Shown: in pieces, positions 1 through 64,000 of the stretch | How positions within the stretch are numbered: the stretch's first letter is position 1 | How the letters are laid out: every line of letters starts with the position of its first letter | Assembly: GCA_963855995.1 (NCBI GenBank) | Contig: OY979717.1 | Location: 31,682,797-31,746,796, forward strand | Direction of reading: 5' to 3' | Source: Muricea muricata | Taxonomy: Eukaryota; Cnidaria; Anthozoa; Malacalcyonacea; Plexauridae | Length of the DNA: 64,000 nucleotides | Notes under the pieces: generated by a model | Database searches by the model: none | What the model was told of the DNA's origin: nothing | The model's input: only the letters and a program-made list of their open reading frames with translations | Made by a program: the position numbers and the translations under genes

Positions 1-435
1 CTTCAACTGTATTGCGCAGTTCTTGAAAAAATGTTCTAGGAAAAAGTGTCAAACGCATTTTCATAACTGAAAAATTTAAAAAAATTATCATAGACGTAAT
101 GGCCTGACAAAGTAAAGGATGAACACCTTGCATTCGAGGCTTAAACAAAACCGTCTGTAGCTGATGACATGCTAGGAGAGTACCGCCAACAGTCGAAGCT
201 TATATGAAGTAAAACCTGTTGAAATGTGTACTAACTTCTATGTACTAACCTCAATGATAACGTGGGTTGACTGGGTTCAGTTATTGCGTAATATGACAAG
301 AGAAACAGAATACCGTTCGAGTTAGCAAAATGTTTGATATATCAAATTTCAACTTATGATTCACAATACTGTATTAAAGCAGTGAAAGCGCATGTGGGAA
401 GTTGTTAAAACAAGATATATCGGGGCATAATTAAA

Positions 436-2182
436 GTGCATATGTCATAATCACCATTTTTTTTCAAAAATTTACCGTGACGAGACGATTCAAATGAAAT
501 ATACCATTCTTCGAACAGATAAATACTTCCAGAGATATTTGGGTTCAAAGTTGAGCTTTTGAAATCATGGCCAGGAGAAAGAAGGCTGGGTCGAATTAGC
601 TCTGTGACGTCAAACCGGGAACACGTTTCAATACCGCATATAAAAACAATACAAAAATATAGTCATGTTCGAGGCGAAAAGTAGCCAAAAATAATTACTT
701 TTGGGGGATATTTGTTTGTATATGAACTTGTACATTCAAGGCGATTGAAAACCCATCATTGTACCTTGGAAACTGAGGGAAACAGCTCAAATTGAGATAT
801 TTGAGTCAAATGGAACGTTAGCATTAGTTAGGCGTCATGCCTCACATAACGCGTCTGTTTGCAAAGGAATTCTTCGCTTTGAAGCTGTAAAAGCACATTG
901 GACAAGGTGATATACAGGCACGAATACACAGAACACAAGGATATTAAATCGCTAGCTGAGTAGGCGCATGAAAAAGTTAAATGGCGCAAGTATCATAGCA
1001 ATGTTGACTGTGCTTATGTTAATGACCACGAATATTTGGGATATATGATATATACTTCTGCGAATCGTGTAAACGTTGTCTGGTAAAATATTCATTTCTC
1101 ACAAGCTTTTGACTGGCATGCCGTCTGCAGCCTTCGATGGGTAAATTAAATTCGAATGCTTGCAACAATGAATCTTTATGTGTTTTATACATTGGATATA
1201 TTATTTATCACTACATCTCTCTCTATATATAGCAAATTTTGAGAGTGGAGTAAATGTCAGCATTTAGATGAGCTTTTTATTTTCCTGTATCACATGCATC
1301 ATTGTGCAGCTGCTTAATCTAACTGTAGTGTTTCTCAATATTTTTTACCTTTAGGTTTAGGTTTATTACTATATTCGTAAATAAGGTGGTTGTAGAAGCC
1401 TAATATGGCCCTACAGTATACTTTCTTACAATCTCTTTCTGTACCTCACGCAGTCATAATAATAAAGTGTTACATACATAAAAATAACAAGTATTCAGTA
1501 TCCAATGTGGCAATTTGATAAAGGTTTGCGTCTAGGTTTATATGAGCAAGATGATGTGTGTACAAATACTGCAAACAACATAAGAAGTCTTTGCAGTAAC
1601 TACATCAACGAAGAAAACACGAGTGCTTGCGACCTTTTCACGTGCCTACTCAGCTAGCGATTTAATATCCTTGTGTTCTATGTATTCATGCCTGTATATC
1701 CCCTTGTCAGGTGCTTTTACAGCTTCAAGGCGAAGAATTCCTTTGTAAACAGACGCGTTATGCGACACATGACGCCTGACTTAATGCCAACGTTGCATTT
1801 GACTCAATTTCTAAATTTGAGCTATTTCCTTCAGTTTCCAAGATACAATGATCAGTTTTCAGTCGCCTTGAATGTACAAGTTCATATACAAACAAATACG
1901 CCCCAAAAGTAATTATTTTTGGCTATTTTTTCTTCGCATATGACAATATTTTTGTATTGTTTTTTTATGCAGTATTGAGACGTGTTCCCGGTATGACGTC
2001 ACAGAGCTAATTCGACCCAGCCTCTTTTCTCCCGGCCATAATTTCAAAAACCCAATTTTTGGCGTGTTTGAAGCCGAATCTCTGGAAGCATTTATCTGTT
2101 CGAAGAATGGTATATTTCATTTGAATCGTCTCGTCACGGTAAATTTTTGAAAAAAAAATGGTGATTATGACATGCACTTTAA
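436..2182. repeat. Foldback element with ~540-bp inverted arms
   Basis: Bases 436-975 reappear as reverse complement at about 1640-2182, with frequent substitutions and small indels. Shared landmarks include the TTACCGTGACGAGACGATTC block (472-491 against about 2126-2145) and GCTAGCTGAGTAGGC against GCCTACTCAGCTAGC. The spacer (976-1639) is AT-rich and has no gene. This architecture fits a foldback-type or non-autonomous DNA transposon. No transposase or clear terminal duplication was recognised. The short ORFs inside are chance. Confidence 0.75.
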
Positions 2183-5514
<3,332 letters not shown>

Positions 5515-6262
5515 GTTGTATAAAAAAAAAGTAGACAATTTTGAAACGGCTCTCAACCTCGCGAAGCGGCTTGAAGTATGAAGTTTTTTATTAATGTACA
5601 TTGCTTGGGTACTTACGGTGTAGAATAAATGAAAATATTCTGAAATTTAAATGTTTCAAACCCAAGGGTTTGCGTATTTTGAAACGCATTAAAAATGGCT
5701 TGCACACGAAATTTAACGACTTAAAAGTAATTTTGAGTTGGTAGGTAGAAATATGTTAGGTGTTTTATTGCTGTTCAAAATTTCAAGAAATTTGATTGAG
5801 TTTAAGCCAGTCAAAATGTCGTGCGAACGTATATTTTTTCTCAATAAGAATCGTTTTTCTGAAGAAATGTTCCAATTTTAATTAAATGTCCCTTGGGAGT
5901 TGTATGCAAATTAAGTAAAACATAAATTAAACATGCACAAAGCTAATTTTGCTAAAAATACGGAAGTTCACGCGACGTTTTGAACGGCATAGACTCGAGC
6001 AAATTTTCTGCAATTTTGTACAGCAATACAACACCCGACAAATTTTCCATCTACCAAGTCAAAATTACTTTTAAGCATTTAAGTTTTGTGCGCAAGGCAT
6101 ATTTATATTGCCATAAAAGACAGAACACCCCCCCCCCCCCGGGTACTGAAGTTTTAAATTTCTTATTTTTCGGTTTATTCTAGATTATAAGTACCAAAAC
6201 AATCTCTTTTAATAAAAAAAACATCGTATATTGAGGCGCTTCGCAAAGCCATCTTGTATAAT
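5515..6262. mobile_element. MITE-like element with long imperfect inverted arms
   Basis: The two halves are imperfect reverse complements. For example TAAAAGTAATTTTGAGTTGG near 5723 pairs with a block near 6055-6075, and the GCGAAGCG motif near 5562 recurs inverted near 6242. The ends (ACAGGTTGTATA; CATCTTGTATAA) are only partly matched, so the copy is old. A C-run lies at 6127-6140. There is no coding potential. Confidence 0.6.
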
Positions 6263-6424
6263 TCATCAATTTTATACCCATCTTGTCTGTTTGTATATAA
6301 AAGAATTTTGAATATAGATGTTGTATAAGCCAAGAAAATCGAAGTAAAAGATTTGTGAAAATCGATATGTGTTTTATCTCATATATAGACTTTAGTCACG
6401 GCTATGATTTCCTTTGTGTTTTTT

Positions 6425-6473
6425 TCATGAATTATTATATATATATTAATAACTAGTTAAAATATATATATAT

Positions 6474-6536
<63 letters not shown>

Positions 6537-6540
6537 AATA
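6425..6540. repeat. (AT)n microsatellite
   Basis: Pure or nearly pure AT dinucleotide tract, with AT-rich flanks on both sides. Confidence 0.95.
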
Positions 6541-7627
6541 CATTAATATCTCCAACACAAAAAAAGCATTCGGTACTCACATGGGGTTTGTTTAAAGTCC
6601 ATTGATACTTTTACAACTGATGTACGAGTCCATAAAACATATAAGACACATTGACTGGCCTAAGCTCCGTGATAAATGTTGTAGATAACATACCACTTGT
6701 GTAAACAACACAGTTCATATAAACGTATGCAATATCTTAATGTTCTATAGGGAAGCAAACGATGGATATATACCTTTGGAGTTTCCTTTGTGTATGAAAG
6801 TGAATAACCAGCAACGCAGCGCTGATTCTTATACCTTTTCACTGACGAAGAGCGTAGGCTACCGAAAGTTGTGCTAGTCATTCCAAAATGGCAAATGAGG
6901 CACATTTACACAATGATTGTTTAGGTTTCGTAAACCACAACAGAACAGGTAACCGCACGACTTGACGTGGTGCAGTTTCCTTTGATAGTCTGATTAGAAG
7001 GGCTTTATACATTCGCATAAGACTGCCACACAACAACAGTTTTTCGGCTCTTTTAAACTAAACTTACAATACTGTTCTCGAGTACACTTATAGCTCTCAA
7101 ACTTGAGGAATTTTATTCATTTAAAACAGAACGAAGGTAATATTTTACTTGTTGTCAACGGGCATGATCGGACGTTCCGACAATCGTAGACAAACAAAAA
7201 TCGAGAAAGTTATTTTATTATAATAAATACTATCTTTTGGTGCTATTTGACAGCTTTCACAAACAATATTTTTGTTTATTAATGCAGTTCATTCGAAGAA
7301 TGACAGAGAACGTTTTTGTGTTGACAAAAATATATCGTCACTAGCTGACAAAAACAATCCATAGCGAAAAATTCCAGCGCACACTCACCTCAAAGCGACT
7401 TCTAGAACTACTACGACTGTGATTAGTTTGTACCAGGCTATTGTGATTAGAAAACATCAATTTCTTCTTCGCCAAACAGTCGCGACTTAACTATCGAACG
7501 ATGCTTTTCCAACATAAACGCAATGCTGTTGTTTTCATTTTGGGACCACGTGATCTCCGACAGGGTTTCACACACTGAGCTTAATATATTTAATGGAGGA
7601 ACGGCTCCATGAAAAGCATGATAAACC
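6541..7627. other. Gene-free DNA
   Basis: No gene or RNA supported. Two minus-strand ORFs of 81 codons (6660-6905, 7447-7692) show no recognisable domain. The second runs into the neighbouring transposon arm, so both are treated as chance. Confidence 0.5.
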
Positions 7628-7656
7628 CCAACCTCGTACCATGGGTACGAGGTTGG
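7628..7656. repeat. 29-bp hairpin flanked by 12-bp direct repeats
   Basis: CCAACCTCGTACC pairs with GGTACGAGGTTGG around an ATG loop, giving 13 perfect bp. The 12-mer GATAAACCCCAA occurs on both sides (7620-7631 and 7657-7668) and overlaps the arm. It looks like a micro-insertion or a templated duplication. Confidence 0.8.
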
Positions 7657-8011
7657 ATAAACCCCAAATAGTGTTTTGATAAATTCAAACATCCATTCAG
7701 TTTTATATCGAGGTCTGTTGCGTAGCGGTTGTTGCGTAATTGTATATATATATTAATTTATATTAATAAGGTTGGCAACTAAATACAAACTGTTACAATT
7801 TTACGATCTATCAACTCAAGAATATCGACAAAAAACATTGAAAATATACCAGATAACACAAAACAAACTGCATAACTATAAAATTTGATATTTTTACTTG
7901 CTTCCTGGTAAGTTTTTTGGTTGCAAACGACTCGAAAAATAATGAAAATTTAGCAAAGTATTGCGTGTTGTTATATTTTTTTTCGCCGTGACGATGCTGG
8001 ATGTCATTTAC

Positions 8012-8172
8012 CTGACACTGGTTTTCACTTCAAATGACGAAGCAGTGAATTCATTGGCTGTTGAAATTGGCAAATTTGAGTTTATTGGCTCCTGAAATTT
8101 CAGTAATTTCAGCAGCCAATGAGTTCACTGCTTCGTCATTTGAAGCGAAAACCAGTGTCAGGTAAATGACAG
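8012..8172. repeat. Long hairpin in transposon arm
   Basis: The segment from GTCATTTACCTGACACTGG to CCAGTGTCAGGTAAATGAC folds on itself, with TCAAATGACGAAGCAGTGAA pairing with its complement and a short AT-rich centre. The same hairpin core occurs in the third arm copy near 61280-61355, so it belongs to a subfamily rather than being a unique event. Confidence 0.85.
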
Positions 8173-8394
8173 AGTTGGTAGTTTGGCCTATTAGATTTCG
8201 GCTTCTTTTTTTCTTGCTTGGTCGGTGGGGGTTTACCTAAACAGCTTGAAAAACTCGATTTTTTGTTTTGTATAAAAATGAATACCTAAAGATGTTATTA
8301 TTCTTGTAGAAATGTTTTTTTTAACAAATTCGCAATAATTTTCGTTTATCAGCTCTGTTTAGACATGTTGTCAGAATTTTTTAATTCGTTGCCA

Positions 8395-10560
8395 TGGTTA
8401 CGGAAGGTGCCATGGCACAGATTAAGTATATACAGATAGGAAACTCGCGCGTGTTTCCTTATTATTTTGTGTCCTCACGTACGCGTCAGCTCGCGTCACC
8501 CCACGCGCCACGCAAAATTGCTCTGGCAAGTGTCATCGTTCGAATTTTCAGGTAAAAGTATAGGGACAACGGTGTTCGAAAGAGAAAAAATGCATATTTT
8601 ACAAAATTGAAGCAAGGTTTCACTGTTTTGAGCTCGAAATTTAAAGATAAATGGTAGGTTGTTGTTTTTGGGTGGAAAAGATTTACGAGAGTTTATTCAG
8701 AGTTTATTTCAAGGCAGAAATACAAGCGATGTATTGACCTGACCTGCCGAACTCTACCCTTGATCACTTTGAACTCTACCCTTGATCGGTTAACTTTGTT
8801 TTAAAATTGTTGAAATCTCAAATTAGTAAGAAAAGATGAAAGAGCTGATTTCAAAACGACGAGAAGCTAGCTAGCTCTTTGCAAGTTAGACCTTTGATCG
8901 AGGCTACAAGCATATAGTAGTGTTGTAAACACTATTTATCAACTTTTGCATTTAACATATTAACAATATTGGTTAAGCATGAGTTTATACTTATATTCTA
9001 TTTATATACATGTAAACAGTCCCTAATTATGCTAAAAAGTGGAGCTTTGTTTATATTAACCCCAGTCACTGATTTTCACTGCATGGTCCTCACTATCCTG
9101 TTCTGATTATCTGCCAGGAATTGTGTCTGCTAAAGTACTGCTGAGTCTTCTTTAGAGCATAACAGACTGCCACAAGCCTTCTTAAAAGGATTGGATCATG
9201 CTTGTCAATGAATAGTCCCAAAGGATTGTTGGCAACTAAAAGAGAAAAAAAGTACTCTTTTTACAAGAACAAACAAACTGAAGAATATTGTAGCTGAAAG
9301 TAGCAACTTGCAACCAACTTTTTATCCCAGCTGAGACTTTTTATCCTAGAGAAACATATTGCACATAATGTGTTCATGTGAACAGGGAAAACTTGAGTTG
9401 AGGATTTGACAATTATATGTGCAACAAGTTTCTTGTAAATTAATGAGATGAGCAAGTGATGGCTATACCACATAATGGAATAAATAGAAAATACAGCATG
9501 AGTTTCTCAGCTCAAAGCTTTCATATCTGCATGTACTTGTTTCATTATGTGTAGTGCATTCACAAATACATACAAACTGTTCATGGTGCAATCTGAAGTA
9601 CCTCAGAAAATAGGGCATACTTAAAAGTGAACAAAATATGTGTCTTTTAATTACCTTGATGAAGAGTATTTGTCCATGCATGCTCAAGTCACTACAGCTG
9701 TGAGACTGGCTTTCTTTTCACCATCTTGTTTTTCTGGGTATTATGTAAATTCTGAATTAAAGCAAAATAGCTTATTTGGCCCTTTTCAGTATAGTTATCT
9801 TTATAATCTGAGTGTATAGGGAATATGAATTTTGTAAACTTGAATCTCTATAGAATTGTATACTTTAATGTATTAACAAGCATATTTAATAGACAACGTT
9901 AGGCGTGAAGAATTAAAAACATGGTCGAAGACAAAGTGTATGAGTGTATGGGTGAATTGTTTTTGGATAAAATACAAACATAAATGGCTTGGAATGTAAA
10001 TTTGCTCACATGTCATCAAGCAAGTTCGAATCTTATGGCTGCTTGAGAGAAACTTGCCTGTCTAGTGTTTTTTTGTCCACATTTTCGTTGGTAAGCACAA
10101 AACAAGTGAATTACAAATAGTTTTGATCAACTTCACGACAAAACAAGCAATATTACACTTACCTGTTGGTATTGTTATCACATCGTCTTCAGATAAAGGC
10201 ATGAACACTTTGAAAACACACTCCTTAGCGTTTTTTTTCTCGTTTTTCTTGCCAGCAAGGGCCGCTTGTACAGTCATTTCATGTCAAAATGTTTGGGTTT
10301 AACTTCATTCCCAAAAATTGAGACGTTGACGAAAATCAGAAATATATATTTTTTAAAATCGCAGTTTTATTGCCGAAATTTGGGTTTTTCCTATCTATTT
10401 TCTTATTAAATTTTTTCATGACACTTGCCAGACGCTTGCCAGACACTTGCCACAGGCTGACGCGTACACTGCTGACGTGACATCAAAAGTGAGGACAGAA
10501 ACACGCGCGAGTTGCCTATCTGTATATACTTGATCTGTGGCCATGGTCTTGTTTTGCATG
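8395..10560. mobile_element. Nested TIR segment, no coding capacity seen
   Basis: About 150 bp at 8395-8545 (including AAGTATATACAGATAGG and ACTCGCGCGTGTTTC) are present inverted at about 10405-10556. The 1.85 kb between them is AT-rich, with only short unrecognised ORFs. On the right arm the 11-mer unit ACACTTGCCAG is repeated about three times at 10421-10454. It probably is a non-autonomous DNA transposon inside the Mutator-like element. Confidence 0.6.
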
Positions 10561-11039
10561 TTTTTTCGCCGAATTGTTCTACTCCCACCCCTCCCATAGA
10601 CAAAATAGATAGCAGGCTCATTCAGCCATAATATGACAGCGGTTTTACAAAAAAACCATGCATATTTATCGTTAAAATTGAGAATTTGATGAAGAAATTC
10701 ATTTGTATGTGTTGTGAGATTTAAAACGTTCTATTTTCGGAATTATCTGCTTTCAAAAATGCCTGGAAAGAAACAAAAGACAAAGTATAATTAAAGGAGG
10801 AGTAAATTCTTTTTGAGAGGTCTATCGTGGGTGAAAAATCGCGATGAGTTGGCAATGTCTGAGGGCAATAACAACCTCGATCCACAGCCATCAACAGCAC
10901 ATGTTCTCAGATGTTCTGGTACAAAAAAGTGACAATGAAGTAATGAACTAGCAACTGGTGAAATTATAGATGTTACTGTAATAGTTTTGATGGAACATAG
11001 GCCAAAAGTGGGTTTACCCACTCTACTAGTTTACTCTCT
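10561..11039. other. Interior of Mutator-like element, no intact gene
   Basis: AT-rich DNA between the nested segment and the transposase remnant. Short ORFs only. It may be degraded coding sequence of the same element, but nothing can be aligned by eye. Confidence 0.4.
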
Positions 11040-11760
11040 CTATTTGGTGTTTTGTTTGTGATGTCTGTTGACACCTGGGAAGTTCTTGATTATGTTCTGT
11101 TGAAGAGTTGCCAGCAATGTTTGCTGAAAAAATCTCTGTTCAAAAATGATTTGGAAAGGTTTAAGGAATGAAAAGTTGACCATGTAAACAATAAAGATTG
11201 TCATGTTAACTTTGAAGAGAGTTCCCCAGCAATGGAGGCTGAAGTCGCTGTCGATCAATTGAAAAACACATAATGCGATACAGGTATATGGTATCTGACG
11301 GAGGTAGCAAAAACATATAAACCTGACAATATATTGCCAGATGTTTTTTGGAAGTCCTGCACCCTGTTTTTATGGTACTCAGTGATTCAAAGCTTCTTGC
11401 CAGGTGTGAGGGGGGCAACCCAAAATAGGAATGAGTACATAAACTCATTGGTTTGGATTCGGTGTCCAAGGCACAAACTTCATTCGGCAAAGGTCATCCA
11501 CTTTGCTGTGGCATCGGCTGTGTGCCATTTTCATTCTGGTGCAGCAAGCAGAGAGGGAGTAATGTTTGGTCTAGCAATCCCTCAAGGAGCTCACACAGAA
11601 AAGTCCTGCTACAACAAAGATAGAAGAAGGGTGGCCAAATCAGACCCAACAGGCATCTGAAAAATTTAAGCGTCGCTCTGAAGGGGAGGCATTAAGAGAG
11701 GCAAAAGGTGTTTCATATGAAGCAGGAGGATTTTAAATATCTTCCCTGGTAACTGCAAAT
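11040..11760 (+). pseudogene. Mutator/Kolobok-like transposase remnant
   Basis: The 108-codon open segment at 11334-11660 and neighbouring frames carry the pattern typical of the C-terminal part of animal Mutator-like transposases (Pfam 'Mutator' domain). One frame reads a MVSDGGSK block. Downstream comes NEYINSLVWIRCPRHKL, then a conserved AV..FHSGA stretch, then a lysine/arginine-rich DRRRV end. Several stops and frame changes break it (for example at 11270 and 11330). It sits inside the element with long inverted arms described above, which fits it being that element's own enzyme. The assignment rests on remembered family patterns, not on a search. Confidence 0.55.
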
Positions 11761-12820
11761 TGAAACAAAACTTAAATTGCATTGAATCACCCAAAAAAAA
11801 ATATATATTTATTTGAAATTGTTTAATATTAAGTTGCCAAAACTTTGAAGCCTGTTTCCCGAAACACGGTACTTTTAGCCTTTGAGAAAGGATATCTCAG
11901 CATCAATTCAACCAATTGCCCTGAAATTTTCTGTGCTTGTGGAGTTGAGTGTGATGATGGATTTGAACGAGGGAAATTCCCATATCTTGCATTAGCAGGA
12001 AGTATGGTAAAAAATTCTGCAATATTTTTCCATCGAAAATTTCCTTCATTTTCAATGCTGCACCATGGCCAAATGAAAAGCAACATTAAAAATTTGGTCG
12101 TTCAAATCCATCACCTACTTGTGTAGATTACAAAAATATTTGAACACAAAAAAAGTATTAAACTAGCAATGAGATATTTTTTCTCGACTAAGGGCATTTT
12201 TTATTAGCGCTTGGGTCAGATGTTTTTGCATCAAGCCTTGAGCAATTTGAATGTAAAGCACCTCAAAGTGGATTTTTTGGAATCCTTGTTTTATAAGCTT
12301 TCTTTTGATGTATAATATGTTAGGGTTAATAAAAATACCTATGAATTACCATGTATTCAAACACGGTCGACCATTATTTGAACAGTTTAGGTAAACCCCC
12401 ACCTTGGTCTCAAAAACAAAGTTTGGCTTTTTGACTACTTTTTGGCCTCTTTCTATTTTAAAGCAATGCTTGAAAAATGTTTCGATCTTAGTTTGATTAT
12501 ATATGTTTAATCCGCATAATAATGTAGGTATACTAATTGTGATATTAAAGGCAGTTAGTATTCATGAGGACTTTTAGTATATGAGGATTATTTAGTATTA
12601 TGGAATAAATTAGTTGTGCTACGCAGTACACTAAAATAAAAGCTGAACAGTGTCAATACCCAAAACTATTAGGAATGAGTTTGCGATAAATTTGGGCTTT
12701 TTAGCATTTATTTGGCCGCGTTAGAAAAATAGTAGTTTGGCCTCTGTTGGTAGATTTTGGCCTCTTTTTGCATAGCTATTTGGCTTCAAGCATGCGCAGG
12801 ACCTACCAACCCTGTTAAAT
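11761..12820. other. Interior of Mutator-like element
   Basis: Contains an unrecognised open frame (11845-12126, 93 codons, + strand) and AT-rich DNA. The inverted partner of the inner arm segment lies at about 12390-12412. No function can be proposed. Confidence 0.4.
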
Positions 12821-13170
12821 GACATCCAACATTGTCACGGCGAAAAAAAATATAACAACACGCAATACTTTGCTAAAATTTCATTATTTTTCGAGTCGTT
12901 TGCAACCAAAAAACTTGCCAGGAAGCAAGTAAAAATATCAAATTTTATAGTTATGTAGTTTGTTTTGTGTTATCTGGTATATTTTCAATGTTTATTGTCG
13001 ATATTCTTGAGGTGGTAGATCGTAAAATTGTAATAATTTGTATTTAGTTGCCAACCTTATTAGTGTGTATACACTGACGCAATTACCGCTAGCCACAGAC
13101 CTCAATAAAACTGAATGGATGCTTGAATTTATCAAAACACTGAACAATTTTTGGCTACCTAGGGGTAAAC

Positions 13171-13339
13171 AATTATATTTCGAGATCCTCGACTTCAATT
13201 TAACAATGCATTGTCTTTTATTTCACTCATAAACCACAAAAATACAGTGAATTCTTCAAAGAACTACAAACTTAACAATCTAAATGACGTCAAACAACCT
13301 ATATCAACCGCTGACCCACTCCTGCTCTTCGTCTTTTTG
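13171..13339. repeat. DIRS-2 left terminal inverted repeat
   Basis: From ATTTCGAGATCCTCGACTTC through CGACCCACTCCTGCTCTTC-type sequence, this is the reverse complement of the right-end segments at 56146-56180 and 56340-56490. Landmarks are the CCGCTGACCCACTCCTGCTC block against GAGCAGGAGTGGGTCAGCGG at about 56356, and CAATGCATTGT. Inverted terminal repeats with an internal complementary region define DIRS-type elements. Confidence 0.85.
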
Positions 13340-13345
13340 TTTCAC

Positions 13346-13480
13346 TATGCTTGTTAAAAAGGGACAAAACATCAAGATTCACATACATATATCAAGATTC
13401 CCATATATATATCAAGATTTATAAATATATATATCAAGATTCATATGTATATATCAAGATTCATACTTATATTCATGCAT
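13346..13480. repeat. Left TIR of composite with ATCAAGATT subrepeats
   Basis: A 25-bp terminal sequence is followed by five to six spaced copies of ATCAAGATTYA in AT-rich DNA. It is the inverse of 34835-34952. Confidence 0.9.
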
Positions 13481-14441
13481 CCTCAACAAGCTAGAAGATC
13501 GCTTCGAGAACATCGCACTGTACCGTGATGACGGCCTAGCTGCCATTAAAACAACATCTGGCAGACTAGCAGACAAGGCCAGAAAACACTTGGTCGAAAC
13601 CTTCAGCAAATTTCGGCTGAAAATCACAGCTACGGCAAACCTGAGGCGAGTAAACTTCTTAGACATAACACTTGACTTGACGGACGGCACATACAGACCG
13701 TACAGAAAACCTAATGACGAACCCTTGTACATTAACCGTCTTTCAAACCACCCACCTGCTATCGTAAAGCAGCTAACTTCATCCATCAACAAACGTATCA
13801 ACAAACTCTCATGCAACAAACAAACATTTGATGACTCATCCCAACTGTACAATGTCGCTTTAAGACAAAGCAACTTCAACGCAACTCTAACCTACGAGCA
13901 ATTTACAAGCAACGAAAACAGCGACAGCAACAGAACGCAAAGACAAAACAGACAACGCAACACTATATGGTACAACCCCCCTTACAGCAAGAACGTAAAA
14001 ACAAATATAGGATAACGATTCCTCCAACTGATTGACAAACACTTCCCCCATTCTAACAAAACACAAAATCTTTGATCGACACAACGTACGAATTAGCTAC
14101 AGTTGCCTAGACAACATGAGCTCGTTCATAAACAGGCACAACAGGAAGATACTAAACAAACACACGAGACAAACGAACGTAAGCAACACAGAGAACACGC
14201 GACAGTGCAACTGTAGACAACCCAACAAATGCCCGGCCGAAAGTAAATGTCTCACAAAAAGCGTGGTATATCAAGCCGAAGTTACAACAGACAACAATAA
14301 GCCAGTAAAGTGCATTGGAGTCACCGCCGATGACTTTAAAACAAGATTTAGAAACCATGCCAAGTCTACCAGTAATGGTATTGAGCGCTCTAAAATCATT
14401 GACAAGTCTAGTAACCATTCTGGTACAGTTAATTCTTGGAG

Positions 14442-14460
<19 letters not shown>
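13480..14460 (+). pseudogene. PLE reverse transcriptase / GIY-YIG fragment (copy 1)
   Basis: The translation begins just before a YRDDGLA block, the RT catalytic motif C of this PLE family. It continues through NFLDITLDL and a NHPP block to a Cys-rich CNC..PNKCP connector. The start of the GIY-YIG domain (CIGVTADDFKTRFRNH) is present, then it is lost in an AT tract. A stop interrupts it at about 14013-14015, followed by a frame change. The N-terminal two thirds of the RT and the end of the nuclease are missing. PLEs encode an RT fused to a C-terminal GIY-YIG endonuclease used for priming. Orientation is inward from the left TIR. Confidence 0.85.
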
Positions 14461-14484
<24 letters not shown>

Positions 14485-14848
14485 AGATTTATAAATATAC
14501 ATCAAGATTGATATATATAAACCGTATCAAGTTCATATTTTTGTCTCACTGCACTCGGCATTTTTTGGCATCAAGATTTATTCATATATATCAAGATTTG
14601 AGTTTGCTTTTATGAAGTGCTGCTTACCCTCTAACAAATCCGCTGACCGGATATGATTCATTTTGATTCAACGTTTTGATTTCAACAAGGTTTTAAAAAA
14701 GGTTTCACATTTACAGAAACTGTAAATATAAAATATGGCAGATAGGCCATCAACTTCGCGAACTAATGGGAGTGACCTACTGGTAAATGAATCAAGAATA
14801 ATTACTATTGTTAGATGCATTTACGATTCAGTACAGTCAATTAGCGAG
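14461..14848. repeat. Inner inverted block, left copy
   Basis: After a short (AT)n tract and more ATCAAGATT repeats, the block from the TCTCACTGCACTCGGCA motif to GTACAGTCAATTA (14518-14848) is the inverse of 28136-28460. It contains a start codon at 14735 opening a frame MADRPSTSRTNGSDL, which ends within 150 bp. The inner end joins abruptly to the host-like exon at 14849. Confidence 0.8.
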
Positions 14849-15249
14849 GAAAGATCTCCCTCAGACACCGCACCGTTCAACAAATGCATCGATTGAGCAA
14901 GAAGTGTCGCAGTACGTGGTTTAGCTTGCCTCGTGGGTCTAGTGAAAATCGTGGTCGTGGTAGTTTGAACTCAAGCCCGAGGCCAAGATACAACCCAAAC
15001 ACAAACTATGGGCATGGGAGTACTTCAAGAGGAAAAGACGGGAAAAGTGTGAAAAACAGCAAAGGCAAGACAGGAAGGGCCCAAGAACACGTACATAAGA
15101 AAGAATTAATACTTTTGCCGCATCCAACTTACGACCACGTGCCACGCTTTGATCATAAGCGAAAGCTGCAGGAGCTCGGCTTGATAATAGATGGCTTTCC
15201 GTTGGATAAGTCCTGGGATGAAATACAACTACAAGTGAAGGTATTTTGA
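14849..15249 (+). pseudogene. Exon copy of an unknown protein, HECT/G2E3-like N-terminal region
   Basis: The translated piece runs from a RGSSENRGRGSLN Gly/Arg/Asn-rich stretch to KELILLPHPTYDHVPR, LGLIIDGFPLDKSWD and EIQLQVK. It then meets a plausible splice donor (AAG/GTATTT at about 15240). The VPR..L..LG......W..iqlq pattern resembles N-terminal regions of the expanded G2/M-specific E3 ligase-like (HECT) proteins of fish and corals, but no HECT domain is present here. A near-identical inverted copy lies at 16208-16660. It is a duplicated, truncated fragment. Confidence 0.45.
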
Positions 15250-16580
15250 CTAAAAAATAACTAGTTACAAAATTCCCCTTCCCTTTTTGGCCATTTTTTG
15301 AAGCCTGATTGACATTCAACTGGCAGTCCCTTGTTTTTGTCAGCGTAATTGACACCATTTTGCCAAGAATGTACCAGATTTGTTTTCACTTTAATTTAAA
15401 AGGTAATGGACTTATGAACTGACAATGCTCTTTTAGTACAGATCGTTGAAAAAAGGAAACTGTCTACAGTTTTCATATGTTAATTTCTGTCATCTTGACT
15501 TCACCCAAACATAAATTATTTAATAACTGGGGCCAGTTATTCCATAGGCAGCCCAGGAACGTGGTGTTTTGTTTTGTTTTTTTTCGATGTGACGTATGCA
15601 TAATTACAATTACCCTTTTTCGCATTTTTGCTCGTTTTACAAACTTGTTTCACAAGTTAAGATACATTGAGTATGTAGAAAAAATATCGTAGATTTTATT
15701 TCTGTTATTATTTTAGCGTAATTGTAAAGATATGCCAAGTATTTTCGGATTATTTACGGGTTTAAATTTGTATCGTTAGTTTGTGTGAAGTTGCCTACCT
15801 TAGGGTAATTATAACTATGCATACGTCACATCGATAAAAACAAAACAAAACACCGCGTTCCTGAGCTGCCTATGGAATAACTGGCCCCGGTTATTAAATA
15901 ATTTATGTTTGGGTGAAGTGAAGATGACAGAAATTAACATATGAAAACTGTAGACAGTTTCCTTTTTTCAACGCACTGTACTAAAAGAGCATTGTCAGTT
16001 CATAAGTCCATTAACTTTTAAATTAAAGTGAAACCAAATCTTGTACATTCTTGGCAAAATGGTGTCAATTACGCTGACAAAAACAAGGGACTGCCAGTTG
16101 AATGTCAATCAGGCTTCAAAAAATGGCCAAAAAGGGAGGGGAATTTTGTAACTAGTTATTTTTTTAGTGAAAATACCTTCAATTGTAGTTGTATTTCATC
16201 CCAGGACTTATCCAACGGAAAGCCATCTATTATCAGACCGAGCTCCTGCAGCTTTCGGCTTATGATCAAAGCGTGGTACGTGGTCGTAAGTTGGATGCGG
16301 CAAAAGTATTAATTCTTTCTTGTGTACGTGTTCTTGGGCCCTTCCCGTCTCGCCTTTGCTGTTTTTCACACTTTTCCCGTCTTTTCCTCTTGAAGTACTC
16401 CCATGCCCATAGTTCGTGTTTGGGTTGTATCTTGGCCTCGAGTTTGAGTTCAAACTACCACGTCCACGATTTTCGCTAGACCCACGAAGCAAGCTAAACC
16501 ACTGCGACACTTTTTGCTCAATCGACGCATTTGTTGAACGGGTGTCTGAGGGAGGTCTTTCCTCGCTGTAGGCCGTAGGA
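14849..16580. repeat. Large inverted repeat, ~770-bp arms
   Basis: The left arm is about 14849-15618 and the right arm about 15802-16580, highly similar including intron sequence (for example ACATATGAAAACTGTAGACAG against its inverse). The 180-bp spacer at 15619-15801 is unique. The arms contain the exon copies described separately. Confidence 0.9.
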
Positions 16581-16660
16581 TGAGCGTCCAAAAGATGTTT
16601 TGAAAACGCATTCCGTTGCACCCCTCGTGGAACTACATAATTTTCACACGAATGGATAGA
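16208..16660 (-). pseudogene. Exon copy of the HECT/G2E3-like fragment, longer version
   Basis: Same protein as the + strand copy, but with an additional upstream part: a VVPRGVQRNAFSKHLL segment and a HPTAYSEERPPSDTRS segment. It reads into the same LPHPTYDHVPR block and ends at the splice donor near 16215. A GC-rich, CpG-containing segment upstream (16660-16866) is shared with 27862-28070 and looks like a promoter. Downstream exons are not in the window, so the copy cannot be complete. Confidence 0.45.
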
Positions 16661-16867
16661 TAAAAACTCACTTTATTAGAATCCGCTGCTCCCCAAGCGA
16701 AACAGGTGCACAGTTGGGAAAAAATTCCCTCCAAAGTTTGTTAATTTCGCGCTTTGAAATATTCGAACCGCCATTGTTTTGGTGACAAATACGCATGCGC
16801 ACAGTAGCTAAACTCCCACTGCGCACGCGCACAAACGCACACGACGTGCGAATTGCGTTATGCAAAA
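16661..16867. promoter_or_regulatory. Promoter-like segment shared with 27862-28070
   Basis: Contains GCGCATGCGTATTTGTCACC- and ACAATGGCGG-type sequence with clustered CpG, unlike the AT-rich surroundings. It is the inverse of 27880-28070. If DIRS-1 is removed, it lies directly between the minus-strand exon copy and the plus-strand start codon at 25544. That suggests a divergent promoter. Confidence 0.4.
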
Positions 16868-17260
16868 TAATTGGAGATTATAATGGGCTGCATGCAGCCT
16901 GAAGTGTAATATTAATTATACGAGAAATACGAGGCGAGATTTAACAATGCAATATCTTTTATTCACTCCAAAATTACAGTGAGTTTTAAGCTAAGATAAA
17001 CAAATAACACAACGTAGATCTGTATTAAACATCTATAAACCGCTGGAACGTCTGTGGGCTCTCGTCTTTAGAATGAACGACTCGTCAAATGATCTGAAAA
17101 GAAAATACATAAACAAGTAACACAGCAAGGGGTTGGCTAGCCAATGGGTGGGATTGCATTGTTAAATCTCGCCTCGTATTTCTCGTATAATTAATATTAC
17201 ACTTCAGGCTGCATGCAGCCCTTGTATAATCTCCAATTATACTTCAAAATACTCGGCTCA
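16868..17260. repeat. DIRS-1 left terminal repeat and internal complementary region
   Basis: GGGCTGCATGCAGCCTGAAG at 16885-16904 is repeated inverted at about 17203-17222. Segment 16950-17065 (TTACAGTGAGTTTTAAGC...) is the inverse of 25393-25500. Segment 17240-17280 is complementary to the outermost right end. This is the classic DIRS circularisation signal arrangement. Confidence 0.85.
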
Positions 17261-17286
17261 ATTTAACAATGCTTGTTCAAGGCGAA

Positions 17287-18223
17287 TTAAACCATGTTTG
17301 TGTCACTTGAAAAGACCGGTAACCCTGGAGTAGCATTAAATTGAGGTCGATAATAGAATTTTATAAAGGTGTTTTGTTGCGACCAGTCTGCAAACTGTAA
17401 GATGTCAGAAATTGAAAACCCTTGTCTGGCAACTTCTTTTGTAACAGCCCCACGAATAGAATGAGCTTTAAATGTAGAAGTATCAATACCAGACATATGT
17501 TATAACTCCTTCAGCCATCTTGCAACAGTAGCCGAAGACACCGGGTTATGAGGATTGATAAAGGACAATAATAACTTATTAGGTTTCGAAGAGTCCTTTG
17601 GTCTCCAAGAAATTGTACGATTTTCATATTCTCTGAGGCAGCTGCAAACACACAGTAAATCGTTATCTGGAAAGCTGGCATGAAAACATCGTTTTAAGTT
17701 TTCCCCAGGTTTAACATTTTTTGTTAATTCAGGAAGTTTAAATTCAACTCCTTCTGGATGAAAATACCTGAAACGCAAATCTCGGACTGCCAAGCCTGAA
17801 GCTCTGTCTGGGGCAGATAATGCCAGTAAACCCACCAGTTTGTAAGACAAAAGCTTGATTGACTGTTGAGCATTTGGACCTAAAGATGATATAAAGTCCA
17901 CAAGTTGGTTTACCTGCCATGTGTTGGCATAGCGTGGTTGAGGTGGACGAAGATGATATACCTCTTTTAAAAGCTGACAAACCAAAGGGTGAGACCCAGC
18001 CTTATGGCCCTCAATGAGTGGAAGAACTGCAGATAGGGCAGAGCGATATACATTTATTGTTCTATATTCTTTACCTTCATGGAATTGTGTGGTAAAGAAA
18101 TCCAACACATCATTTAGAGATGGTGAAAGGGGATTAACTGACCCTCGTTGAGAACACCAGCTACCCCACTTGTTCCAGGCTGAGGAATATGAACTTGTGG
18201 TGTTTTTCCGCCCAGCTGCGAGG
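17287..18223 (-). pseudogene. DIRS-1 tyrosine recombinase, one nonsense codon
   Basis: An integrase/recombinase-fold enzyme that inserts the circular cDNA. The N-terminal core-binding region shows SSYSSAWNKWGSWC and YRTINVYRSALSAV. The catalytic arginine region is ALSAPDRASGLAVRDL. The HxxR motif (HSIRGA) and the tyrosine region (ADWSQQNTFIKFYY) follow, in the usual order R...HxxR...Y. An in-frame TAA at 17497-17499 splits the frame just before the HxxR part. The 5' end was separated from the RT gene by the LINE, and the open frame upstream of 18223 is LINE sequence. The enzyme is therefore inactive unless the stop is an error. Confidence 0.88.
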
Positions 18224-18676
18224 AGGATTATTATTATTAAAACTTTATTGGATAAATAAATATATATACCAAAAGGAAGGAGCGCAAACGGGACTCGAGA
18301 TCCCATGCAAGGCACACCTCCAATTAAACTTTTAACATACAAAACATACAAACGAATATGCATAAATTAAGGTCATTAAGTAAAAATATACCAACAGCTC
18401 GAATGATTTGATTAAATTTCAAAACCGTTTAAAAGGTAAAAGCGAAATACATGTATTTTGTTAGAGGAATAATACCTTGAAATAACTTAAGGAACTTATA
18501 ATCAAATTTGAATTTGAATACTTCATTAAGATCGAGCAATAGTATAGGTTTACCTTACATTTAAATTCTATGACATGAACAAGTACGATATAACGACCAC
18601 GTACAGGTCATGTTTACATCATAACAAGAAAGTAGTAACTGTAAATATGTTCTTGATAAAAATGATCTGAATCTAG

Positions 18677-21330
18677 TTAGACTACGTAAGTCTGATGGCT
18701 GAGCAGTTCTACACACAATGTTCCAAAGGTGTACGATGCGATTAAAAATGAAGACTGGAATGTGCTTGTTTTACACGATGGTACTTTGAGCATTAAGCTA
18801 GGGTTTACACAATTTCGCGTCCGACAATGGCCTACGACTGAAACATAGTCAAAGACATTTAAGTCATAGTGCCCGTACATAGCTTTAAAAAAGAATGTTA
18901 AGTCCTTTATTTCTCTGTCGTAACATAGGGGCAGAAGATTAAGGGCCAACAAACGATCTTTGTAGGGGGCGTCTCCTATCTTTACTTGAAGAATCCATCG
19001 AGTAGCCCGTCTTTGAATTCTCTCAAGGTTGATTTTAAAGGTAGACTGGGACGGTGACCAGATTTCTGTGGCATAACACATCTGAGATTTCACTAAGGAT
19101 AGGTATAATGTTCTTTGAGCGTCACGATTCGTTAACAAGGGGCAGGTTCTTCGTAATAGTCCCAACATTTTATTTGCTTTGGATACCGTTAGGATGATAT
19201 GTTGATTCCAAGATAACTTACTGGTTACAGTCACTCCGAGGTCAACCTCGTTATCCACACGCATCAGTTCTGTTGAGTCAAGATGGTACTTAGATTCAAT
19301 TGGGTTTTTTCGGCGGGAAATTGTCAGAACTTTACATTTTGAGACGTTGAAGTCAATATTGGATTGCTTACTCCAATCGTCAGCGCAAGATAATGCTTGC
19401 TGTAGGAGATCGCAATCGTGGCTTGATTTTATTGCATTATACAGTTTTGTATCGTCCGCATACAATCCGGTCGACGTTGGTGGTGGAATGATGTCAGGCA
19501 GGTCATTGATGAAGAGAAGGAAGAGCATAGGACCTAAGATACTGCCCTGAGGGACACCAGAGGTGACTTGAGACCATCCTGAAGCTACGCCATCTACAAC
19601 GACACGCTGCTTACGTCCGTGCAGATAATCTGTGAACCAACTGTACATGTTGCCTGAGATACCGTAAGACTTAAGTTTCTTCAATAAGATGATATGATCG
19701 ACGGGATCAAAGGCTTTAGCAAAGTCAAGAAAGATAATATCTGTCTGAACGTTATTATCTAGTAGTTGTCCAACGTGATGTAAGGTGGTTAGAAGTTGCG
19801 TAACACATGAACGACCGTGAAGAAATCCATATTGTGCTTTATTTATTATCTCATGAAGATGGTTATAGAAACGATAGCAAACGCAGCGCTCCAAGACTTC
19901 ACTGATGAGGGGAAGTAGGGATACTGGGCGGGAGTTAGAAGCAGGTTCCTTCTTATTTTTCTTGTGAACCGGTGTAACATTTGCAGATTTCCATTCAGTA
20001 GGTAGAGTTCCAGTTTTAAGAGAGTGATTAAACAGTGAACAAAGACTAGGAGCGATGGCAGTGCTACATTGCTTTAGAATGAGACCAGGAATATTGTCTG
20101 GTCCAGGAGATTTAGATGCATCCAGGTTCCAAAGATGGTGAACAACTTCTTCCTCTGAGATGGAGATATCAGACAACAAAGCCGAGGTCAGCAAAGAAGA
20201 GGGTGCTTCGTTAATCTCAGTAGATTGAGCAGGACGAAAGACAGAACAGAAATAGGTATTGAAAAGTTCTGCTTTTTCTTTAGGAGATGTTGCTGTATGG
20301 TTTTTGAAGGTTATTACGGGGTTTGTCGTGGATCGGTGATGAAGTATAGCTTTATGATAGCTCCAGAACATCTTGGGGTTGTCTTTAAACAATGCTTCGA
20401 TCTTAGCAATGTACATTTTATGTTTATTCCTGATTGCGTACTTGACTTTTTGGCACAGGTTTCGCAGTTTAATCTTTCGTGCAGATGTTTTATTTTTCCT
20501 GTAATGTCGCAGAGCGGTATATTTCTTGCGAATTAGGTGACGAACTTCACCATCAATCCAAGGAGGGGAGTTGGTATCCGGCACAAGTTTGGTCGGGACA
20601 AAAGTGGTCACGATAGATAAAAATGTGCTTTTCCACTGCTCCCAGCATTCATCCATGTTATTCGTAAAGGGTACGTCCAACTTTGCTTCTGACAAGGCTC
20701 TACGTAATGCGGAAAAGTCGGTTTTGTTGTAGTCAAAGACAACACGTCGCACAGGTTTTGTTTTTGTAAATTTTGTACGGATGCTGAATTTTATAATGTG
20801 GTGATCAGTAGGGAAGTTGTGTTCATCAGAGGAAAAAGTTAATACATCGCATATCTTCTCTGCATTATTACAAAATAATAAGTCAAGCTTATTACCAGCG
20901 CGATGGGTTGAGCCTTCTATATACTGGTGAAGGAAATTATCACCCACAAGTTCGCAGAGATCTTCAGCATTTGCACATCCACCATTGTTAACAGGGGTTG
21001 TTGACTGACTGTCAGGCCACGATATATAAGTGAGGTTGAAATCACCAACTAACACAATGCAGCTATATTCTGGATTACTTAGCAATGAGTTGTTTAAGAG
21101 TTTAACACTGTCCGAACAACACTGAGGTGGACGATAATATGTGTAAAGAATTACAGATGAATTGTTTACTTTATTCAATTGTACGACAACAAATTCAGCA
21201 CCATCTCTTTCTAAGTCACAACGCCGAGTGGCTTGTAATCCTTCTTTAACTGCGATTAGCACGCCACCTCCAACTTTTCCTTTTCTATCTTTCCGAAAGA
21301 TATTAAAGCCGGGAAGAAGTTCAGAATCAA
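18677..21330 (-). pseudogene. LINE endonuclease/reverse transcriptase, main part
   Basis: The open frame covers 861 codons. The N-terminal part is the C-terminal half of an APE-type endonuclease (VGDFNLTYISWPD; SSDEHNFPTDHHIIKFS with the catalytic DHH-like motif). The RT follows with WKSANVTPVHKK, PVSLLPLISEVLER, FLDFAKAFDPVDH, SGVPQGSILGP and YADDTKLY. The tail is the CR1-type C-terminal region. The endonuclease start lies in another frame (21256-21912), with the break near 21310-21330, so this copy is probably inactive. The RT catalytic YADD is intact. Confidence 0.92.
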
Positions 21331-21912
21331 GGAAGTTTCATTTAACCATGTCTCGCAAACACAGATAACTTCATAATCACCCGAGTGGACTAACTCTTGA
21401 AGTAAGGTGATTTTGCAAATTTTGTTTGGTGGATTGTTCTCAATTGTGATAAATGACTTTACGCTTCTGGTATTTAAATAAAGGACTTTCATATCGTTAT
21501 TATCAGTCCTGGTAGACTTTACAGGACCTGGATTGATTTCCACATCATTAGCCAGGAGGAGAAGCATTAAAGGTAGGGATGACCGTTGCAAAAGTTTTAG
21601 AACATGTACAACTCGATGGATAACAAGCAGAGTAACATATTTCTTCTCTCGACATGCTTTATAAAAGCACGGTGGAGCAAGGAGTTTTGTGGTTGCGTAG
21701 AATAATTTCAGCTGACTTCGTTCTTTCGTCATTACGCCACGTAAAACCAGCCACAAGAGGACAGCTGTGTAACAAATTTTAGGTGCAATCATCTTGTAAT
21801 AGGATAATAGTAAAATGTTGTGAAGCTTTAAATAGAGGTTTTTCGGTTCTAATTGATGTTTGATAAATCGCTTGATTAATTCAAGCGCAAGCAATAGCGT
21901 GTTCGTTTGCAC
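21256..21912 (-). pseudogene. LINE N-terminal region with 2A-like motif and endonuclease start
   Basis: 218 codons. The first 120 residues are basic and hydrophobic without a known domain. A 2A-like sequence (LLLLANDVEINPGP, residues 117-130) follows, then the beginning of an APE endonuclease (MKVLYLNTRSVKS; VICVCETWLNE). The frame is lost near 21310 and the protein continues in the 18677-21330 frame. In CR1-type elements of several invertebrates such N-terminal 2A motifs cause ribosome skipping or act as part of a signal. That is known for the family, not shown here. Confidence 0.85.
21523..21546 (-). other. 2A-like translational recoding motif (DVEINPGP)
   Basis: Matches the consensus D(V/I)ExNPGP exactly, preceded by a leucine-rich stretch as in functional 2A peptides. 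Skipping would occur between the final Gly and Pro. Confidence 0.8.
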
Positions 21913-22204
21913 TCGTAATTAACCGTCGTTCACTCGCGTGTGCGTTGAAAAATAACGGAAATATCCTGTTCAGAATTTACAATGAACGTCTAATCAACAC
22001 AATATACAAACTTTTTCTTGATAGAATATTCAGGACCGTACACAAACTTGATATTCCCCAAGACAATGTTCTTAGCCACAATTATTCGTTGAAGACTGAA
22101 CTTTAATGTTTGGTTTTAATGTAAAATTTGAAGCAATTTTGCCGAGCGTCGTGCGTGCGTGTGCACGCACAAACGTGGTGACGTTAGTGGTAAACGTGGT
22201 GACG

Positions 22205-24196
22205 TTAGGATGTCGCTAGTTTGGCTAGAAAGTCCTCCCGTTTGGTAGCTACTGTTGATAGTAGCCACCCAGCAAGTTGCAGTTGAGGAAGGGGATGGTT
22301 CCTGCCCTCTCGTGTCAACAGGTCTTTCTGAACCGGCAATAGGATAGGGAAGTCTATGCAAAGTGTCAGTAATAGGGGATACCATGTTTGTGTTGGCCAA
22401 ACTGGAGTCACTATTACAAGGTGTTCTACCCTCTGACTCTGAACAAGTTGTAGACACCGACCTGTTACTGAGAATGGGGGAAATGCATATCCCCGAAATG
22501 TTGCCCAGTCTAGGGTGAAGGCGTCCGTGTGCACTGCTGACGGATCCGGCCTCCAACTCACATATTGGTCTAGTTGAAATGTGAGACAAGATGCAAATAG
22601 GTCGATGTTCAGAGGACCCCATCTCCGGTAAATCAAATTGAAAATGGCTGGATGAAGTTTCCAATCGCTGGAGTCCAGGAAAATTCTGGACTCTCGATCT
22701 GCTTGTACATTCTGGATGCCTGGAATGTACTGTGCTTTTATCAAAACACTGTGACTTAGACACCAATCCCAAAGGTTCTTGGCTAACAGTGACAGGATAG
22801 GGGAGTGGGTGCCCCCCATCTTGCTTATATAAGTTACTGCTGTTACATTGTCCATAAGCAGCAGTACCTTGGCCTTTGCCAAGTTCTTTGTGAAACACTG
22901 GACGGCTAGGGATCCTGCTAGAAGTTCTAGGCAGTTTATATGGTATAGGCTTTCTTGCCTGGACCATCGTCCCCCAGTGGAGATGCCTTGGCAATGGGCC
23001 CCCCACCCTTTGAGGGATGCATCTGTCTCGATGGTAAGATCTGTGGATTGATGGAGTGGAGCCCTCCCATTCCATGCAACTAGATTGTTTCTCCACCACC
23101 GGACCTCCTCCAGAGCATCCGAGTTGAGAAAAATCAGAGCTTCGTAAGAATTCTGTTTCTTTAAAACAGAATTCTTTGCTTGCTGCAGGTATCGGTAGTG
23201 GAGTGGAGCTGGAAAAAATGCTTGAATGGACGAAGATAGTAAGCCCAGGACCTTTGACAACTCTCGAACTGTGGTGACTGGGTTGTCCAAATGTTTTTGA
23301 CAATGATTTTGGACTTTCTTGAGTTTGTCTTTGGGGAGACTTAAACTCATGCTTACTGAGTTAACCATGTACCCTAGGAATTTTATTTGCTGGGAAGGTA
23401 TTAACAGGGACTTTTGGTAATTTGTTACAAATCCCAACCCCTCCAGAATGTTCAACGTTGTTGCTGCATGTTGAAGTGCAAGTTGTTTCGATTCGGCCAT
23501 TATCAAGAAGTCGTCTAGGTAAGCTATTAGCCGAATGCCCCTCTGCCTTAGGACTGACAACACTGGTTTCAGAAGTTTTGTGAACACTCTTGGGGCACTT
23601 GCTAGGCCAAACGGCAGACAAGCAAACTCCAGGAGGGAGTCCCTCCATAGGAACCGAAGGTATTTTTGGTGTTTTTCCCAAATAGGTACCGTTAAATAAG
23701 CATCCTTTAAGTCCACTTTTACTAAGTAGTCGTCTTTCCTTAGAAGATCTTTTAACATATGGATTGATTCCATTTTGAAATGTTCGTATGGAATGAAGCT
23801 GTTTAGGGGTCTTAGATTGATTACTGGCCTGAGACCCCCACACTTTTTGGGGACTACAAAGACGGAACTGACTAGTTCGACATAGACTAGTTCGTTTTGC
23901 CTGCTGGTTGGAACATAGTGAACTGCTTGTTTTGCAAGTAGTTCTTGTACCTCCTGATCGATTAATAACCGATTCTCCTGTGAGGTGTAACCCATTACAG
24001 GAAGATGTTCCTGGACTGGATTGCAGATAAATTGAATTTGGTAGCCTTGGGCTACCTGAAGGACCCACGGGTCCCTGGTTATTTGAAGCCATGCAGGTAG
24101 AAAAAATTTTAAACGACCTGCAATTGGATGGTTGGAAAAACTCAAAAGATTGTAAAGCATACCTGTAGGCAGATGATTTGGTCTTTGAATCATCAC
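22205..24196 (-). CDS. DIRS-1 reverse transcriptase / RNase H
   Basis: 663 codons, uninterrupted. It starts with an ATG that overlaps the gag stop by four bases (ATGA). It opens with a linker and DPWVLQVAQGYQIQF. RT motifs follow: VVPKKCGGLRPVINLRPLN, VKVDLKDAYLTVPI, LPFGLASAPRVFTKL, and YLDDFLIMAES (catalytic DD). Then FLGYMV and RNase H (ETDASLKGWGAH; LELLAGSLAV; LLLMDNVTAVTYI). A C-terminal tail of about 140 residues contains CLTFQLDQYVSWRPDP. No methyltransferase domain is evident. The frame ends at the LINE insertion target. It is the best preserved enzyme in the window. Confidence 0.93.
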   Translation of the reverse strand: MMIQRPNHLPTGMLYNLLSFSNHPIAGRLKFFLPAWLQITRDPWVLQVAQGYQIQFICNPVQEHLPVMGYTSQENRLLIDQEVQELLAKQAVHYVPTSRQNELVYVELVSSVFVVPKKCGGLRPVINLRPLNSFIPYEHFKMESIHMLKDLLRKDDYLVKVDLKDAYLTVPIWEKHQKYLRFLWRDSLLEFACLPFGLASAPRVFTKLLKPVLSVLRQRGIRLIAYLDDFLIMAESKQLALQHAATTLNILEGLGFVTNYQKSLLIPSQQIKFLGYMVNSVSMSLSLPKDKLKKVQNHCQKHLDNPVTTVRELSKVLGLLSSSIQAFFPAPLHYRYLQQAKNSVLKKQNSYEALIFLNSDALEEVRWWRNNLVAWNGRAPLHQSTDLTIETDASLKGWGAHCQGISTGGRWSRQESLYHINCLELLAGSLAVQCFTKNLAKAKVLLLMDNVTAVTYISKMGGTHSPILSLLAKNLWDWCLSHSVLIKAQYIPGIQNVQADRESRIFLDSSDWKLHPAIFNLIYRRWGPLNIDLFASCLTFQLDQYVSWRPDPSAVHTDAFTLDWATFRGYAFPPFSVTGRCLQLVQSQRVEHLVIVTPVWPTQTWYPLLLTLCIDFPILLPVQKDLLTREGRNHPLPQLQLAGWLLSTVATKREDFLAKLATS

Positions 24197-25368
24197 TGTC
24201 TGGGCAGAAACTGGCGGGGAGAGTTGAGCCTTGTAGCTCTTCCTCGACCTCGGAAGCTGTTGAAGCTGGTCTGACTGCCACGCATTGGGTTGAAGAAACT
24301 TGGGCGAGGCTGTGCTCTACCACCCCGGAACCGCCCTTGAAATCGCCGAGGGGCAGTCCCACGAAAAAACGGAGCACCAGATTTCTTGGCCTGGACAACC
24401 GTGTTCGCAGTCTCTGTGCGAAGCTTGAGACGAGATTCGAAACCCTCACCAAATAATTCTCTGCCAGCGCCACGGAAATCCTCTTTACCAAGCGACACCA
24501 AATAAGGATTAAGTTTTGCTAATACTTGTTCACGTCGTTTAGCTGAAAGTTGTGCAGAAGTATCTCCAACCAGAAGTATAGCTTTCTTCACGCAATTCAT
24601 TATTGCTGAAACAGTGGCACTTTCCAGGGTAATCTTGTCTTCAGATAGAGATTCATGCATGATCGCAGTGTTCTCATATAATGTACACAGGGGACCCAGG
24701 GTATCAAGTACCTTATCCTGGATATCTCTCAAGGGGGTATCACTTGCTTTTACCCCGGTTATCATTGGTGGTAGATAATTGTCCAGACTGGGTGTCCATG
24801 CTGCGTCTGAGACAGGTCTAGGAAATTCTCTAATAATTGCTCTACGATCAAAACGAGGCAACGGTTTGAACATGATGCCCAGTAAGGCATCAAGTTCTTC
24901 ACTTGCTTCCCAGCGGGAGCTAGTGGCGGGAATATCCTCAAGTTCGACTTGATCCGCATCCAAAGACGCGTCATTTATATGTTCTGTGTTCCCATCCTGT
25001 GACTTCAGGCGAAGGCGTTTGAATGGACCTTCACCCGTGCTCAGATCCACAGTTTCTGTGATCTTTCGTTTATTGGTCTGACACACCGTTTGGTCCACAG
25101 ACACTCCGGTGGGATTCTGACTGGTCGATTGGCCCACTGGCGCTGCGACCCTTGTATCATTCGTTGTCTGGCCGACAACGTGTGTTTGTAAATTAGGCTG
25201 AATAGCCGATAAAACCGCTTGAGAAATGGCAGTTAACATCGATTGGTCGGTAACCAAAGACTGCACCAACGCTCTCGCAGAGGGTTGATCATTAGTACTT
25301 ACGTTGTCCGGAGGATCGACTTGGATTAAAATATCTTCACCTTGAGCGTTTTCTTTTTCGGCCATCAT
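24193..25368 (-). CDS. DIRS-1 Gag-like protein
   Basis: 391 codons, intact. It begins 25 bp inside the right terminal repeat, as expected for the first gene. The N-terminal part is acidic and variable. The middle carries a conserved DIRS-gag segment (WEASEELDALLG, PLPRFDRRAIIREFPRP, LDNYLPPMI, DKITLESATVSAIMNCVKKAILLVGDTSAQ). The C-terminal end is Arg/Gly-rich (FRGGRAQPRPSFF; SFRGRGRATR), probably RNA-binding in place of a zinc knuckle. It packages the RNA intermediate by analogy with retroviral Gag. The DIRS-2 gag fragments match its N-terminal and C-terminal parts. Confidence 0.85.
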   Translation of the reverse strand: MMAEKENAQGEDILIQVDPPDNVSTNDQPSARALVQSLVTDQSMLTAISQAVLSAIQPNLQTHVVGQTTNDTRVAAPVGQSTSQNPTGVSVDQTVCQTNKRKITETVDLSTGEGPFKRLRLKSQDGNTEHINDASLDADQVELEDIPATSSRWEASEELDALLGIMFKPLPRFDRRAIIREFPRPVSDAAWTPSLDNYLPPMITGVKASDTPLRDIQDKVLDTLGPLCTLYENTAIMHESLSEDKITLESATVSAIMNCVKKAILLVGDTSAQLSAKRREQVLAKLNPYLVSLGKEDFRGAGRELFGEGFESRLKLRTETANTVVQAKKSGAPFFRGTAPRRFQGRFRGGRAQPRPSFFNPMRGSQTSFNSFRGRGRATRLNSPRQFLPRQ

Positions 25369-25392
25369 GTACGAGGACTGAATGAAAAAGAC

Positions 25393-25542
25393 GAGAGCCC
25401 ACAGACGTTCCAGCGGTTTATAAATGTTTAATACAGATCTACGTTGTGTTATTTGTTTATCTTAGCTTAAAACTCACTGTAATTTTGGAGTGAATAAAAG
25501 ATATAGCATTGTTAAATTGAGCCGAGCATTTTGAAGTATAAT
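25393..25542. repeat. DIRS-1 right terminal inverted repeat
   Basis: Inverse of 16913-17065, including CCGCTGGAACGTCTGTGGGC. It ends at GAAGTATAAT, directly before a foreign start codon at 25544. Confidence 0.85.
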
Positions 25543-25543
25543 C

Positions 25544-26950
25544 ATGGCTGAAGATATCTGTAATATTCGGATATCCTCATGTTTTATGCATTTTGATGGC
25601 GCTACGGAGCAACTTTGAAAAGTTACACGCCAAAGGCTTAAGAAATGTCTTGAGTGTAGGTCTAAATGGGCCAAACTTAATTGTCAACAAGCTGAAATAG
25701 CTAAAAAATCGTATGAGAACATCGATGACGGATCTGTCACTTCGTACATGGAGAAGAATCCTGACAGCATTAATTTAGAATGGTTCCATCATATGAAATG
25801 CTGGAAGACATTTTGTGATGAAGGGAAGATCCGCAGACAACAGAGAAAGGAGAAAAAGGGCGAAAGAACTAGCTGTAAAGGGCAAAGGCCCAACTTCTAC
25901 CGAAGTATCACCTGAAGTAGAGCCACCTTGCCACAAAGAAACGCGCATGTGCTTCCAGAGATATGTATTTATCATTTGTGGGAGAGACGCTTCTTAGCTT
26001 GGTTCTCATTCGACAAGGTTGGGGCACTTTGATAGGTATATATACAGTAATTCTAGCGTTATATAGACATGGGGATAACATTGCTATGAATATCCAGCAT
26101 TGTTATTACTAGGTAATTTGTTTAATACATTTGTTTTAACACCAGGTAACAAATAAGAGAAGAAGAACACCACTCATGTTGGCAGAAACAACTGATGATG
26201 GTCTTTTACGTAGAGCTGCCGAGAGAAAGAATGATGAACGGATACTTGTGCAAATTCGGGGGAAAGACTGTGTAGCACTGGAAGTCTGCTATCACAAAGA
26301 CGATGTTTTCTGTATGGAAGTAATAGAGACAGAGATAATTGGAGATAAGAAAATAATGTACATGAAAGACATTCTGGAGAAATTTGTTACCATTGCAAAA
26401 GTCATCGAGAATGTGGATGCATCTAAATATAGAGCATTTAAACTTAAGCAACGACTGATGAAAAGCTACCCCCAACTTGTATTTTGTGTTTCTAAAATGA
26501 GAAAAGTTTGTGAGATTGTATATCTTGAAAATTTGGATTCTTCTGAATTGGTTGGAGAACATATGTCAAATAAGTCTGAAAACAAGGATAAAGAAAACTG
26601 TACCATTCATGATTAAAATCTGAACTCTGACACAGAAACTGAACAATTCTGAAGTTAATGAGTTACAAATTCTACACAATTCTGCAATGACTCTTCATGA
26701 AAAAGTCCCAGAAATACCAAAACTAAATCTTCCTTGGCCACCGTGGGCATCTGATTTGACAATGGATAATGTGCAAAAAGTAGTCCCATGTGAACATTAT
26801 AATATGTTGGCTTGGACTTGCGGATTCTCTTCAGAGCCAACTTTAAGCGATTATGTGCCAATCGAGGGTAAGAACAGCACCAAACAAACATCAATTGAAA
26901 TTCAAGATTGGTATCATGGAACAGACTTGTGATAGATGGAATGCACAATT
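25544..26950 (+). pseudogene. Unrecognised multi-copy gene, probably two exons, broken
   Basis: A start codon at 25544 opens MAEDICNIRISSCFMHFDG, with an in-frame TGA at 25616-25618. The frame continues with LKKCLECRSKWAKLNCQQ and a Lys-rich end by about 25910. Between 25997 and 26160 there is AT-rich, intron-like DNA. A second part (26176-26616, 146 codons) reads RGKDCVALEVCYHKDD, then LKQRLMKSYPQLVFCV. A third (26687-26932) reads LNLPWPPWASDLT and LAWTCGFSSEPTLSDYV. These pieces resemble consecutive parts of an uncharacterised protein family I associate with cnidarian and mollusc genomes, often near transposons. No catalytic domain can be named. Frame breaks at 26616-26686 and the TGA indicate decay. 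Confidence 0.5.
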
Positions 26951-27417
26951 TAAATTGAGCCAAACATATCTTGCATAGTTATTCAATAATACATTAAAGA
27001 TTCAGCCAGAGGTTTTTTAAAAATATAACTTAAAGCCTGGGACAAACTGGGAAACATTGTTGCGTGTAAATGTTTGTCGTATTATTTATATTCGTGTTCT
27101 GCATTATTTATTTATTTTTAAATCAATTGTTTTTACAGTCTGTTAACACGAATATATGAATATTAGCACACACACACATGCCCCAATTATCGATCGTTGA
27201 CCGCACCTGCATCAAATAATAGGAAATCCTTTTGCTTTCCGCGACAATGTTTTTTAAGTTAAACTGAGGTTTTAGTTTATCGAAATATTTAATTTGTTCC
27301 TTGATCGTGGGAATTGTATATATATATTCATTATTTATAGTTGTATGTATATTTATTTATCATCCATCCTGTTTGATACATGTGGGTTTTTACCTCACAC
27401 AAATTTGTATTGAATTA
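26951..27417. other. AT-rich DNA, nothing supported
   Basis: No ORF, RNA or repeat of note. Confidence 0.5.
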
Positions 27418-27671
27418 GGGACTGATCATAAAGTATAGGGGGGTGGGGCTATGAAAATTGAGGGGTGGGTCATGAATTTTTCAAGTCACAAATAGGGGTG
27501 GGTCATGAAAATTTTAGAGATATACTGGGGGGATATATGAGGATTTCTAGTGCCAAATAGGGGGTGGGTCATGTATATTTTGTAGGAAAATCAGGGGTGG
27601 ACCACACAAAATTATCCTTTTAATAATTAAATTTTTATAGCCCCCCCCCCTTATATTTTATGACCAGTCCC
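27418..27671. mobile_element. 254-bp MITE with ~30-bp TIRs and TTA duplication
   Basis: Left end GGGACTGATCATAAAGTATA, right end the inverse of GGGACTGGTCATAAAATATA, each followed by a G/C run. TTA occurs on both sides (27415-27417, 27672-27674). The interior has three diverged copies of a unit containing GGGGTGGGTCATG. Confidence 0.85.
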
Positions 27672-28135
27672 TTAGAATGTTAAAATTAATATTTCAATAA
27701 ATCAATGGAAATAATTTAGCATACAAGCAAGCGTAGTTTTCAGTGCGTTCTGGGTAATATCTAAGAGCGTGTGTTTATTTGTTAATATTACAAATTTTGA
27801 GCTCTATTCCGTGTCTTTTATTTGTGGTTTTAACATCGTAAATGGGGGGAAACCCACAGGGAAAATCATTTGTGTTAAATGCGCGTGCGCAGTGGGAGTT
27901 TGGATGACGTGCGCATGCGTATTTGTCACCAAAACAATGGCGGTTCGAATATTTCAAAGCGGGAAATTAACAAACTTTGGAGGGAATTTTTTCCCAATTG
28001 TGCACCTGTTTCGCTTGGGGAGCAGCGGATTCTAATAAAGTGAGTTCTTATATATCCATTCGTTTGAAAATTATGTAGTTCCACGAGGGGTGCAACGGAA
28101 TTGCATCTTTTGGACGCTCATCCTACGGCCTACTA
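27672..28135 (+). promoter_or_regulatory. Second copy of the promoter-like segment and start of the host-like exon
   Basis: Segment 27880-28130 is the inverse of 16545-16850: CpG-rich GCGCATGCG, ACAATGGCGG, the GGGGAGCAGCGGATTC block, then the exon beginning (GTGCAACGGAATTGCATC, CTCATCCTACGGCCTAC). The exon is cut at 28135, where it joins the inner inverted block. So the exon 5' part (here) and 3' part (14849 on) flank the two ends of the inverted blocks. Confidence 0.55.
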
Positions 28136-28505
28136 ATCGACTTTACTGAATCGTAAATGCGTCTAACAATAGTAGTTATTCTTGATTCATTTAATAACAG
28201 TAGGTCACTCCCATTAGTTTGCGAAGTTGATGGCCTATCTGCCATATTTTATATTTACAGTTTCTGTAAATGTGAAACCTTGTTGAAATCAAAACGTTGA
28301 ATCAAAATGAATCATATCCGGTCAGCGAATTTGTTAGAGGGTAAGCAGTACTTCATAAAAGCAAACTCAAATCTTGATATATATGAATAAATCTTGATTG
28401 CAAAAAATGCCGAGTGCAGTGAGACAAAAATATGAACTTGATTCCATCTTGGTTTATATATATGAAATATATTTATGAATCTTGATATATATTAATGAAT
28501 CTTGA
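28136..28505. repeat. Inner inverted block, right copy, with ATCAAGATT-type repeats
   Basis: Inverse of 14518-14848, diverged (for example ACTTTACTGAATCGTAAATGC against its partner near 14833). It ends in several copies of AATCTTGATATAT, then passes straight into a hammerhead motif. Confidence 0.8.
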
Positions 28506-28518
28506 TATATGAATCTTC

Positions 28519-28562
28519 TACCACCTGAAGATTCCCTCTGGATGAAACAGACTGTAGTGGTA
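28519..28562 (+). ncRNA. Hammerhead ribozyme (PLE-associated), copy 1
   Basis: All core elements are in order. Stem I strand UACCAC and core CUGAAGA (consensus CUGANGA) are followed by stem II UUCC/GGAU with loop CUCU (outer U-U mismatch). Then come GAAA, a 3-bp stem III CAG/CUG with a one-base loop, the cleavage context GUA, and the closing stem I strand GUGGUA. Short stem III type-I hammerheads are known in PLEs. The same sequence occurs at two other PLE copies in this window, with loop CUUU. Confidence 0.75.
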
Positions 28563-28669
28563 AGTTTTTGAGGTACTTTGCACAATTATACATTTCGCTC
28601 TGTCTATATGTCATTGAGCACTCTTGTACTTCGCTAACCAAAACTAGCACATTATATATATATATAGTG
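28563..28669. repeat. PLE flank shared with 29930-30030
   Basis: From TAAGTTTTTGAGG to AACCAAAACTAGCACATTAT this is the inverse of 29935-30031. It belongs to the repeat that carries the hammerhead. Confidence 0.8.
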
Positions 28670-29443
<774 letters not shown>

Positions 29444-29507
29444 CAATAATTTGTGTTGGGTTATAAAAACCAATAATAAAGTGCTCAATGGATTTCCAGA
29501 GCATAAT

Positions 29508-29941
<434 letters not shown>

Positions 29942-30031
29942 GTGCTAGTTTTGGTTAGCGAAATACAAAAGAGTGCTCAATGACATATAGACAGAGCGAA
30001 ATGTATAATTGTGCAAAATACCTCAAAAACT

Positions 30032-30075
30032 TACCACTACAGTCTGTTTCATCCAAAGGGAATCTTCAGGTGGTA
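30032..30075 (-). ncRNA. Hammerhead ribozyme, copy 2
   Basis: Same motif as copy 1, with stem II loop CUUU. It lies 35 bp downstream of the PLE stop codon on the same strand. Confidence 0.75.
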
Positions 30076-30110
30076 GACAAATTTCGAAAATGTGCGAGCT
30101 TCTTTTATGC

Positions 30111-31223
30111 TCAAGGCGGAAACGTGGGCGCGTGGGTGGTTGAATAGCATGCATTCCTTTCTTTGTTTAGGTTGTTTACCTGAAATCTGCTTTTGTGTTG
30201 GCAGGCCGAAACTATTTCCGATCTTTTGTTAAGCAAGCAATTGTTTTTTTCTTTCAAAATACTGATTTTTTCCTCCAAACATAAATTACATCTTTTGGAT
30301 CCTCCCGTGTAAGAAATAGACTTTTTTATTATGGACCATTTTATGGTGAAATCTGTTTTCTTTTGCTTTAAGTGCCAAACGTGTTTCGAAAGTTCCGTCT
30401 CGTTCGAATATTTTTTGTGTGTGAAAGATTTGATATGATTCCTGTATCGCTCTTTGAATGTGTTTGAGGTCATGCCAATGTAGTGCTTTGTGTCCTGTGT
30501 GTAGCCTGTCAGAATTGTTGCTTTGTATACAATGTCCTTACTCATGCACTTGTTCTGCAATGGGCATGTGTGCTTGTTCCTACAGTTACAGTTCTCTGCA
30601 CTAATGTCTTGTGGTTGGCTTTTCCTAATTATGCGTGTGTTGTGACTTGTGATAATTGACTTAACGTTGTTCATGCAGCTGTAACTGACCTTAACTGTGT
30701 TCCTATTGAAAATCTTGTGTAACTTGTTGCCTATTGGAAAGTGCGTGTCTACAAGCTTGAGGAAACTGCGTGCGATGTTTGTCTTGACATTTTTGCTAAA
30801 TGGAGGGTTAAACCAAATGATGTTGCGTTGCCTGTTCCTGCGTGGTTGCTGTGTTACATGTGGCATGTATTCCAGCTTGTGGCTGAAGTTGCTATGTCCT
30901 AGTGCGTTTTGATATGTTTGTACTGCATCGTCAAATACTTGTTTGTCAGATGACAGCGTTGAAATGCGCTTGTTGATAGATGCTGGAAGTTGCCTTAAGA
31001 TGCTGGGTGGGTGGTTAGAGTGCTTGTGTATGTATAACGGATCGTCATTGGGCTTCCTATAAGGTTTATATTTTCCGGTAGAAAGGTCGAATGTTACGTC
31101 TAGAAAGTTTACCACGTGTAAATTTGATTCTGCTGTTATTTTTAGGCCAAACTGTTCGAAAATTTTGTGTAGCTCTTTCCTGGTTTTGTCTGCCAAACAC
31201 GCTAGGAATACACTCCTTTTCAA
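30111..31223 (-). pseudogene. PLE RT/GIY-YIG, left arm (copy 2a), N-terminally truncated
   Basis: The open frame begins in the palindrome spacer and enters the RT thumb region at LADKTRKELHKIFEQFGLKI. It continues with NFLDVTFDL, YKPYRKPNDDPLYIHK, a NHPPSILRQLP block, and SASINKRIS-type sequence. A Cys-rich connector (CNCRNKHTCPLQNKCM) leads to the GIY-YIG nuclease (HYIGMTSNTFKERYRNH; KHVWHLK; RCNLCLEEK). The RT catalytic YRDD is missing, so it cannot encode a working RT alone. The GIY-YIG domain looks complete. Confidence 0.9.
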
Positions 31224-32553
31224 TCACGGAAGACCGTCTATAATAAAACACGCTAGGAAATCACTCCTTTTCAATCACGGAAGACCGTGGATCAAAAACA
31301 ACAATAGCAATTTGTTTGATGTTACCATGGGTAGCTATGACGGGGCAGAAATTTGCGAACTAGTAGGTCTTTTCATCTTAAACCATTTAGGAAAAAAGTT
31401 TGGCAAGAAAAACATCGGCTTGTACAGAGATGACGGTTTGGCGGTTATTAAAAACAGATCAGCACGTTTGGCAGACAAAACCAGGAAAGAGCTACACAAA
31501 ATTTTCGAACAGTTTGGCCTAAAAATAACAGCAGAATCAAATTTACACGTGGTAAACTTTCTAGACGTAACATTCGACCTTTCTACCGGAAAATATAAAC
31601 CTTATAGGAAGCCCAATGACGATCCGTTATACATACACAAGCACTCTAACCACCCACCCAGCATCTTAAGGCAACTTCCAGCATCTATCAACAAGCGCAT
31701 TTCAACGCTGTCATCTGACAAACAAGTATTTGACGATGCAGTACAAACATATCAAAACGCACTAGGACATAGCAACTTCAGCCACAAGCTGGAATACATG
31801 CCACATGTAACACAGCAACCACGCAGGAACAGGCAACGCAACATCATTTGGTTTAACCCTCCATTTAGCAAAAATGTCAAGACAAACATCGCACGCAGTT
31901 TCCTCAAGCTTGTAGACACGCACTTTCCAATAGGCAACAAGTTACACAAGATTTTCAATAGGAACACAGTTAAGGTCAGTTACAGCTGCATGAACAACGT
32001 TAAGTCAATTATCACAAGTCACAACACACGCATAATTAGGAAAAGCCAACCACAAGACATTAGTGCAGAGAACTGTAACTGTAGGAACAAGCACACATGC
32101 CCATTGCAGAACAAGTGCATGAGTAAGGACATTGTATACAAAGCAACAATTCTGACAGGCTACACACAGGACACAAAGCACTACATTGGCATGACCTCAA
32201 ACACATTCAAAGAGCGATACAGGAATCATATCAAATCTTTCACACACAAAAAATATTCGAACGAGACGGAACTTTCGAAACACGTTTGGCACTTAAAGCA
32301 AAAGAAAACAGATTTCACCATAAAATGGTCCATAATAAAAAAGTCTATTTCTTACACGGGAGGATCCAAAAGATGTAATTTATGTTTGGAGGAAAAAATC
32401 AGTATTTTGAAAGAAAAAAACAATTGCTTGCTTAACAAAAGATCGGAAATAGTTTCGGCCTGCCAACACAAAAGCAGATTTCAGGTAAACAACCTAAACA
32501 AAGAAAGGAATGCATGCTATTCAACCACCCACGCGCCCACGTTTCCGCCTTGA
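31165..32553 (+). pseudogene. PLE RT/GIY-YIG, right arm (copy 2b), N-terminally truncated
   Basis: Identical to the left arm from LADKTRK onward, but it extends further upstream in the same frame through [19 protein letters not shown] and IGLYRDDGLAVI, the RT motif C. The fingers and first catalytic aspartate of the RT are absent, because the frame before this point is spacer sequence. C-terminal GIY-YIG as in the left arm. Its 3' flank carries a hammerhead at 32589. Not autonomous. Confidence 0.9.
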
Positions 32554-32588
32554 GCATAAAAGAAGCTCGCACATTTTCGAAATTTGTC

Positions 32589-32632
32589 TACCACCTGAAG
32601 ATTCCCTTTGGATGAAACAGACTGTAGTGGTA
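32589..32632 (+). ncRNA. Hammerhead ribozyme, copy 3
   Basis: Mirror image of copy 2, located 35 bp after the stop codon of the + strand PLE frame. Confidence 0.75.
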
Positions 32633-32653
32633 AGTTTTTGAGGTATTTTGCAC

Positions 32654-32658
<5 letters not shown>

Positions 32659-32719
<61 letters not shown>
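32659..32719. repeat. (TA)n microsatellite
   Basis: TA tract marking the junction between two PLE copies. Confidence 0.95.
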
Positions 32720-32721
<2 letters not shown>

Positions 32722-32831
32722 GTAATAAAATTGTAAAATAGCAATCTCGTTTGGAAAGTGCTCAACTTTATCGGAGCTTTATTAGTAAAACAGTGACTGA
32801 GTAAGACTAAAATTTCATTATGTACAATAAA

Positions 32832-32885
32832 AACTACAAATTTGTGTCGAGAGCTCTATACAGGAGACTCTCTCATCAGGTTGTA
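32832..32885 (-). ncRNA. Degenerate hammerhead-like motif 3' of PLE copy 3
   Basis: The minus strand reads CUGAUGA, then GAGAG...CUCUC as stem II, then GACA where GAAA is expected, CAAAUUUG as a short stem III and UA before GUU, which pairs with AAC upstream. The A-to-C change in the invariant GAAA should abolish activity. Confidence 0.4.
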
Positions 32886-32912
32886 AATACGACCAGGCTA
32901 CTGCTTGCTTAT

Positions 32913-34952
<2,040 letters not shown>

Positions 34953-34967
34953 TTTCACTTTGCAAGC

Positions 34968-35540
34968 ATGACGGAACATGACATCTCACCTGGATTGGAA
35001 ATTGTGGAAAATCTTGATGCATCCGGCGCGATAGATGGTAATGAAGGTAGGCCTACTGATCTCGCTCAGGCTATCGTGGCCGGCCGTGAGTTTATTGCTA
35101 AGATTTCGTCGGCGATTTGGGCAAATATTGCCCCAAATCTCAACTTATCAAACGAAACTTGCTCAAATCCAAATGCATCTGCTGTGCTCGAGGGCCAAGC
35201 AGAATAATTAAATCCCGGAGTGCCAGTCGACCAAACGGGTATAAGTGAAAGCTCTGCAATTGTCAATCCCGTAGTATCAGTGGATCAATCGGGAGCAGAG
35301 AAGAGATCTTTGGTTTCAAATATCGATTCAGAAATGCTGGCTAAAAGACCGCGCACGTGTTTAGCTCCAGAGCCAGACGGTATGGAAAATGGGAACAATG
35401 ATAGTACAGATGACAAGTTGATATCCCCAAGTAGTAGGGAAAATGGCCGGATTGGGGGGAAACAAATCCTGCTGGGTCAGAACCTTTTGGGCGATGGCAA
35501 CCAGAGAAAATCCCGGCAAAACTTTTCCAATTTGAGTTAA
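34968..35540 (+). pseudogene. DIRS-2 Gag, N-terminal half, frameshifted
   Basis: The start codon at 34968 opens [17 protein letters not shown] and reads 79 codons to a TAA. Another frame (35220-35540) continues with VVSVDQSGAEKR and KRPRTCLAPEPD. The organisation parallels the DIRS-1 Gag N-terminal part (QAV.SAIQPNL-like segment, then a VDQ-containing linker, then a basic KR stretch). The conserved middle of Gag is absent. The sequence passes into the Polinton near 35500-35540. Confidence 0.7.
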
Positions 35541-35876
35541 AAATCATCTTTTGAGCGATGTTTTTTTTAAAAAAAAAAATTTTCCTTAAAATTTAAAAAA
35601 ATTTTTTTAAGGAATTTCCAAGATGGCGGTTTTTCAAAAAAAATCGCGAAAATTTTTTTGTCATTTTAGGATTAGATAAAAACAATGTCGGTCCAACTTA
35701 AGGTTTCTTCGTCTAGTCTTAAAGACATGGAAAGCGTCTTAAATTTGTTATCTCTTTTAACACCGTACGAAAAACATTTATTCGTCTTTACAAAATAAGG
35801 TTTGTTATCCATTGTCTTGATTGGAATCATTTCCATCCCAGAGACGTTCAAAGGCTTTTTAGCTTTTAAAGCTTAA
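35541..35876. other. Polinton left end, AT-rich, no intact gene
   Basis: Begins with A/T homopolymer runs forming an imperfect palindrome (35567-35620). May represent what is left of the terminal inverted repeat. No matching copy was found at the right end. Confidence 0.4.
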
Positions 35877-36179
35877 TTAAAAAATATTGTTAAAGAATGT
35901 GAAGGTCATTTGGGTTCTCCATTGACTAAAAAATTATTTTACGGTGACGATGAGAATACTATTTACACTAAATTAAAACCTTCTGTGAAATTTTATGAGG
36001 TTGGCGGTGAGGTCGGCGTTTCGGAGTACGAGGACAAATGTTGCGACGTGAAAGCCGTGTTGGAGGTTACCGGGATTTTGTTCAACGGGGATAAAATAGG
36101 TTTACAAGTGAAAGTGTACGAGGCGCTCGTGAAAGAGAGTGTCCGGGAGCATGTTAGGCTAGTCGATATGGCTTGGTAA
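35877..36179 (+). pseudogene. Unknown Polinton protein, start lost
   Basis: An open frame of 100 codons without ATG. It reads NIVKECEGHLGSPLTKKLFY, KFYEVGGEVGVSEYEDK, and ends VREHVRLVDMAW. Mixed beta-type character with conserved-looking glycines; no domain recognised. It is probably the C-terminal part of a gene whose 5' end is degraded. A hairpin at 36248-36273 follows it. Confidence 0.45.
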
Positions 36180-36247
36180 AAAAAAATCGAGCGGGAATTT
36201 TTAGGGTTTTTAAGAAAATAACACCTTTTCTTCTATTTGGCATCTAA

Positions 36248-36273
36248 TTTTGTATCTTATTCAAGATACAAAA
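36248..36273. terminator. Intergenic hairpin, 11-bp arms
   Basis: TTTTGTATCTT / AAGATACAAAA with loop ATTC. It lies between the unknown gene and the polymerase gene. A candidate transcript-end signal by position; function not shown. Confidence 0.4.
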
Positions 36274-36316
36274 AAAATCGACAGCACTTAATTGTGTTGA
36301 ATAAATAGATGTTAAG

Positions 36317-39300
36317 ATGCCAAATAAAAGGAAAGGGTTTTTTACCTATAACGGTAGATTACAATCTATAACAAATATTCTGAAAGAACCCGGCGTATCC
36401 GAGTTTTTACAACGGAATGGGCCTATGAAAAACGGGCCGCAACGGGCCAAACTTCGGCGGTTATTAAAAGTGGGTGGTATTACAAAGGATGTTGTAGACA
36501 CTTATTTGCAAGACTCTATCCGGAACAATCGTGACCCATATATTATTTTACCCCGGCAACGGGGTTCGGTCCGTGTGAACGGTGAACAAATGACCGCACG
36601 GCAAGCGTTGACTCGGTTCCCGCTCCTTGGTGGTTATTTACAACGGAAAAGACCACTGAATGAAAGGGCATTACATGCAAAAGTGTTACGCGAGTTTCGT
36701 GCGAACAAAATCCCCGGGCATATTACGCACGAGCAACCGCCACACTTTAATTTGTACGGGAATCATTTCGAAGGTGCTCGTGTTCGTTATAAACTTAACG
36801 ATCAGCGTATAAAACATCGTAATTTGGAATCGTTATTTGAGTTCATAAGACCACAGGTTATCGAGTTAATTCGTGCGAACCGGAATACGAAAGTTGGACT
36901 TAGCGTTAACCCTTGGATGATACGGCGGTCGGGGAATGGTTTTATTCGTCAATTAAAAGGTTTACACTCTGGAACGGTGTTCGAAAATTTCGAAGATACG
37001 AATCCCGAAGCCATAGTTGACGCGATGTTAGAGGTGATTCGGGAACAATTCCATAGGGTTGAGAGTATGGAAGGTTCGGGGTGGATGTTAGAATCGTTCG
37101 ATCACGTTATGTTAGCGTTTTCTAAAATTCCAGCCATTGTCGGTTCAAGTTATAAACCGTTACCAATGGAATTGGGACTTCGTCGTGAGAATGGGATCGA
37201 TAATATCGATAATAGCAGGGACGGTAATGATTGCTACTGTTCAAAATATTCAGTAGCCCGCGCAGAATTCCCACCAGCAAAAAACCAAAGCAGAAAGAAA
37301 GTGTTGTTACGAAGAAGTTACGTGAGCAAGCGGGCAAGTTTGACTGGACAGGTATAAGTTTCCCGACACCGCTTCACGAATGGGATATTTTTGAAAATTT
37401 AAACAAAAGATCGGTGCAAATTTTAGGTTGGGATGATGATGAAAAACAAGTAATATATCTCCGGCATCCTAATACGAGGTACGAAAAAGTTATCCGGTTA
37501 TTTTACTACGACGGGCATTATAGCACGATTAGGAATATGTCCGCACTAATGCGACACAATATGCACGATCATGCAAGTTTTTACTGCCCGTATTGCACGT
37601 ACCACCATCGGACCGCAGACGGAGTATCTCGGCATAAAAAAGATTGTAAAGCAGAGAAACGTACCGTCGAAAAAATGCCAAAAGTAGGTTCGGTTGTTAA
37701 ATTTGAGAATGTTAAGGACGTAGTAGTTAAAGCTTTTGTCATTTACGCTGATTTTGAATGCCGGCTTGAAAAAGTGAATATTCAAAAAGGGGATAAAACG
37801 ACGCAAACGCAAATTCATAAAAGTTCCGGGTATTGTTTACAATTCGTATCGCGTGTAGACCCCTCTGAAAGTCGTACCATTCAATACACGGCAAAAACGG
37901 ATAATGAAAATGTTGCCGTACATTTTATACGGACGGTGACGGGTTTGGTTTACGATCTAGGTCAAAAGTATGCTGAAGATCGACCGATGATCATGACCGA
38001 GGAAGATCAAGACAGTTTTAATAACGCAACACGGCGCTGGGTTTGTCAAAAGGATTTCGTTGACAACGATAAGGTAAGAGATCATTGTCATTTTAGGGGT
38101 AAATTTCGAGGGGCGGCACACGGTAAATGCAATTTGGCTTTGAAAAAAGATAAAACGGTCCCTGTTGGTTTTCACAACGGTGCAAAATATGATTTCCATC
38201 TACTTGTTCGTGAATTAGGCCGTGTTAACGGTTATATCAGAATGATTGCACGGAATTCGGAACAATATATTTCTGTAGAAAAAGCCGCGAGAATTAGCGA
38301 AACAACCGTGGTGGATAAAAACGGGAAACCAAAATTAGATGCTGCGACTGGTAAACCAGCTACTAAGAAAGATACGTGGTATATTCGGCTTGTAGACACG
38401 TTAGGTTTTTTACAAGCGAGTTTAGCCAATTGTGTAAAAACGTTTCCACGATCTGAATTTAAATTATTAAAGCATGAATTTGGCGATGAACATTTTGGCG
38501 TGTTAATTCGTAAAGGTGTTTTCCCCTACGATTGGTTCACGTCGATCAAAAATTTAGATGTAGATCCAAAACATTTGGTCAAAGATGATTTCTATTCGGC
38601 ATTAAACGACGAACATATTTCCGATGAAGATTATGCACATTTTTTAGATGTTTGCGGTAAATTTAATTTAAAAACTATGCGCGATTACCACGACTTCTAT
38701 TGTAAAGTGGATACGGTACAGCTTGCGGATATTATGGAATACCAACGGGATCGTTTAATGGGAACGCACGGGCTTAATATTTTACATTCGTACACGCTGC
38801 CGGGATTTTCGTGGAAAGCCGCATTAAAATATACGGGGCAAGTATTAGAATTAATTTCCGACCGCGATATGTACGATTTCATCCAGGAAGGGAAACGTGG
38901 CGGCATTTCTACAATTCCAAATCGGTATGCCAAAGCGAATAATCCATACATGGGATTAATCCGTGACAAATTCCCGATTGAAATTATGCAAGAGTTAGGG
39001 AAACCATTTTCGGTAGGGGCGGTTTGTGAATATTTTTCAGATTTTACATCCGATGAAGTGGAAGATTTAGAAAAAAAAATAACCGACGGTGAAATTTTTA
39101 ATCCAGACCAAGTTACCAAATATTTAATTTACTTGGATGCGAATAACTTATACGGATGGGCCATGTCGCAACCGTTACCGACGGGCGGGTTTACATGGAT
39201 GACGGACCAGGAATTATGTCTTCCGATCGAAGAATTTTCACCGTGTTTTGTGAAAGTCGATCTGGAATACCCGGAAAACTTGCATGATTATTTTTCAGAA

Positions 39301-40476
39301 TTTGTTCCTGCACCCGATAATATTATTCCCGAAGGCTCAAAAGTAAGAAAATTAGCACCTAACTTATTACCGAAGAAAAATTACGTGTGTCATATTCGTA
39401 ATTTACTTTTGTACAAAACTTTAGGCGTTCAAGTAACACGCGTCCATCAAGCATTAAAATTTAACGAATCATTATGGTTAAAACCGTATATCGATCTTAA
39501 TACGAGATTACGTGCCGCTGCTACGAACAACGCGGATAAAGATATGTACAAATTATTAAACAACGCTGTTTTTGGAAAAACATGTGAAAATTTACTCGGT
39601 CGTACCGAATATCAACTTGTCGAGTCTCGTAAACAAGCTTTAAAATATATTTCTAAACCAACGTTTAAAGATTATACCGTTTATAACGAAACGCTTGCCG
39701 GTATACACTTGGACCCGTCTAAAGTCGTATTAAACAAACCGAGTTACGTTGGGATAGCCGTTTTAGACTTATCAAAAATCCACATGTATGATTATTTCTA
39801 TAACAACGTTAAAGCCAAGTACGGTGACCGTGCACGATTACAGATGACCGATACGGATTCGTTTCTTTTGGAAATCCAAACCGAAGATTGGTACGACGAT
39901 ATTCGCGATGAAGTTTTAACGTTATACGATACGAGCGCGTACCCGGAAAATCATCCTGCCGGTTTACCACGCGTGAATGAGAAAGTAATTGGATTATGGA
40001 AAGACGAATACAAAGGTCGAGCTGTTAGCGAGTATGCCGGTACGTGTTCTAAATCGTACGCGGTGGCGTTAAGCGATTACCCGGGTAGGTGCGATAAAGA
40101 GTTTTGCGATGGGAAATGTAGGGTAAAAACATGTGTTGGGAATGGTGGAAAAAAATGCAAAGGTGCTAAAAAAGCCGTTGTTAAAAAAGGGATTACGCTC
40201 GAAGATTATAAGGATTGTGTGTTTAATTTACAGTCCAAAAGTTTGGCACAGTTACGTTTTAGAACACACGACCATGAAATGTTTACAGAAAAAATTAGTA
40301 AGATCGCGTTAAGTCCAAAAGATGACAAACGCGTTATTTTATCCGATGGGATTCATACGATACCGATTGGTCATTGGCGTGCGGGCCATGAGAGTTTGGA
40401 ATATGTGAAATTAAATCTAGAAAGATTAGTACAAAAAGGGTCGTTGATGAATTTAGCGTTAAAAGCTATTGTATAA
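36317..40476 (+). pseudogene. polB: Protein-primed DNA polymerase B (one frame break)
   Basis: Replicates the element. The first frame (36317-37357) gives an N-terminal region of about 330 residues, ending in the typical LINI-like segment before a cysteine. After a shift near 37295 the second frame runs to 40476. Residues in the second frame: zinc finger CPYC...H...C (119-139), exonuclease motif I YADFE (172-176), an HNH/EndoVII-like DHCHFRGKFRGAAHGKCNL segment (284-302), Exo II HNGAKYDFHL (315-324) and Exo III YCKVDTVQLAD (490-500). Polymerase motif A is YLDANNLYGWAM (634-645), motif B KLLNNAVFG (774-782) and motif C MTDTDS (872-877). The catalytic residues are all intact. The single break may be an assembly error. 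Confidence 0.95.
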
Positions 40477-40479
40477 ATA

Positions 40480-40884
40480 ATGGATATTACAAAAGCCACG
40501 GAAGCGCAACTATTGCATTTAAAAGATGACCTTATTGGTGATATTAACAGGTTGAAAAATAAGTCTAACAAGAAAAAAGTCGTATTTGCACTAAAAACAT
40601 TTGCGAAAACCGTCTTCGTTGCCGGGACCGTTACGGCTGCATTGTTTTTTCCTCCTGCAATCGTGATTGCCGCATTAGGGGTCGGGGTTGCCTTGGTCGA
40701 TGGCGGACAAAGTACAGTACAAAATATACGTGGTATTAAGAAAAGTAATGTTGATAGAAAAGGGAAACAAGAGGAATTAAAAGGCGTTAGCGAAAAACTT
40801 ATCAGAGAACGGACGCTTCGAGAGATCCGCGAGAACCCAACCGCACAACCTTTGTACCCGAGTTTGGAGGTATCAAAAGAGTAA
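40480..40884 (+). CDS. Unknown Polinton protein with membrane segment
   Basis: 134 codons. It starts three bases after the polymerase stop in the context TATAAATAATG. The N-terminal part is charged and helical (residues 1-42). A hydrophobic stretch FVAGTVTAALFFPPAIVIAA (about 45-64) runs on to ALGVGVALVDGG. A basic, coiled-coil-like tail follows (KKSNVDRKGKQEELKGVSEK). It may be a virion membrane or membrane-active protein. No family recognised. A hairpin follows at 40910-40936. Confidence 0.75.
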   Translation: MDITKATEAQLLHLKDDLIGDINRLKNKSNKKKVVFALKTFAKTVFVAGTVTAALFFPPAIVIAALGVGVALVDGGQSTVQNIRGIKKSNVDRKGKQEELKGVSEKLIRERTLREIRENPTAQPLYPSLEVSKE

Positions 40885-40909
40885 AAATTGCAATGAATTT
40901 TGAATGGAA

Positions 40910-40936
40910 TTTTGTAATCTTGTAAAGATTACAAAA
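40910..40936. terminator. Intergenic hairpin, 11-bp arms
   Basis: TTTTGTAATCT / AGATTACAAAA with loop TGTAA, ending six bases before the next start codon. Confidence 0.4.
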
Positions 40937-40941
40937 TAAAT

Positions 40942-41325
40942 ATGTCTTATGACGAAATAAAAAACAGGACTGTGTATATGTTGTGTCGTACCGACGGTGG
41001 GGATGATGTTTATATAGGTAGTACGTCTTTCCCTTTAGGAAAACGGTTCGCTGAGCATAAACAAAATGCTGGAAACCCTTCAAGGTTAAAATACCATGGT
41101 GGTTCTAAATTATACAAGAGAATGCGCGAAGTTGGTGTTCACCGTTGGAAGATTGTACCGTTGTTAACGTTTGCATGCAATCGGGACACAATTTTTGAGT
41201 TCGAGCGGGAATGGGTAAAAGCGGTCGGTGCAAATCTTAATACGTCTTTACCGATTAGTGAAGATGTAACTAGAAGGGACTGTCAAAGACGGTACGATGA
41301 AAAAAATAAAGAAAAAAGGCGGTAG
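40942..41325 (+). CDS. Free-standing GIY-YIG endonuclease
   Basis: 127 codons. Classic GIY-YIG opening VYMLCRTDGGDDVYIGST, followed by a LGKRFAEHKQN helix (conserved Arg), KLYKRMREVG and a WKIVPLL strand. It ends with a short basic tail (RRYDEKNKEKRR). Such single-domain nucleases occur in viruses and homing elements and cut DNA. In this element it may process replication intermediates or act as a selfish gene. It is unrelated in detail to the GIY-YIG domains of the neighbouring PLEs. Start context ATAAATATG. Intact. Confidence 0.88.
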   Translation: MSYDEIKNRTVYMLCRTDGGDDVYIGSTSFPLGKRFAEHKQNAGNPSRLKYHGGSKLYKRMREVGVHRWKIVPLLTFACNRDTIFEFEREWVKAVGANLNTSLPISEDVTRRDCQRRYDEKNKEKRR

Positions 41326-41428
41326 TATTGTGCATTATGTAACCTTACATCTAAAAAGTAAATATAACTTGGAACGCCATTTCGATACATACAAGCATTT
41401 TATGAATTGGGTATGGGATATAGACTAA
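41297..41428 (+). CDS. Small ORF overlapping the GIY-YIG 3' end
   Basis: 43 codons: starts MKKIKKKGGSIVHYVTLHL and ends HFMNWVWDID. It overlaps the previous gene by 29 bases in another frame. Composition (basic start, aromatic end) is not random-looking, and it fills the gap before the hairpin at 41447. Function unknown; could be chance. Confidence 0.4.
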   Translation: MKKIKKKGGSIVHYVTLHLKSKYNLERHFDTYKHFMNWVWDID

Positions 41429-41446
41429 AAAAAATCACACCCAAAA

Positions 41447-41477
41447 TTTTTTTATACCTTTTAAAGGTATAAAAAAA
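41447..41477. terminator. Intergenic hairpin, 14-bp arms
   Basis: TTTTTTTATACCTT / AAGGTATAAAAAAA with loop TTA. It ends at the base before the next start codon. Confidence 0.45.
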
Positions 41478-41960
41478 ATGGAAAATGCTAACCATAGGAA
41501 AGATTTATTCCAAAAAGTTTTTAGAGAATTTGAGCGTAATTGTTTAAAGGTTGACATCGGGAGAGACTATAGAGAATCTATAAATTTTCAAGAAGCCGTC
41601 TTATTCTACATATTTAACTTATGCGAATTAAACCCAACAAATAGGCTTGGAAAAATTATCAATGAATTTTTAAAATTATCTTTTTTTGAAGGACCCGACC
41701 AACGCCGTGGGATATACAAACCCATTAAGTATATATTACTCCCCGTCCTCTGGCGCGATCATAAAGCGGTCGAACGTAAAAAGCAAAAAAAATTATCGTT
41801 TCTTGCTAACGAATTAAGTAACGCAGGACAACACGTCCAAGGACATATCGTGCGTACGATTGTGGAACCATACATTCGAGATTTGAACCGAAAATGGGCT
41901 AAAATGACAGCTTTAGATAAATTAAAAACGGTACCACCAACATCAGCGTGGAAATTCTAA
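41478..41960 (+). CDS. Unknown Polinton protein
   Basis: 160 codons, intact. Helical and charged: KDLFQKVFREFERNCLKVD, EAVLFYIFNLCELNPTNRLG, then a basic segment (LWRDHKAVERKKQKKLSFLA) and PYIRDLNRKWAKM. No domain recognised, no membrane segment. It is convergent with the next minus-strand gene. Their stops face each other across a 12-bp hairpin that contains this gene's stop codon. Confidence 0.75.
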   Translation: MENANHRKDLFQKVFREFERNCLKVDIGRDYRESINFQEAVLFYIFNLCELNPTNRLGKIINEFLKLSFFEGPDQRRGIYKPIKYILLPVLWRDHKAVERKKQKKLSFLANELSNAGQHVQGHIVRTIVEPYIRDLNRKWAKMTALDKLKTVPPTSAWKF

Positions 41961-41981
41961 ACGAGAAATTCGTTTAGAATT
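41953..41981. terminator. Hairpin between convergent genes, 12-bp arms
   Basis: AATTCTAAACGA / TCGTTTAGAATT with loop GAAAT. The left arm includes the stop codon of the + strand gene. Confidence 0.45.
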
Positions 41982-41983
41982 AT

Positions 41984-42301
41984 TTAATCTTCTTCTTGTT
42001 TCAGGTTTTTTAATGGCTGTGGGATAGCATTTTCTCCAAAAAGGACATACGTGAATCCAGGGTCCACAAAGTCTTTTAGGCGATAAATCCTAGTAGAAAG
42101 TTGTTTTATGTGTCTCAGTATATTTAGATTATCTTCACAGATATCAGATTCTACCCTTCTTCTTCTTTCTTCTTCTTCATGTTCCTTCAATCGTTCAAAT
42201 ATACCCAATGTAAAAAATACGCCCGCTGTTATATAATCCTTAGTAGTTAACGCGAGGATCACGGCTGCTGATAATTGTACGGATGACTTGTTAAACCGCA
42301 T
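41984..42301 (-). CDS. Small Polinton protein, hydrophobic N-terminus, coiled tail
   Basis: 105 codons. Start context ATAATAAATG. Residues about 8-36 are hydrophobic (LSAAVILALTTKDYITAGVF), probably membrane-associated. An acidic/basic heptad-like stretch (RLKEHEEEERRRRVESD) and a short globular tail follow. It is divergent from 42421, with tandem repeats in the shared upstream region. Function unknown. Confidence 0.7.
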   Translation of the reverse strand: MRFNKSSVQLSAAVILALTTKDYITAGVFFTLGIFERLKEHEEEERRRRVESDICEDNLNILRHIKQLSTRIYRLKDFVDPGFTYVLFGENAIPQPLKNLKQEED

Positions 42302-42333
42302 TTATTATATAGAGAAAAAATTTTTTTTTGTAA

Positions 42334-42390
42334 AGTACTTTACAAAGAACTTGTTGAAGTACTTTACAAAGAACTTGTTGAAGTACTTTA
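42334..42390. promoter_or_regulatory. Tandem 24-bp repeats in a divergent promoter region
   Basis: AGTACTTTACAAAGAACTTG-containing unit at 42334-42357 and 42358-42381, with a partial third copy to 42390. They lie between two divergently oriented genes (starts at 42301 - and 42421 +). AGTACTTTA is partly palindromic and could be a binding site. Confidence 0.5.
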
Positions 42391-42420
42391 AAAAAAGAAT
42401 ACAAGTCATTTAAATAAATA

Positions 42421-42729
42421 ATGTCAGAAGAACCTAAAATAACTACGACCGAAAAAGTAAAAAACCCTGGCCGGGTAGCAGCAGGAAAACGTTTAGCAGC
42501 TATTTCCAAAGAAACCAAAGCACGGAAAGCCGAGGAACGTAGAAGAGCCGAAAAAGAAGAAGAATGTATTGAAAACTCAAACATCCTCTATGTATCCGTA
42601 GGTACGCTCGGTGTAGCCGGCCTTGGCTACGGTGCTTATAGGTTCTTTTGTAGGGACGAAGAAAAACAACAAGAGCAACCACAGACACAAGAAAAACAAC
42701 CAGAAAAAAAAAATTTTGATGATTTGTAA
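42421..42729 (+). CDS. Small single-pass membrane protein (KNPGRVAAGKRLA family)
   Basis: 102 codons. A basic segment with VKNPGRVAAGKRLAAISKE, then a charged helix. A membrane span follows (ILYVSVGTLGVAGLGYGAYR, about residues 60-79) and a Gln/Lys/Glu-rich tail. I recall similar small proteins in cnidarian Polintons; role unknown. Start context TAAATAAATAATG. Confidence 0.75.
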   Translation: MSEEPKITTTEKVKNPGRVAAGKRLAAISKETKARKAEERRRAEKEEECIENSNILYVSVGTLGVAGLGYGAYRFFCRDEEKQQEQPQTQEKQPEKKNFDDL

Positions 42730-42737
42730 ATAAATAA

Positions 42738-42974
42738 GTAATATCTTTAACGAAAGAAGAAGTTTTAAATAGTTTGTATAATTCTGGGCTTATCACGGTT
42801 GGGGCCGCTGGAGTATCGATGGCAAGCAGTAAACTTTTAAGAGAAAACCTTGGCGTGACACGGACAATGCAAAATTTGGTGAAGATGGCAGTCGCAGGGG
42901 GTGGTGGGTCATTACTCGTAAAATTCGCACAGAAAAAAGATTGGGTCCCGGCTGAACCGTTTAAAAAGGCTTAA
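42738..42974 (+). pseudogene. Small hydrophobic Polinton protein, start codon lost
   Basis: An open frame from 42738 without ATG: ISLTKEEVLNSLYNSGLITV, then AAGVSMASSKLLRENLGV and a Gly-rich hydrophobic segment. It ends KKDWVPAEPFKKA. An ATA at 42741 stands exactly where the upstream A/T-rich context predicts the start, suggesting an ATG-to-ATA change. It is followed nine bases later by the next gene. Confidence 0.6.
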
Positions 42975-42982
42975 ATAAAAGA

Positions 42983-43387
42983 ATGGCAAGCGTCGTAGCA
43001 GGCGGGTTATTTAATGCTGTTGCTTTTGCAGGTGCCGGTTACGTTTTCCACAAATTAGACAAAAAAGGATACGAAGATGAAATGAAAAGACATAATTTAG
43101 CCATGGAACGGTTAAAAGCAGCAGAAGACGAATGGTACAAAGAATCCATCGAAAAAAAAAACAAAGTCGCCTTATTACACCAACAATTAGTCGATGCGAA
43201 TAAAGATTTAGATGCGACGAACGAAGCGCTACACAAGTTACGGGCGGCAATGGACGAAGATATTGGACCGAAACCTACGATAAACGATTATTACGAACCG
43301 TCCGACGAGATGAAAACGTATACGAACGTTGTCGTTGGCGTTACGGGGTCGGTAGCAGGAGTTTTAGCAACTAAACTATTGTTTTAA
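42983..43387 (+). CDS. Polinton protein with two membrane segments and a coiled coil
   Basis: 134 codons. N-terminal hydrophobic segment (ASVVAGGLFNAVAFAGAGYV), then a long charged helix/coiled coil (about residues 28-95). A NDYYEPSDEMKTY linker precedes a C-terminal membrane segment (VVVGVTGSVAGVLATKLLF). Probably a virion membrane-spanning or scaffold protein. Intact. Its stop lies six bases before a perfect palindrome shared with the convergent neighbour. Confidence 0.75.
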   Translation: MASVVAGGLFNAVAFAGAGYVFHKLDKKGYEDEMKRHNLAMERLKAAEDEWYKESIEKKNKVALLHQQLVDANKDLDATNEALHKLRAAMDEDIGPKPTINDYYEPSDEMKTYTNVVVGVTGSVAGVLATKLLF

Positions 43388-43392
43388 ATGAG

Positions 43393-43418
43393 TTTCATAA
43401 CCTGTACAGGTTATGAAA
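43393..43418. terminator. Perfect 26-bp palindrome between convergent genes
   Basis: TTTCATAACCTG TA CAGGTTATGAAA. The right arm contains the stop codon of the minus-strand gene (43411-43413). Confidence 0.5.
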
Positions 43419-44924
43419 TTACAAAACAAATTTCGTGACTAAAAACCCTATTCCAATATTCCGTACTACCTAAAAGGTATGGAAGATGAGCATTGGGTTG
43501 TGTTGTTACAGTTGGTGGTTTTACCGTTGTTGTCGGTTTTACCGTTGGTGGTATAGGTGGTTTTTTCGTTACCTTAGGTGCTACGTAATTCACTTTTGTA
43601 TTCACGCCAAATTTCATGGCGTTCGTAGCGATGGTTAAAACGTTGTTGTACCCTTCGACTTTATTTTTTAAAATAATCATGTTGGATGGGATTAAAATAA
43701 TACCTGGCGTGATAGCCATGTTTAATACGACGTTTGTGTCTTGAATGGCTTTTCGCATGTCCGAAATGGCTTTTGACGGGTTATCTTGTGCGATCGTATC
43801 TTGAACAAGCCGATGAAATATTTGCTGCGTTTGTAACGATTTTGCACCTTGCCCGACAATAGGCCATCGCGTTTGTGCTTGTGCTCCTAAGACGCTATAC
43901 ACGTACGATTCAATAGCCGATTGTACTAAAATTTGTCCGGTTTTTGTAAGACCGTCGCTATCGTCTTTAATGAATTTCATCCAATCGGTATCGCTATCGT
44001 CGTTAATGAATTTCATCCAATCGGTATCGCTATCGTCTTTAATGAATTTCATCCAATCGGTATCGCTATCGTTAACGACTTTTGAAACTTCTTCGTAGTC
44101 GATACCAAGCACACCGGTATTATTCGCCGACATCCTATACCTATAATTCCTAATGTTATTTTTATTCGCATGATGCGAATACCAATAATTTATCTCGGCA
44201 CGCGTCCGTTCAAATTTATGAGCCCATATACGTTTGTGTGGAATATTTTTTTGAATTATTTTTTTAATATCGTTTGCAATATACGACGACATTTTTTCTG
44301 GCGTTCCCGTAAACCGTTTCATATGGTAATAGAGGCAATACCGCGCAATACTTGTAACAACGTTATTATCACCTGTTAAATGTTTCCGGCTTATTCCACC
44401 CACGTAAGAAATAATGTAAGCTGCTAATAACGATGCAAAATACGGATCGTCTTTGTTCACGGCTATTTTTGTAATATCGTTTGCGTTTCCTTCCCACGAT
44501 GTAGACAACGCGTCGAAATTACTTGTAAACCCAGAATTTGCATTGACGTAAATGGTGAATTTCCTATAATTGTGTGGTAACGACGACGACGGTAAGGTAA
44601 ACAGTGCAACCGTCCCACTCGTGTCCCAGATGGTCGGTAACCAGTGTAATTCGCCCGAATATAATTTCTTAAAATCATCGGTCGTAATGTCTAAAAATTG
44701 TCCGTCGCGAACTTTAAAGTCAACACTCGTCCCGGTAACGTCGCCTGTCTTGGATAAGGTAACGATAAACTTGAACCTATCCAAACGAGCGTTCGGGTAT
44801 TGTTGGACGAATTGTTTTCCCATGCGTTTTTTGGTATTTTGAAAGTTCGTAACGCTTTGTTATAATTCGATCCGTAATATTGTCTGTACGACGTTTCGTA
44901 TTTGGTAAGATCTTCTTCCGACAT
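43411..44924 (-). pseudogene. Unknown large Polinton protein with frame switch at A AAA AAC
   Basis: The likely start is the ATG at 44924 (context TCAATAAAAATG), opening MSEEDLTKYETSYRQYYG. After about 33 codons the frame must shift by -1 to join the 470-codon frame that runs to 43411. The join coincides with the heptamer A AAA AAC at 44827-44833, in the correct phase. The long part has a beta-rich start (FKFIVTLSKTGDVTG), a helical middle and a repeat of DDSDTDWMKFIK three times (about residues 253-290). The tail is Pro/Thr-rich (PPTVKPTTTVKPPTV). No domain recognised; possibly a virion or spike-related protein. Either programmed frameshifting or a one-base deletion explains the break. Confidence 0.65.
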
Positions 44925-44926
44925 TT

Positions 44927-45994
44927 TTATTGAATATCCTTTATATCTTTTACCGGAATCCACGATGGACTATCGTACCCTAACCATTTTACTAATGCCA
45001 TTCCGTTCTTTTTCCGGATTATTTTTTCTATCCTGTACGTATCGTCTTTTTTGTTGATTAGGGACAATTCTTGTTCGTAAAATTTACCGATAATTGGCTC
45101 TCCTTCGTGGTCTTCTATTTCGTAAACGGTGGGATCTCCTCGAAGGACTTTAGACACTTTAAAAATTTCTTCGGTGAAATTGGCTTCGTACCCTTTGGCA
45201 AAAATACTTTTGTATTTGCTCACTCTAACCGTATCTCCGACCTTGAAGTTAGGCGGTTGTAAACCATCCAAAACATGCCCGTATAACGTAACCCATACCT
45301 TATTTTCATTTGTTTTGTCCACGTCATTTGGTTTCATATGAATACTACTGTGTTTGGTATTGTTATAATTTTTGGTAAGATCGTCTAAAACACCGATCCA
45401 ATTACGTGCACCTTTACTGTAAAAATATTTTTCCATCTTTGTTTTCAATGTCCGATTAAACCTTTCGACGATAGCCGCTTTCTTCTCGGATTGTGTAGAA
45501 AAGTAATGAACGTTATGGCTTTCCAGTAATTCTCTAACACCCACGTTATAAAATTCTTTTCCTTCGTCAAACTGGACCACGTTAGGGTATTTTCCAAATC
45601 TTGTTTTAAAGGTACCTAATAGTTGGTCGACGGCTTTCGTCATATTTTTTGTATCTTTCCTGTAGACGGGGACTGTAAAAGCATACCGACTAAGAATTTC
45701 TATAGATGTTAATATGCAACGGTACCCTTTGTTTTTACTGGCGTATTGTCCCATATCGACAAGGTCCATTTGTATTTGATCGGCAAGACCTTTGACAAAT
45801 GTTTTCATGAATTTATGTTTCCGAATGATAGGTTTGAACCTCGTATAGGTATCTTGTGTTTCCAACCATTCTTTAACAAGTCGTCTACTCACTTTAACCC
45901 CATCCGCTTTAGCTTTTTGGTATAATCTCTCAGCAGATTGATAACCTTTAGAAGGATCGTAGTAAATATCCCTTAATTCCTGTTCGTTGATCAT
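44927..45994 (-). CDS. DDE integrase with C-terminal chromodomain
   Basis: 355 codons, intact. The N-terminal helical region (1-70) has no clear HHCC zinc finger. The catalytic core has D77 (IQMDLVDM), D143 (VVQFDEGKEFYN) and E177 (AAIVERFNRTLK), the D,D(33-35)E arrangement. An SH3-like segment with FKVGDTVRVSKYKSIFAKGY follows. The chromodomain at about 321-355 reads YRIEKII..., ALVKWLGYDSPSWIPV. It inserts the element into the genome; the chromodomain may target histone marks. It lies four bases downstream of the penton-like gene on the same strand. Start context GAATAAAAAATG. Confidence 0.96.
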   Translation of the reverse strand: MINEQELRDIYYDPSKGYQSAERLYQKAKADGVKVSRRLVKEWLETQDTYTRFKPIIRKHKFMKTFVKGLADQIQMDLVDMGQYASKNKGYRCILTSIEILSRYAFTVPVYRKDTKNMTKAVDQLLGTFKTRFGKYPNVVQFDEGKEFYNVGVRELLESHNVHYFSTQSEKKAAIVERFNRTLKTKMEKYFYSKGARNWIGVLDDLTKNYNNTKHSSIHMKPNDVDKTNENKVWVTLYGHVLDGLQPPNFKVGDTVRVSKYKSIFAKGYEANFTEEIFKVSKVLRGDPTVYEIEDHEGEPIIGKFYEQELSLINKKDDTYRIEKIIRKKNGMALVKWLGYDSPSWIPVKDIKDIQ

Positions 45995-45997
45995 TTT

Positions 45998-46669
45998 TTA
46001 TTCGATATATAATTCGAACATGACCGTTAACCCAACACTGTATCCGATATTCGTGTTGACGTCGAATTTGAACTTACTGTGGTCACCGTTTAGGACCGAC
46101 ACCGACGTGTGAATATTATCGTACGGTGTAACGGATTCGTTTAAACTTTGTTCGGTCGTAACGGGAATACGTGCAAAAACTCGGCTCTGGTTACCGTTTG
46201 TATCGAAATTCCGGTCGATATACACACAATTACACCCAAGCGTTACGTACCGTAACCCGCGATTAATATCAACGACAAACGGTGACTTCGATTTGGTATT
46301 AATTGGGATAATTGTATTTTCTGGGAACCCAAGCAACGGACCAAAACGATATAAGTTTAACTTTTTTGGTGATTGGATAGCACAACGGTTATCGTGTTTG
46401 TGCCGTTCTAGCGTAATACCGGATTCGGCTAAACGGTCGGCAATCATATTAAACGTCCAGTACCCTTCTTCAAACGCAACACCCGTGGCAGGATGGTCGG
46501 GAACCGTTATAAATTTTATAAGATCGTTGTCGTTGGTTACAATGTTCTTATACTTCCATAACACGCTAATATTTTTCACGTGTATTTTTTCCCCGTACTT
46601 TGTCGTTATACACTTTTGAAGAAAAACGTCGGTTGTGCCCGTATCGAGCGATAACATAAGTTTATCCAT
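45998..46669 (-). CDS. Probable penton-like minor capsid protein
   Basis: 223 codons, intact, rich in predicted beta strands. Contains LYRFGPLLGFPENTIIPIN and GLRYVTLGCNCVYIDR, and ends GYSVGLTVMFELYIE. Size and beta-rich character, a LLGF motif, and its place beside the integrase fit the single jelly-roll minor capsid (penton) of Polintons. This is a judgement from overall pattern, not from catalytic or diagnostic residues. It is divergent from 46686, with only 16 bp between start codons. Confidence 0.5.
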   Translation of the reverse strand: MDKLMLSLDTGTTDVFLQKCITTKYGEKIHVKNISVLWKYKNIVTNDNDLIKFITVPDHPATGVAFEEGYWTFNMIADRLAESGITLERHKHDNRCAIQSPKKLNLYRFGPLLGFPENTIIPINTKSKSPFVVDINRGLRYVTLGCNCVYIDRNFDTNGNQSRVFARIPVTTEQSLNESVTPYDNIHTSVSVLNGDHSKFKFDVNTNIGYSVGLTVMFELYIE

Positions 46670-46670
46670 C

Positions 46671-46686
46671 TTTTATTTAAATAAAA
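46671..46686. promoter_or_regulatory. 16-bp palindrome separating two divergent start codons
   Basis: TTTTATTTAAATAAAA. The minus-strand start is at 46669 and the plus-strand start at 46686, so both genes have the same AAATAAAA leader. Promoter elements must be inside this palindrome or within the opposing genes. Confidence 0.55.
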
Positions 46687-47905
46687 TGGACGAGATTGAA
46701 TTAGATAACCTCGGTGAAGACCCTATACCGGAAGAAGAAGGGGAAGAAGAAACAGATATGGAATGGCGTGACGAAAGTGTGGTCATCATGAGCGGGATGA
46801 ACCCAGACTTACGTCAAGGTTTAGAAGAAGAAAAACAATTAAGCCGATCGTGAATTAGGGAAAATTCAAGGCGTTAGGAACCGTGGATACACGGAAGATA
46901 AAAAAAACCTTAAAGAATTAGGTATTTCCCTGAACAAAGGAGACGGTCCATTTGCAAAAAGTATTTTTGAAAAACTAAAAGTAACCGTGAACAGGAAAGG
47001 GAAGGTCAACGGTGCAGAATTTGATAACGTTCGGATTATTGTTCAAAAAGGGAAAACACTCGTGTACACGGAAGATACGAAGAAATTAGCCAAAGTGACC
47101 GAATTTAAAGAACTCGTAAACAAAGCCGAATTGGAACATAAAAAACACCGGCAGCGTTAATTGAAGAAACGTTACCGGACATACCCGTTACTACGGACCT
47201 CGAACATGCGGTTGTACGAAACAGCACTGAAGATTTAGTACATTTTATCGATGAGAAAGTTGCGGAAATAGAAGCCAAAGCTAAAAAGTCAGCGACGATC
47301 AGCGAGCAAACAATACGCGAATTCGGTGGGATTATAAGAATACCCAACCCCGAACTTAATTTAGATAACGGTTGATAAAAGAACAAGAAAATAAATTTCG
47401 TCAACTTGCTAGAGATGAACCAAAACTCTTAGAGAAAAGTTTATACGAGGCAATGGCTGATACGTGCGTACTCAAAGCCGACGAAATTCGGTTACGACGA
47501 AGCGAACGACCAGAAAGTGTAGAAGTCCAATCCATGGTCGAAGAAGAAGCCCAACAAAACGATCTAACGCGTTTTGAACGGTTTAAACAATGGGCTAAAA
47601 GAAACCTTGGAGGCATTTCCGTCGTTGCCATCTCGGTTGCAGGTATTATAACCACTATCGTTATGAGTGCACGGACCGTCATCAAAAAAGGGGCACGAGC
47701 CACAAGTAAATTTGCAAAGGCATTAGCTAAAGTCGGTGAAAAAAGTAGCACCGATCATCGCTGGTCTTTTAAATTTAGCCGCTAAACTTTTGACGTTAAG
47801 TGCAGATGCCGTTGGTTTCCTTGCAAAAAATTTATGGTTGCTTGCTGTCGCTATTGCGTATATTTTGTATAAAAAAATACAAGAAAAAAAGTTATTAAAT
47901 AAATG
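46686..47905 (+). pseudogene. Large Polinton coiled-coil/membrane protein, several frame breaks
   Basis: Consecutive open segments in changing frames cover the region without gaps. First is an acidic start (MDEIELDNLGEDPIPEEEGE). Then comes FAKSIFEKLKVTVNRKGKV, a long helical part, and EQTIREFGGIIRIPNPEL. After that follow a KFRQLARDEPKLLEKS helix and an Ala/Val-rich multi-membrane end (GGISVVAISVAGIITTIVMS; KNLWLLAVAIAYILYKK). Breaks are near 46853, 47145, 47365 and 47745. Those at 47145 and 47745 are at runs of six A. Similar proteins are common in cnidarian Polintons. A structural or scaffold role is possible, not proven. Confidence 0.7.
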
Positions 47906-49181
47906 AATATGAATCGTTCTGAACAATTAAGTGCAGGTTATAAGGAAACAACTGTACTTTCAAAAGAACTACGTGGACTAAGGTGTTTCAATGACCCATC
48001 AGCCCCGGAGAAAACCGTAGCAAATCATAGCGAGACTTATCGTGTGCGTGTTCCACCTTTGAACCCTGACGAATGTATTATCCCTGATACGTTCGCATTA
48101 TCGTTTAATTTTGAAAACAGTAACACAAAGTCATGGTTCCTGAACAATTTAGGCCGATTGCTCATCGCCGACTTGGAGGTTAGAGTCCAAGGAAAAGCCG
48201 TCTACAAGAACTCGGGTGAAAGTGTAATAGAAGTTTACAAAGATTTGTGGCGATCCAACGTCGACCGCGAAAACCGTCAAGAATATGGGATTGCCAACGA
48301 AAATCTTCGAAAACTTATTTCAAAAGACGACAGTGCAGACAAAGCAGCAAAAACCGACGGTGTTCTAGACGTAACCATTGCCAACGTGTGCGATCGGATG
48401 AAAATACCGTTAGGCAAAGTCCTCTGTGATAACGGCTCGTTCGCCCCGTACGGTATGTGCGAATTTGTCTACAACATCACGTTACCGCCACCGGGGAAGA
48501 TCATGAAAGCACAGGCGAACGAACAAATAGGGAATTACAAACTTACCGACCTACGACTAGAATACGAAGTGATTCAAAGTGCAGGACTTGCCGAAAGCGT
48601 TAGAGGAACGTACAATGCCGGAAGGTCATTCCCGTACAACTACATCACATGTTTGCAAACACCAACGTGGCCAAAAGGCAACATCCGCGAAAGTATATTA
48701 ACATTACTATTACATTACTATTAACTTTCCATTGAAAAGCCTGAAAGCTATTATACTCTTATTCACGGAGAACGGTGCAGGAGACAGCGAACATTTCCCA
48801 TTCCCAAATTTAACACACGTCGACGTGACCGTGGAAGGGACAAGAAACGGCTACCGCCAACGTGGGCTCGCGAAACGTGATGTGTACACCGAAGCCGTTC
48901 GATTCTTCAACGATGATAATTGTAAAAAATACTTAGGGTCAAACACCATATCAAAACGGGACTACTACACCGACAAGTTTGCATGCGTTATAGATTTTAG
49001 GACCGTGGATGATAACACCGTAAGCGGTAGCGGTCGAAAACTTGTTAAAACGCAAGCAGGAGTACTCTTGGAAATAGCAAAAGAAGCCACAACATCAGAC
49101 TTAACCTGCCACGTCTTCGTTGTTGCCGACGGTGCAATCGATATTATTGGGACACAACTTAATGGAGACCCTAAATACTAA
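47903..49181 (+). pseudogene. Probable major capsid protein, split into two frames
   Basis: The first frame (47903-48724, 273 codons) starts in the context TAAATAAATG and reads GLRCFNDPSAPEKTVANHSE, SWFLNNLGRLLIADLEVRVQ, and KTDGVLDVTIANVCDRMKIP. The second (to 49181, 149 codons) reads FPFPNLTHVDVTVEGTRNGY, then FACVIDFRTVDDN and VFVVADGAIDIIGTQL. Together about 420 residues of strand-rich protein directly before the packaging ATPase, the usual place of the double jelly-roll capsid gene. The break falls in an 11-bp tandem duplication (ACATTACTATT, 48701-48722). Deleting one copy alone does not reconcile the frames. Assignment by family impression and position. Confidence 0.6.
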
Positions 49182-49183
49182 AT

Positions 49184-49765
49184 ATGCATATGATTATTGT
49201 CGGTATGACCGCGTGTGGAAAAACACATTACCTTTTGGAAATGCTTGAAAAAGAATACAAGAACCATTTCGACCATATTTTCATCGTATGCCCAACTTTA
49301 GAAGATAACAAAACCTACCAACAATGGAAGTATTTAGCTGACCCAGACGTTTACGCGTTACCCGTTCCACATGATAACGTAGAAACTACCCTTCGTGAAA
49401 TTACACATTTTGCAAAAAATACCAACAGTCTCGTCATCCTCGACGATTGTGCATCGAGTAAAGACGTTAAAAACAGAACGAGCGAACTCGTAAAATTAGG
49501 GTTTTCCGGTCGACATATTGGGTTAAGTACAATCGTCGTCACGCAACAACTCACGTCTATTGCAAAACCGTACAGAATGAATATTTCAAAACTCGTCACG
49601 TTTTACAACGCGTGCAAAGACGATATGAAATATATTTTCAACAATTATCTCAATATCGAAAAAGACGAAGAAAAAAGAATTATAGACACGTTAAAAAATA
49701 ACGACTACGCACGATTAGAAATTTTAACGACAAGACCATACACACATCAAGTTATCATTCCATAA
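49184..49765 (+). CDS. Packaging ATPase (A32/FtsK-HerA type)
   Basis: 193 codons, intact. Walker A GMTACGKT (residues 7-14), Walker B NSLVILDDC (81-89), and the sensor region TIVVTQQ (116-122). A following HIGLSTIVVTQQLTSIAKPY block is typical of Polinton/NCLDV DNA-packaging ATPases that pump DNA into the capsid. It starts two bases after the capsid gene stop in the context TAAATATG. Length is at the short end for the family. A hairpin follows. Confidence 0.95.
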   Translation: MHMIIVGMTACGKTHYLLEMLEKEYKNHFDHIFIVCPTLEDNKTYQQWKYLADPDVYALPVPHDNVETTLREITHFAKNTNSLVILDDCASSKDVKNRTSELVKLGFSGRHIGLSTIVVTQQLTSIAKPYRMNISKLVTFYNACKDDMKYIFNNYLNIEKDEEKRIIDTLKNNDYARLEILTTRPYTHQVIIP

Positions 49766-49793
49766 TTTCAAAACCTTTTAAAGGTTTTGAAAT
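49765..49793. terminator. Hairpin after ATPase gene, 13-bp arms
   Basis: ATTTCAAAACCTT / AAGGTTTTGAAAT with loop TTA. Confidence 0.45.
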
Positions 49794-49798
49794 AAAAA

Positions 49799-49927
49799 AT
49801 GTTAACACACCGCGAAAAATTCCTTATCGTTCTTACCATGTGCCTAACGTTTGCGTTTACACTTCTTACCCTAACGTTCCCAATGACGGTTATTCTTACA
49901 ATTTTTTTAATTTTAAAACACTTATAA
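49799..49927 (+). CDS. 42-residue membrane protein
   Basis: Starts at 49799 six bases after the hairpin, in the context ATAAAAAATG. It reads MLTHREKFLIVLTMCLTFAF and then continues hydrophobic to ILKHL. A single or hairpin membrane span. It ends four bases before the next start codon. Too short for family recognition, but spacing and context match the other genes. Confidence 0.6.
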   Translation: MLTHREKFLIVLTMCLTFAFTLLTLTFPMTVILTIFLILKHL

Positions 49928-49931
49928 TAAA

Positions 49932-50158
49932 ATGGATGAATTAAAATTAGAATTAGTGCGGGATTTAACTATAAAGGTATATGGTGAAAATTACAACCAA
50001 CAACAATATGAACATATGCTTAAATTCTACCATGACTTACTTACTTAAACGGTTTAAACTTTTGTAAAAAACTCCACACGAATAGTTTAAACAAACTCGA
50101 TATATTTGTAAAAAACCTATCCACATCTATCGATAATTATAAAAAAAATTTAGAGTAA
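49932..50158 (+). pseudogene. Small unknown Polinton protein, probable frame break
   Basis: The ATG at 49932 opens MDELKLELVRDLTIKVYG and stops at 50048. A second open frame without ATG overlaps it and runs to about 50158, reading FCKKLHTNSLNKLDIFVKNL. The simplest view is one helical protein of roughly 70 residues broken near 50040. A hairpin follows immediately. Confidence 0.45.
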
Positions 50159-50186
50159 ATTCATAACGTTATGACGTTATGAATTT
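50157..50186. terminator. Hairpin between convergent genes, 13-bp arms
   Basis: AAATTCATAACGT / ACGTTATGAATTT with loop TATG. Confidence 0.45.
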
Positions 50187-50207
50187 TCCTATTCAGGATT
50201 TAATTTT

Positions 50208-50576
50208 TTATCGGCAACGTGGGGCACCGACTGTAATCCCACCAGATACTAACCCGACCAAAGGAACGTACGGTGTTAAATAACCAATCATCCTTTTCAC
50301 ATCGCGTTTAAACAATTCGTTCTTACCGAGATCGTCTTCTAACGAGACGTTATCTTTCACGAGATCTAACTTCACCATAAGTTCAGAGAATTTCGTTATA
50401 AGCACGTCCGTTACTTTTTCGTTCACTTCGTCTAATTCCTTACTTTGATAATCTTCGTAAATTTTTTTTAACGTTTCTTCCGTAGCGTTTTCGATATATT
50501 TCGCAGTATGTTTAATTTTTTTTTCGGCAACTAACCGTAATAATTCTTCCCGGTAAATCGTTTGCTCATCTTCCAT
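50208..50576 (-). CDS. Unknown Polinton protein, helical with hydrophobic tail
   Basis: 122 codons. Starts in the context GATAAATG, six bases downstream of the fibre gene stop. Helical and charged over residues 1-90 (EELLRLVAEKKIKHTAKYIE; ITKFSELMVKLDLVKD). The tail, ending MIGYLTPYVPLVGLVSGGIT, could insert into a membrane. Conserved small proteins of this look accompany Polinton fibres in my recollection. Function unknown. Confidence 0.7.
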   Translation of the reverse strand: MEDEQTIYREELLRLVAEKKIKHTAKYIENATEETLKKIYEDYQSKELDEVNEKVTDVLITKFSELMVKLDLVKDNVSLEDDLGKNELFKRDVKRMIGYLTPYVPLVGLVSGGITVGAPRCR

Positions 50577-50580
50577 TTAT

Positions 50581-52188
50581 CTATAACTTCAATAATCGTT
50601 TAAAACTGAAAAACGTTTCGTCCGTAAAGTCCATCGTATGGTTATTGTCAGGTTGGAATACGAAATAGATAGAATTACCAAGAACGTGGTCGGTACTTCG
50701 TGACACTAAATCTTGCATAACAAATTCGTACGTTTTTCCATTTTCATAATCTAACGAAAGTGAAATTTCTTGCCCGTAAATACGCGTACCCTGGTTTAAA
50801 AACGATCCTTGGATACGTACTCTTTTACCAGTACTCCTGTGGAATAATCCACCCTGTACGTCGTTATGGGCAATCTTATTCTCATAACTCCAACTCCAAT
50901 ACTTATATTTCGTTGACGCATTGTACCCAGAACCGCCACAATCACCCCACAACATTACATCATATCCCCTAGAAGTCGTTAAGACAACATCCATCTCGTA
51001 CGTGTAAACACCGTTTGGAAGTTTGGGTTGAACGGAAAAATTTATTTGGTAACTGCTACCTACTTTTGAAAAGTCTAACGTTTCCGTAGCACGTCCGTTT
51101 TCAGGCGAGTCGACCATATTGTCTTGCCGAAGAATTGTAACGTTACCGGGTTTCCCTTTAAACGTTAAAATATTCGTATAATCTGAATAATACTTTTCTA
51201 CAAAACCTTTCGTAATCGGTTCGCCCGATGTTAAAGGAATAATAGGTAACCCGGTAATACGGTGACCGTTCATATCAATATCGGTACCTTTTTTAATGTA
51301 CACCGTGTCGGTATAACTTTTGGATACGGCAGCCGTATTGCCGGATGGGGTCGGGTTCAAACCTAGTATTTCGTGATTGTTCATACCTATGTTGTCTTGC
51401 ATCGTAAACCCACTGTCGGTCAAGTATACTCGGTTCGCGTATTGTTTTGTAATAGGGTCGTTTGCTAATGTTGGGTCGGGGAGGTTTGTAATTTTGTTAT
51501 TGTTCATATTAATGTCCCCTTGCATTGTAAAACCCGTATCGGATAATCCACCGGAGCCAGCGGGACCGCGTGGGCCACGTGGTCCCTGTGCTCCAGGACT
51601 ACCGCGTGGCTCCTGTGCCCCATCACTACCAGGTAAACCACGTGGCCCTTGTGCCCCAGGACTACCACGTGGCCCCTGCGCTCCATCACTACCGCGTGGC
51701 CCCTGTGCCCCATCACTACCGGGACTACCTTGTAACCCACGTGGCCCTTGTGATCCGGGACTTCCTTGTAAACCACGTGGACCTTGTGCCCCGGGGCTAC
51801 CTTGTAAACGACGTGGACCTTGTACTCCAGGACTTCCAGGTAAACCACGTGGCCCTTGTGCTCCGGGACTTCCAGGTAAACCACGTGGACCTTGTGCCCC
51901 GGGACTTCCACGTAAACCACGAGGTCCTTGTGGGCCTGGACTTCCTTGTGCCCCATCACGACCTGGACTTCCTTGTGGTCCTTGTGGGCCTGGACTACCA
52001 CGGTCGCCTTTCGGACCTTTCGAAGAACCACCACCACCGCCACTAGAATAATGTGTATCCGCATAACTTTTCGTAACGGGTTCCGAACCCGTAACCGGCT
52101 CAGGAAGGTCTATAATCCTATTCCCTTGCATATCGATGTCTTCTTGTATTGTGCTTAAACCGCTTGGATAACCGAATAATAACGACAT
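50581..52188 (-). CDS. Collagen-like fibre protein with phage-tail-fibre-type repeats
   Basis: About 535 residues from the ATG at 52188, chosen for its AAATAAAATG context; an upstream in-frame ATG at 52230 would add 14 residues. Numbering from 52188: residues 13-47 are a phage-fibre-like unit ([15 protein letters not shown]... [10 protein letters not shown]). Then comes a Gly-X-Y collagen region of about 150 residues rich in GSPG and GPRG. Three more fibre units follow ([39 protein letters not shown]), each ending in a T/S-K-x-[YF] segment. The C-terminal globular domain of about 190 residues is aromatic and beta-rich ([12 protein letters not shown]). Probably a trimeric virion spike for attachment. 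No signal peptide. Confidence 0.85.
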
Positions 52189-52211
52189 TTTATTTATAAT
52201 CCATAAAAAAT

Positions 52212-52424
52212 ATGGGTTGTGCCACTTCAAAAAACGTAAATAAAGCTAACAAGGACGCATGCGAACGAAGAAAAATCTTATTTGGGTGACACATGTCAAA
52301 AAACCCCGACGGAATAGAAACAAATTTTCAATTTGCCATCGAAAGAAAAGCAAAAAAAACTTACGAAGTTCCAAACGTTAAAGAAGAAAAAGACATAGTT
52401 GTCATTAAAGAAGAAAATTCCTAA
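52212..52424 (+). pseudogene. Small N-myristoylation-type protein, one nonsense codon
   Basis: The ATG at 52212 opens [20 protein letters not shown]. MGCxxS is a textbook N-myristoylation plus palmitoylation signal. An in-frame TGA at 52287-52289 interrupts it. The same frame continues with NPDGIETNFQFAIERKAKKT and ends VVIKEENS, for 70 codons in all. A membrane-anchored cytoplasmic protein is implied; partners unknown. It lies divergent from the fibre gene and convergent with the rpb1-like gene. Confidence 0.55.
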
Positions 52425-52446
52425 CGTGTATGTGCGTTAGGAATTT
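52415..52446. terminator. Hairpin between convergent genes, 12-bp arms
   Basis: AAATTCCTAACG / CGTTAGGAATTT with loop TGTATGTG. Includes the stop codon of the + strand gene. Confidence 0.45.
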
Positions 52447-52452
52447 AGCTTC

Positions 52453-53190
52453 CTAAACCTTGCTTGCGCTTAAACCGTTTGTGTTATCAGTTTCTTCGTT
52501 AACGGCTGCCGTAAGAAAATGGTCAAACGTTTCTTCGAAAGACGCTTTCGCAAAAACGCCTATGTCCTCTTTTTTTGTACTGTACCTATTTACGGAAAAA
52601 ATATCCCCCGTAAATACCATTTTATCAACTAAAATGGTTAAATGTGTTGGGTGTACCCCTGGCGTTCCGGCTACTAATTCTTGAACAAGATACTCGCGTG
52701 CCGCTTCTATACCTAACACGTTATAAATGTCCCATACATGAGAAGAACATGCTTGTGGATCCATCGACAACATGGAATTGGCTTTGGTGTGTTTCTATAA
52801 CCATGCCTTCTATGACGCGAGAAATACCCGCCACACCTTGAATTAACGTCAATATACCCGTATGTTTTGGTACGTATAAAAATTTCATTTCGGGATCTAT
52901 TTCGCAACACGATACTTTTTGTACAAAATCATAATGCGTTATCTCGTGTTCGAGTAACATTTGACGGTCCAATTCAATTCGTGGAACTTCTTCGCCTACG
53001 TCTAAACCGATGCCGTACATGGTGTGGAATACATCCCGCCAAGCGAAATTTCCCATTGGTATGACCCTAATTGTTTTAGCAAGACATTTTAACGTAACAG
53101 CTTGTAAACCTTTTGTGTCTATACCTGGGTTTAAACGGTAAAAAATCCGCCAGACTTCTCCTCGACCAAATTTGTTCAGCCGGGCAAGAG
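52453..53190 (-). pseudogene. RNA polymerase largest subunit (Rpb1 domain 5)-like protein, truncated and frameshifted
   Basis: Two overlapping frames (to 52721, then 52773 to 52453) together match the C-terminal catalytic-core domain of Rpb1. In order: VPRIELDRQMLLEHEIT (cleft, Rpb1 RxELDR...LT pattern), LTLIQGVAGISRVIEGMVIE (the GI.GI.RV segment) and VVDGS. After the shift near 52760 come DIYNVLGIEAAREYLVQE (the invariant GIEAAR), HLTILVDKMVFTG (HL.LL.D.MT..G), FAKASFEETFDHFLTAA (SFEET...AA) and NGLSASK. The protein stops right there, with no CTD heptads. It is far more divergent than any animal Pol II copy, pointing to a viral-type gene. The N-terminal part is missing at the DIRS-2 junction. 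The bridge helix and active-site aspartates would be further upstream and are not in the window. Confidence 0.82.
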
Positions 53191-53390
53191 CAACCAGAGG
53201 CAGAGGCCCGTTCACAAGATTTCAAAACCCACTGCACGTTTTCACAATCCACAAACATTCAGATTCAACCAACAATAAAGCATTCCAGACCAAGCAATTT
53301 GCCGCAAGGTATGTTTATAAATTTTCTTCATCATTGAAACAATCAGACAGGCTTTCCTCTAACAGGACGCCTAAAGTATTTTACTTCAAC
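53190..53390 (+). pseudogene. DIRS-2 Gag C-terminal remnant
   Basis: Frames read RGRGPFTRFQNP and RFHNPQTFRFNQ, an Arg/Gln-rich tail as in DIRS Gag proteins. It precedes the RT start by a short interval. The exact point where the Polinton ends is uncertain by 20-30 bases. Confidence 0.55.
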
Positions 53391-54977
53391 ATGGGAAAAA
53401 TTACTCAGGACCCCTGGGTTTTACAAGTGGTACAAGGATATCAAATCGAGTTTATGAAGCCTCCTGTTCAGCTAGTTCCAGCCAGGATGCCATCACTGAC
53501 TCCAACTTTGGAAACAGCGTTGGATCAGGGGGTGCAAGAGTTATTAAACAAGGAGGCAGTTCGCCTGGTAAAACAACTAGTTGTGACAGAGGGCTTCATA
53601 AGTTCGCTGTCTGTAGGGCCAAAAAAGGACGGAGGGAATCGCCCTGTAGTGAATCTGAAGCCATTAAATCAATACATAACATACGAACATTTCAAAATAG
53701 AAGGTATTCATAGTTTAAGAGACCTTCTAAAACTGGGGGACTGGTTAGGAAAAATATGACCTCAAGGATGCCTATTTAACAGAACCCATCTGGATAAATC
53801 ATCAGAAATACCTTCGTTTTCTGTGGAAAGACAGCATGCTCGAGTTTGCTTGTCTCCCCTTCGGTTTAGCTTCTGCCCCGAGAGTGTTCACGAAGCTGAT
53901 GAAACCAGTTGTAGCTCTATTGAGACAGCAGGTCATTCGCCTGATAATTTTTTTAGAGGACATATTAATTATGGCAGAATCCTCATACCTAGTGTTTCAT
54001 CAGGCAGCTTCAGCATTGAATCTCCTCGAGAGTTTAGGTTTCATAGTAAACTACGAGAAATCCCATTTAGTGCCAACTCAGGAGATAAAACTTCTGGGTT
54101 TGTTAGTAAATTCAAAAAACCTTACACTTATTTTACCGGGTGAAAAACTAAGAAAAATTCGGAAACGTTGCAAACAATTGCTAGAAATCTCGGACCTGTC
54201 GATACGAGAGTTATCAAAGTTCCTAGAGCTTTTGACCTCCTCTATTCAAGCCATATTCCCAGCCCCCCTCCACTTCAGGAACCTTCAGTGGTAAAAAATC
54301 TAGCCATGACTGCACATCAATCATACGAGGCCATGATTTCTTTAGACAAGGCGGCCAGAGAGGAGGCTATTTGGTGGAGGGATCACCTTCAGGCATGGAT
54401 AACAAAGCACTTTTCCAAAAACCTGTCGATCTCCTCATAGAGACAGACGCCTCTAAAAAAGGTTGGGGGGCATGTTGCCAAGGTATAAGTACAGGGGGCC
54501 ATGGTGCTTACAAGAAACGCGTCTACACATCAACTGTTTGGAACTGCTGGCCGGGTCATTCGCGATCCAGACATTTACAAAAGACAAAGTTTGCGCTCAT
54601 GTCAAACTGCTGATGGACAAGACAGCAGCAGTAGCTTACATAAACAAGATGGGAGGAACTCACTCGCAGGTTCTTTCAAATCTAGCAGTACAACTATGGG
54701 AGTGGCGCCTCCAAAACAACTTGAAAAGATCTGCTCAACATTTACCAGGATATTTAAATGTCAGAGCCGACCAGGAATCCAGAATGTTACTGGATTCCAG
54801 CGATTGGAAACTAGACCCATTGATGTTTCAATCACTTCAGGAGAAATGGGGGCTCTTGGAGATAGATCTCTTTGCATCCCGGCTGACACACCAGCTCCCA
54901 AAGTTTGTCAGTTAGAGACCAGATCCCTTAGAACTGGAGAGACATTCAGGGGTATGCCTTTCCCCCCTTTGCTCTAA
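53391..54977 (+). pseudogene. DIRS-2 reverse transcriptase / RNase H, several frame breaks
   Basis: Begins ITQDPWVLQVVQGYQIEF, matching DIRS-1. Then GPKKDGGNRPVVNLKPLN, LPFGLASAPRVFTKLM, and IFLEDILIMAES, where DIRS-1 has YLDDFLIMAES, so a catalytic Asp is replaced by Glu. RNase H shows LIETDASKKGWGACCQGIST, NCLELLAGSFAIQTFT and KLLMDKTAAVAYINKMGGTH. Frame changes occur near 53757, 54295 and 54460. Inactive. Confidence 0.88.
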
Positions 54978-54990
54978 TAGGGCGCTGTCT

Positions 54991-56129
54991 ATGGCAGGTA
55001 AGGACACAGAATGTGGAACTGCTAGTTCTGGTGGCCCCAGTGTGGCCAGCACAGACTTGGTACCCACTATTACTACATCTGTGCACAGATCTTCCTCTGT
55101 TATTCCCAACATCACCCAAACTGGTGATGAAAGACAATCGGTCTCACCCTCTGGCCAACCTACAACTGGCAGGATGGAAACTATCCGCCAACGTTATGAA
55201 ACAGCAGATATTTCGGAAGCAACTCGAAAGCTTCTGCTGGCAGCTTGGAGAAAGAGCACTACCTGCACTTACGCCTCCGCGTGGAGTAAATGGGTTGACT
55301 GGTGTGATCGACGGCAAGTCAATCCCCTTTCAGCTCCTTCAAGTTTAATTTTAGAGTTTCTAAAGGATCAGCTCTGGGAAGGAAAGGCGTATCGCAGCCT
55401 TAACGTTTACAGGTCTGCTTTATCGGCATTATTATGGTCGGATCCCATCCGCTGGTTTCACAATTGTTAAAAGGAGTCTTCAATTTAAAGCCAGCCAAAC
55501 CTAGATACTCACACACGTGGAGCGTTGGTAAGGAGTTAGATTTTATAAAATCCCTTGGCCTAACAAAAATTTTGACATTAAAGTTTTGTCTTACAAATTA
55601 GTGGTTCTCTTGGGTCTTACGGCTCTAGACCGGTCTTCAGACCTGGCTGAGAGGGATTTAAGGTTTCGTAGGCGTATCTTTTTGTTTACCGGGTTTAACT
55701 AAGACTTCTTAACCAGGAGATTCTCCAAAAATTAGTTTTCATGCCGCTTTCCCGTTGGACAAGAATTTATGTCCCGTGGAATGTCTACGGTCTTATGAAG
55801 AGCGAACTATTGATTTTCGACCTAAGAATGACAGTCTCCCTAATCCGTTGTTTTTGTCATTTATTCGTCCTCATAATTCTGTTTGTTCCTCATCCTTGGC
55901 TAGGTGGATTAAAAGTTTTTTATCCTTGTCGGGTATTGACACGACTATTTTTTCTGCACATTCGTTACGAGGGGCAGCTACATCTACCGCATTAATTCAA
56001 GGAGTTTTGGTTTCAGAGATATTGTCTATGGCAGATTGGTCTCAGAAAAGTACCTTTCGTAAGTTTTATTACAAACCGCGGTTTAATTCAGCACCTGGTA
56101 ACGCGGTACTATCTAGTAGCTCAATATGA
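54991..56129 (+). pseudogene. DIRS-2 tyrosine recombinase, broken
   Basis: N-terminal core-binding part SEATRKLLLAAWRKSTTCTY and YASAWSKWVDWCDRR (to 55470), then frame breaks. The C-terminal part is at 55755-56129: SYEERTIDFRPKND, HSLRGAATST (HxxR) and MADWSQKSTFRKFYY (Tyr region). The middle, with the first catalytic Arg (GLTALDRSSDLA-like, about 55610-55650), lies in yet another frame. Confidence 0.88.
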
Positions 56130-56133
56130 TGGG

Positions 56134-56555
56134 CTTTAAACATACATTGTTAAATTGAAGTCGAGGATCTCGAAATATAATTGAAGATTATGCATGTCTA
56201 TTTTACAGATGCAGTATAATATTAATTATATGAGAGATACGAGACAAGATTTAACAATGCATTCCCGCCGCTCATTTATTTGTCCCTTCCCATGCATTAT
56301 CGTTATGGGTTGTTGTTTCTTTTCCTTATTTAGATCGTTCACAAAAAGACGAAGAGCAGGAGTGGGTCAGCGGTTGATATAGGTTGTTGGACGTGATTTA
56401 GATTGTTAAGTTTATAGTTCTTTGAAGAATTCACTGTATTTTTGTTGTTTATGAGTGAAATAAAAGACAATGCATTGTTAAATATCGTCTCGTATCTCTC
56501 ATATAATTAATATTATACTGCATCTGTACACGTAAAACAGACTTGCTTAATCTTC
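56134..56555. repeat. DIRS-2 internal complementary region and right terminal repeat
   Basis: GAAGTCGAGGATCTCGAAAT at 56158-56177 is complementary to the left end at 13178-13197. Blocks around GCAGTATAATATTAATTATA (56212) recur inverted near 56500. Block 56340-56480 is the inverse of 13205-13339. Confidence 0.85.
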
Positions 56556-56649
56556 AATTATTGGATGAGGTGTTTGTGATATGCGGGATTGTCAATGTCA
56601 AGGTAAGAGTTATCAGCCGAGCCAGATAGGCGAAGCAGATAGCTATTAT

Positions 56650-59260
56650 CATTATTATTCAATCTTTATACAGGTTAAACTTGTTCAGTAATTATAAATA
56701 CATACAAATTTAAATACTGGTATCAATCAAGGACCTGTTGAATTAACGAATTATAAAAATATATCTAAAAACTATGTAATACTAAAAACAAATATACAAG
56801 AATTAAGTATAGATTAATGAAGATAAAAGTTAACAAACTAATTCCATTAATGATAATTCGACATTTTTAACAGTCAGATTAAAAGGTATAGTTTTTCAGG
56901 CTATTCCTAAGTCTTAAAATTGATACTTTGTTTCTAATCTTGGATGGTAGACGGTTGAAAATGAGTGCCCCCTGAAATCTAAAACTTTTTCGCCCAGCTT
57001 CGGATTTCATGCGGGGTAAATTCAACATCGAGTGGTTTCCACGAGTTGCATGGTTGTGGGCTAGTCTCGAGAAATAATCTTTAAAATGTTCCGGTTTAGT
57101 ATTATGTATAGACTTAAAAATACCATCATAGCATTCCTTTTAATAATGTCGGCAATAGTCGACCATTCTTCAGCTTTTTGACTTCCACATATAATCTTTG
57201 CTTTCTTTTGAACGCATTCTAACTTCTCAACTCAATGACGAGATAGACCAAGTAATATCGAACTACAATGCGTCATTTGCGATTTCATCATTACATTGTA
57301 AATGCAGAAGGCAACGTAGGGAGTTAAATTGCCTCTGACTATTTGCATAAGTTTTAAACGCGATGTAGCTTTCTTGAACACTCTGGTTAAATGTTCGTGC
57401 AAATTCAAGTGATGATCAAGAATGACACCTAAATAAGTGTACTGGGATGCTTTATGAACAGCAGATTTAATTATTGAAATCTCAATCTTTTCTGCCTTCG
57501 ATAACCGTTGTGGAGTTCCAAAAAGTACAAATTCTGTTTTCCCTTTATTCAAATTCAGATAAAGATTGTTATCCCCGAGTCAATTATTTATATTATTGCA
57601 CTGATTTCCAAGTATCTCTTGAATCGTCTTCGGATCTTTATGTGCATAATATATGGCAGTATCGTCAGCATATAGGATAATTTGAGCCTTGTCCACAACT
57701 TGGGAAATGTCATTAATTAGAATATTAAAAAGTAAAGGGCCCAAAATAGATCCTTGCGGAACACCATGGGTAATATGTAGTGGAGATGACTTAATGTTAT
57801 CAAATATTACTGTCTGGCTACGATTAAATAGATAATCCTTTAGCCATTCTAGCTCAATAGACTCGATTCAATAACATGGTAATTTTTTTATCAAGCAAGC
57901 ATGTTGTATCGTATCAAAGGCCTTCCGAAAACCCATAAATACCACTCCTGTAAGGAGACCATTATCGATATTGATTCTTATATCAACAACTAAACGAGTA
58001 ACGGCATGATTCGTAGATCTGTTAGGTCGAAATCCAAATTGATTTGGACAAATTAGTTTGTTAGATTCGAGGTAGTCACTTAGCTGATTATGTACAACCT
58101 TTTCAATGATCTTTGAGAAAACAGTTGTAACGGATATTGGACGATAATTGTCAAGCTTTGATTTTTGGTTGCTCTTGTACACGGGGACGACTTTTGCTTG
58201 TTTCTCACACGTTGGGAACGATCCAGATTGTAGGCTAGAATTTATCAACATCGTTAAAGGGACTACTAACTCTTCAGCTGCATCTTTTATCAATCTTGGT
58301 GGGATCTCAACCAGTCCGGCACTTTTCAATGACTTAAGTGACTTCACAATTTTAAGAATTTGCTGTTGATTCACTTCTGTAAAAGTGAATCTCAAACCTG
58401 AAGGATTAACAAAATCTTTAAGGAAATTGAAAGAATAGGATTTCCAAGTAGGGAAAAATAAACTTGATGCTGTATCTTGGAGAGATCTTGTAACTGATCT
58501 AAAATACTGGCAAAATGAATTTGCTATAAGTAATTTATCGGTAGTCATTGAATTATTTACAAAGAAAGCTTTAGGAGTAGAAATTTTGTCCTTTGCTGGA
58601 TAAGTTCGTTTAATCCTAAACCAGAAGTCTTTTGGACTATTTAAAGTTTCTTTAAAACGATTCCTGTGATAGTTGGCTTTCGATTTTCGTATGGCAGATG
58701 TTGTTGAATTACGCGCACGTTTATAGTCATCCCAATCTTTTTGGGCTTTTGACCTTTTCGCTTTTCGAAGTAAATAATCCCTTTGATTTATATTTTACTT
58801 CTTATTTCTGACGTTAACCATGGACAGACTCTGCCGGTTATTTTCCTTTCAAACATTGGGGCATGTTTATTCACAATATTGTTAATTAGCTCTTTAAATG
58901 ATTCCATGCCGTATTGAAATCACCAGACAAAATATCTTCCCACGCTAAACCTCTAAGGTCCGATTTGAAAGCATCCTTACAATAGTATTTGTAATTTCTT
59001 GCAAAAATTTTACGGGGGGGGGGGGGGGGGGGTAAATTTTCTGCAATTCAACTTGCGTATAATCCCAATTAGTTGATGGTCGCTAATTGCGTACTCAACT
59101 GAAAAAGAATTCGCAATTTTAGATTCATCAGACACAAACGCTAGATCAATTAAAGTCTCCGTATTCATTGTACATCTTGTTGGCTCATTTATCATTTGCT
59201 TAAGTATATTATTTATAATGATCTTATATATAATGATCTTAGATATAATGATCTTTTAAT
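56650..59260 (-). pseudogene. Second LINE (CR1/L2-like), degraded
   Basis: Reverse transcriptase pieces on the minus strand: FTEVNQQQILKIVKSLKS and KVVPVYKSNQKSKLDNYRPI, then FSKIIEKVVHNQLSDYL, PNQFGFRPNRSTNHAV and FRKAFDTIQHACL (57868-58548). Next is a frame with the SILGPLLF-like and YADDTAIYY region (about 57640-57800), then KGKTEFVLFGTPQRL and ASQYTYLGVILDHHLNLHEH (57232-57552). The endonuclease end (MINEPTRC, LIDLAFVSDESK, EYAISDHQLIGIIRK) lies at 59040-59195, cut by a run of 17 G (59018-59034). Multiple frame breaks. The 3' end is near 56650 in an ATT-rich tail. Confidence 0.85.
59209..59258. repeat. Short tandem repeat (TATAATGATCTTA)3
   Basis: Three near-copies of a 16-bp unit containing ATAATGATCTTA. 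A second local duplication of GGAATTATTAAATTCAGAAT lies at 59343-59384. Confidence 0.85.
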
Positions 59261-59789
59261 TCCGTCTGTTCATTTTGTTGTAAATTGCAATTAAAATCAC
59301 CAATTATGATCAATTCTTTGTTTTCAGCTAATGCCGTTGTTATGGAATTATTAAATTCAGAATTGGAATTATTAAATTCAGAATACCGAGACATTAATAA
59401 TTTTGCATATCACAAAAACCGAATCCGATAATTGTTTTATTATACATTGTAAGTGTAGAAAATAAACATGTTAACGAAACCTTTGACGTGCTTCCACATA
59501 ACACCTTTTTAAAACTCGAGCAATTTCGCTTTTCTCCGTTGGTTCTGCAATCCCCTTTTTCAACATATTGAAATATTCATAAAACACTTGTTTAGCGACT
59601 TTGTATGTTCTTTTTGTGTTTTTGGAGTCTTTTTCCTCAAGCAATTGACGAATTTCGTCTTCGGAAAAGCTTTAAAAAGCGAGATGCCATAACATGAAAC
59701 AGAAAATATCGAAAAAAATGTTGTTGCCATGCCAACCATTGATGCCAACGAATACCGCATACTGTAATAATCTGCACCGTAGGTCAACA
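59261..59789. other. AT-rich DNA, no supported gene
   Basis: A minus-strand ORF of 76 codons (59560-59790) has no recognised domain. Confidence 0.5.
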
Positions 59790-59835
59790 TGCAGATAACT
59801 CAGTTATCTGCTAGCAGATAACTGAGTCATCTGCA
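59790..59835. repeat. 46-bp near-perfect palindrome
   Basis: TGCAGATAACTCAGTTATCT pairs with its complement after CTAG, with one mismatch. Each arm is itself partly palindromic (AGATAACTCAGTTATCT), so several folds are possible. Confidence 0.9.
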
Positions 59836-59929
59836 GATTGTGTGATAGTCGCATTTATCTGCATACAACTGACCAACCACAACGCATAAAACAACTGCAA
59901 TGTATAATAATACTGTTTATAATTATATA

Positions 59930-60335
59930 GACTGCCATCGAATATTAGTATGCTGTAATCTGATTGGCTCGCTACCAGTTGGATATTAGCTCAAATCCTA
60001 CTAGTAGAGAAAACAAGATGGCAGCCGAAAGTCTATCGATCGCAAAAAATCTTGTTTTTAGCATTTTGGCAGCCTTTCTTGGCCATACGTACAACACATA
60101 AACTTAGACAAAGTTTTTGAAGGTTAGTACTTGATTTATAAATGTCACCTAAACAAGTATAAAATACAGTTTTTTTACGAATTGATACTCAATAAGTTTC
60201 CTGAAAGCTGGAAAGATTATAACAGTTTTGAATTGCTATGATAACAAAAACTGTGCTCAATTTTGGGGTCGCCAAGCGTTTGTTTCGCCCAAAACATTTG
60301 TATTTTTTAACAATTGGAAACAGGGCCTTTTTTAA
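59930..60335. repeat. Interspersed repeat, copy A
   Basis: About 400 bp sharing clear similarity in direct orientation with 61720-62100 (landmarks ATCCTACTAGTAGAGAAA, AGTATAAAATACAGTTTTTT, GTTTCGCCCAAAACATTT). Non-coding; family unknown. Confidence 0.85.
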
Positions 60336-60894
60336 CTATACACGTGGGGAGCCAAGGACCCCCCACCCCCTCCTTTGGCCCCCACTGATGGATTTTGCCC
60401 CCCCCCCCCACTAAGTTGTCATGTTGTTACTATAGCACGTAGCATGAAATAAAAATGTATGTACTGCTCTTGGCAGTGGGTGGGGACAGTTAAATTTCTT
60501 ACCGCTTAAATTAATAATAACCGAATAATACAGTTTATTCGGGTCAGTGGTCTACTTTATATCTGTGTAAAACGAAGTACATCTACATCAATCAGTTCAT
60601 AACGCAGGCGCATTGCAATTGACCTAGTTGATGAGCGAAAATGTTAACTAATAATAACTAATTGTAACATTTTAAAAATATTTTTCATTCAATGATAAAT
60701 ATAGAAACTATGTCAGCATATCCTACAATTTTCTGGTCCCTTCGGTCATAACTAAAAGGTCCCTTATGTACACCCCCCCCCCCCCCCCACGGGCAATTTC
60801 TTAAAAAAGGCCCTGATTGGAAACTTTTGGCAAAATTTGTTTGAAACATAGTTTTAAATAACGATAAGTAATGTTTTATGTGGTATTAGCTGAG
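60336..60894. other. Non-coding DNA with C-runs
   Basis: Two poly-C stretches (about 60400-60410 and 60773-60789) bracket a block and could be the ends of an old MITE, but no convincing pairing was found. Confidence 0.4.
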
Positions 60895-61360
60895 GTTGTT
60901 TACACTCTCGTCGTATCCTAGGTAGCCTAAAACTCGGTGTTTTGTATGAATTCAAGAATCCATTCAGTTTCGAATATTGCGTCTGTGGCGTAGCGATGGT
61001 TGCGTAATTGTATGTAGTATTAATAAGGTTGGCAACTAAATACAAATTATTACAATTTTACGATTTACTACCTCAAGAATATCGTCAAAAAACAACGAAA
61101 ACATACGAGGTAACACAAAACAAACTACATAACTATAGAATTTGATATTTTTACTTGCTTTCTAGTAGGTTTTTTGCTTGAAAACAACTCGAAAAGTAAT
61201 GAAAATTTACTAAAGTATTGCGTGTTGCTATATTTTTTTTTGCTGAAACGATACGGGATGCTTAGTACCTAGCAACGGTTTTTGCTTCAAATGACGAAGC
61301 AGTGAATTCATTGGCTGCTGAAATTTCAGTAATTTCAGCGGCCAATGAATTCATATACGA
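60895..61360. mobile_element. Third copy of the Mutator-like element arm
   Basis: Same orientation as 7660-8170: GGTTGGCAACTAAATACAAA, AAATTTGATATTTTTACTTG, CGTGTTGCTATATTTTTTTT and the hairpin with GACGAAGCAGTGAATTCATT. A solitary arm without internal coding sequence. Confidence 0.75.
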
Positions 61361-61719
61361 CTGGAGTTCGTAGAATAACTGTTAATTACTCCGCCTGCGT
61401 AGGCGAGGCGGAGTTTTAAATTCGCCCCGTTTCTGTGTTTTTTTATTTTTTTTTTCGGTGTCACAAGTTGGCGCAGCGCTCATGGGTGATACCGCTGGCA
61501 CAAGCCGCGTGAGCCGACCTAAACACGGCGTTTAAACTCAATTTCTAGCGGAGTGTGTCAACAAAACACGCATTTAAACACGTATGCTAGAACATCTAAA
61601 CCGCAAGAAGGTGTTACGTGCAAAGATTCTCATGCAAAATGTTTTAAAACGTCAGATTCCACCGCGAAACTTTACCGAGGAGCGATGTATCGTCTACTTT
61701 TTTATTCACTCTGTAGACT
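61361..61719. other. Non-coding DNA, relatively GC-rich
   Basis: Contains CTCCGCCTGCGTAGGCGAGG, a small palindromic GC block near 61390. No gene supported. Confidence 0.4.
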
Positions 61720-62100
61720 TCCAACGGATATTAAGTATTCTGTAATCTGATTGGCTCCTCTACTAGTCGAATATTAGCTCTTATCCTACTAGTAGAGAAA
61801 CCAAGATGACGGCTAAAAGTTTTTCCATCGCAAAAAACCTTTGAGTATTTTGCCCGCCTTTGATGGCCATAAGTACAACACATAAACCTGGAAAAAAGAA
61901 TAGTACTTCATGTAAATGTCCCCTAAAAAAGTATAAAATACAGTTTTTTCACGAATTAATACTGAATAAGTCTCCTGAAAGCTGGAAAACATTATAATTG
62001 TTTTGAGTTGCTATAATAACAAAAATTGTGCTAAATTTTGAGGTCAACAAGCGCTTGTTTCGCCCAAAACATTTATATTTTTTAAAAATTTGAAGCCTTT
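61720..62100. repeat. Interspersed repeat, copy B
   Basis: Direct-orientation relative of 59930-60335, diverged by scattered substitutions. Confidence 0.85.
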
Positions 62101-62885
62101 AGCAAAATTTGTTTACACATTTTTTTAAGTAACAATAAGTGGCTAGTGTTTTATACGGTATAAGCTCAAATTGTTTACAATGTTAAACTGACTATATTTT
62201 AGTTAAATATAACTGCACTGGGAAGTTTTTTTGGTAGCACTGAGTTGTCTATATAATAAAACAGTTAGTCTACTCACTCTCGTTGTAGATGAGCGATAGC
62301 TCATAGAATAACTGTTAAATATATTCTTGAGTTTCACGTGACGTCATAAATTTTACTTACTGGGGTCAACTCCAAATCGATACATAGTCATTGGAGGCAA
62401 ATAAGTTTTCATTGTATGTGTTGACCTTTTGTTTTGGCAGCAAATTAATATGCGCAATTTCCTGAGGTTTGTTCACTTTAGTACAGTATAACCATCAGTG
62501 CATTTTAGATTTACCCCCACTCAGATTTACAGCAAAATGCCCTAGTGAAACCCAAGAATAGACGAGAACAATTTTATTTGAAAAAGCGTTAAAAATAATC
62601 CTGTTGACCGTTTACTGTAATATCTTTTAGTAAAATACGAATTGCTAATTCCGTACAAAGCGTAACGTCACATATTGGTCAAGTTTTTTTTATCAATGAA
62701 ATACAAAAATGTGTATAGTTCAGTTACTTGTGCAACATGTCGAATCTACTTTGTGTATAAATCGACTAAAAATGTTAAAAAATTAGTTCGATTCTTCAAT
62801 TTATTTACTTTAGTAAAATCAGGAATTTGAAATATTTTAGCGTTTTCCTCTCTGGTGTATTTCTGATGAGTTCTGATAACTTTGC
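62101..62885. other. AT-rich DNA, nothing supported
   Basis: Only chance ORFs. Confidence 0.5.
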
Positions 62886-63415
62886 TATACAGGGTGTATA
62901 TAAAAGGTAATCGTATTTTTGAGTGCTCTAGGGCGCTCAATATTTTGCACACAGGAATAATTCTTTCACAGTTAAAAAGACTAGGTTTTTGCGTTCGATT
63001 GTCAATATTTTGTAGTGAAACGTGAAGGAAAAATGACCAATTGACTGGTATTTTTACCTTTGGGAATGGATTAAAAATCTGTTGAAATTTAATCCTATTT
63101 AGGGTGGGAATTTAATATTCGCAAATTTAAGCTTAAGTAGTAATTAAGTAATGCACCTTATTAGCCTCCTTGATATATATTTTCAGTGATCATTGGAATT
63201 TTCTTTTCTTATCCGTTGCCTTGGATATGCTTTGAGGTAAAAATATGCGATTTCGATAGGTTATTTTCATTTGATTTGTATTTGCGCAAATTTTCTTCAA
63301 ATTTCACAAAAGCTAAAAGCTTGGTCTTCCTGACTGCAGAAGAAGCTTTCTCTAAGTTAAATAATCAGCGCGTCAGAGCGCTCTAAAGTTCGATTACCTT
63401 TTTCATTCGCTGGAG
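62886..63415. mobile_element. MITE, family with AAAAGGTAATCG ends, copy 2
   Basis: Starts ACAGGGTGTATATAAAAGGT and ends with the inverse type GTTCGATTACCTTTTTC. GAGTGCTCTAGGGCGCTC near the left end pairs with GCGCGTCAGAGCGCTC at the right. Confidence 0.8.
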
Positions 63416-64000
63416 CAGTTTTAGGGAATCGTACCTAAATTGTTTCTAAATCTGTTCCTAAATCGTCAAACAAGATTTTTAAAAAGGAATTTTTGGGTAT
63501 TATATAGGCTTCAATCATTTTAAAAGACCGCATGAAGAGTTTATGTTAACAATTCCGTACAGGTACATCAGAATTGCTAGTCGAACATTAGGGTACTCTA
63601 CCGCCTTCCTTGATGTTTAGTCTAAAAAAATATTGCGCATGCTTTGCTGTCGGAAATACCATGCTTTCCAGTTTCCACGTTCGAGTATCGCCATTTTATA
63701 GAAACTGAAGAAGGACATGAGAAAATATTTCCACCTCTGAGGCAGCAAATAAAGAAAATTCCATAAATTTTTTGTTGTGAGATACATTTAACTTGAATAA
63801 AAGATTCATCCAGATCATTTTAGTACCTAAGCTCTTCTTTATCAATTTAAATTCCCAAATGGAAGTAAATTTCAAAGTAGTTTCAATGAATTCTCGCTGA
63901 TAAAAATCCGCAATTTCTTATCTGACTCGTACATATTCAATTTTTCCACAAATTTTACAAACGTCGGCATCTAAAGGCTAAAGGGGAGCCTTTTTCAACC
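63416..64000. other. Partial relative of the same MITE family at the window edge
   Basis: Interior blocks such as ATTTCCACCTCTGAGGCAGC and AAATAAAGAAAATTCC resemble copies 1 and 2. The element runs off the window, so its ends cannot be judged. Confidence 0.5.

What the first reader, a model, noticed from the sequence alone, without database searches (positions are those of the whole stretch)
52453..53190. A Polinton carrying an RNA polymerase largest-subunit (Rpb1 domain 5) gene
Seen: a minus-strand gene in two overlapping frames contains, in the right order, ELDR...LT, GI.GI.RV, GIEAAR, HL.LL.D.M...G and SFEET...AA. These are the signature blocks of the Rpb1 C-terminal core. Known: Polintons as usually described encode PolB, integrase, ATPase, protease and capsid genes, but not RNA polymerase; multisubunit RNA polymerase genes are a mark of NCLDV-type viruses. 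Inference: this Polinton lineage acquired, or retains, a transcription gene. The very diverged sequence argues against a host Pol II pseudogene. The gene is cut at the right junction.
Basis: partly seen in the sequence, partly recalled or inferred. Interest (0 to 1): 0.9.

Follow-up and report, generated by a model that had tools for sequence, protein, structure and literature searches.

The report
Polintons carrying split viral RNA polymerase
The broken gene in this window is the tail piece of a virus-type RNA polymerase that recurs in virus-like mobile elements (Polintons and kin) across the same genome, some copies of which also carry the other large polymerase pieces, which is unexpected for Polintons.

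Summary
In detail: window ~52441-53149 (minus strand) encodes, in two frames, the C-terminal part of an RNA polymerase largest subunit (PF04998 E 3.9e-8; PDB E 7e-12). The copy is decayed and cut at ~53,150 by a truncated retroelement.

It is not a remnant of a full Rpb1. The own genome holds 10 such copies, window included; the four longest open frames (362-398 aa) are A''-type proteins. In 9 of 10 loci A'' lies near Polinton genes. In 6 of 9 fetched loci A' (NADFDGD kept) is present: a separate gene in four, on the opposite strand in two, fused in frame with A'' in one, junction lost in one. Two loci carry Rpb2, one a TFIIS-like ribbon. A' and A'' show purifying selection. A' groups at 100/100 with standalone ~915-aa A' proteins, one on a probable large-virus contig, apart from named archaea and host Pol II. 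Hairpins lie at 14 of 48 gene ends.

Best reading: a Polinton/Polinton-like virus lineage carries its own virus-type RNA polymerase with a split largest subunit; the window's Polinton has only A''. Self-transcription is inferred. Pol I/III rows, genome-wide A'/Rpb2 counts, and Polintons lacking A'' were not examined.

The parts
52453..52773 (-). C-terminal part of RNAP subunit A'' (Rpb1 domain 5), broken copy
   Evidence: PF04998 3.9e-8; PDB 7.2e-12
52766..53149 (-). Middle part of the same A'' gene in another frame; cut on the right
   Evidence: tblastn of the open copy L003, 83% identity; P0017-P0019; DNA similarity ends at 53146-53149
52416..52445 (.). Perfect 11-bp hairpin at the 3' end of A''
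   Evidence: sequence and check
50581..52230 (-). Collagen-like fibre gene next to A''
   Evidence: PF01391 6.3e-24; same neighbour in L010, L014, L016
50208..50576 (-). 122-aa element gene of unknown function
   Evidence: conserved in L010, L014
49184..49765 (+). A32-type packaging ATPase
   Evidence: PF04665 9.7e-16
47903..49181 (+). Probable major capsid protein, here in two ORFs
   Evidence: homologous to L014/L018/L022/L025 ORFs; low-confidence model of the L022 homologue matches capsid proteins in BFVD
45998..46669 (-). 223-aa element gene (penton-like by place in the order; recalled, not tested)
   Evidence: conserved in L014, 93%; no Pfam or PHROGs hit
44927..45994 (-). Retrovirus-type integrase
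   Evidence: PF00665 3.4e-8
43411..44823 (-). 470-aa element gene, unknown
   Evidence: conserved in L014; weak 28-29% in L018, L022, L025
41478..41960 (+). 160-aa element gene; its relatives lie between or beside A' and A'' in other loci
   Evidence: 63-65% in L012, L021
41008..41262 (+). GIY-YIG nuclease domain gene
   Evidence: PF01541 1.1e-4
37231..40476 (+). Protein-primed-type PolB with an HNH/endonuclease VII-like insert; identified from motifs by recall
   Evidence: no Pfam PolB hit and no phage hit; 39% to the 1241-aa ORF in L025, in which the endonuclease VII-like part scores 3.6e-4
35675..36176 (.). DUF2738 gene broken by an inversion
   Evidence: PF10927, two halves on opposite strands, 6.2e-5 (just below cut-off) and 0.035
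35430..35699 (.). Candidate terminal repeat: 92% match, in the inverted sense relative to the genes, to the A''-side end of L009
53150..56130 (+). Truncated retroelement (reverse transcriptase and tyrosine-recombinase-like ORFs; DIRS-like by recall) that cuts the A'' gene
   Evidence: ORFs; similar element at 17500-25368(-); no family search was run on it

Best explanation
The window holds a decayed Polinton whose gene next to the right terminus is subunit A'' of a multisubunit RNA polymerase. It belongs to a set of Polinton and Polinton-like proviruses in this genome that carry virus-type RNA polymerase genes, with the largest subunit split in most clear cases into A' (clamp, active centre) and A'' (trigger loop, jaw, C-terminal clamp), in some copies with Rpb2 and TFIIS. 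Shown: the genes, the split in four loci, the neighbourhood, purifying selection, and grouping with a virus-type A' clade. Inferred: the proteins assemble into a polymerase that transcribes the element's own genes, perhaps ending transcripts at the gene-end hairpins; elements with A'' alone would depend on partners supplied in trans or carry A'' as a recombination passenger.
For: 10 A'' copies in the own genome, window included, plus host Pol II. Open frames of 362-398 aa with TLNTFH in L003, L005, L006, L008 (the L005 frame lacks the N-terminal start). PF04998 from position 66-73 to 263-264 in L003, L006, L008. Best PDB hit of L006, archaeal A'' 4qiw_C, aligns over residues 39-369 of 391. A' with all five Pfam domains in L017, L021, L020 and broken in L012, L024, L026; it ends at PF04998 position 58-73 in the four that reach that domain; NADFDGD in 6 of 6. 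A'' on + and A' on - in L011/L012 and L019/L020; two genes between them in L021. Rpb2 in L023 and L020/L028. TFIIS ribbon 5.9e-13 in L012. PolB, ATPase, capsid, integrase or fibre genes in the fetched flanks of 8 of 9 loci. dN/dS: A' 0.10-0.14 (6 pairs), A'' 0.13-0.27 (9 of 10 pairs, one 0.43), capsid 0.10-0.13 within the second kind (3 pairs), 0.28 and 0.37 between kinds with one pair saturated. Tree: A' + group X 100/100, archaea apart 100/100, host Pol II elsewhere. Hairpins at 14 of 48 gene ends against 98 of 4000 random element windows.
Against: All loci were found through A'', so Polintons without it were not counted. No copy seen holds every gene intact. In L024 A' runs in frame straight into A'' without the end of one and the start of the other, so the split is not seen in every copy; in L026 the junction is deleted. 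Rpb2 was found in 2 of 9 fetched loci and no smaller subunits were identified. The four fibre-bearing loci showed A'' only. No retroviral-type integrase was found in the A'-bearing loci, so these may be Polinton-like rather than Polintons proper. No expression data. Hairpins also lie upstream of starts (10 of 48), so they mark gaps between genes, not only 3' ends. No AAAATTGA enrichment (2 of 48).
Confidence: 0.7

Rival explanations
1. The polymerase genes belong to a distinct Polinton-like virus lineage without retroviral-type integrase; the lone A'' in true, integrase-bearing Polintons such as the window's is a passenger left by recombination near the element ends and does nothing there.
For: A' found only in loci where no integrase was seen. 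A'' dS between fibre-bearing loci and the others is 0.65-1.09 (6 pairs) while capsid dS between kinds is 1.95, 2.56 and saturated (3 pairs), so A'' seems to have been exchanged after the capsids parted. A'' is the terminal gene and terminal segments are shared between kinds.
Against: A'' dN/dS between fibre-bearing loci and the others is 0.19-0.27 (6 pairs). A'' has the same neighbour in the four fibre-bearing loci, but as these were found through A'' this is weak. The one pair within fibre-bearing loci gives 0.43, which rather fits the passenger reading.
Confidence: 0.4
2. Processed or duplicated host Pol II (or I/III) fragment picked up by the element.
For: Pol II chains are among the best PDB matches.
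Against: Host Rpb1 on C3 lies in exon-like pieces and matches the element A'/A'' at about 34-47% in those pieces (35%); A' groups at 100/100 with non-host proteins; the genes sit in viral loci.
Confidence: 0.04
3. Direct acquisition of an archaeal split RNA polymerase.
For: The split falls at about the archaeal A'/A'' position.
Against: 14 named archaea form their own 100/100 clade away from the element A'; archaeal A' equivalog cut-offs are missed by far (389 and 418 of 1043 bits).
Confidence: 0.05
4. A' and A'' are one gene interrupted by an intron, as published for Marseilleviridae RPB1 (PMC5413956), or one gene broken by decay.
For: In L017/L018 they are adjacent and in the same direction; in L024 they are joined in one frame.
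Against: Opposite strands in L011/L012 and L019/L020; GIY-YIG and o160 genes between them in L021; 3 of 6 A' frames (L017, L021, L012) end in similar tails.
Confidence: 0.06

Closest known systems
Polintons / Mavericks (Polintoviricetes), adintoviruses, Polinton-like viruses
   Same: Window element has retroviral-type integrase, A32 ATPase, capsid-like and PolB-like genes, a fibre and a candidate terminal repeat
   Different: Carries an RNA polymerase gene; term searches inside five papers (PMC11071296, PMC10328495, PMC12220804, PMC11071308, PMC6211774) showed no passage describing this in Polintons
Nucleocytoviricota (giant virus) RNA polymerases
   Same: Virus-encoded A', A'', Rpb2, TFIIS; DUF2738 gene (its virus-family nature is recalled)
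   Different: The IMG/VR rows that I took for giant viruses (taxonomy not given by the tool) are 22-30% identical in the rows used; in 6 of 11 examined, A' lies in one ORF of over 1400 aa, with A'' matches downstream in most. Here mostly split, in elements of about 14-19 kb (my estimate)
Group X: standalone ~915-aa A' proteins from metagenomes (P0026-P0139, L272)
   Same: L272 A' ends at the same PF04998 position, 66; 100/100 clade with the element A'
   Different: 34-42% identical among the 114 listed; L272 lies on a 54-kb contig with Bro-N and PLOD-type glycosyltransferase genes; the viruses are not identified. The search could not return proteins over about 1405 aa, so fused relatives may exist
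Archaeal Rpo1N/Rpo1C (A'/A'')
   Same: About the same split site and subunit lengths
   Different: Separate clade in the tree
Yeast cytoplasmic linear plasmid RNAP (PMC6211774, passages seen)
   Same: Small linear element with its own multisubunit-type RNAP
   Different: That RNAP resembles a fusion of beta with part of beta'; here A', A'' and B are mostly separate

Membership tests
Polinton (window element) | Retroviral-type integrase | tested here: met
   PF00665 3.4e-8
[quoted passage not shown]
   No PolB match in Pfam or phages for the window ORF nor in PDB or PHROGs for the L025 homologue; motifs recognised by recall only
Polinton (window element) | A32-type packaging ATPase | tested here: met
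   PF04665 9.7e-16
Polinton (window element) | Double-jelly-roll major capsid protein | tested here: inconclusive
   Model of the L022 homologue has pLDDT 48.8; 43 BFVD matches at E <= 0.001, many named capsid proteins (best named 8.1e-7, a virophage), but TM at most 0.31; the tool warns against low-confidence models. No PDB sequence match
Polinton (window element) | Terminal inverted repeats | tested here: inconclusive
   Left end 35430-35699 matches the A''-side end of L009 in the inverted sense; right end of the window element is lost
Polinton (A'-bearing loci) | Retroviral-type integrase | tested here: not met
   No tblastn hit of window or L010 integrase in the fetched pieces of the six A'-bearing loci; parts of some elements were not fetched
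RNA polymerase subunit A'' | Trigger loop to C-terminal clamp in one standalone protein | tested here: met
   L003, L006, L008; the window copy itself is broken
RNA polymerase subunit A' | NADFDGD active site and Rpb1 domains 1-4 | tested here: met
   All five Pfam domains in L017, L021, L020; NADFDGD in 6 of 6 A' loci; no A' hit in the window
Complete self-transcribing virus | A', A'' and Rpb2 in one element, expressed and active | tested here: inconclusive
   All three in L019/L020/L028 and L023/L024, but with broken frames; expression not testable
Archaeal A'/A'' equivalogs | NCBIfam curated cut-off | tested here: not met
   A' 389 and 418 of 1043 bits, A'' 135 and 139 of 421 bits

The most novel reading that the evidence does not exclude
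Polintons in this genome form a community of elements that share a virus-type, mostly split RNA polymerase: some carry A', A'', Rpb2 and TFIIS and can transcribe themselves in the cytoplasm with hairpin-ended messages, while others carry only A'' and live off the polymerase of the first kind. This would be a small-genome state between Polintons and giant viruses, of the sort that the nuclear-escape idea would predict (PMC10328495 passages; that paper's own trees argue against the idea).
Probability: 0.3. Interest if true: 0.95.

Novelty: new variant of a known kind. Interest (0 to 1): 0.85.

Why it matters
RNA polymerase is a dividing mark between Polintons (thought to depend on the host nucleus) and giant viruses. 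Elements of about 14-19 kb with capsid-like genes and RNA polymerase genes make the origin of giant-virus transcription, and gene flow between Polintons and giant viruses, open to direct test. A split A'/A'' outside archaea, shared with an unidentified group of standalone A' proteins, is also unexpected.

Tried and rejected
Host Pol II pseudogene: rejected. Archaeal origin: labelled P0026-P0139 'archaea-like' and seemed to support it; one search showed that named archaea are more distant and one search placed them apart, so those labels were wrong. IMG/VR scans with single proteins confirmed no relative for A'', ATPase or A'. Mimivirus-like promoter: AAAATTGA not enriched; AAAAATYG 8 of 48 against a shuffle mean of 2.2, chosen after looking. 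A poly(A) polymerase-like motif in L019:8216-9526 was recognised by recall; Pfam and NCBIfam do not confirm it. PolB and capsid searches by sequence gave nothing useful. TFIIS was noticed in one locus and not sought in the others. Stephens et al. on polintons in stony corals is recalled; a DOI tried from memory is not held, so nothing of it was read.

Full report
What is in the window. The minus-strand ORF 52453-52773 is the end of an RNA polymerase largest subunit: PF04998 3.9e-8, yeast RPC1, RPB1 and archaeal A'' chains down to 7.2e-12, NCBIfam A'' model 3.4e-14 but far below its cut-off. The frame just upstream has no RNA polymerase family hit of its own, but homologous proteins P0017-P0019 cover both frames in one chain, and P0017 begins with a TLNTFH trigger-loop block. 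With an open copy as query the two pieces map to 52441-52773 and 52766-53146. DNA similarity to other copies ends at 53146-53149, where a truncated retroelement begins. The window copy is therefore a pseudogene: a frame switch, an out-of-frame end and a missing 5' part.

The window element. Left of the gene lie a collagen-like fibre gene, an A32-type ATPase, a capsid-like gene in two ORFs, a retroviral-type integrase, a GIY-YIG gene and a DUF2738 gene broken by an inversion, and a PolB recognised by its motifs from recall. A stretch at 35430-35699 matches, in the inverted sense, the end that lies beyond A'' in locus L009, a candidate terminal repeat. This supports a Polinton of roughly 18-19 kb (my estimate) with A'' as the terminal gene; its right end is lost. 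A' and Rpb2 queries gave no hit in the window.

The gene elsewhere in the genome. The window lies on contig C2 of a 453-Mb assembly of 74 contigs. tblastn finds 11 places: the window, nine others at 70-95% identity, and host Pol II at 35%. I fetched flanks of all nine others. Four of them have one open frame of 362-398 aa (L003, L005, L006, L008); the L005 frame lacks the N-terminal start. L003, L006 and L008 hold only the A'' part: PF04998 from position 66-73 onward, L006 colinear with archaeal A'' (39-369 of 391 residues of 4qiw_C). PolB, ATPase, capsid, integrase or fibre genes lie in the fetched flanks of 8 of the 9; the ninth, L019/L020, shares smaller element genes and has only a weak PolB match. 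All these loci were found through A'', so Polintons without it are not counted.

The rest of the polymerase. A' is present in 6 of 9 loci: nearly whole in L017, L021 and L020 (in L020 its end runs into the o160 gene), broken in L012, L024 and L026. NADFDGD is present in all six. A' ends at PF04998 position 58-73 in the four that reach it, where A'' begins. It is clearly a gene apart from A'' in four loci: on the opposite strand in L011/L012 and L019/L020, with two genes between in L021, and as a neighbouring ORF in L017/L018. Against this, in L024 A' runs in one frame straight into A'', lacking the end of A' and the start of A''; in L026 the junction region is deleted. Whether L024 shows a decay fusion or an older fused state is open. 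Rpb2 occurs in L023 and L020/L028, in broken frames. A TFIIS ribbon is in L012 (5.9e-13). The loci fall into three kinds: fibre and A'' only (window, L009/10, L013/14, L015/16); A' and A'' in one direction with ATPase, capsid and PolB in about 14-15 kb as judged from shared ends (L017/18, L021/22, L025/26); and the rest (L011/12 and L019/20/28 with A' and A'' on opposite strands, L023/24 with both on one strand), two of three with Rpb2. No integrase was found in the second and third kinds in what was fetched.

Selection and exchange. dN/dS is 0.10-0.14 for A' (6 pairs, one row a fragment) and 0.13-0.27 for 9 of 10 A'' pairs, one pair 0.43; capsid pairs within the second kind give 0.10-0.13, between kinds 0.28, 0.37 and one saturated. 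The genes were therefore kept working over much of their spread. A'' synonymous distance between fibre-bearing loci and the others is 0.65-1.09 (6 pairs), while capsid distance is 1.95, 2.56 and saturated (3 pairs): A'' seems to have moved between lineages.

Relatives. Among 5.8 billion proteins the A' query first finds P0020-P0025 (61-89%), then standalone A' proteins of about 915 aa at 34-42% (114 listed of 5632 hits; lengths). Proteins over about 1405 aa could not be candidates, so fused Rpb1 was out of reach. P0017 and P0020, and P0002 and P0024, report the same longest-contig length, which suggests A'' and A' on one contig in other records (inference from equal lengths). I first took the 915-aa group for archaea. 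A capped scan of GTDB genomes kept its best 80 matches, archaea by their titles, at 26-31%, and the group itself is about 30-34% from them. One member, L272, is on an IMG/VR contig of 54 kb beside Bro-N/T5orf172, PLOD-type glycosyltransferase and collar-domain genes, with no A'' found in the 9.4 kb held; that it is a large DNA virus is my inference. In a 40-row tree under a C20 model, 14 named archaea are one clade (100/100), this group X plus the Polinton rows are another (100/100, stem 0.87), Polinton rows are one clade (100/100), and host Pol II lies with IMG/VR rows that I took for giant viruses (85/89). X alone is one side of a branch at 73/90, so the direction of transfer is open; the Polinton rows fell inside X. 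Limits: Pol I and Pol III rows were not available, X rows were picked as best hits of the Polinton A', host Pol II is an exon patchwork, IMG/VR rows carry no taxonomy and several are long branches, and one of them (L203) was out of frame.

Gene ends. Perfect hairpins (arms of 10 or more, loops 3-12) lie at 14 of 48 element gene ends, against 98 of 4000 random windows of element DNA and 22 of 4000 flank windows (Fisher 1.5e-11, or 1.6e-9 counting shared hairpins once). With loops of 3-8 they also occur in 10 of 48 stretches upstream of first ATGs, 99 of 3000 random element windows and 5 of 3000 coding windows, so they mark gaps between genes. The window A'' ends at one (52416-52445; not among the 48). 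Hairpin-marked transcript ends are a known trait of mimi- and marseilleviruses (recalled; a section heading with 'hairpin rule' is seen in PMC5413956). This fits, but does not show, an element-owned transcription system.

Mechanism and limits. I think the lineage encodes its own polymerase and that A''-only elements either use partners in trans or carry A'' as a passenger. Activity, expression and a full subunit set are not shown. Literature: nine searches; passages found by term were seen in eight papers (PMC11071296, PMC10328495, PMC12220804, PMC11071308, PMC6211774, PMC10132985, PMC5413956, PMC6401483), none read whole. None of the passages shown describes RNA polymerase genes in Polintons; papers outside this library were not seen.

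Noticed in passing
window 52416-52445, 49765-49793, 43393-43418 and other element gene ends: Perfect palindromic hairpins sit at many gene ends and gaps between genes of these elements (14 of 48 ends).
   Followed up: partly
P0026-P0139, L272:1411-4179(-): A diverse set of standalone ~915-aa RNA polymerase A' proteins, not among the best 80 GTDB hits and met once in IMG/VR, probably of large DNA viruses: split largest subunit outside archaea.
   Followed up: partly
L024:1-520(-): In this copy A' and A'' are joined in one frame without the linker between them.
   Followed up: partly
L019:8216-9526(+): 437-aa ORF beside A'' with a nucleotidyltransferase-like GS...DID motif (recalled; possible poly(A) polymerase); Pfam does not confirm.
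   Followed up: partly
window 35675-36176; L024:2823-3320(-): DUF2738 gene at the element end, broken by an inversion in the window; matches PF10927 at 4.9e-7 in L024.
   Followed up: partly
window 29985-32679: Nearly perfect 1.2-kb inverted repeat around reverse-transcriptase/GIY-YIG-like ORFs (Penelope-like by recall).
   Followed up: no
L020:293-2671(-): In this copy the A' frame runs into the end of the neighbouring o160 gene.
   Followed up: no
P0033, P0097, P0103: Group X A' proteins with extra Pfam domains PF05203/PF05204 (intein parts by recall).
   Followed up: no
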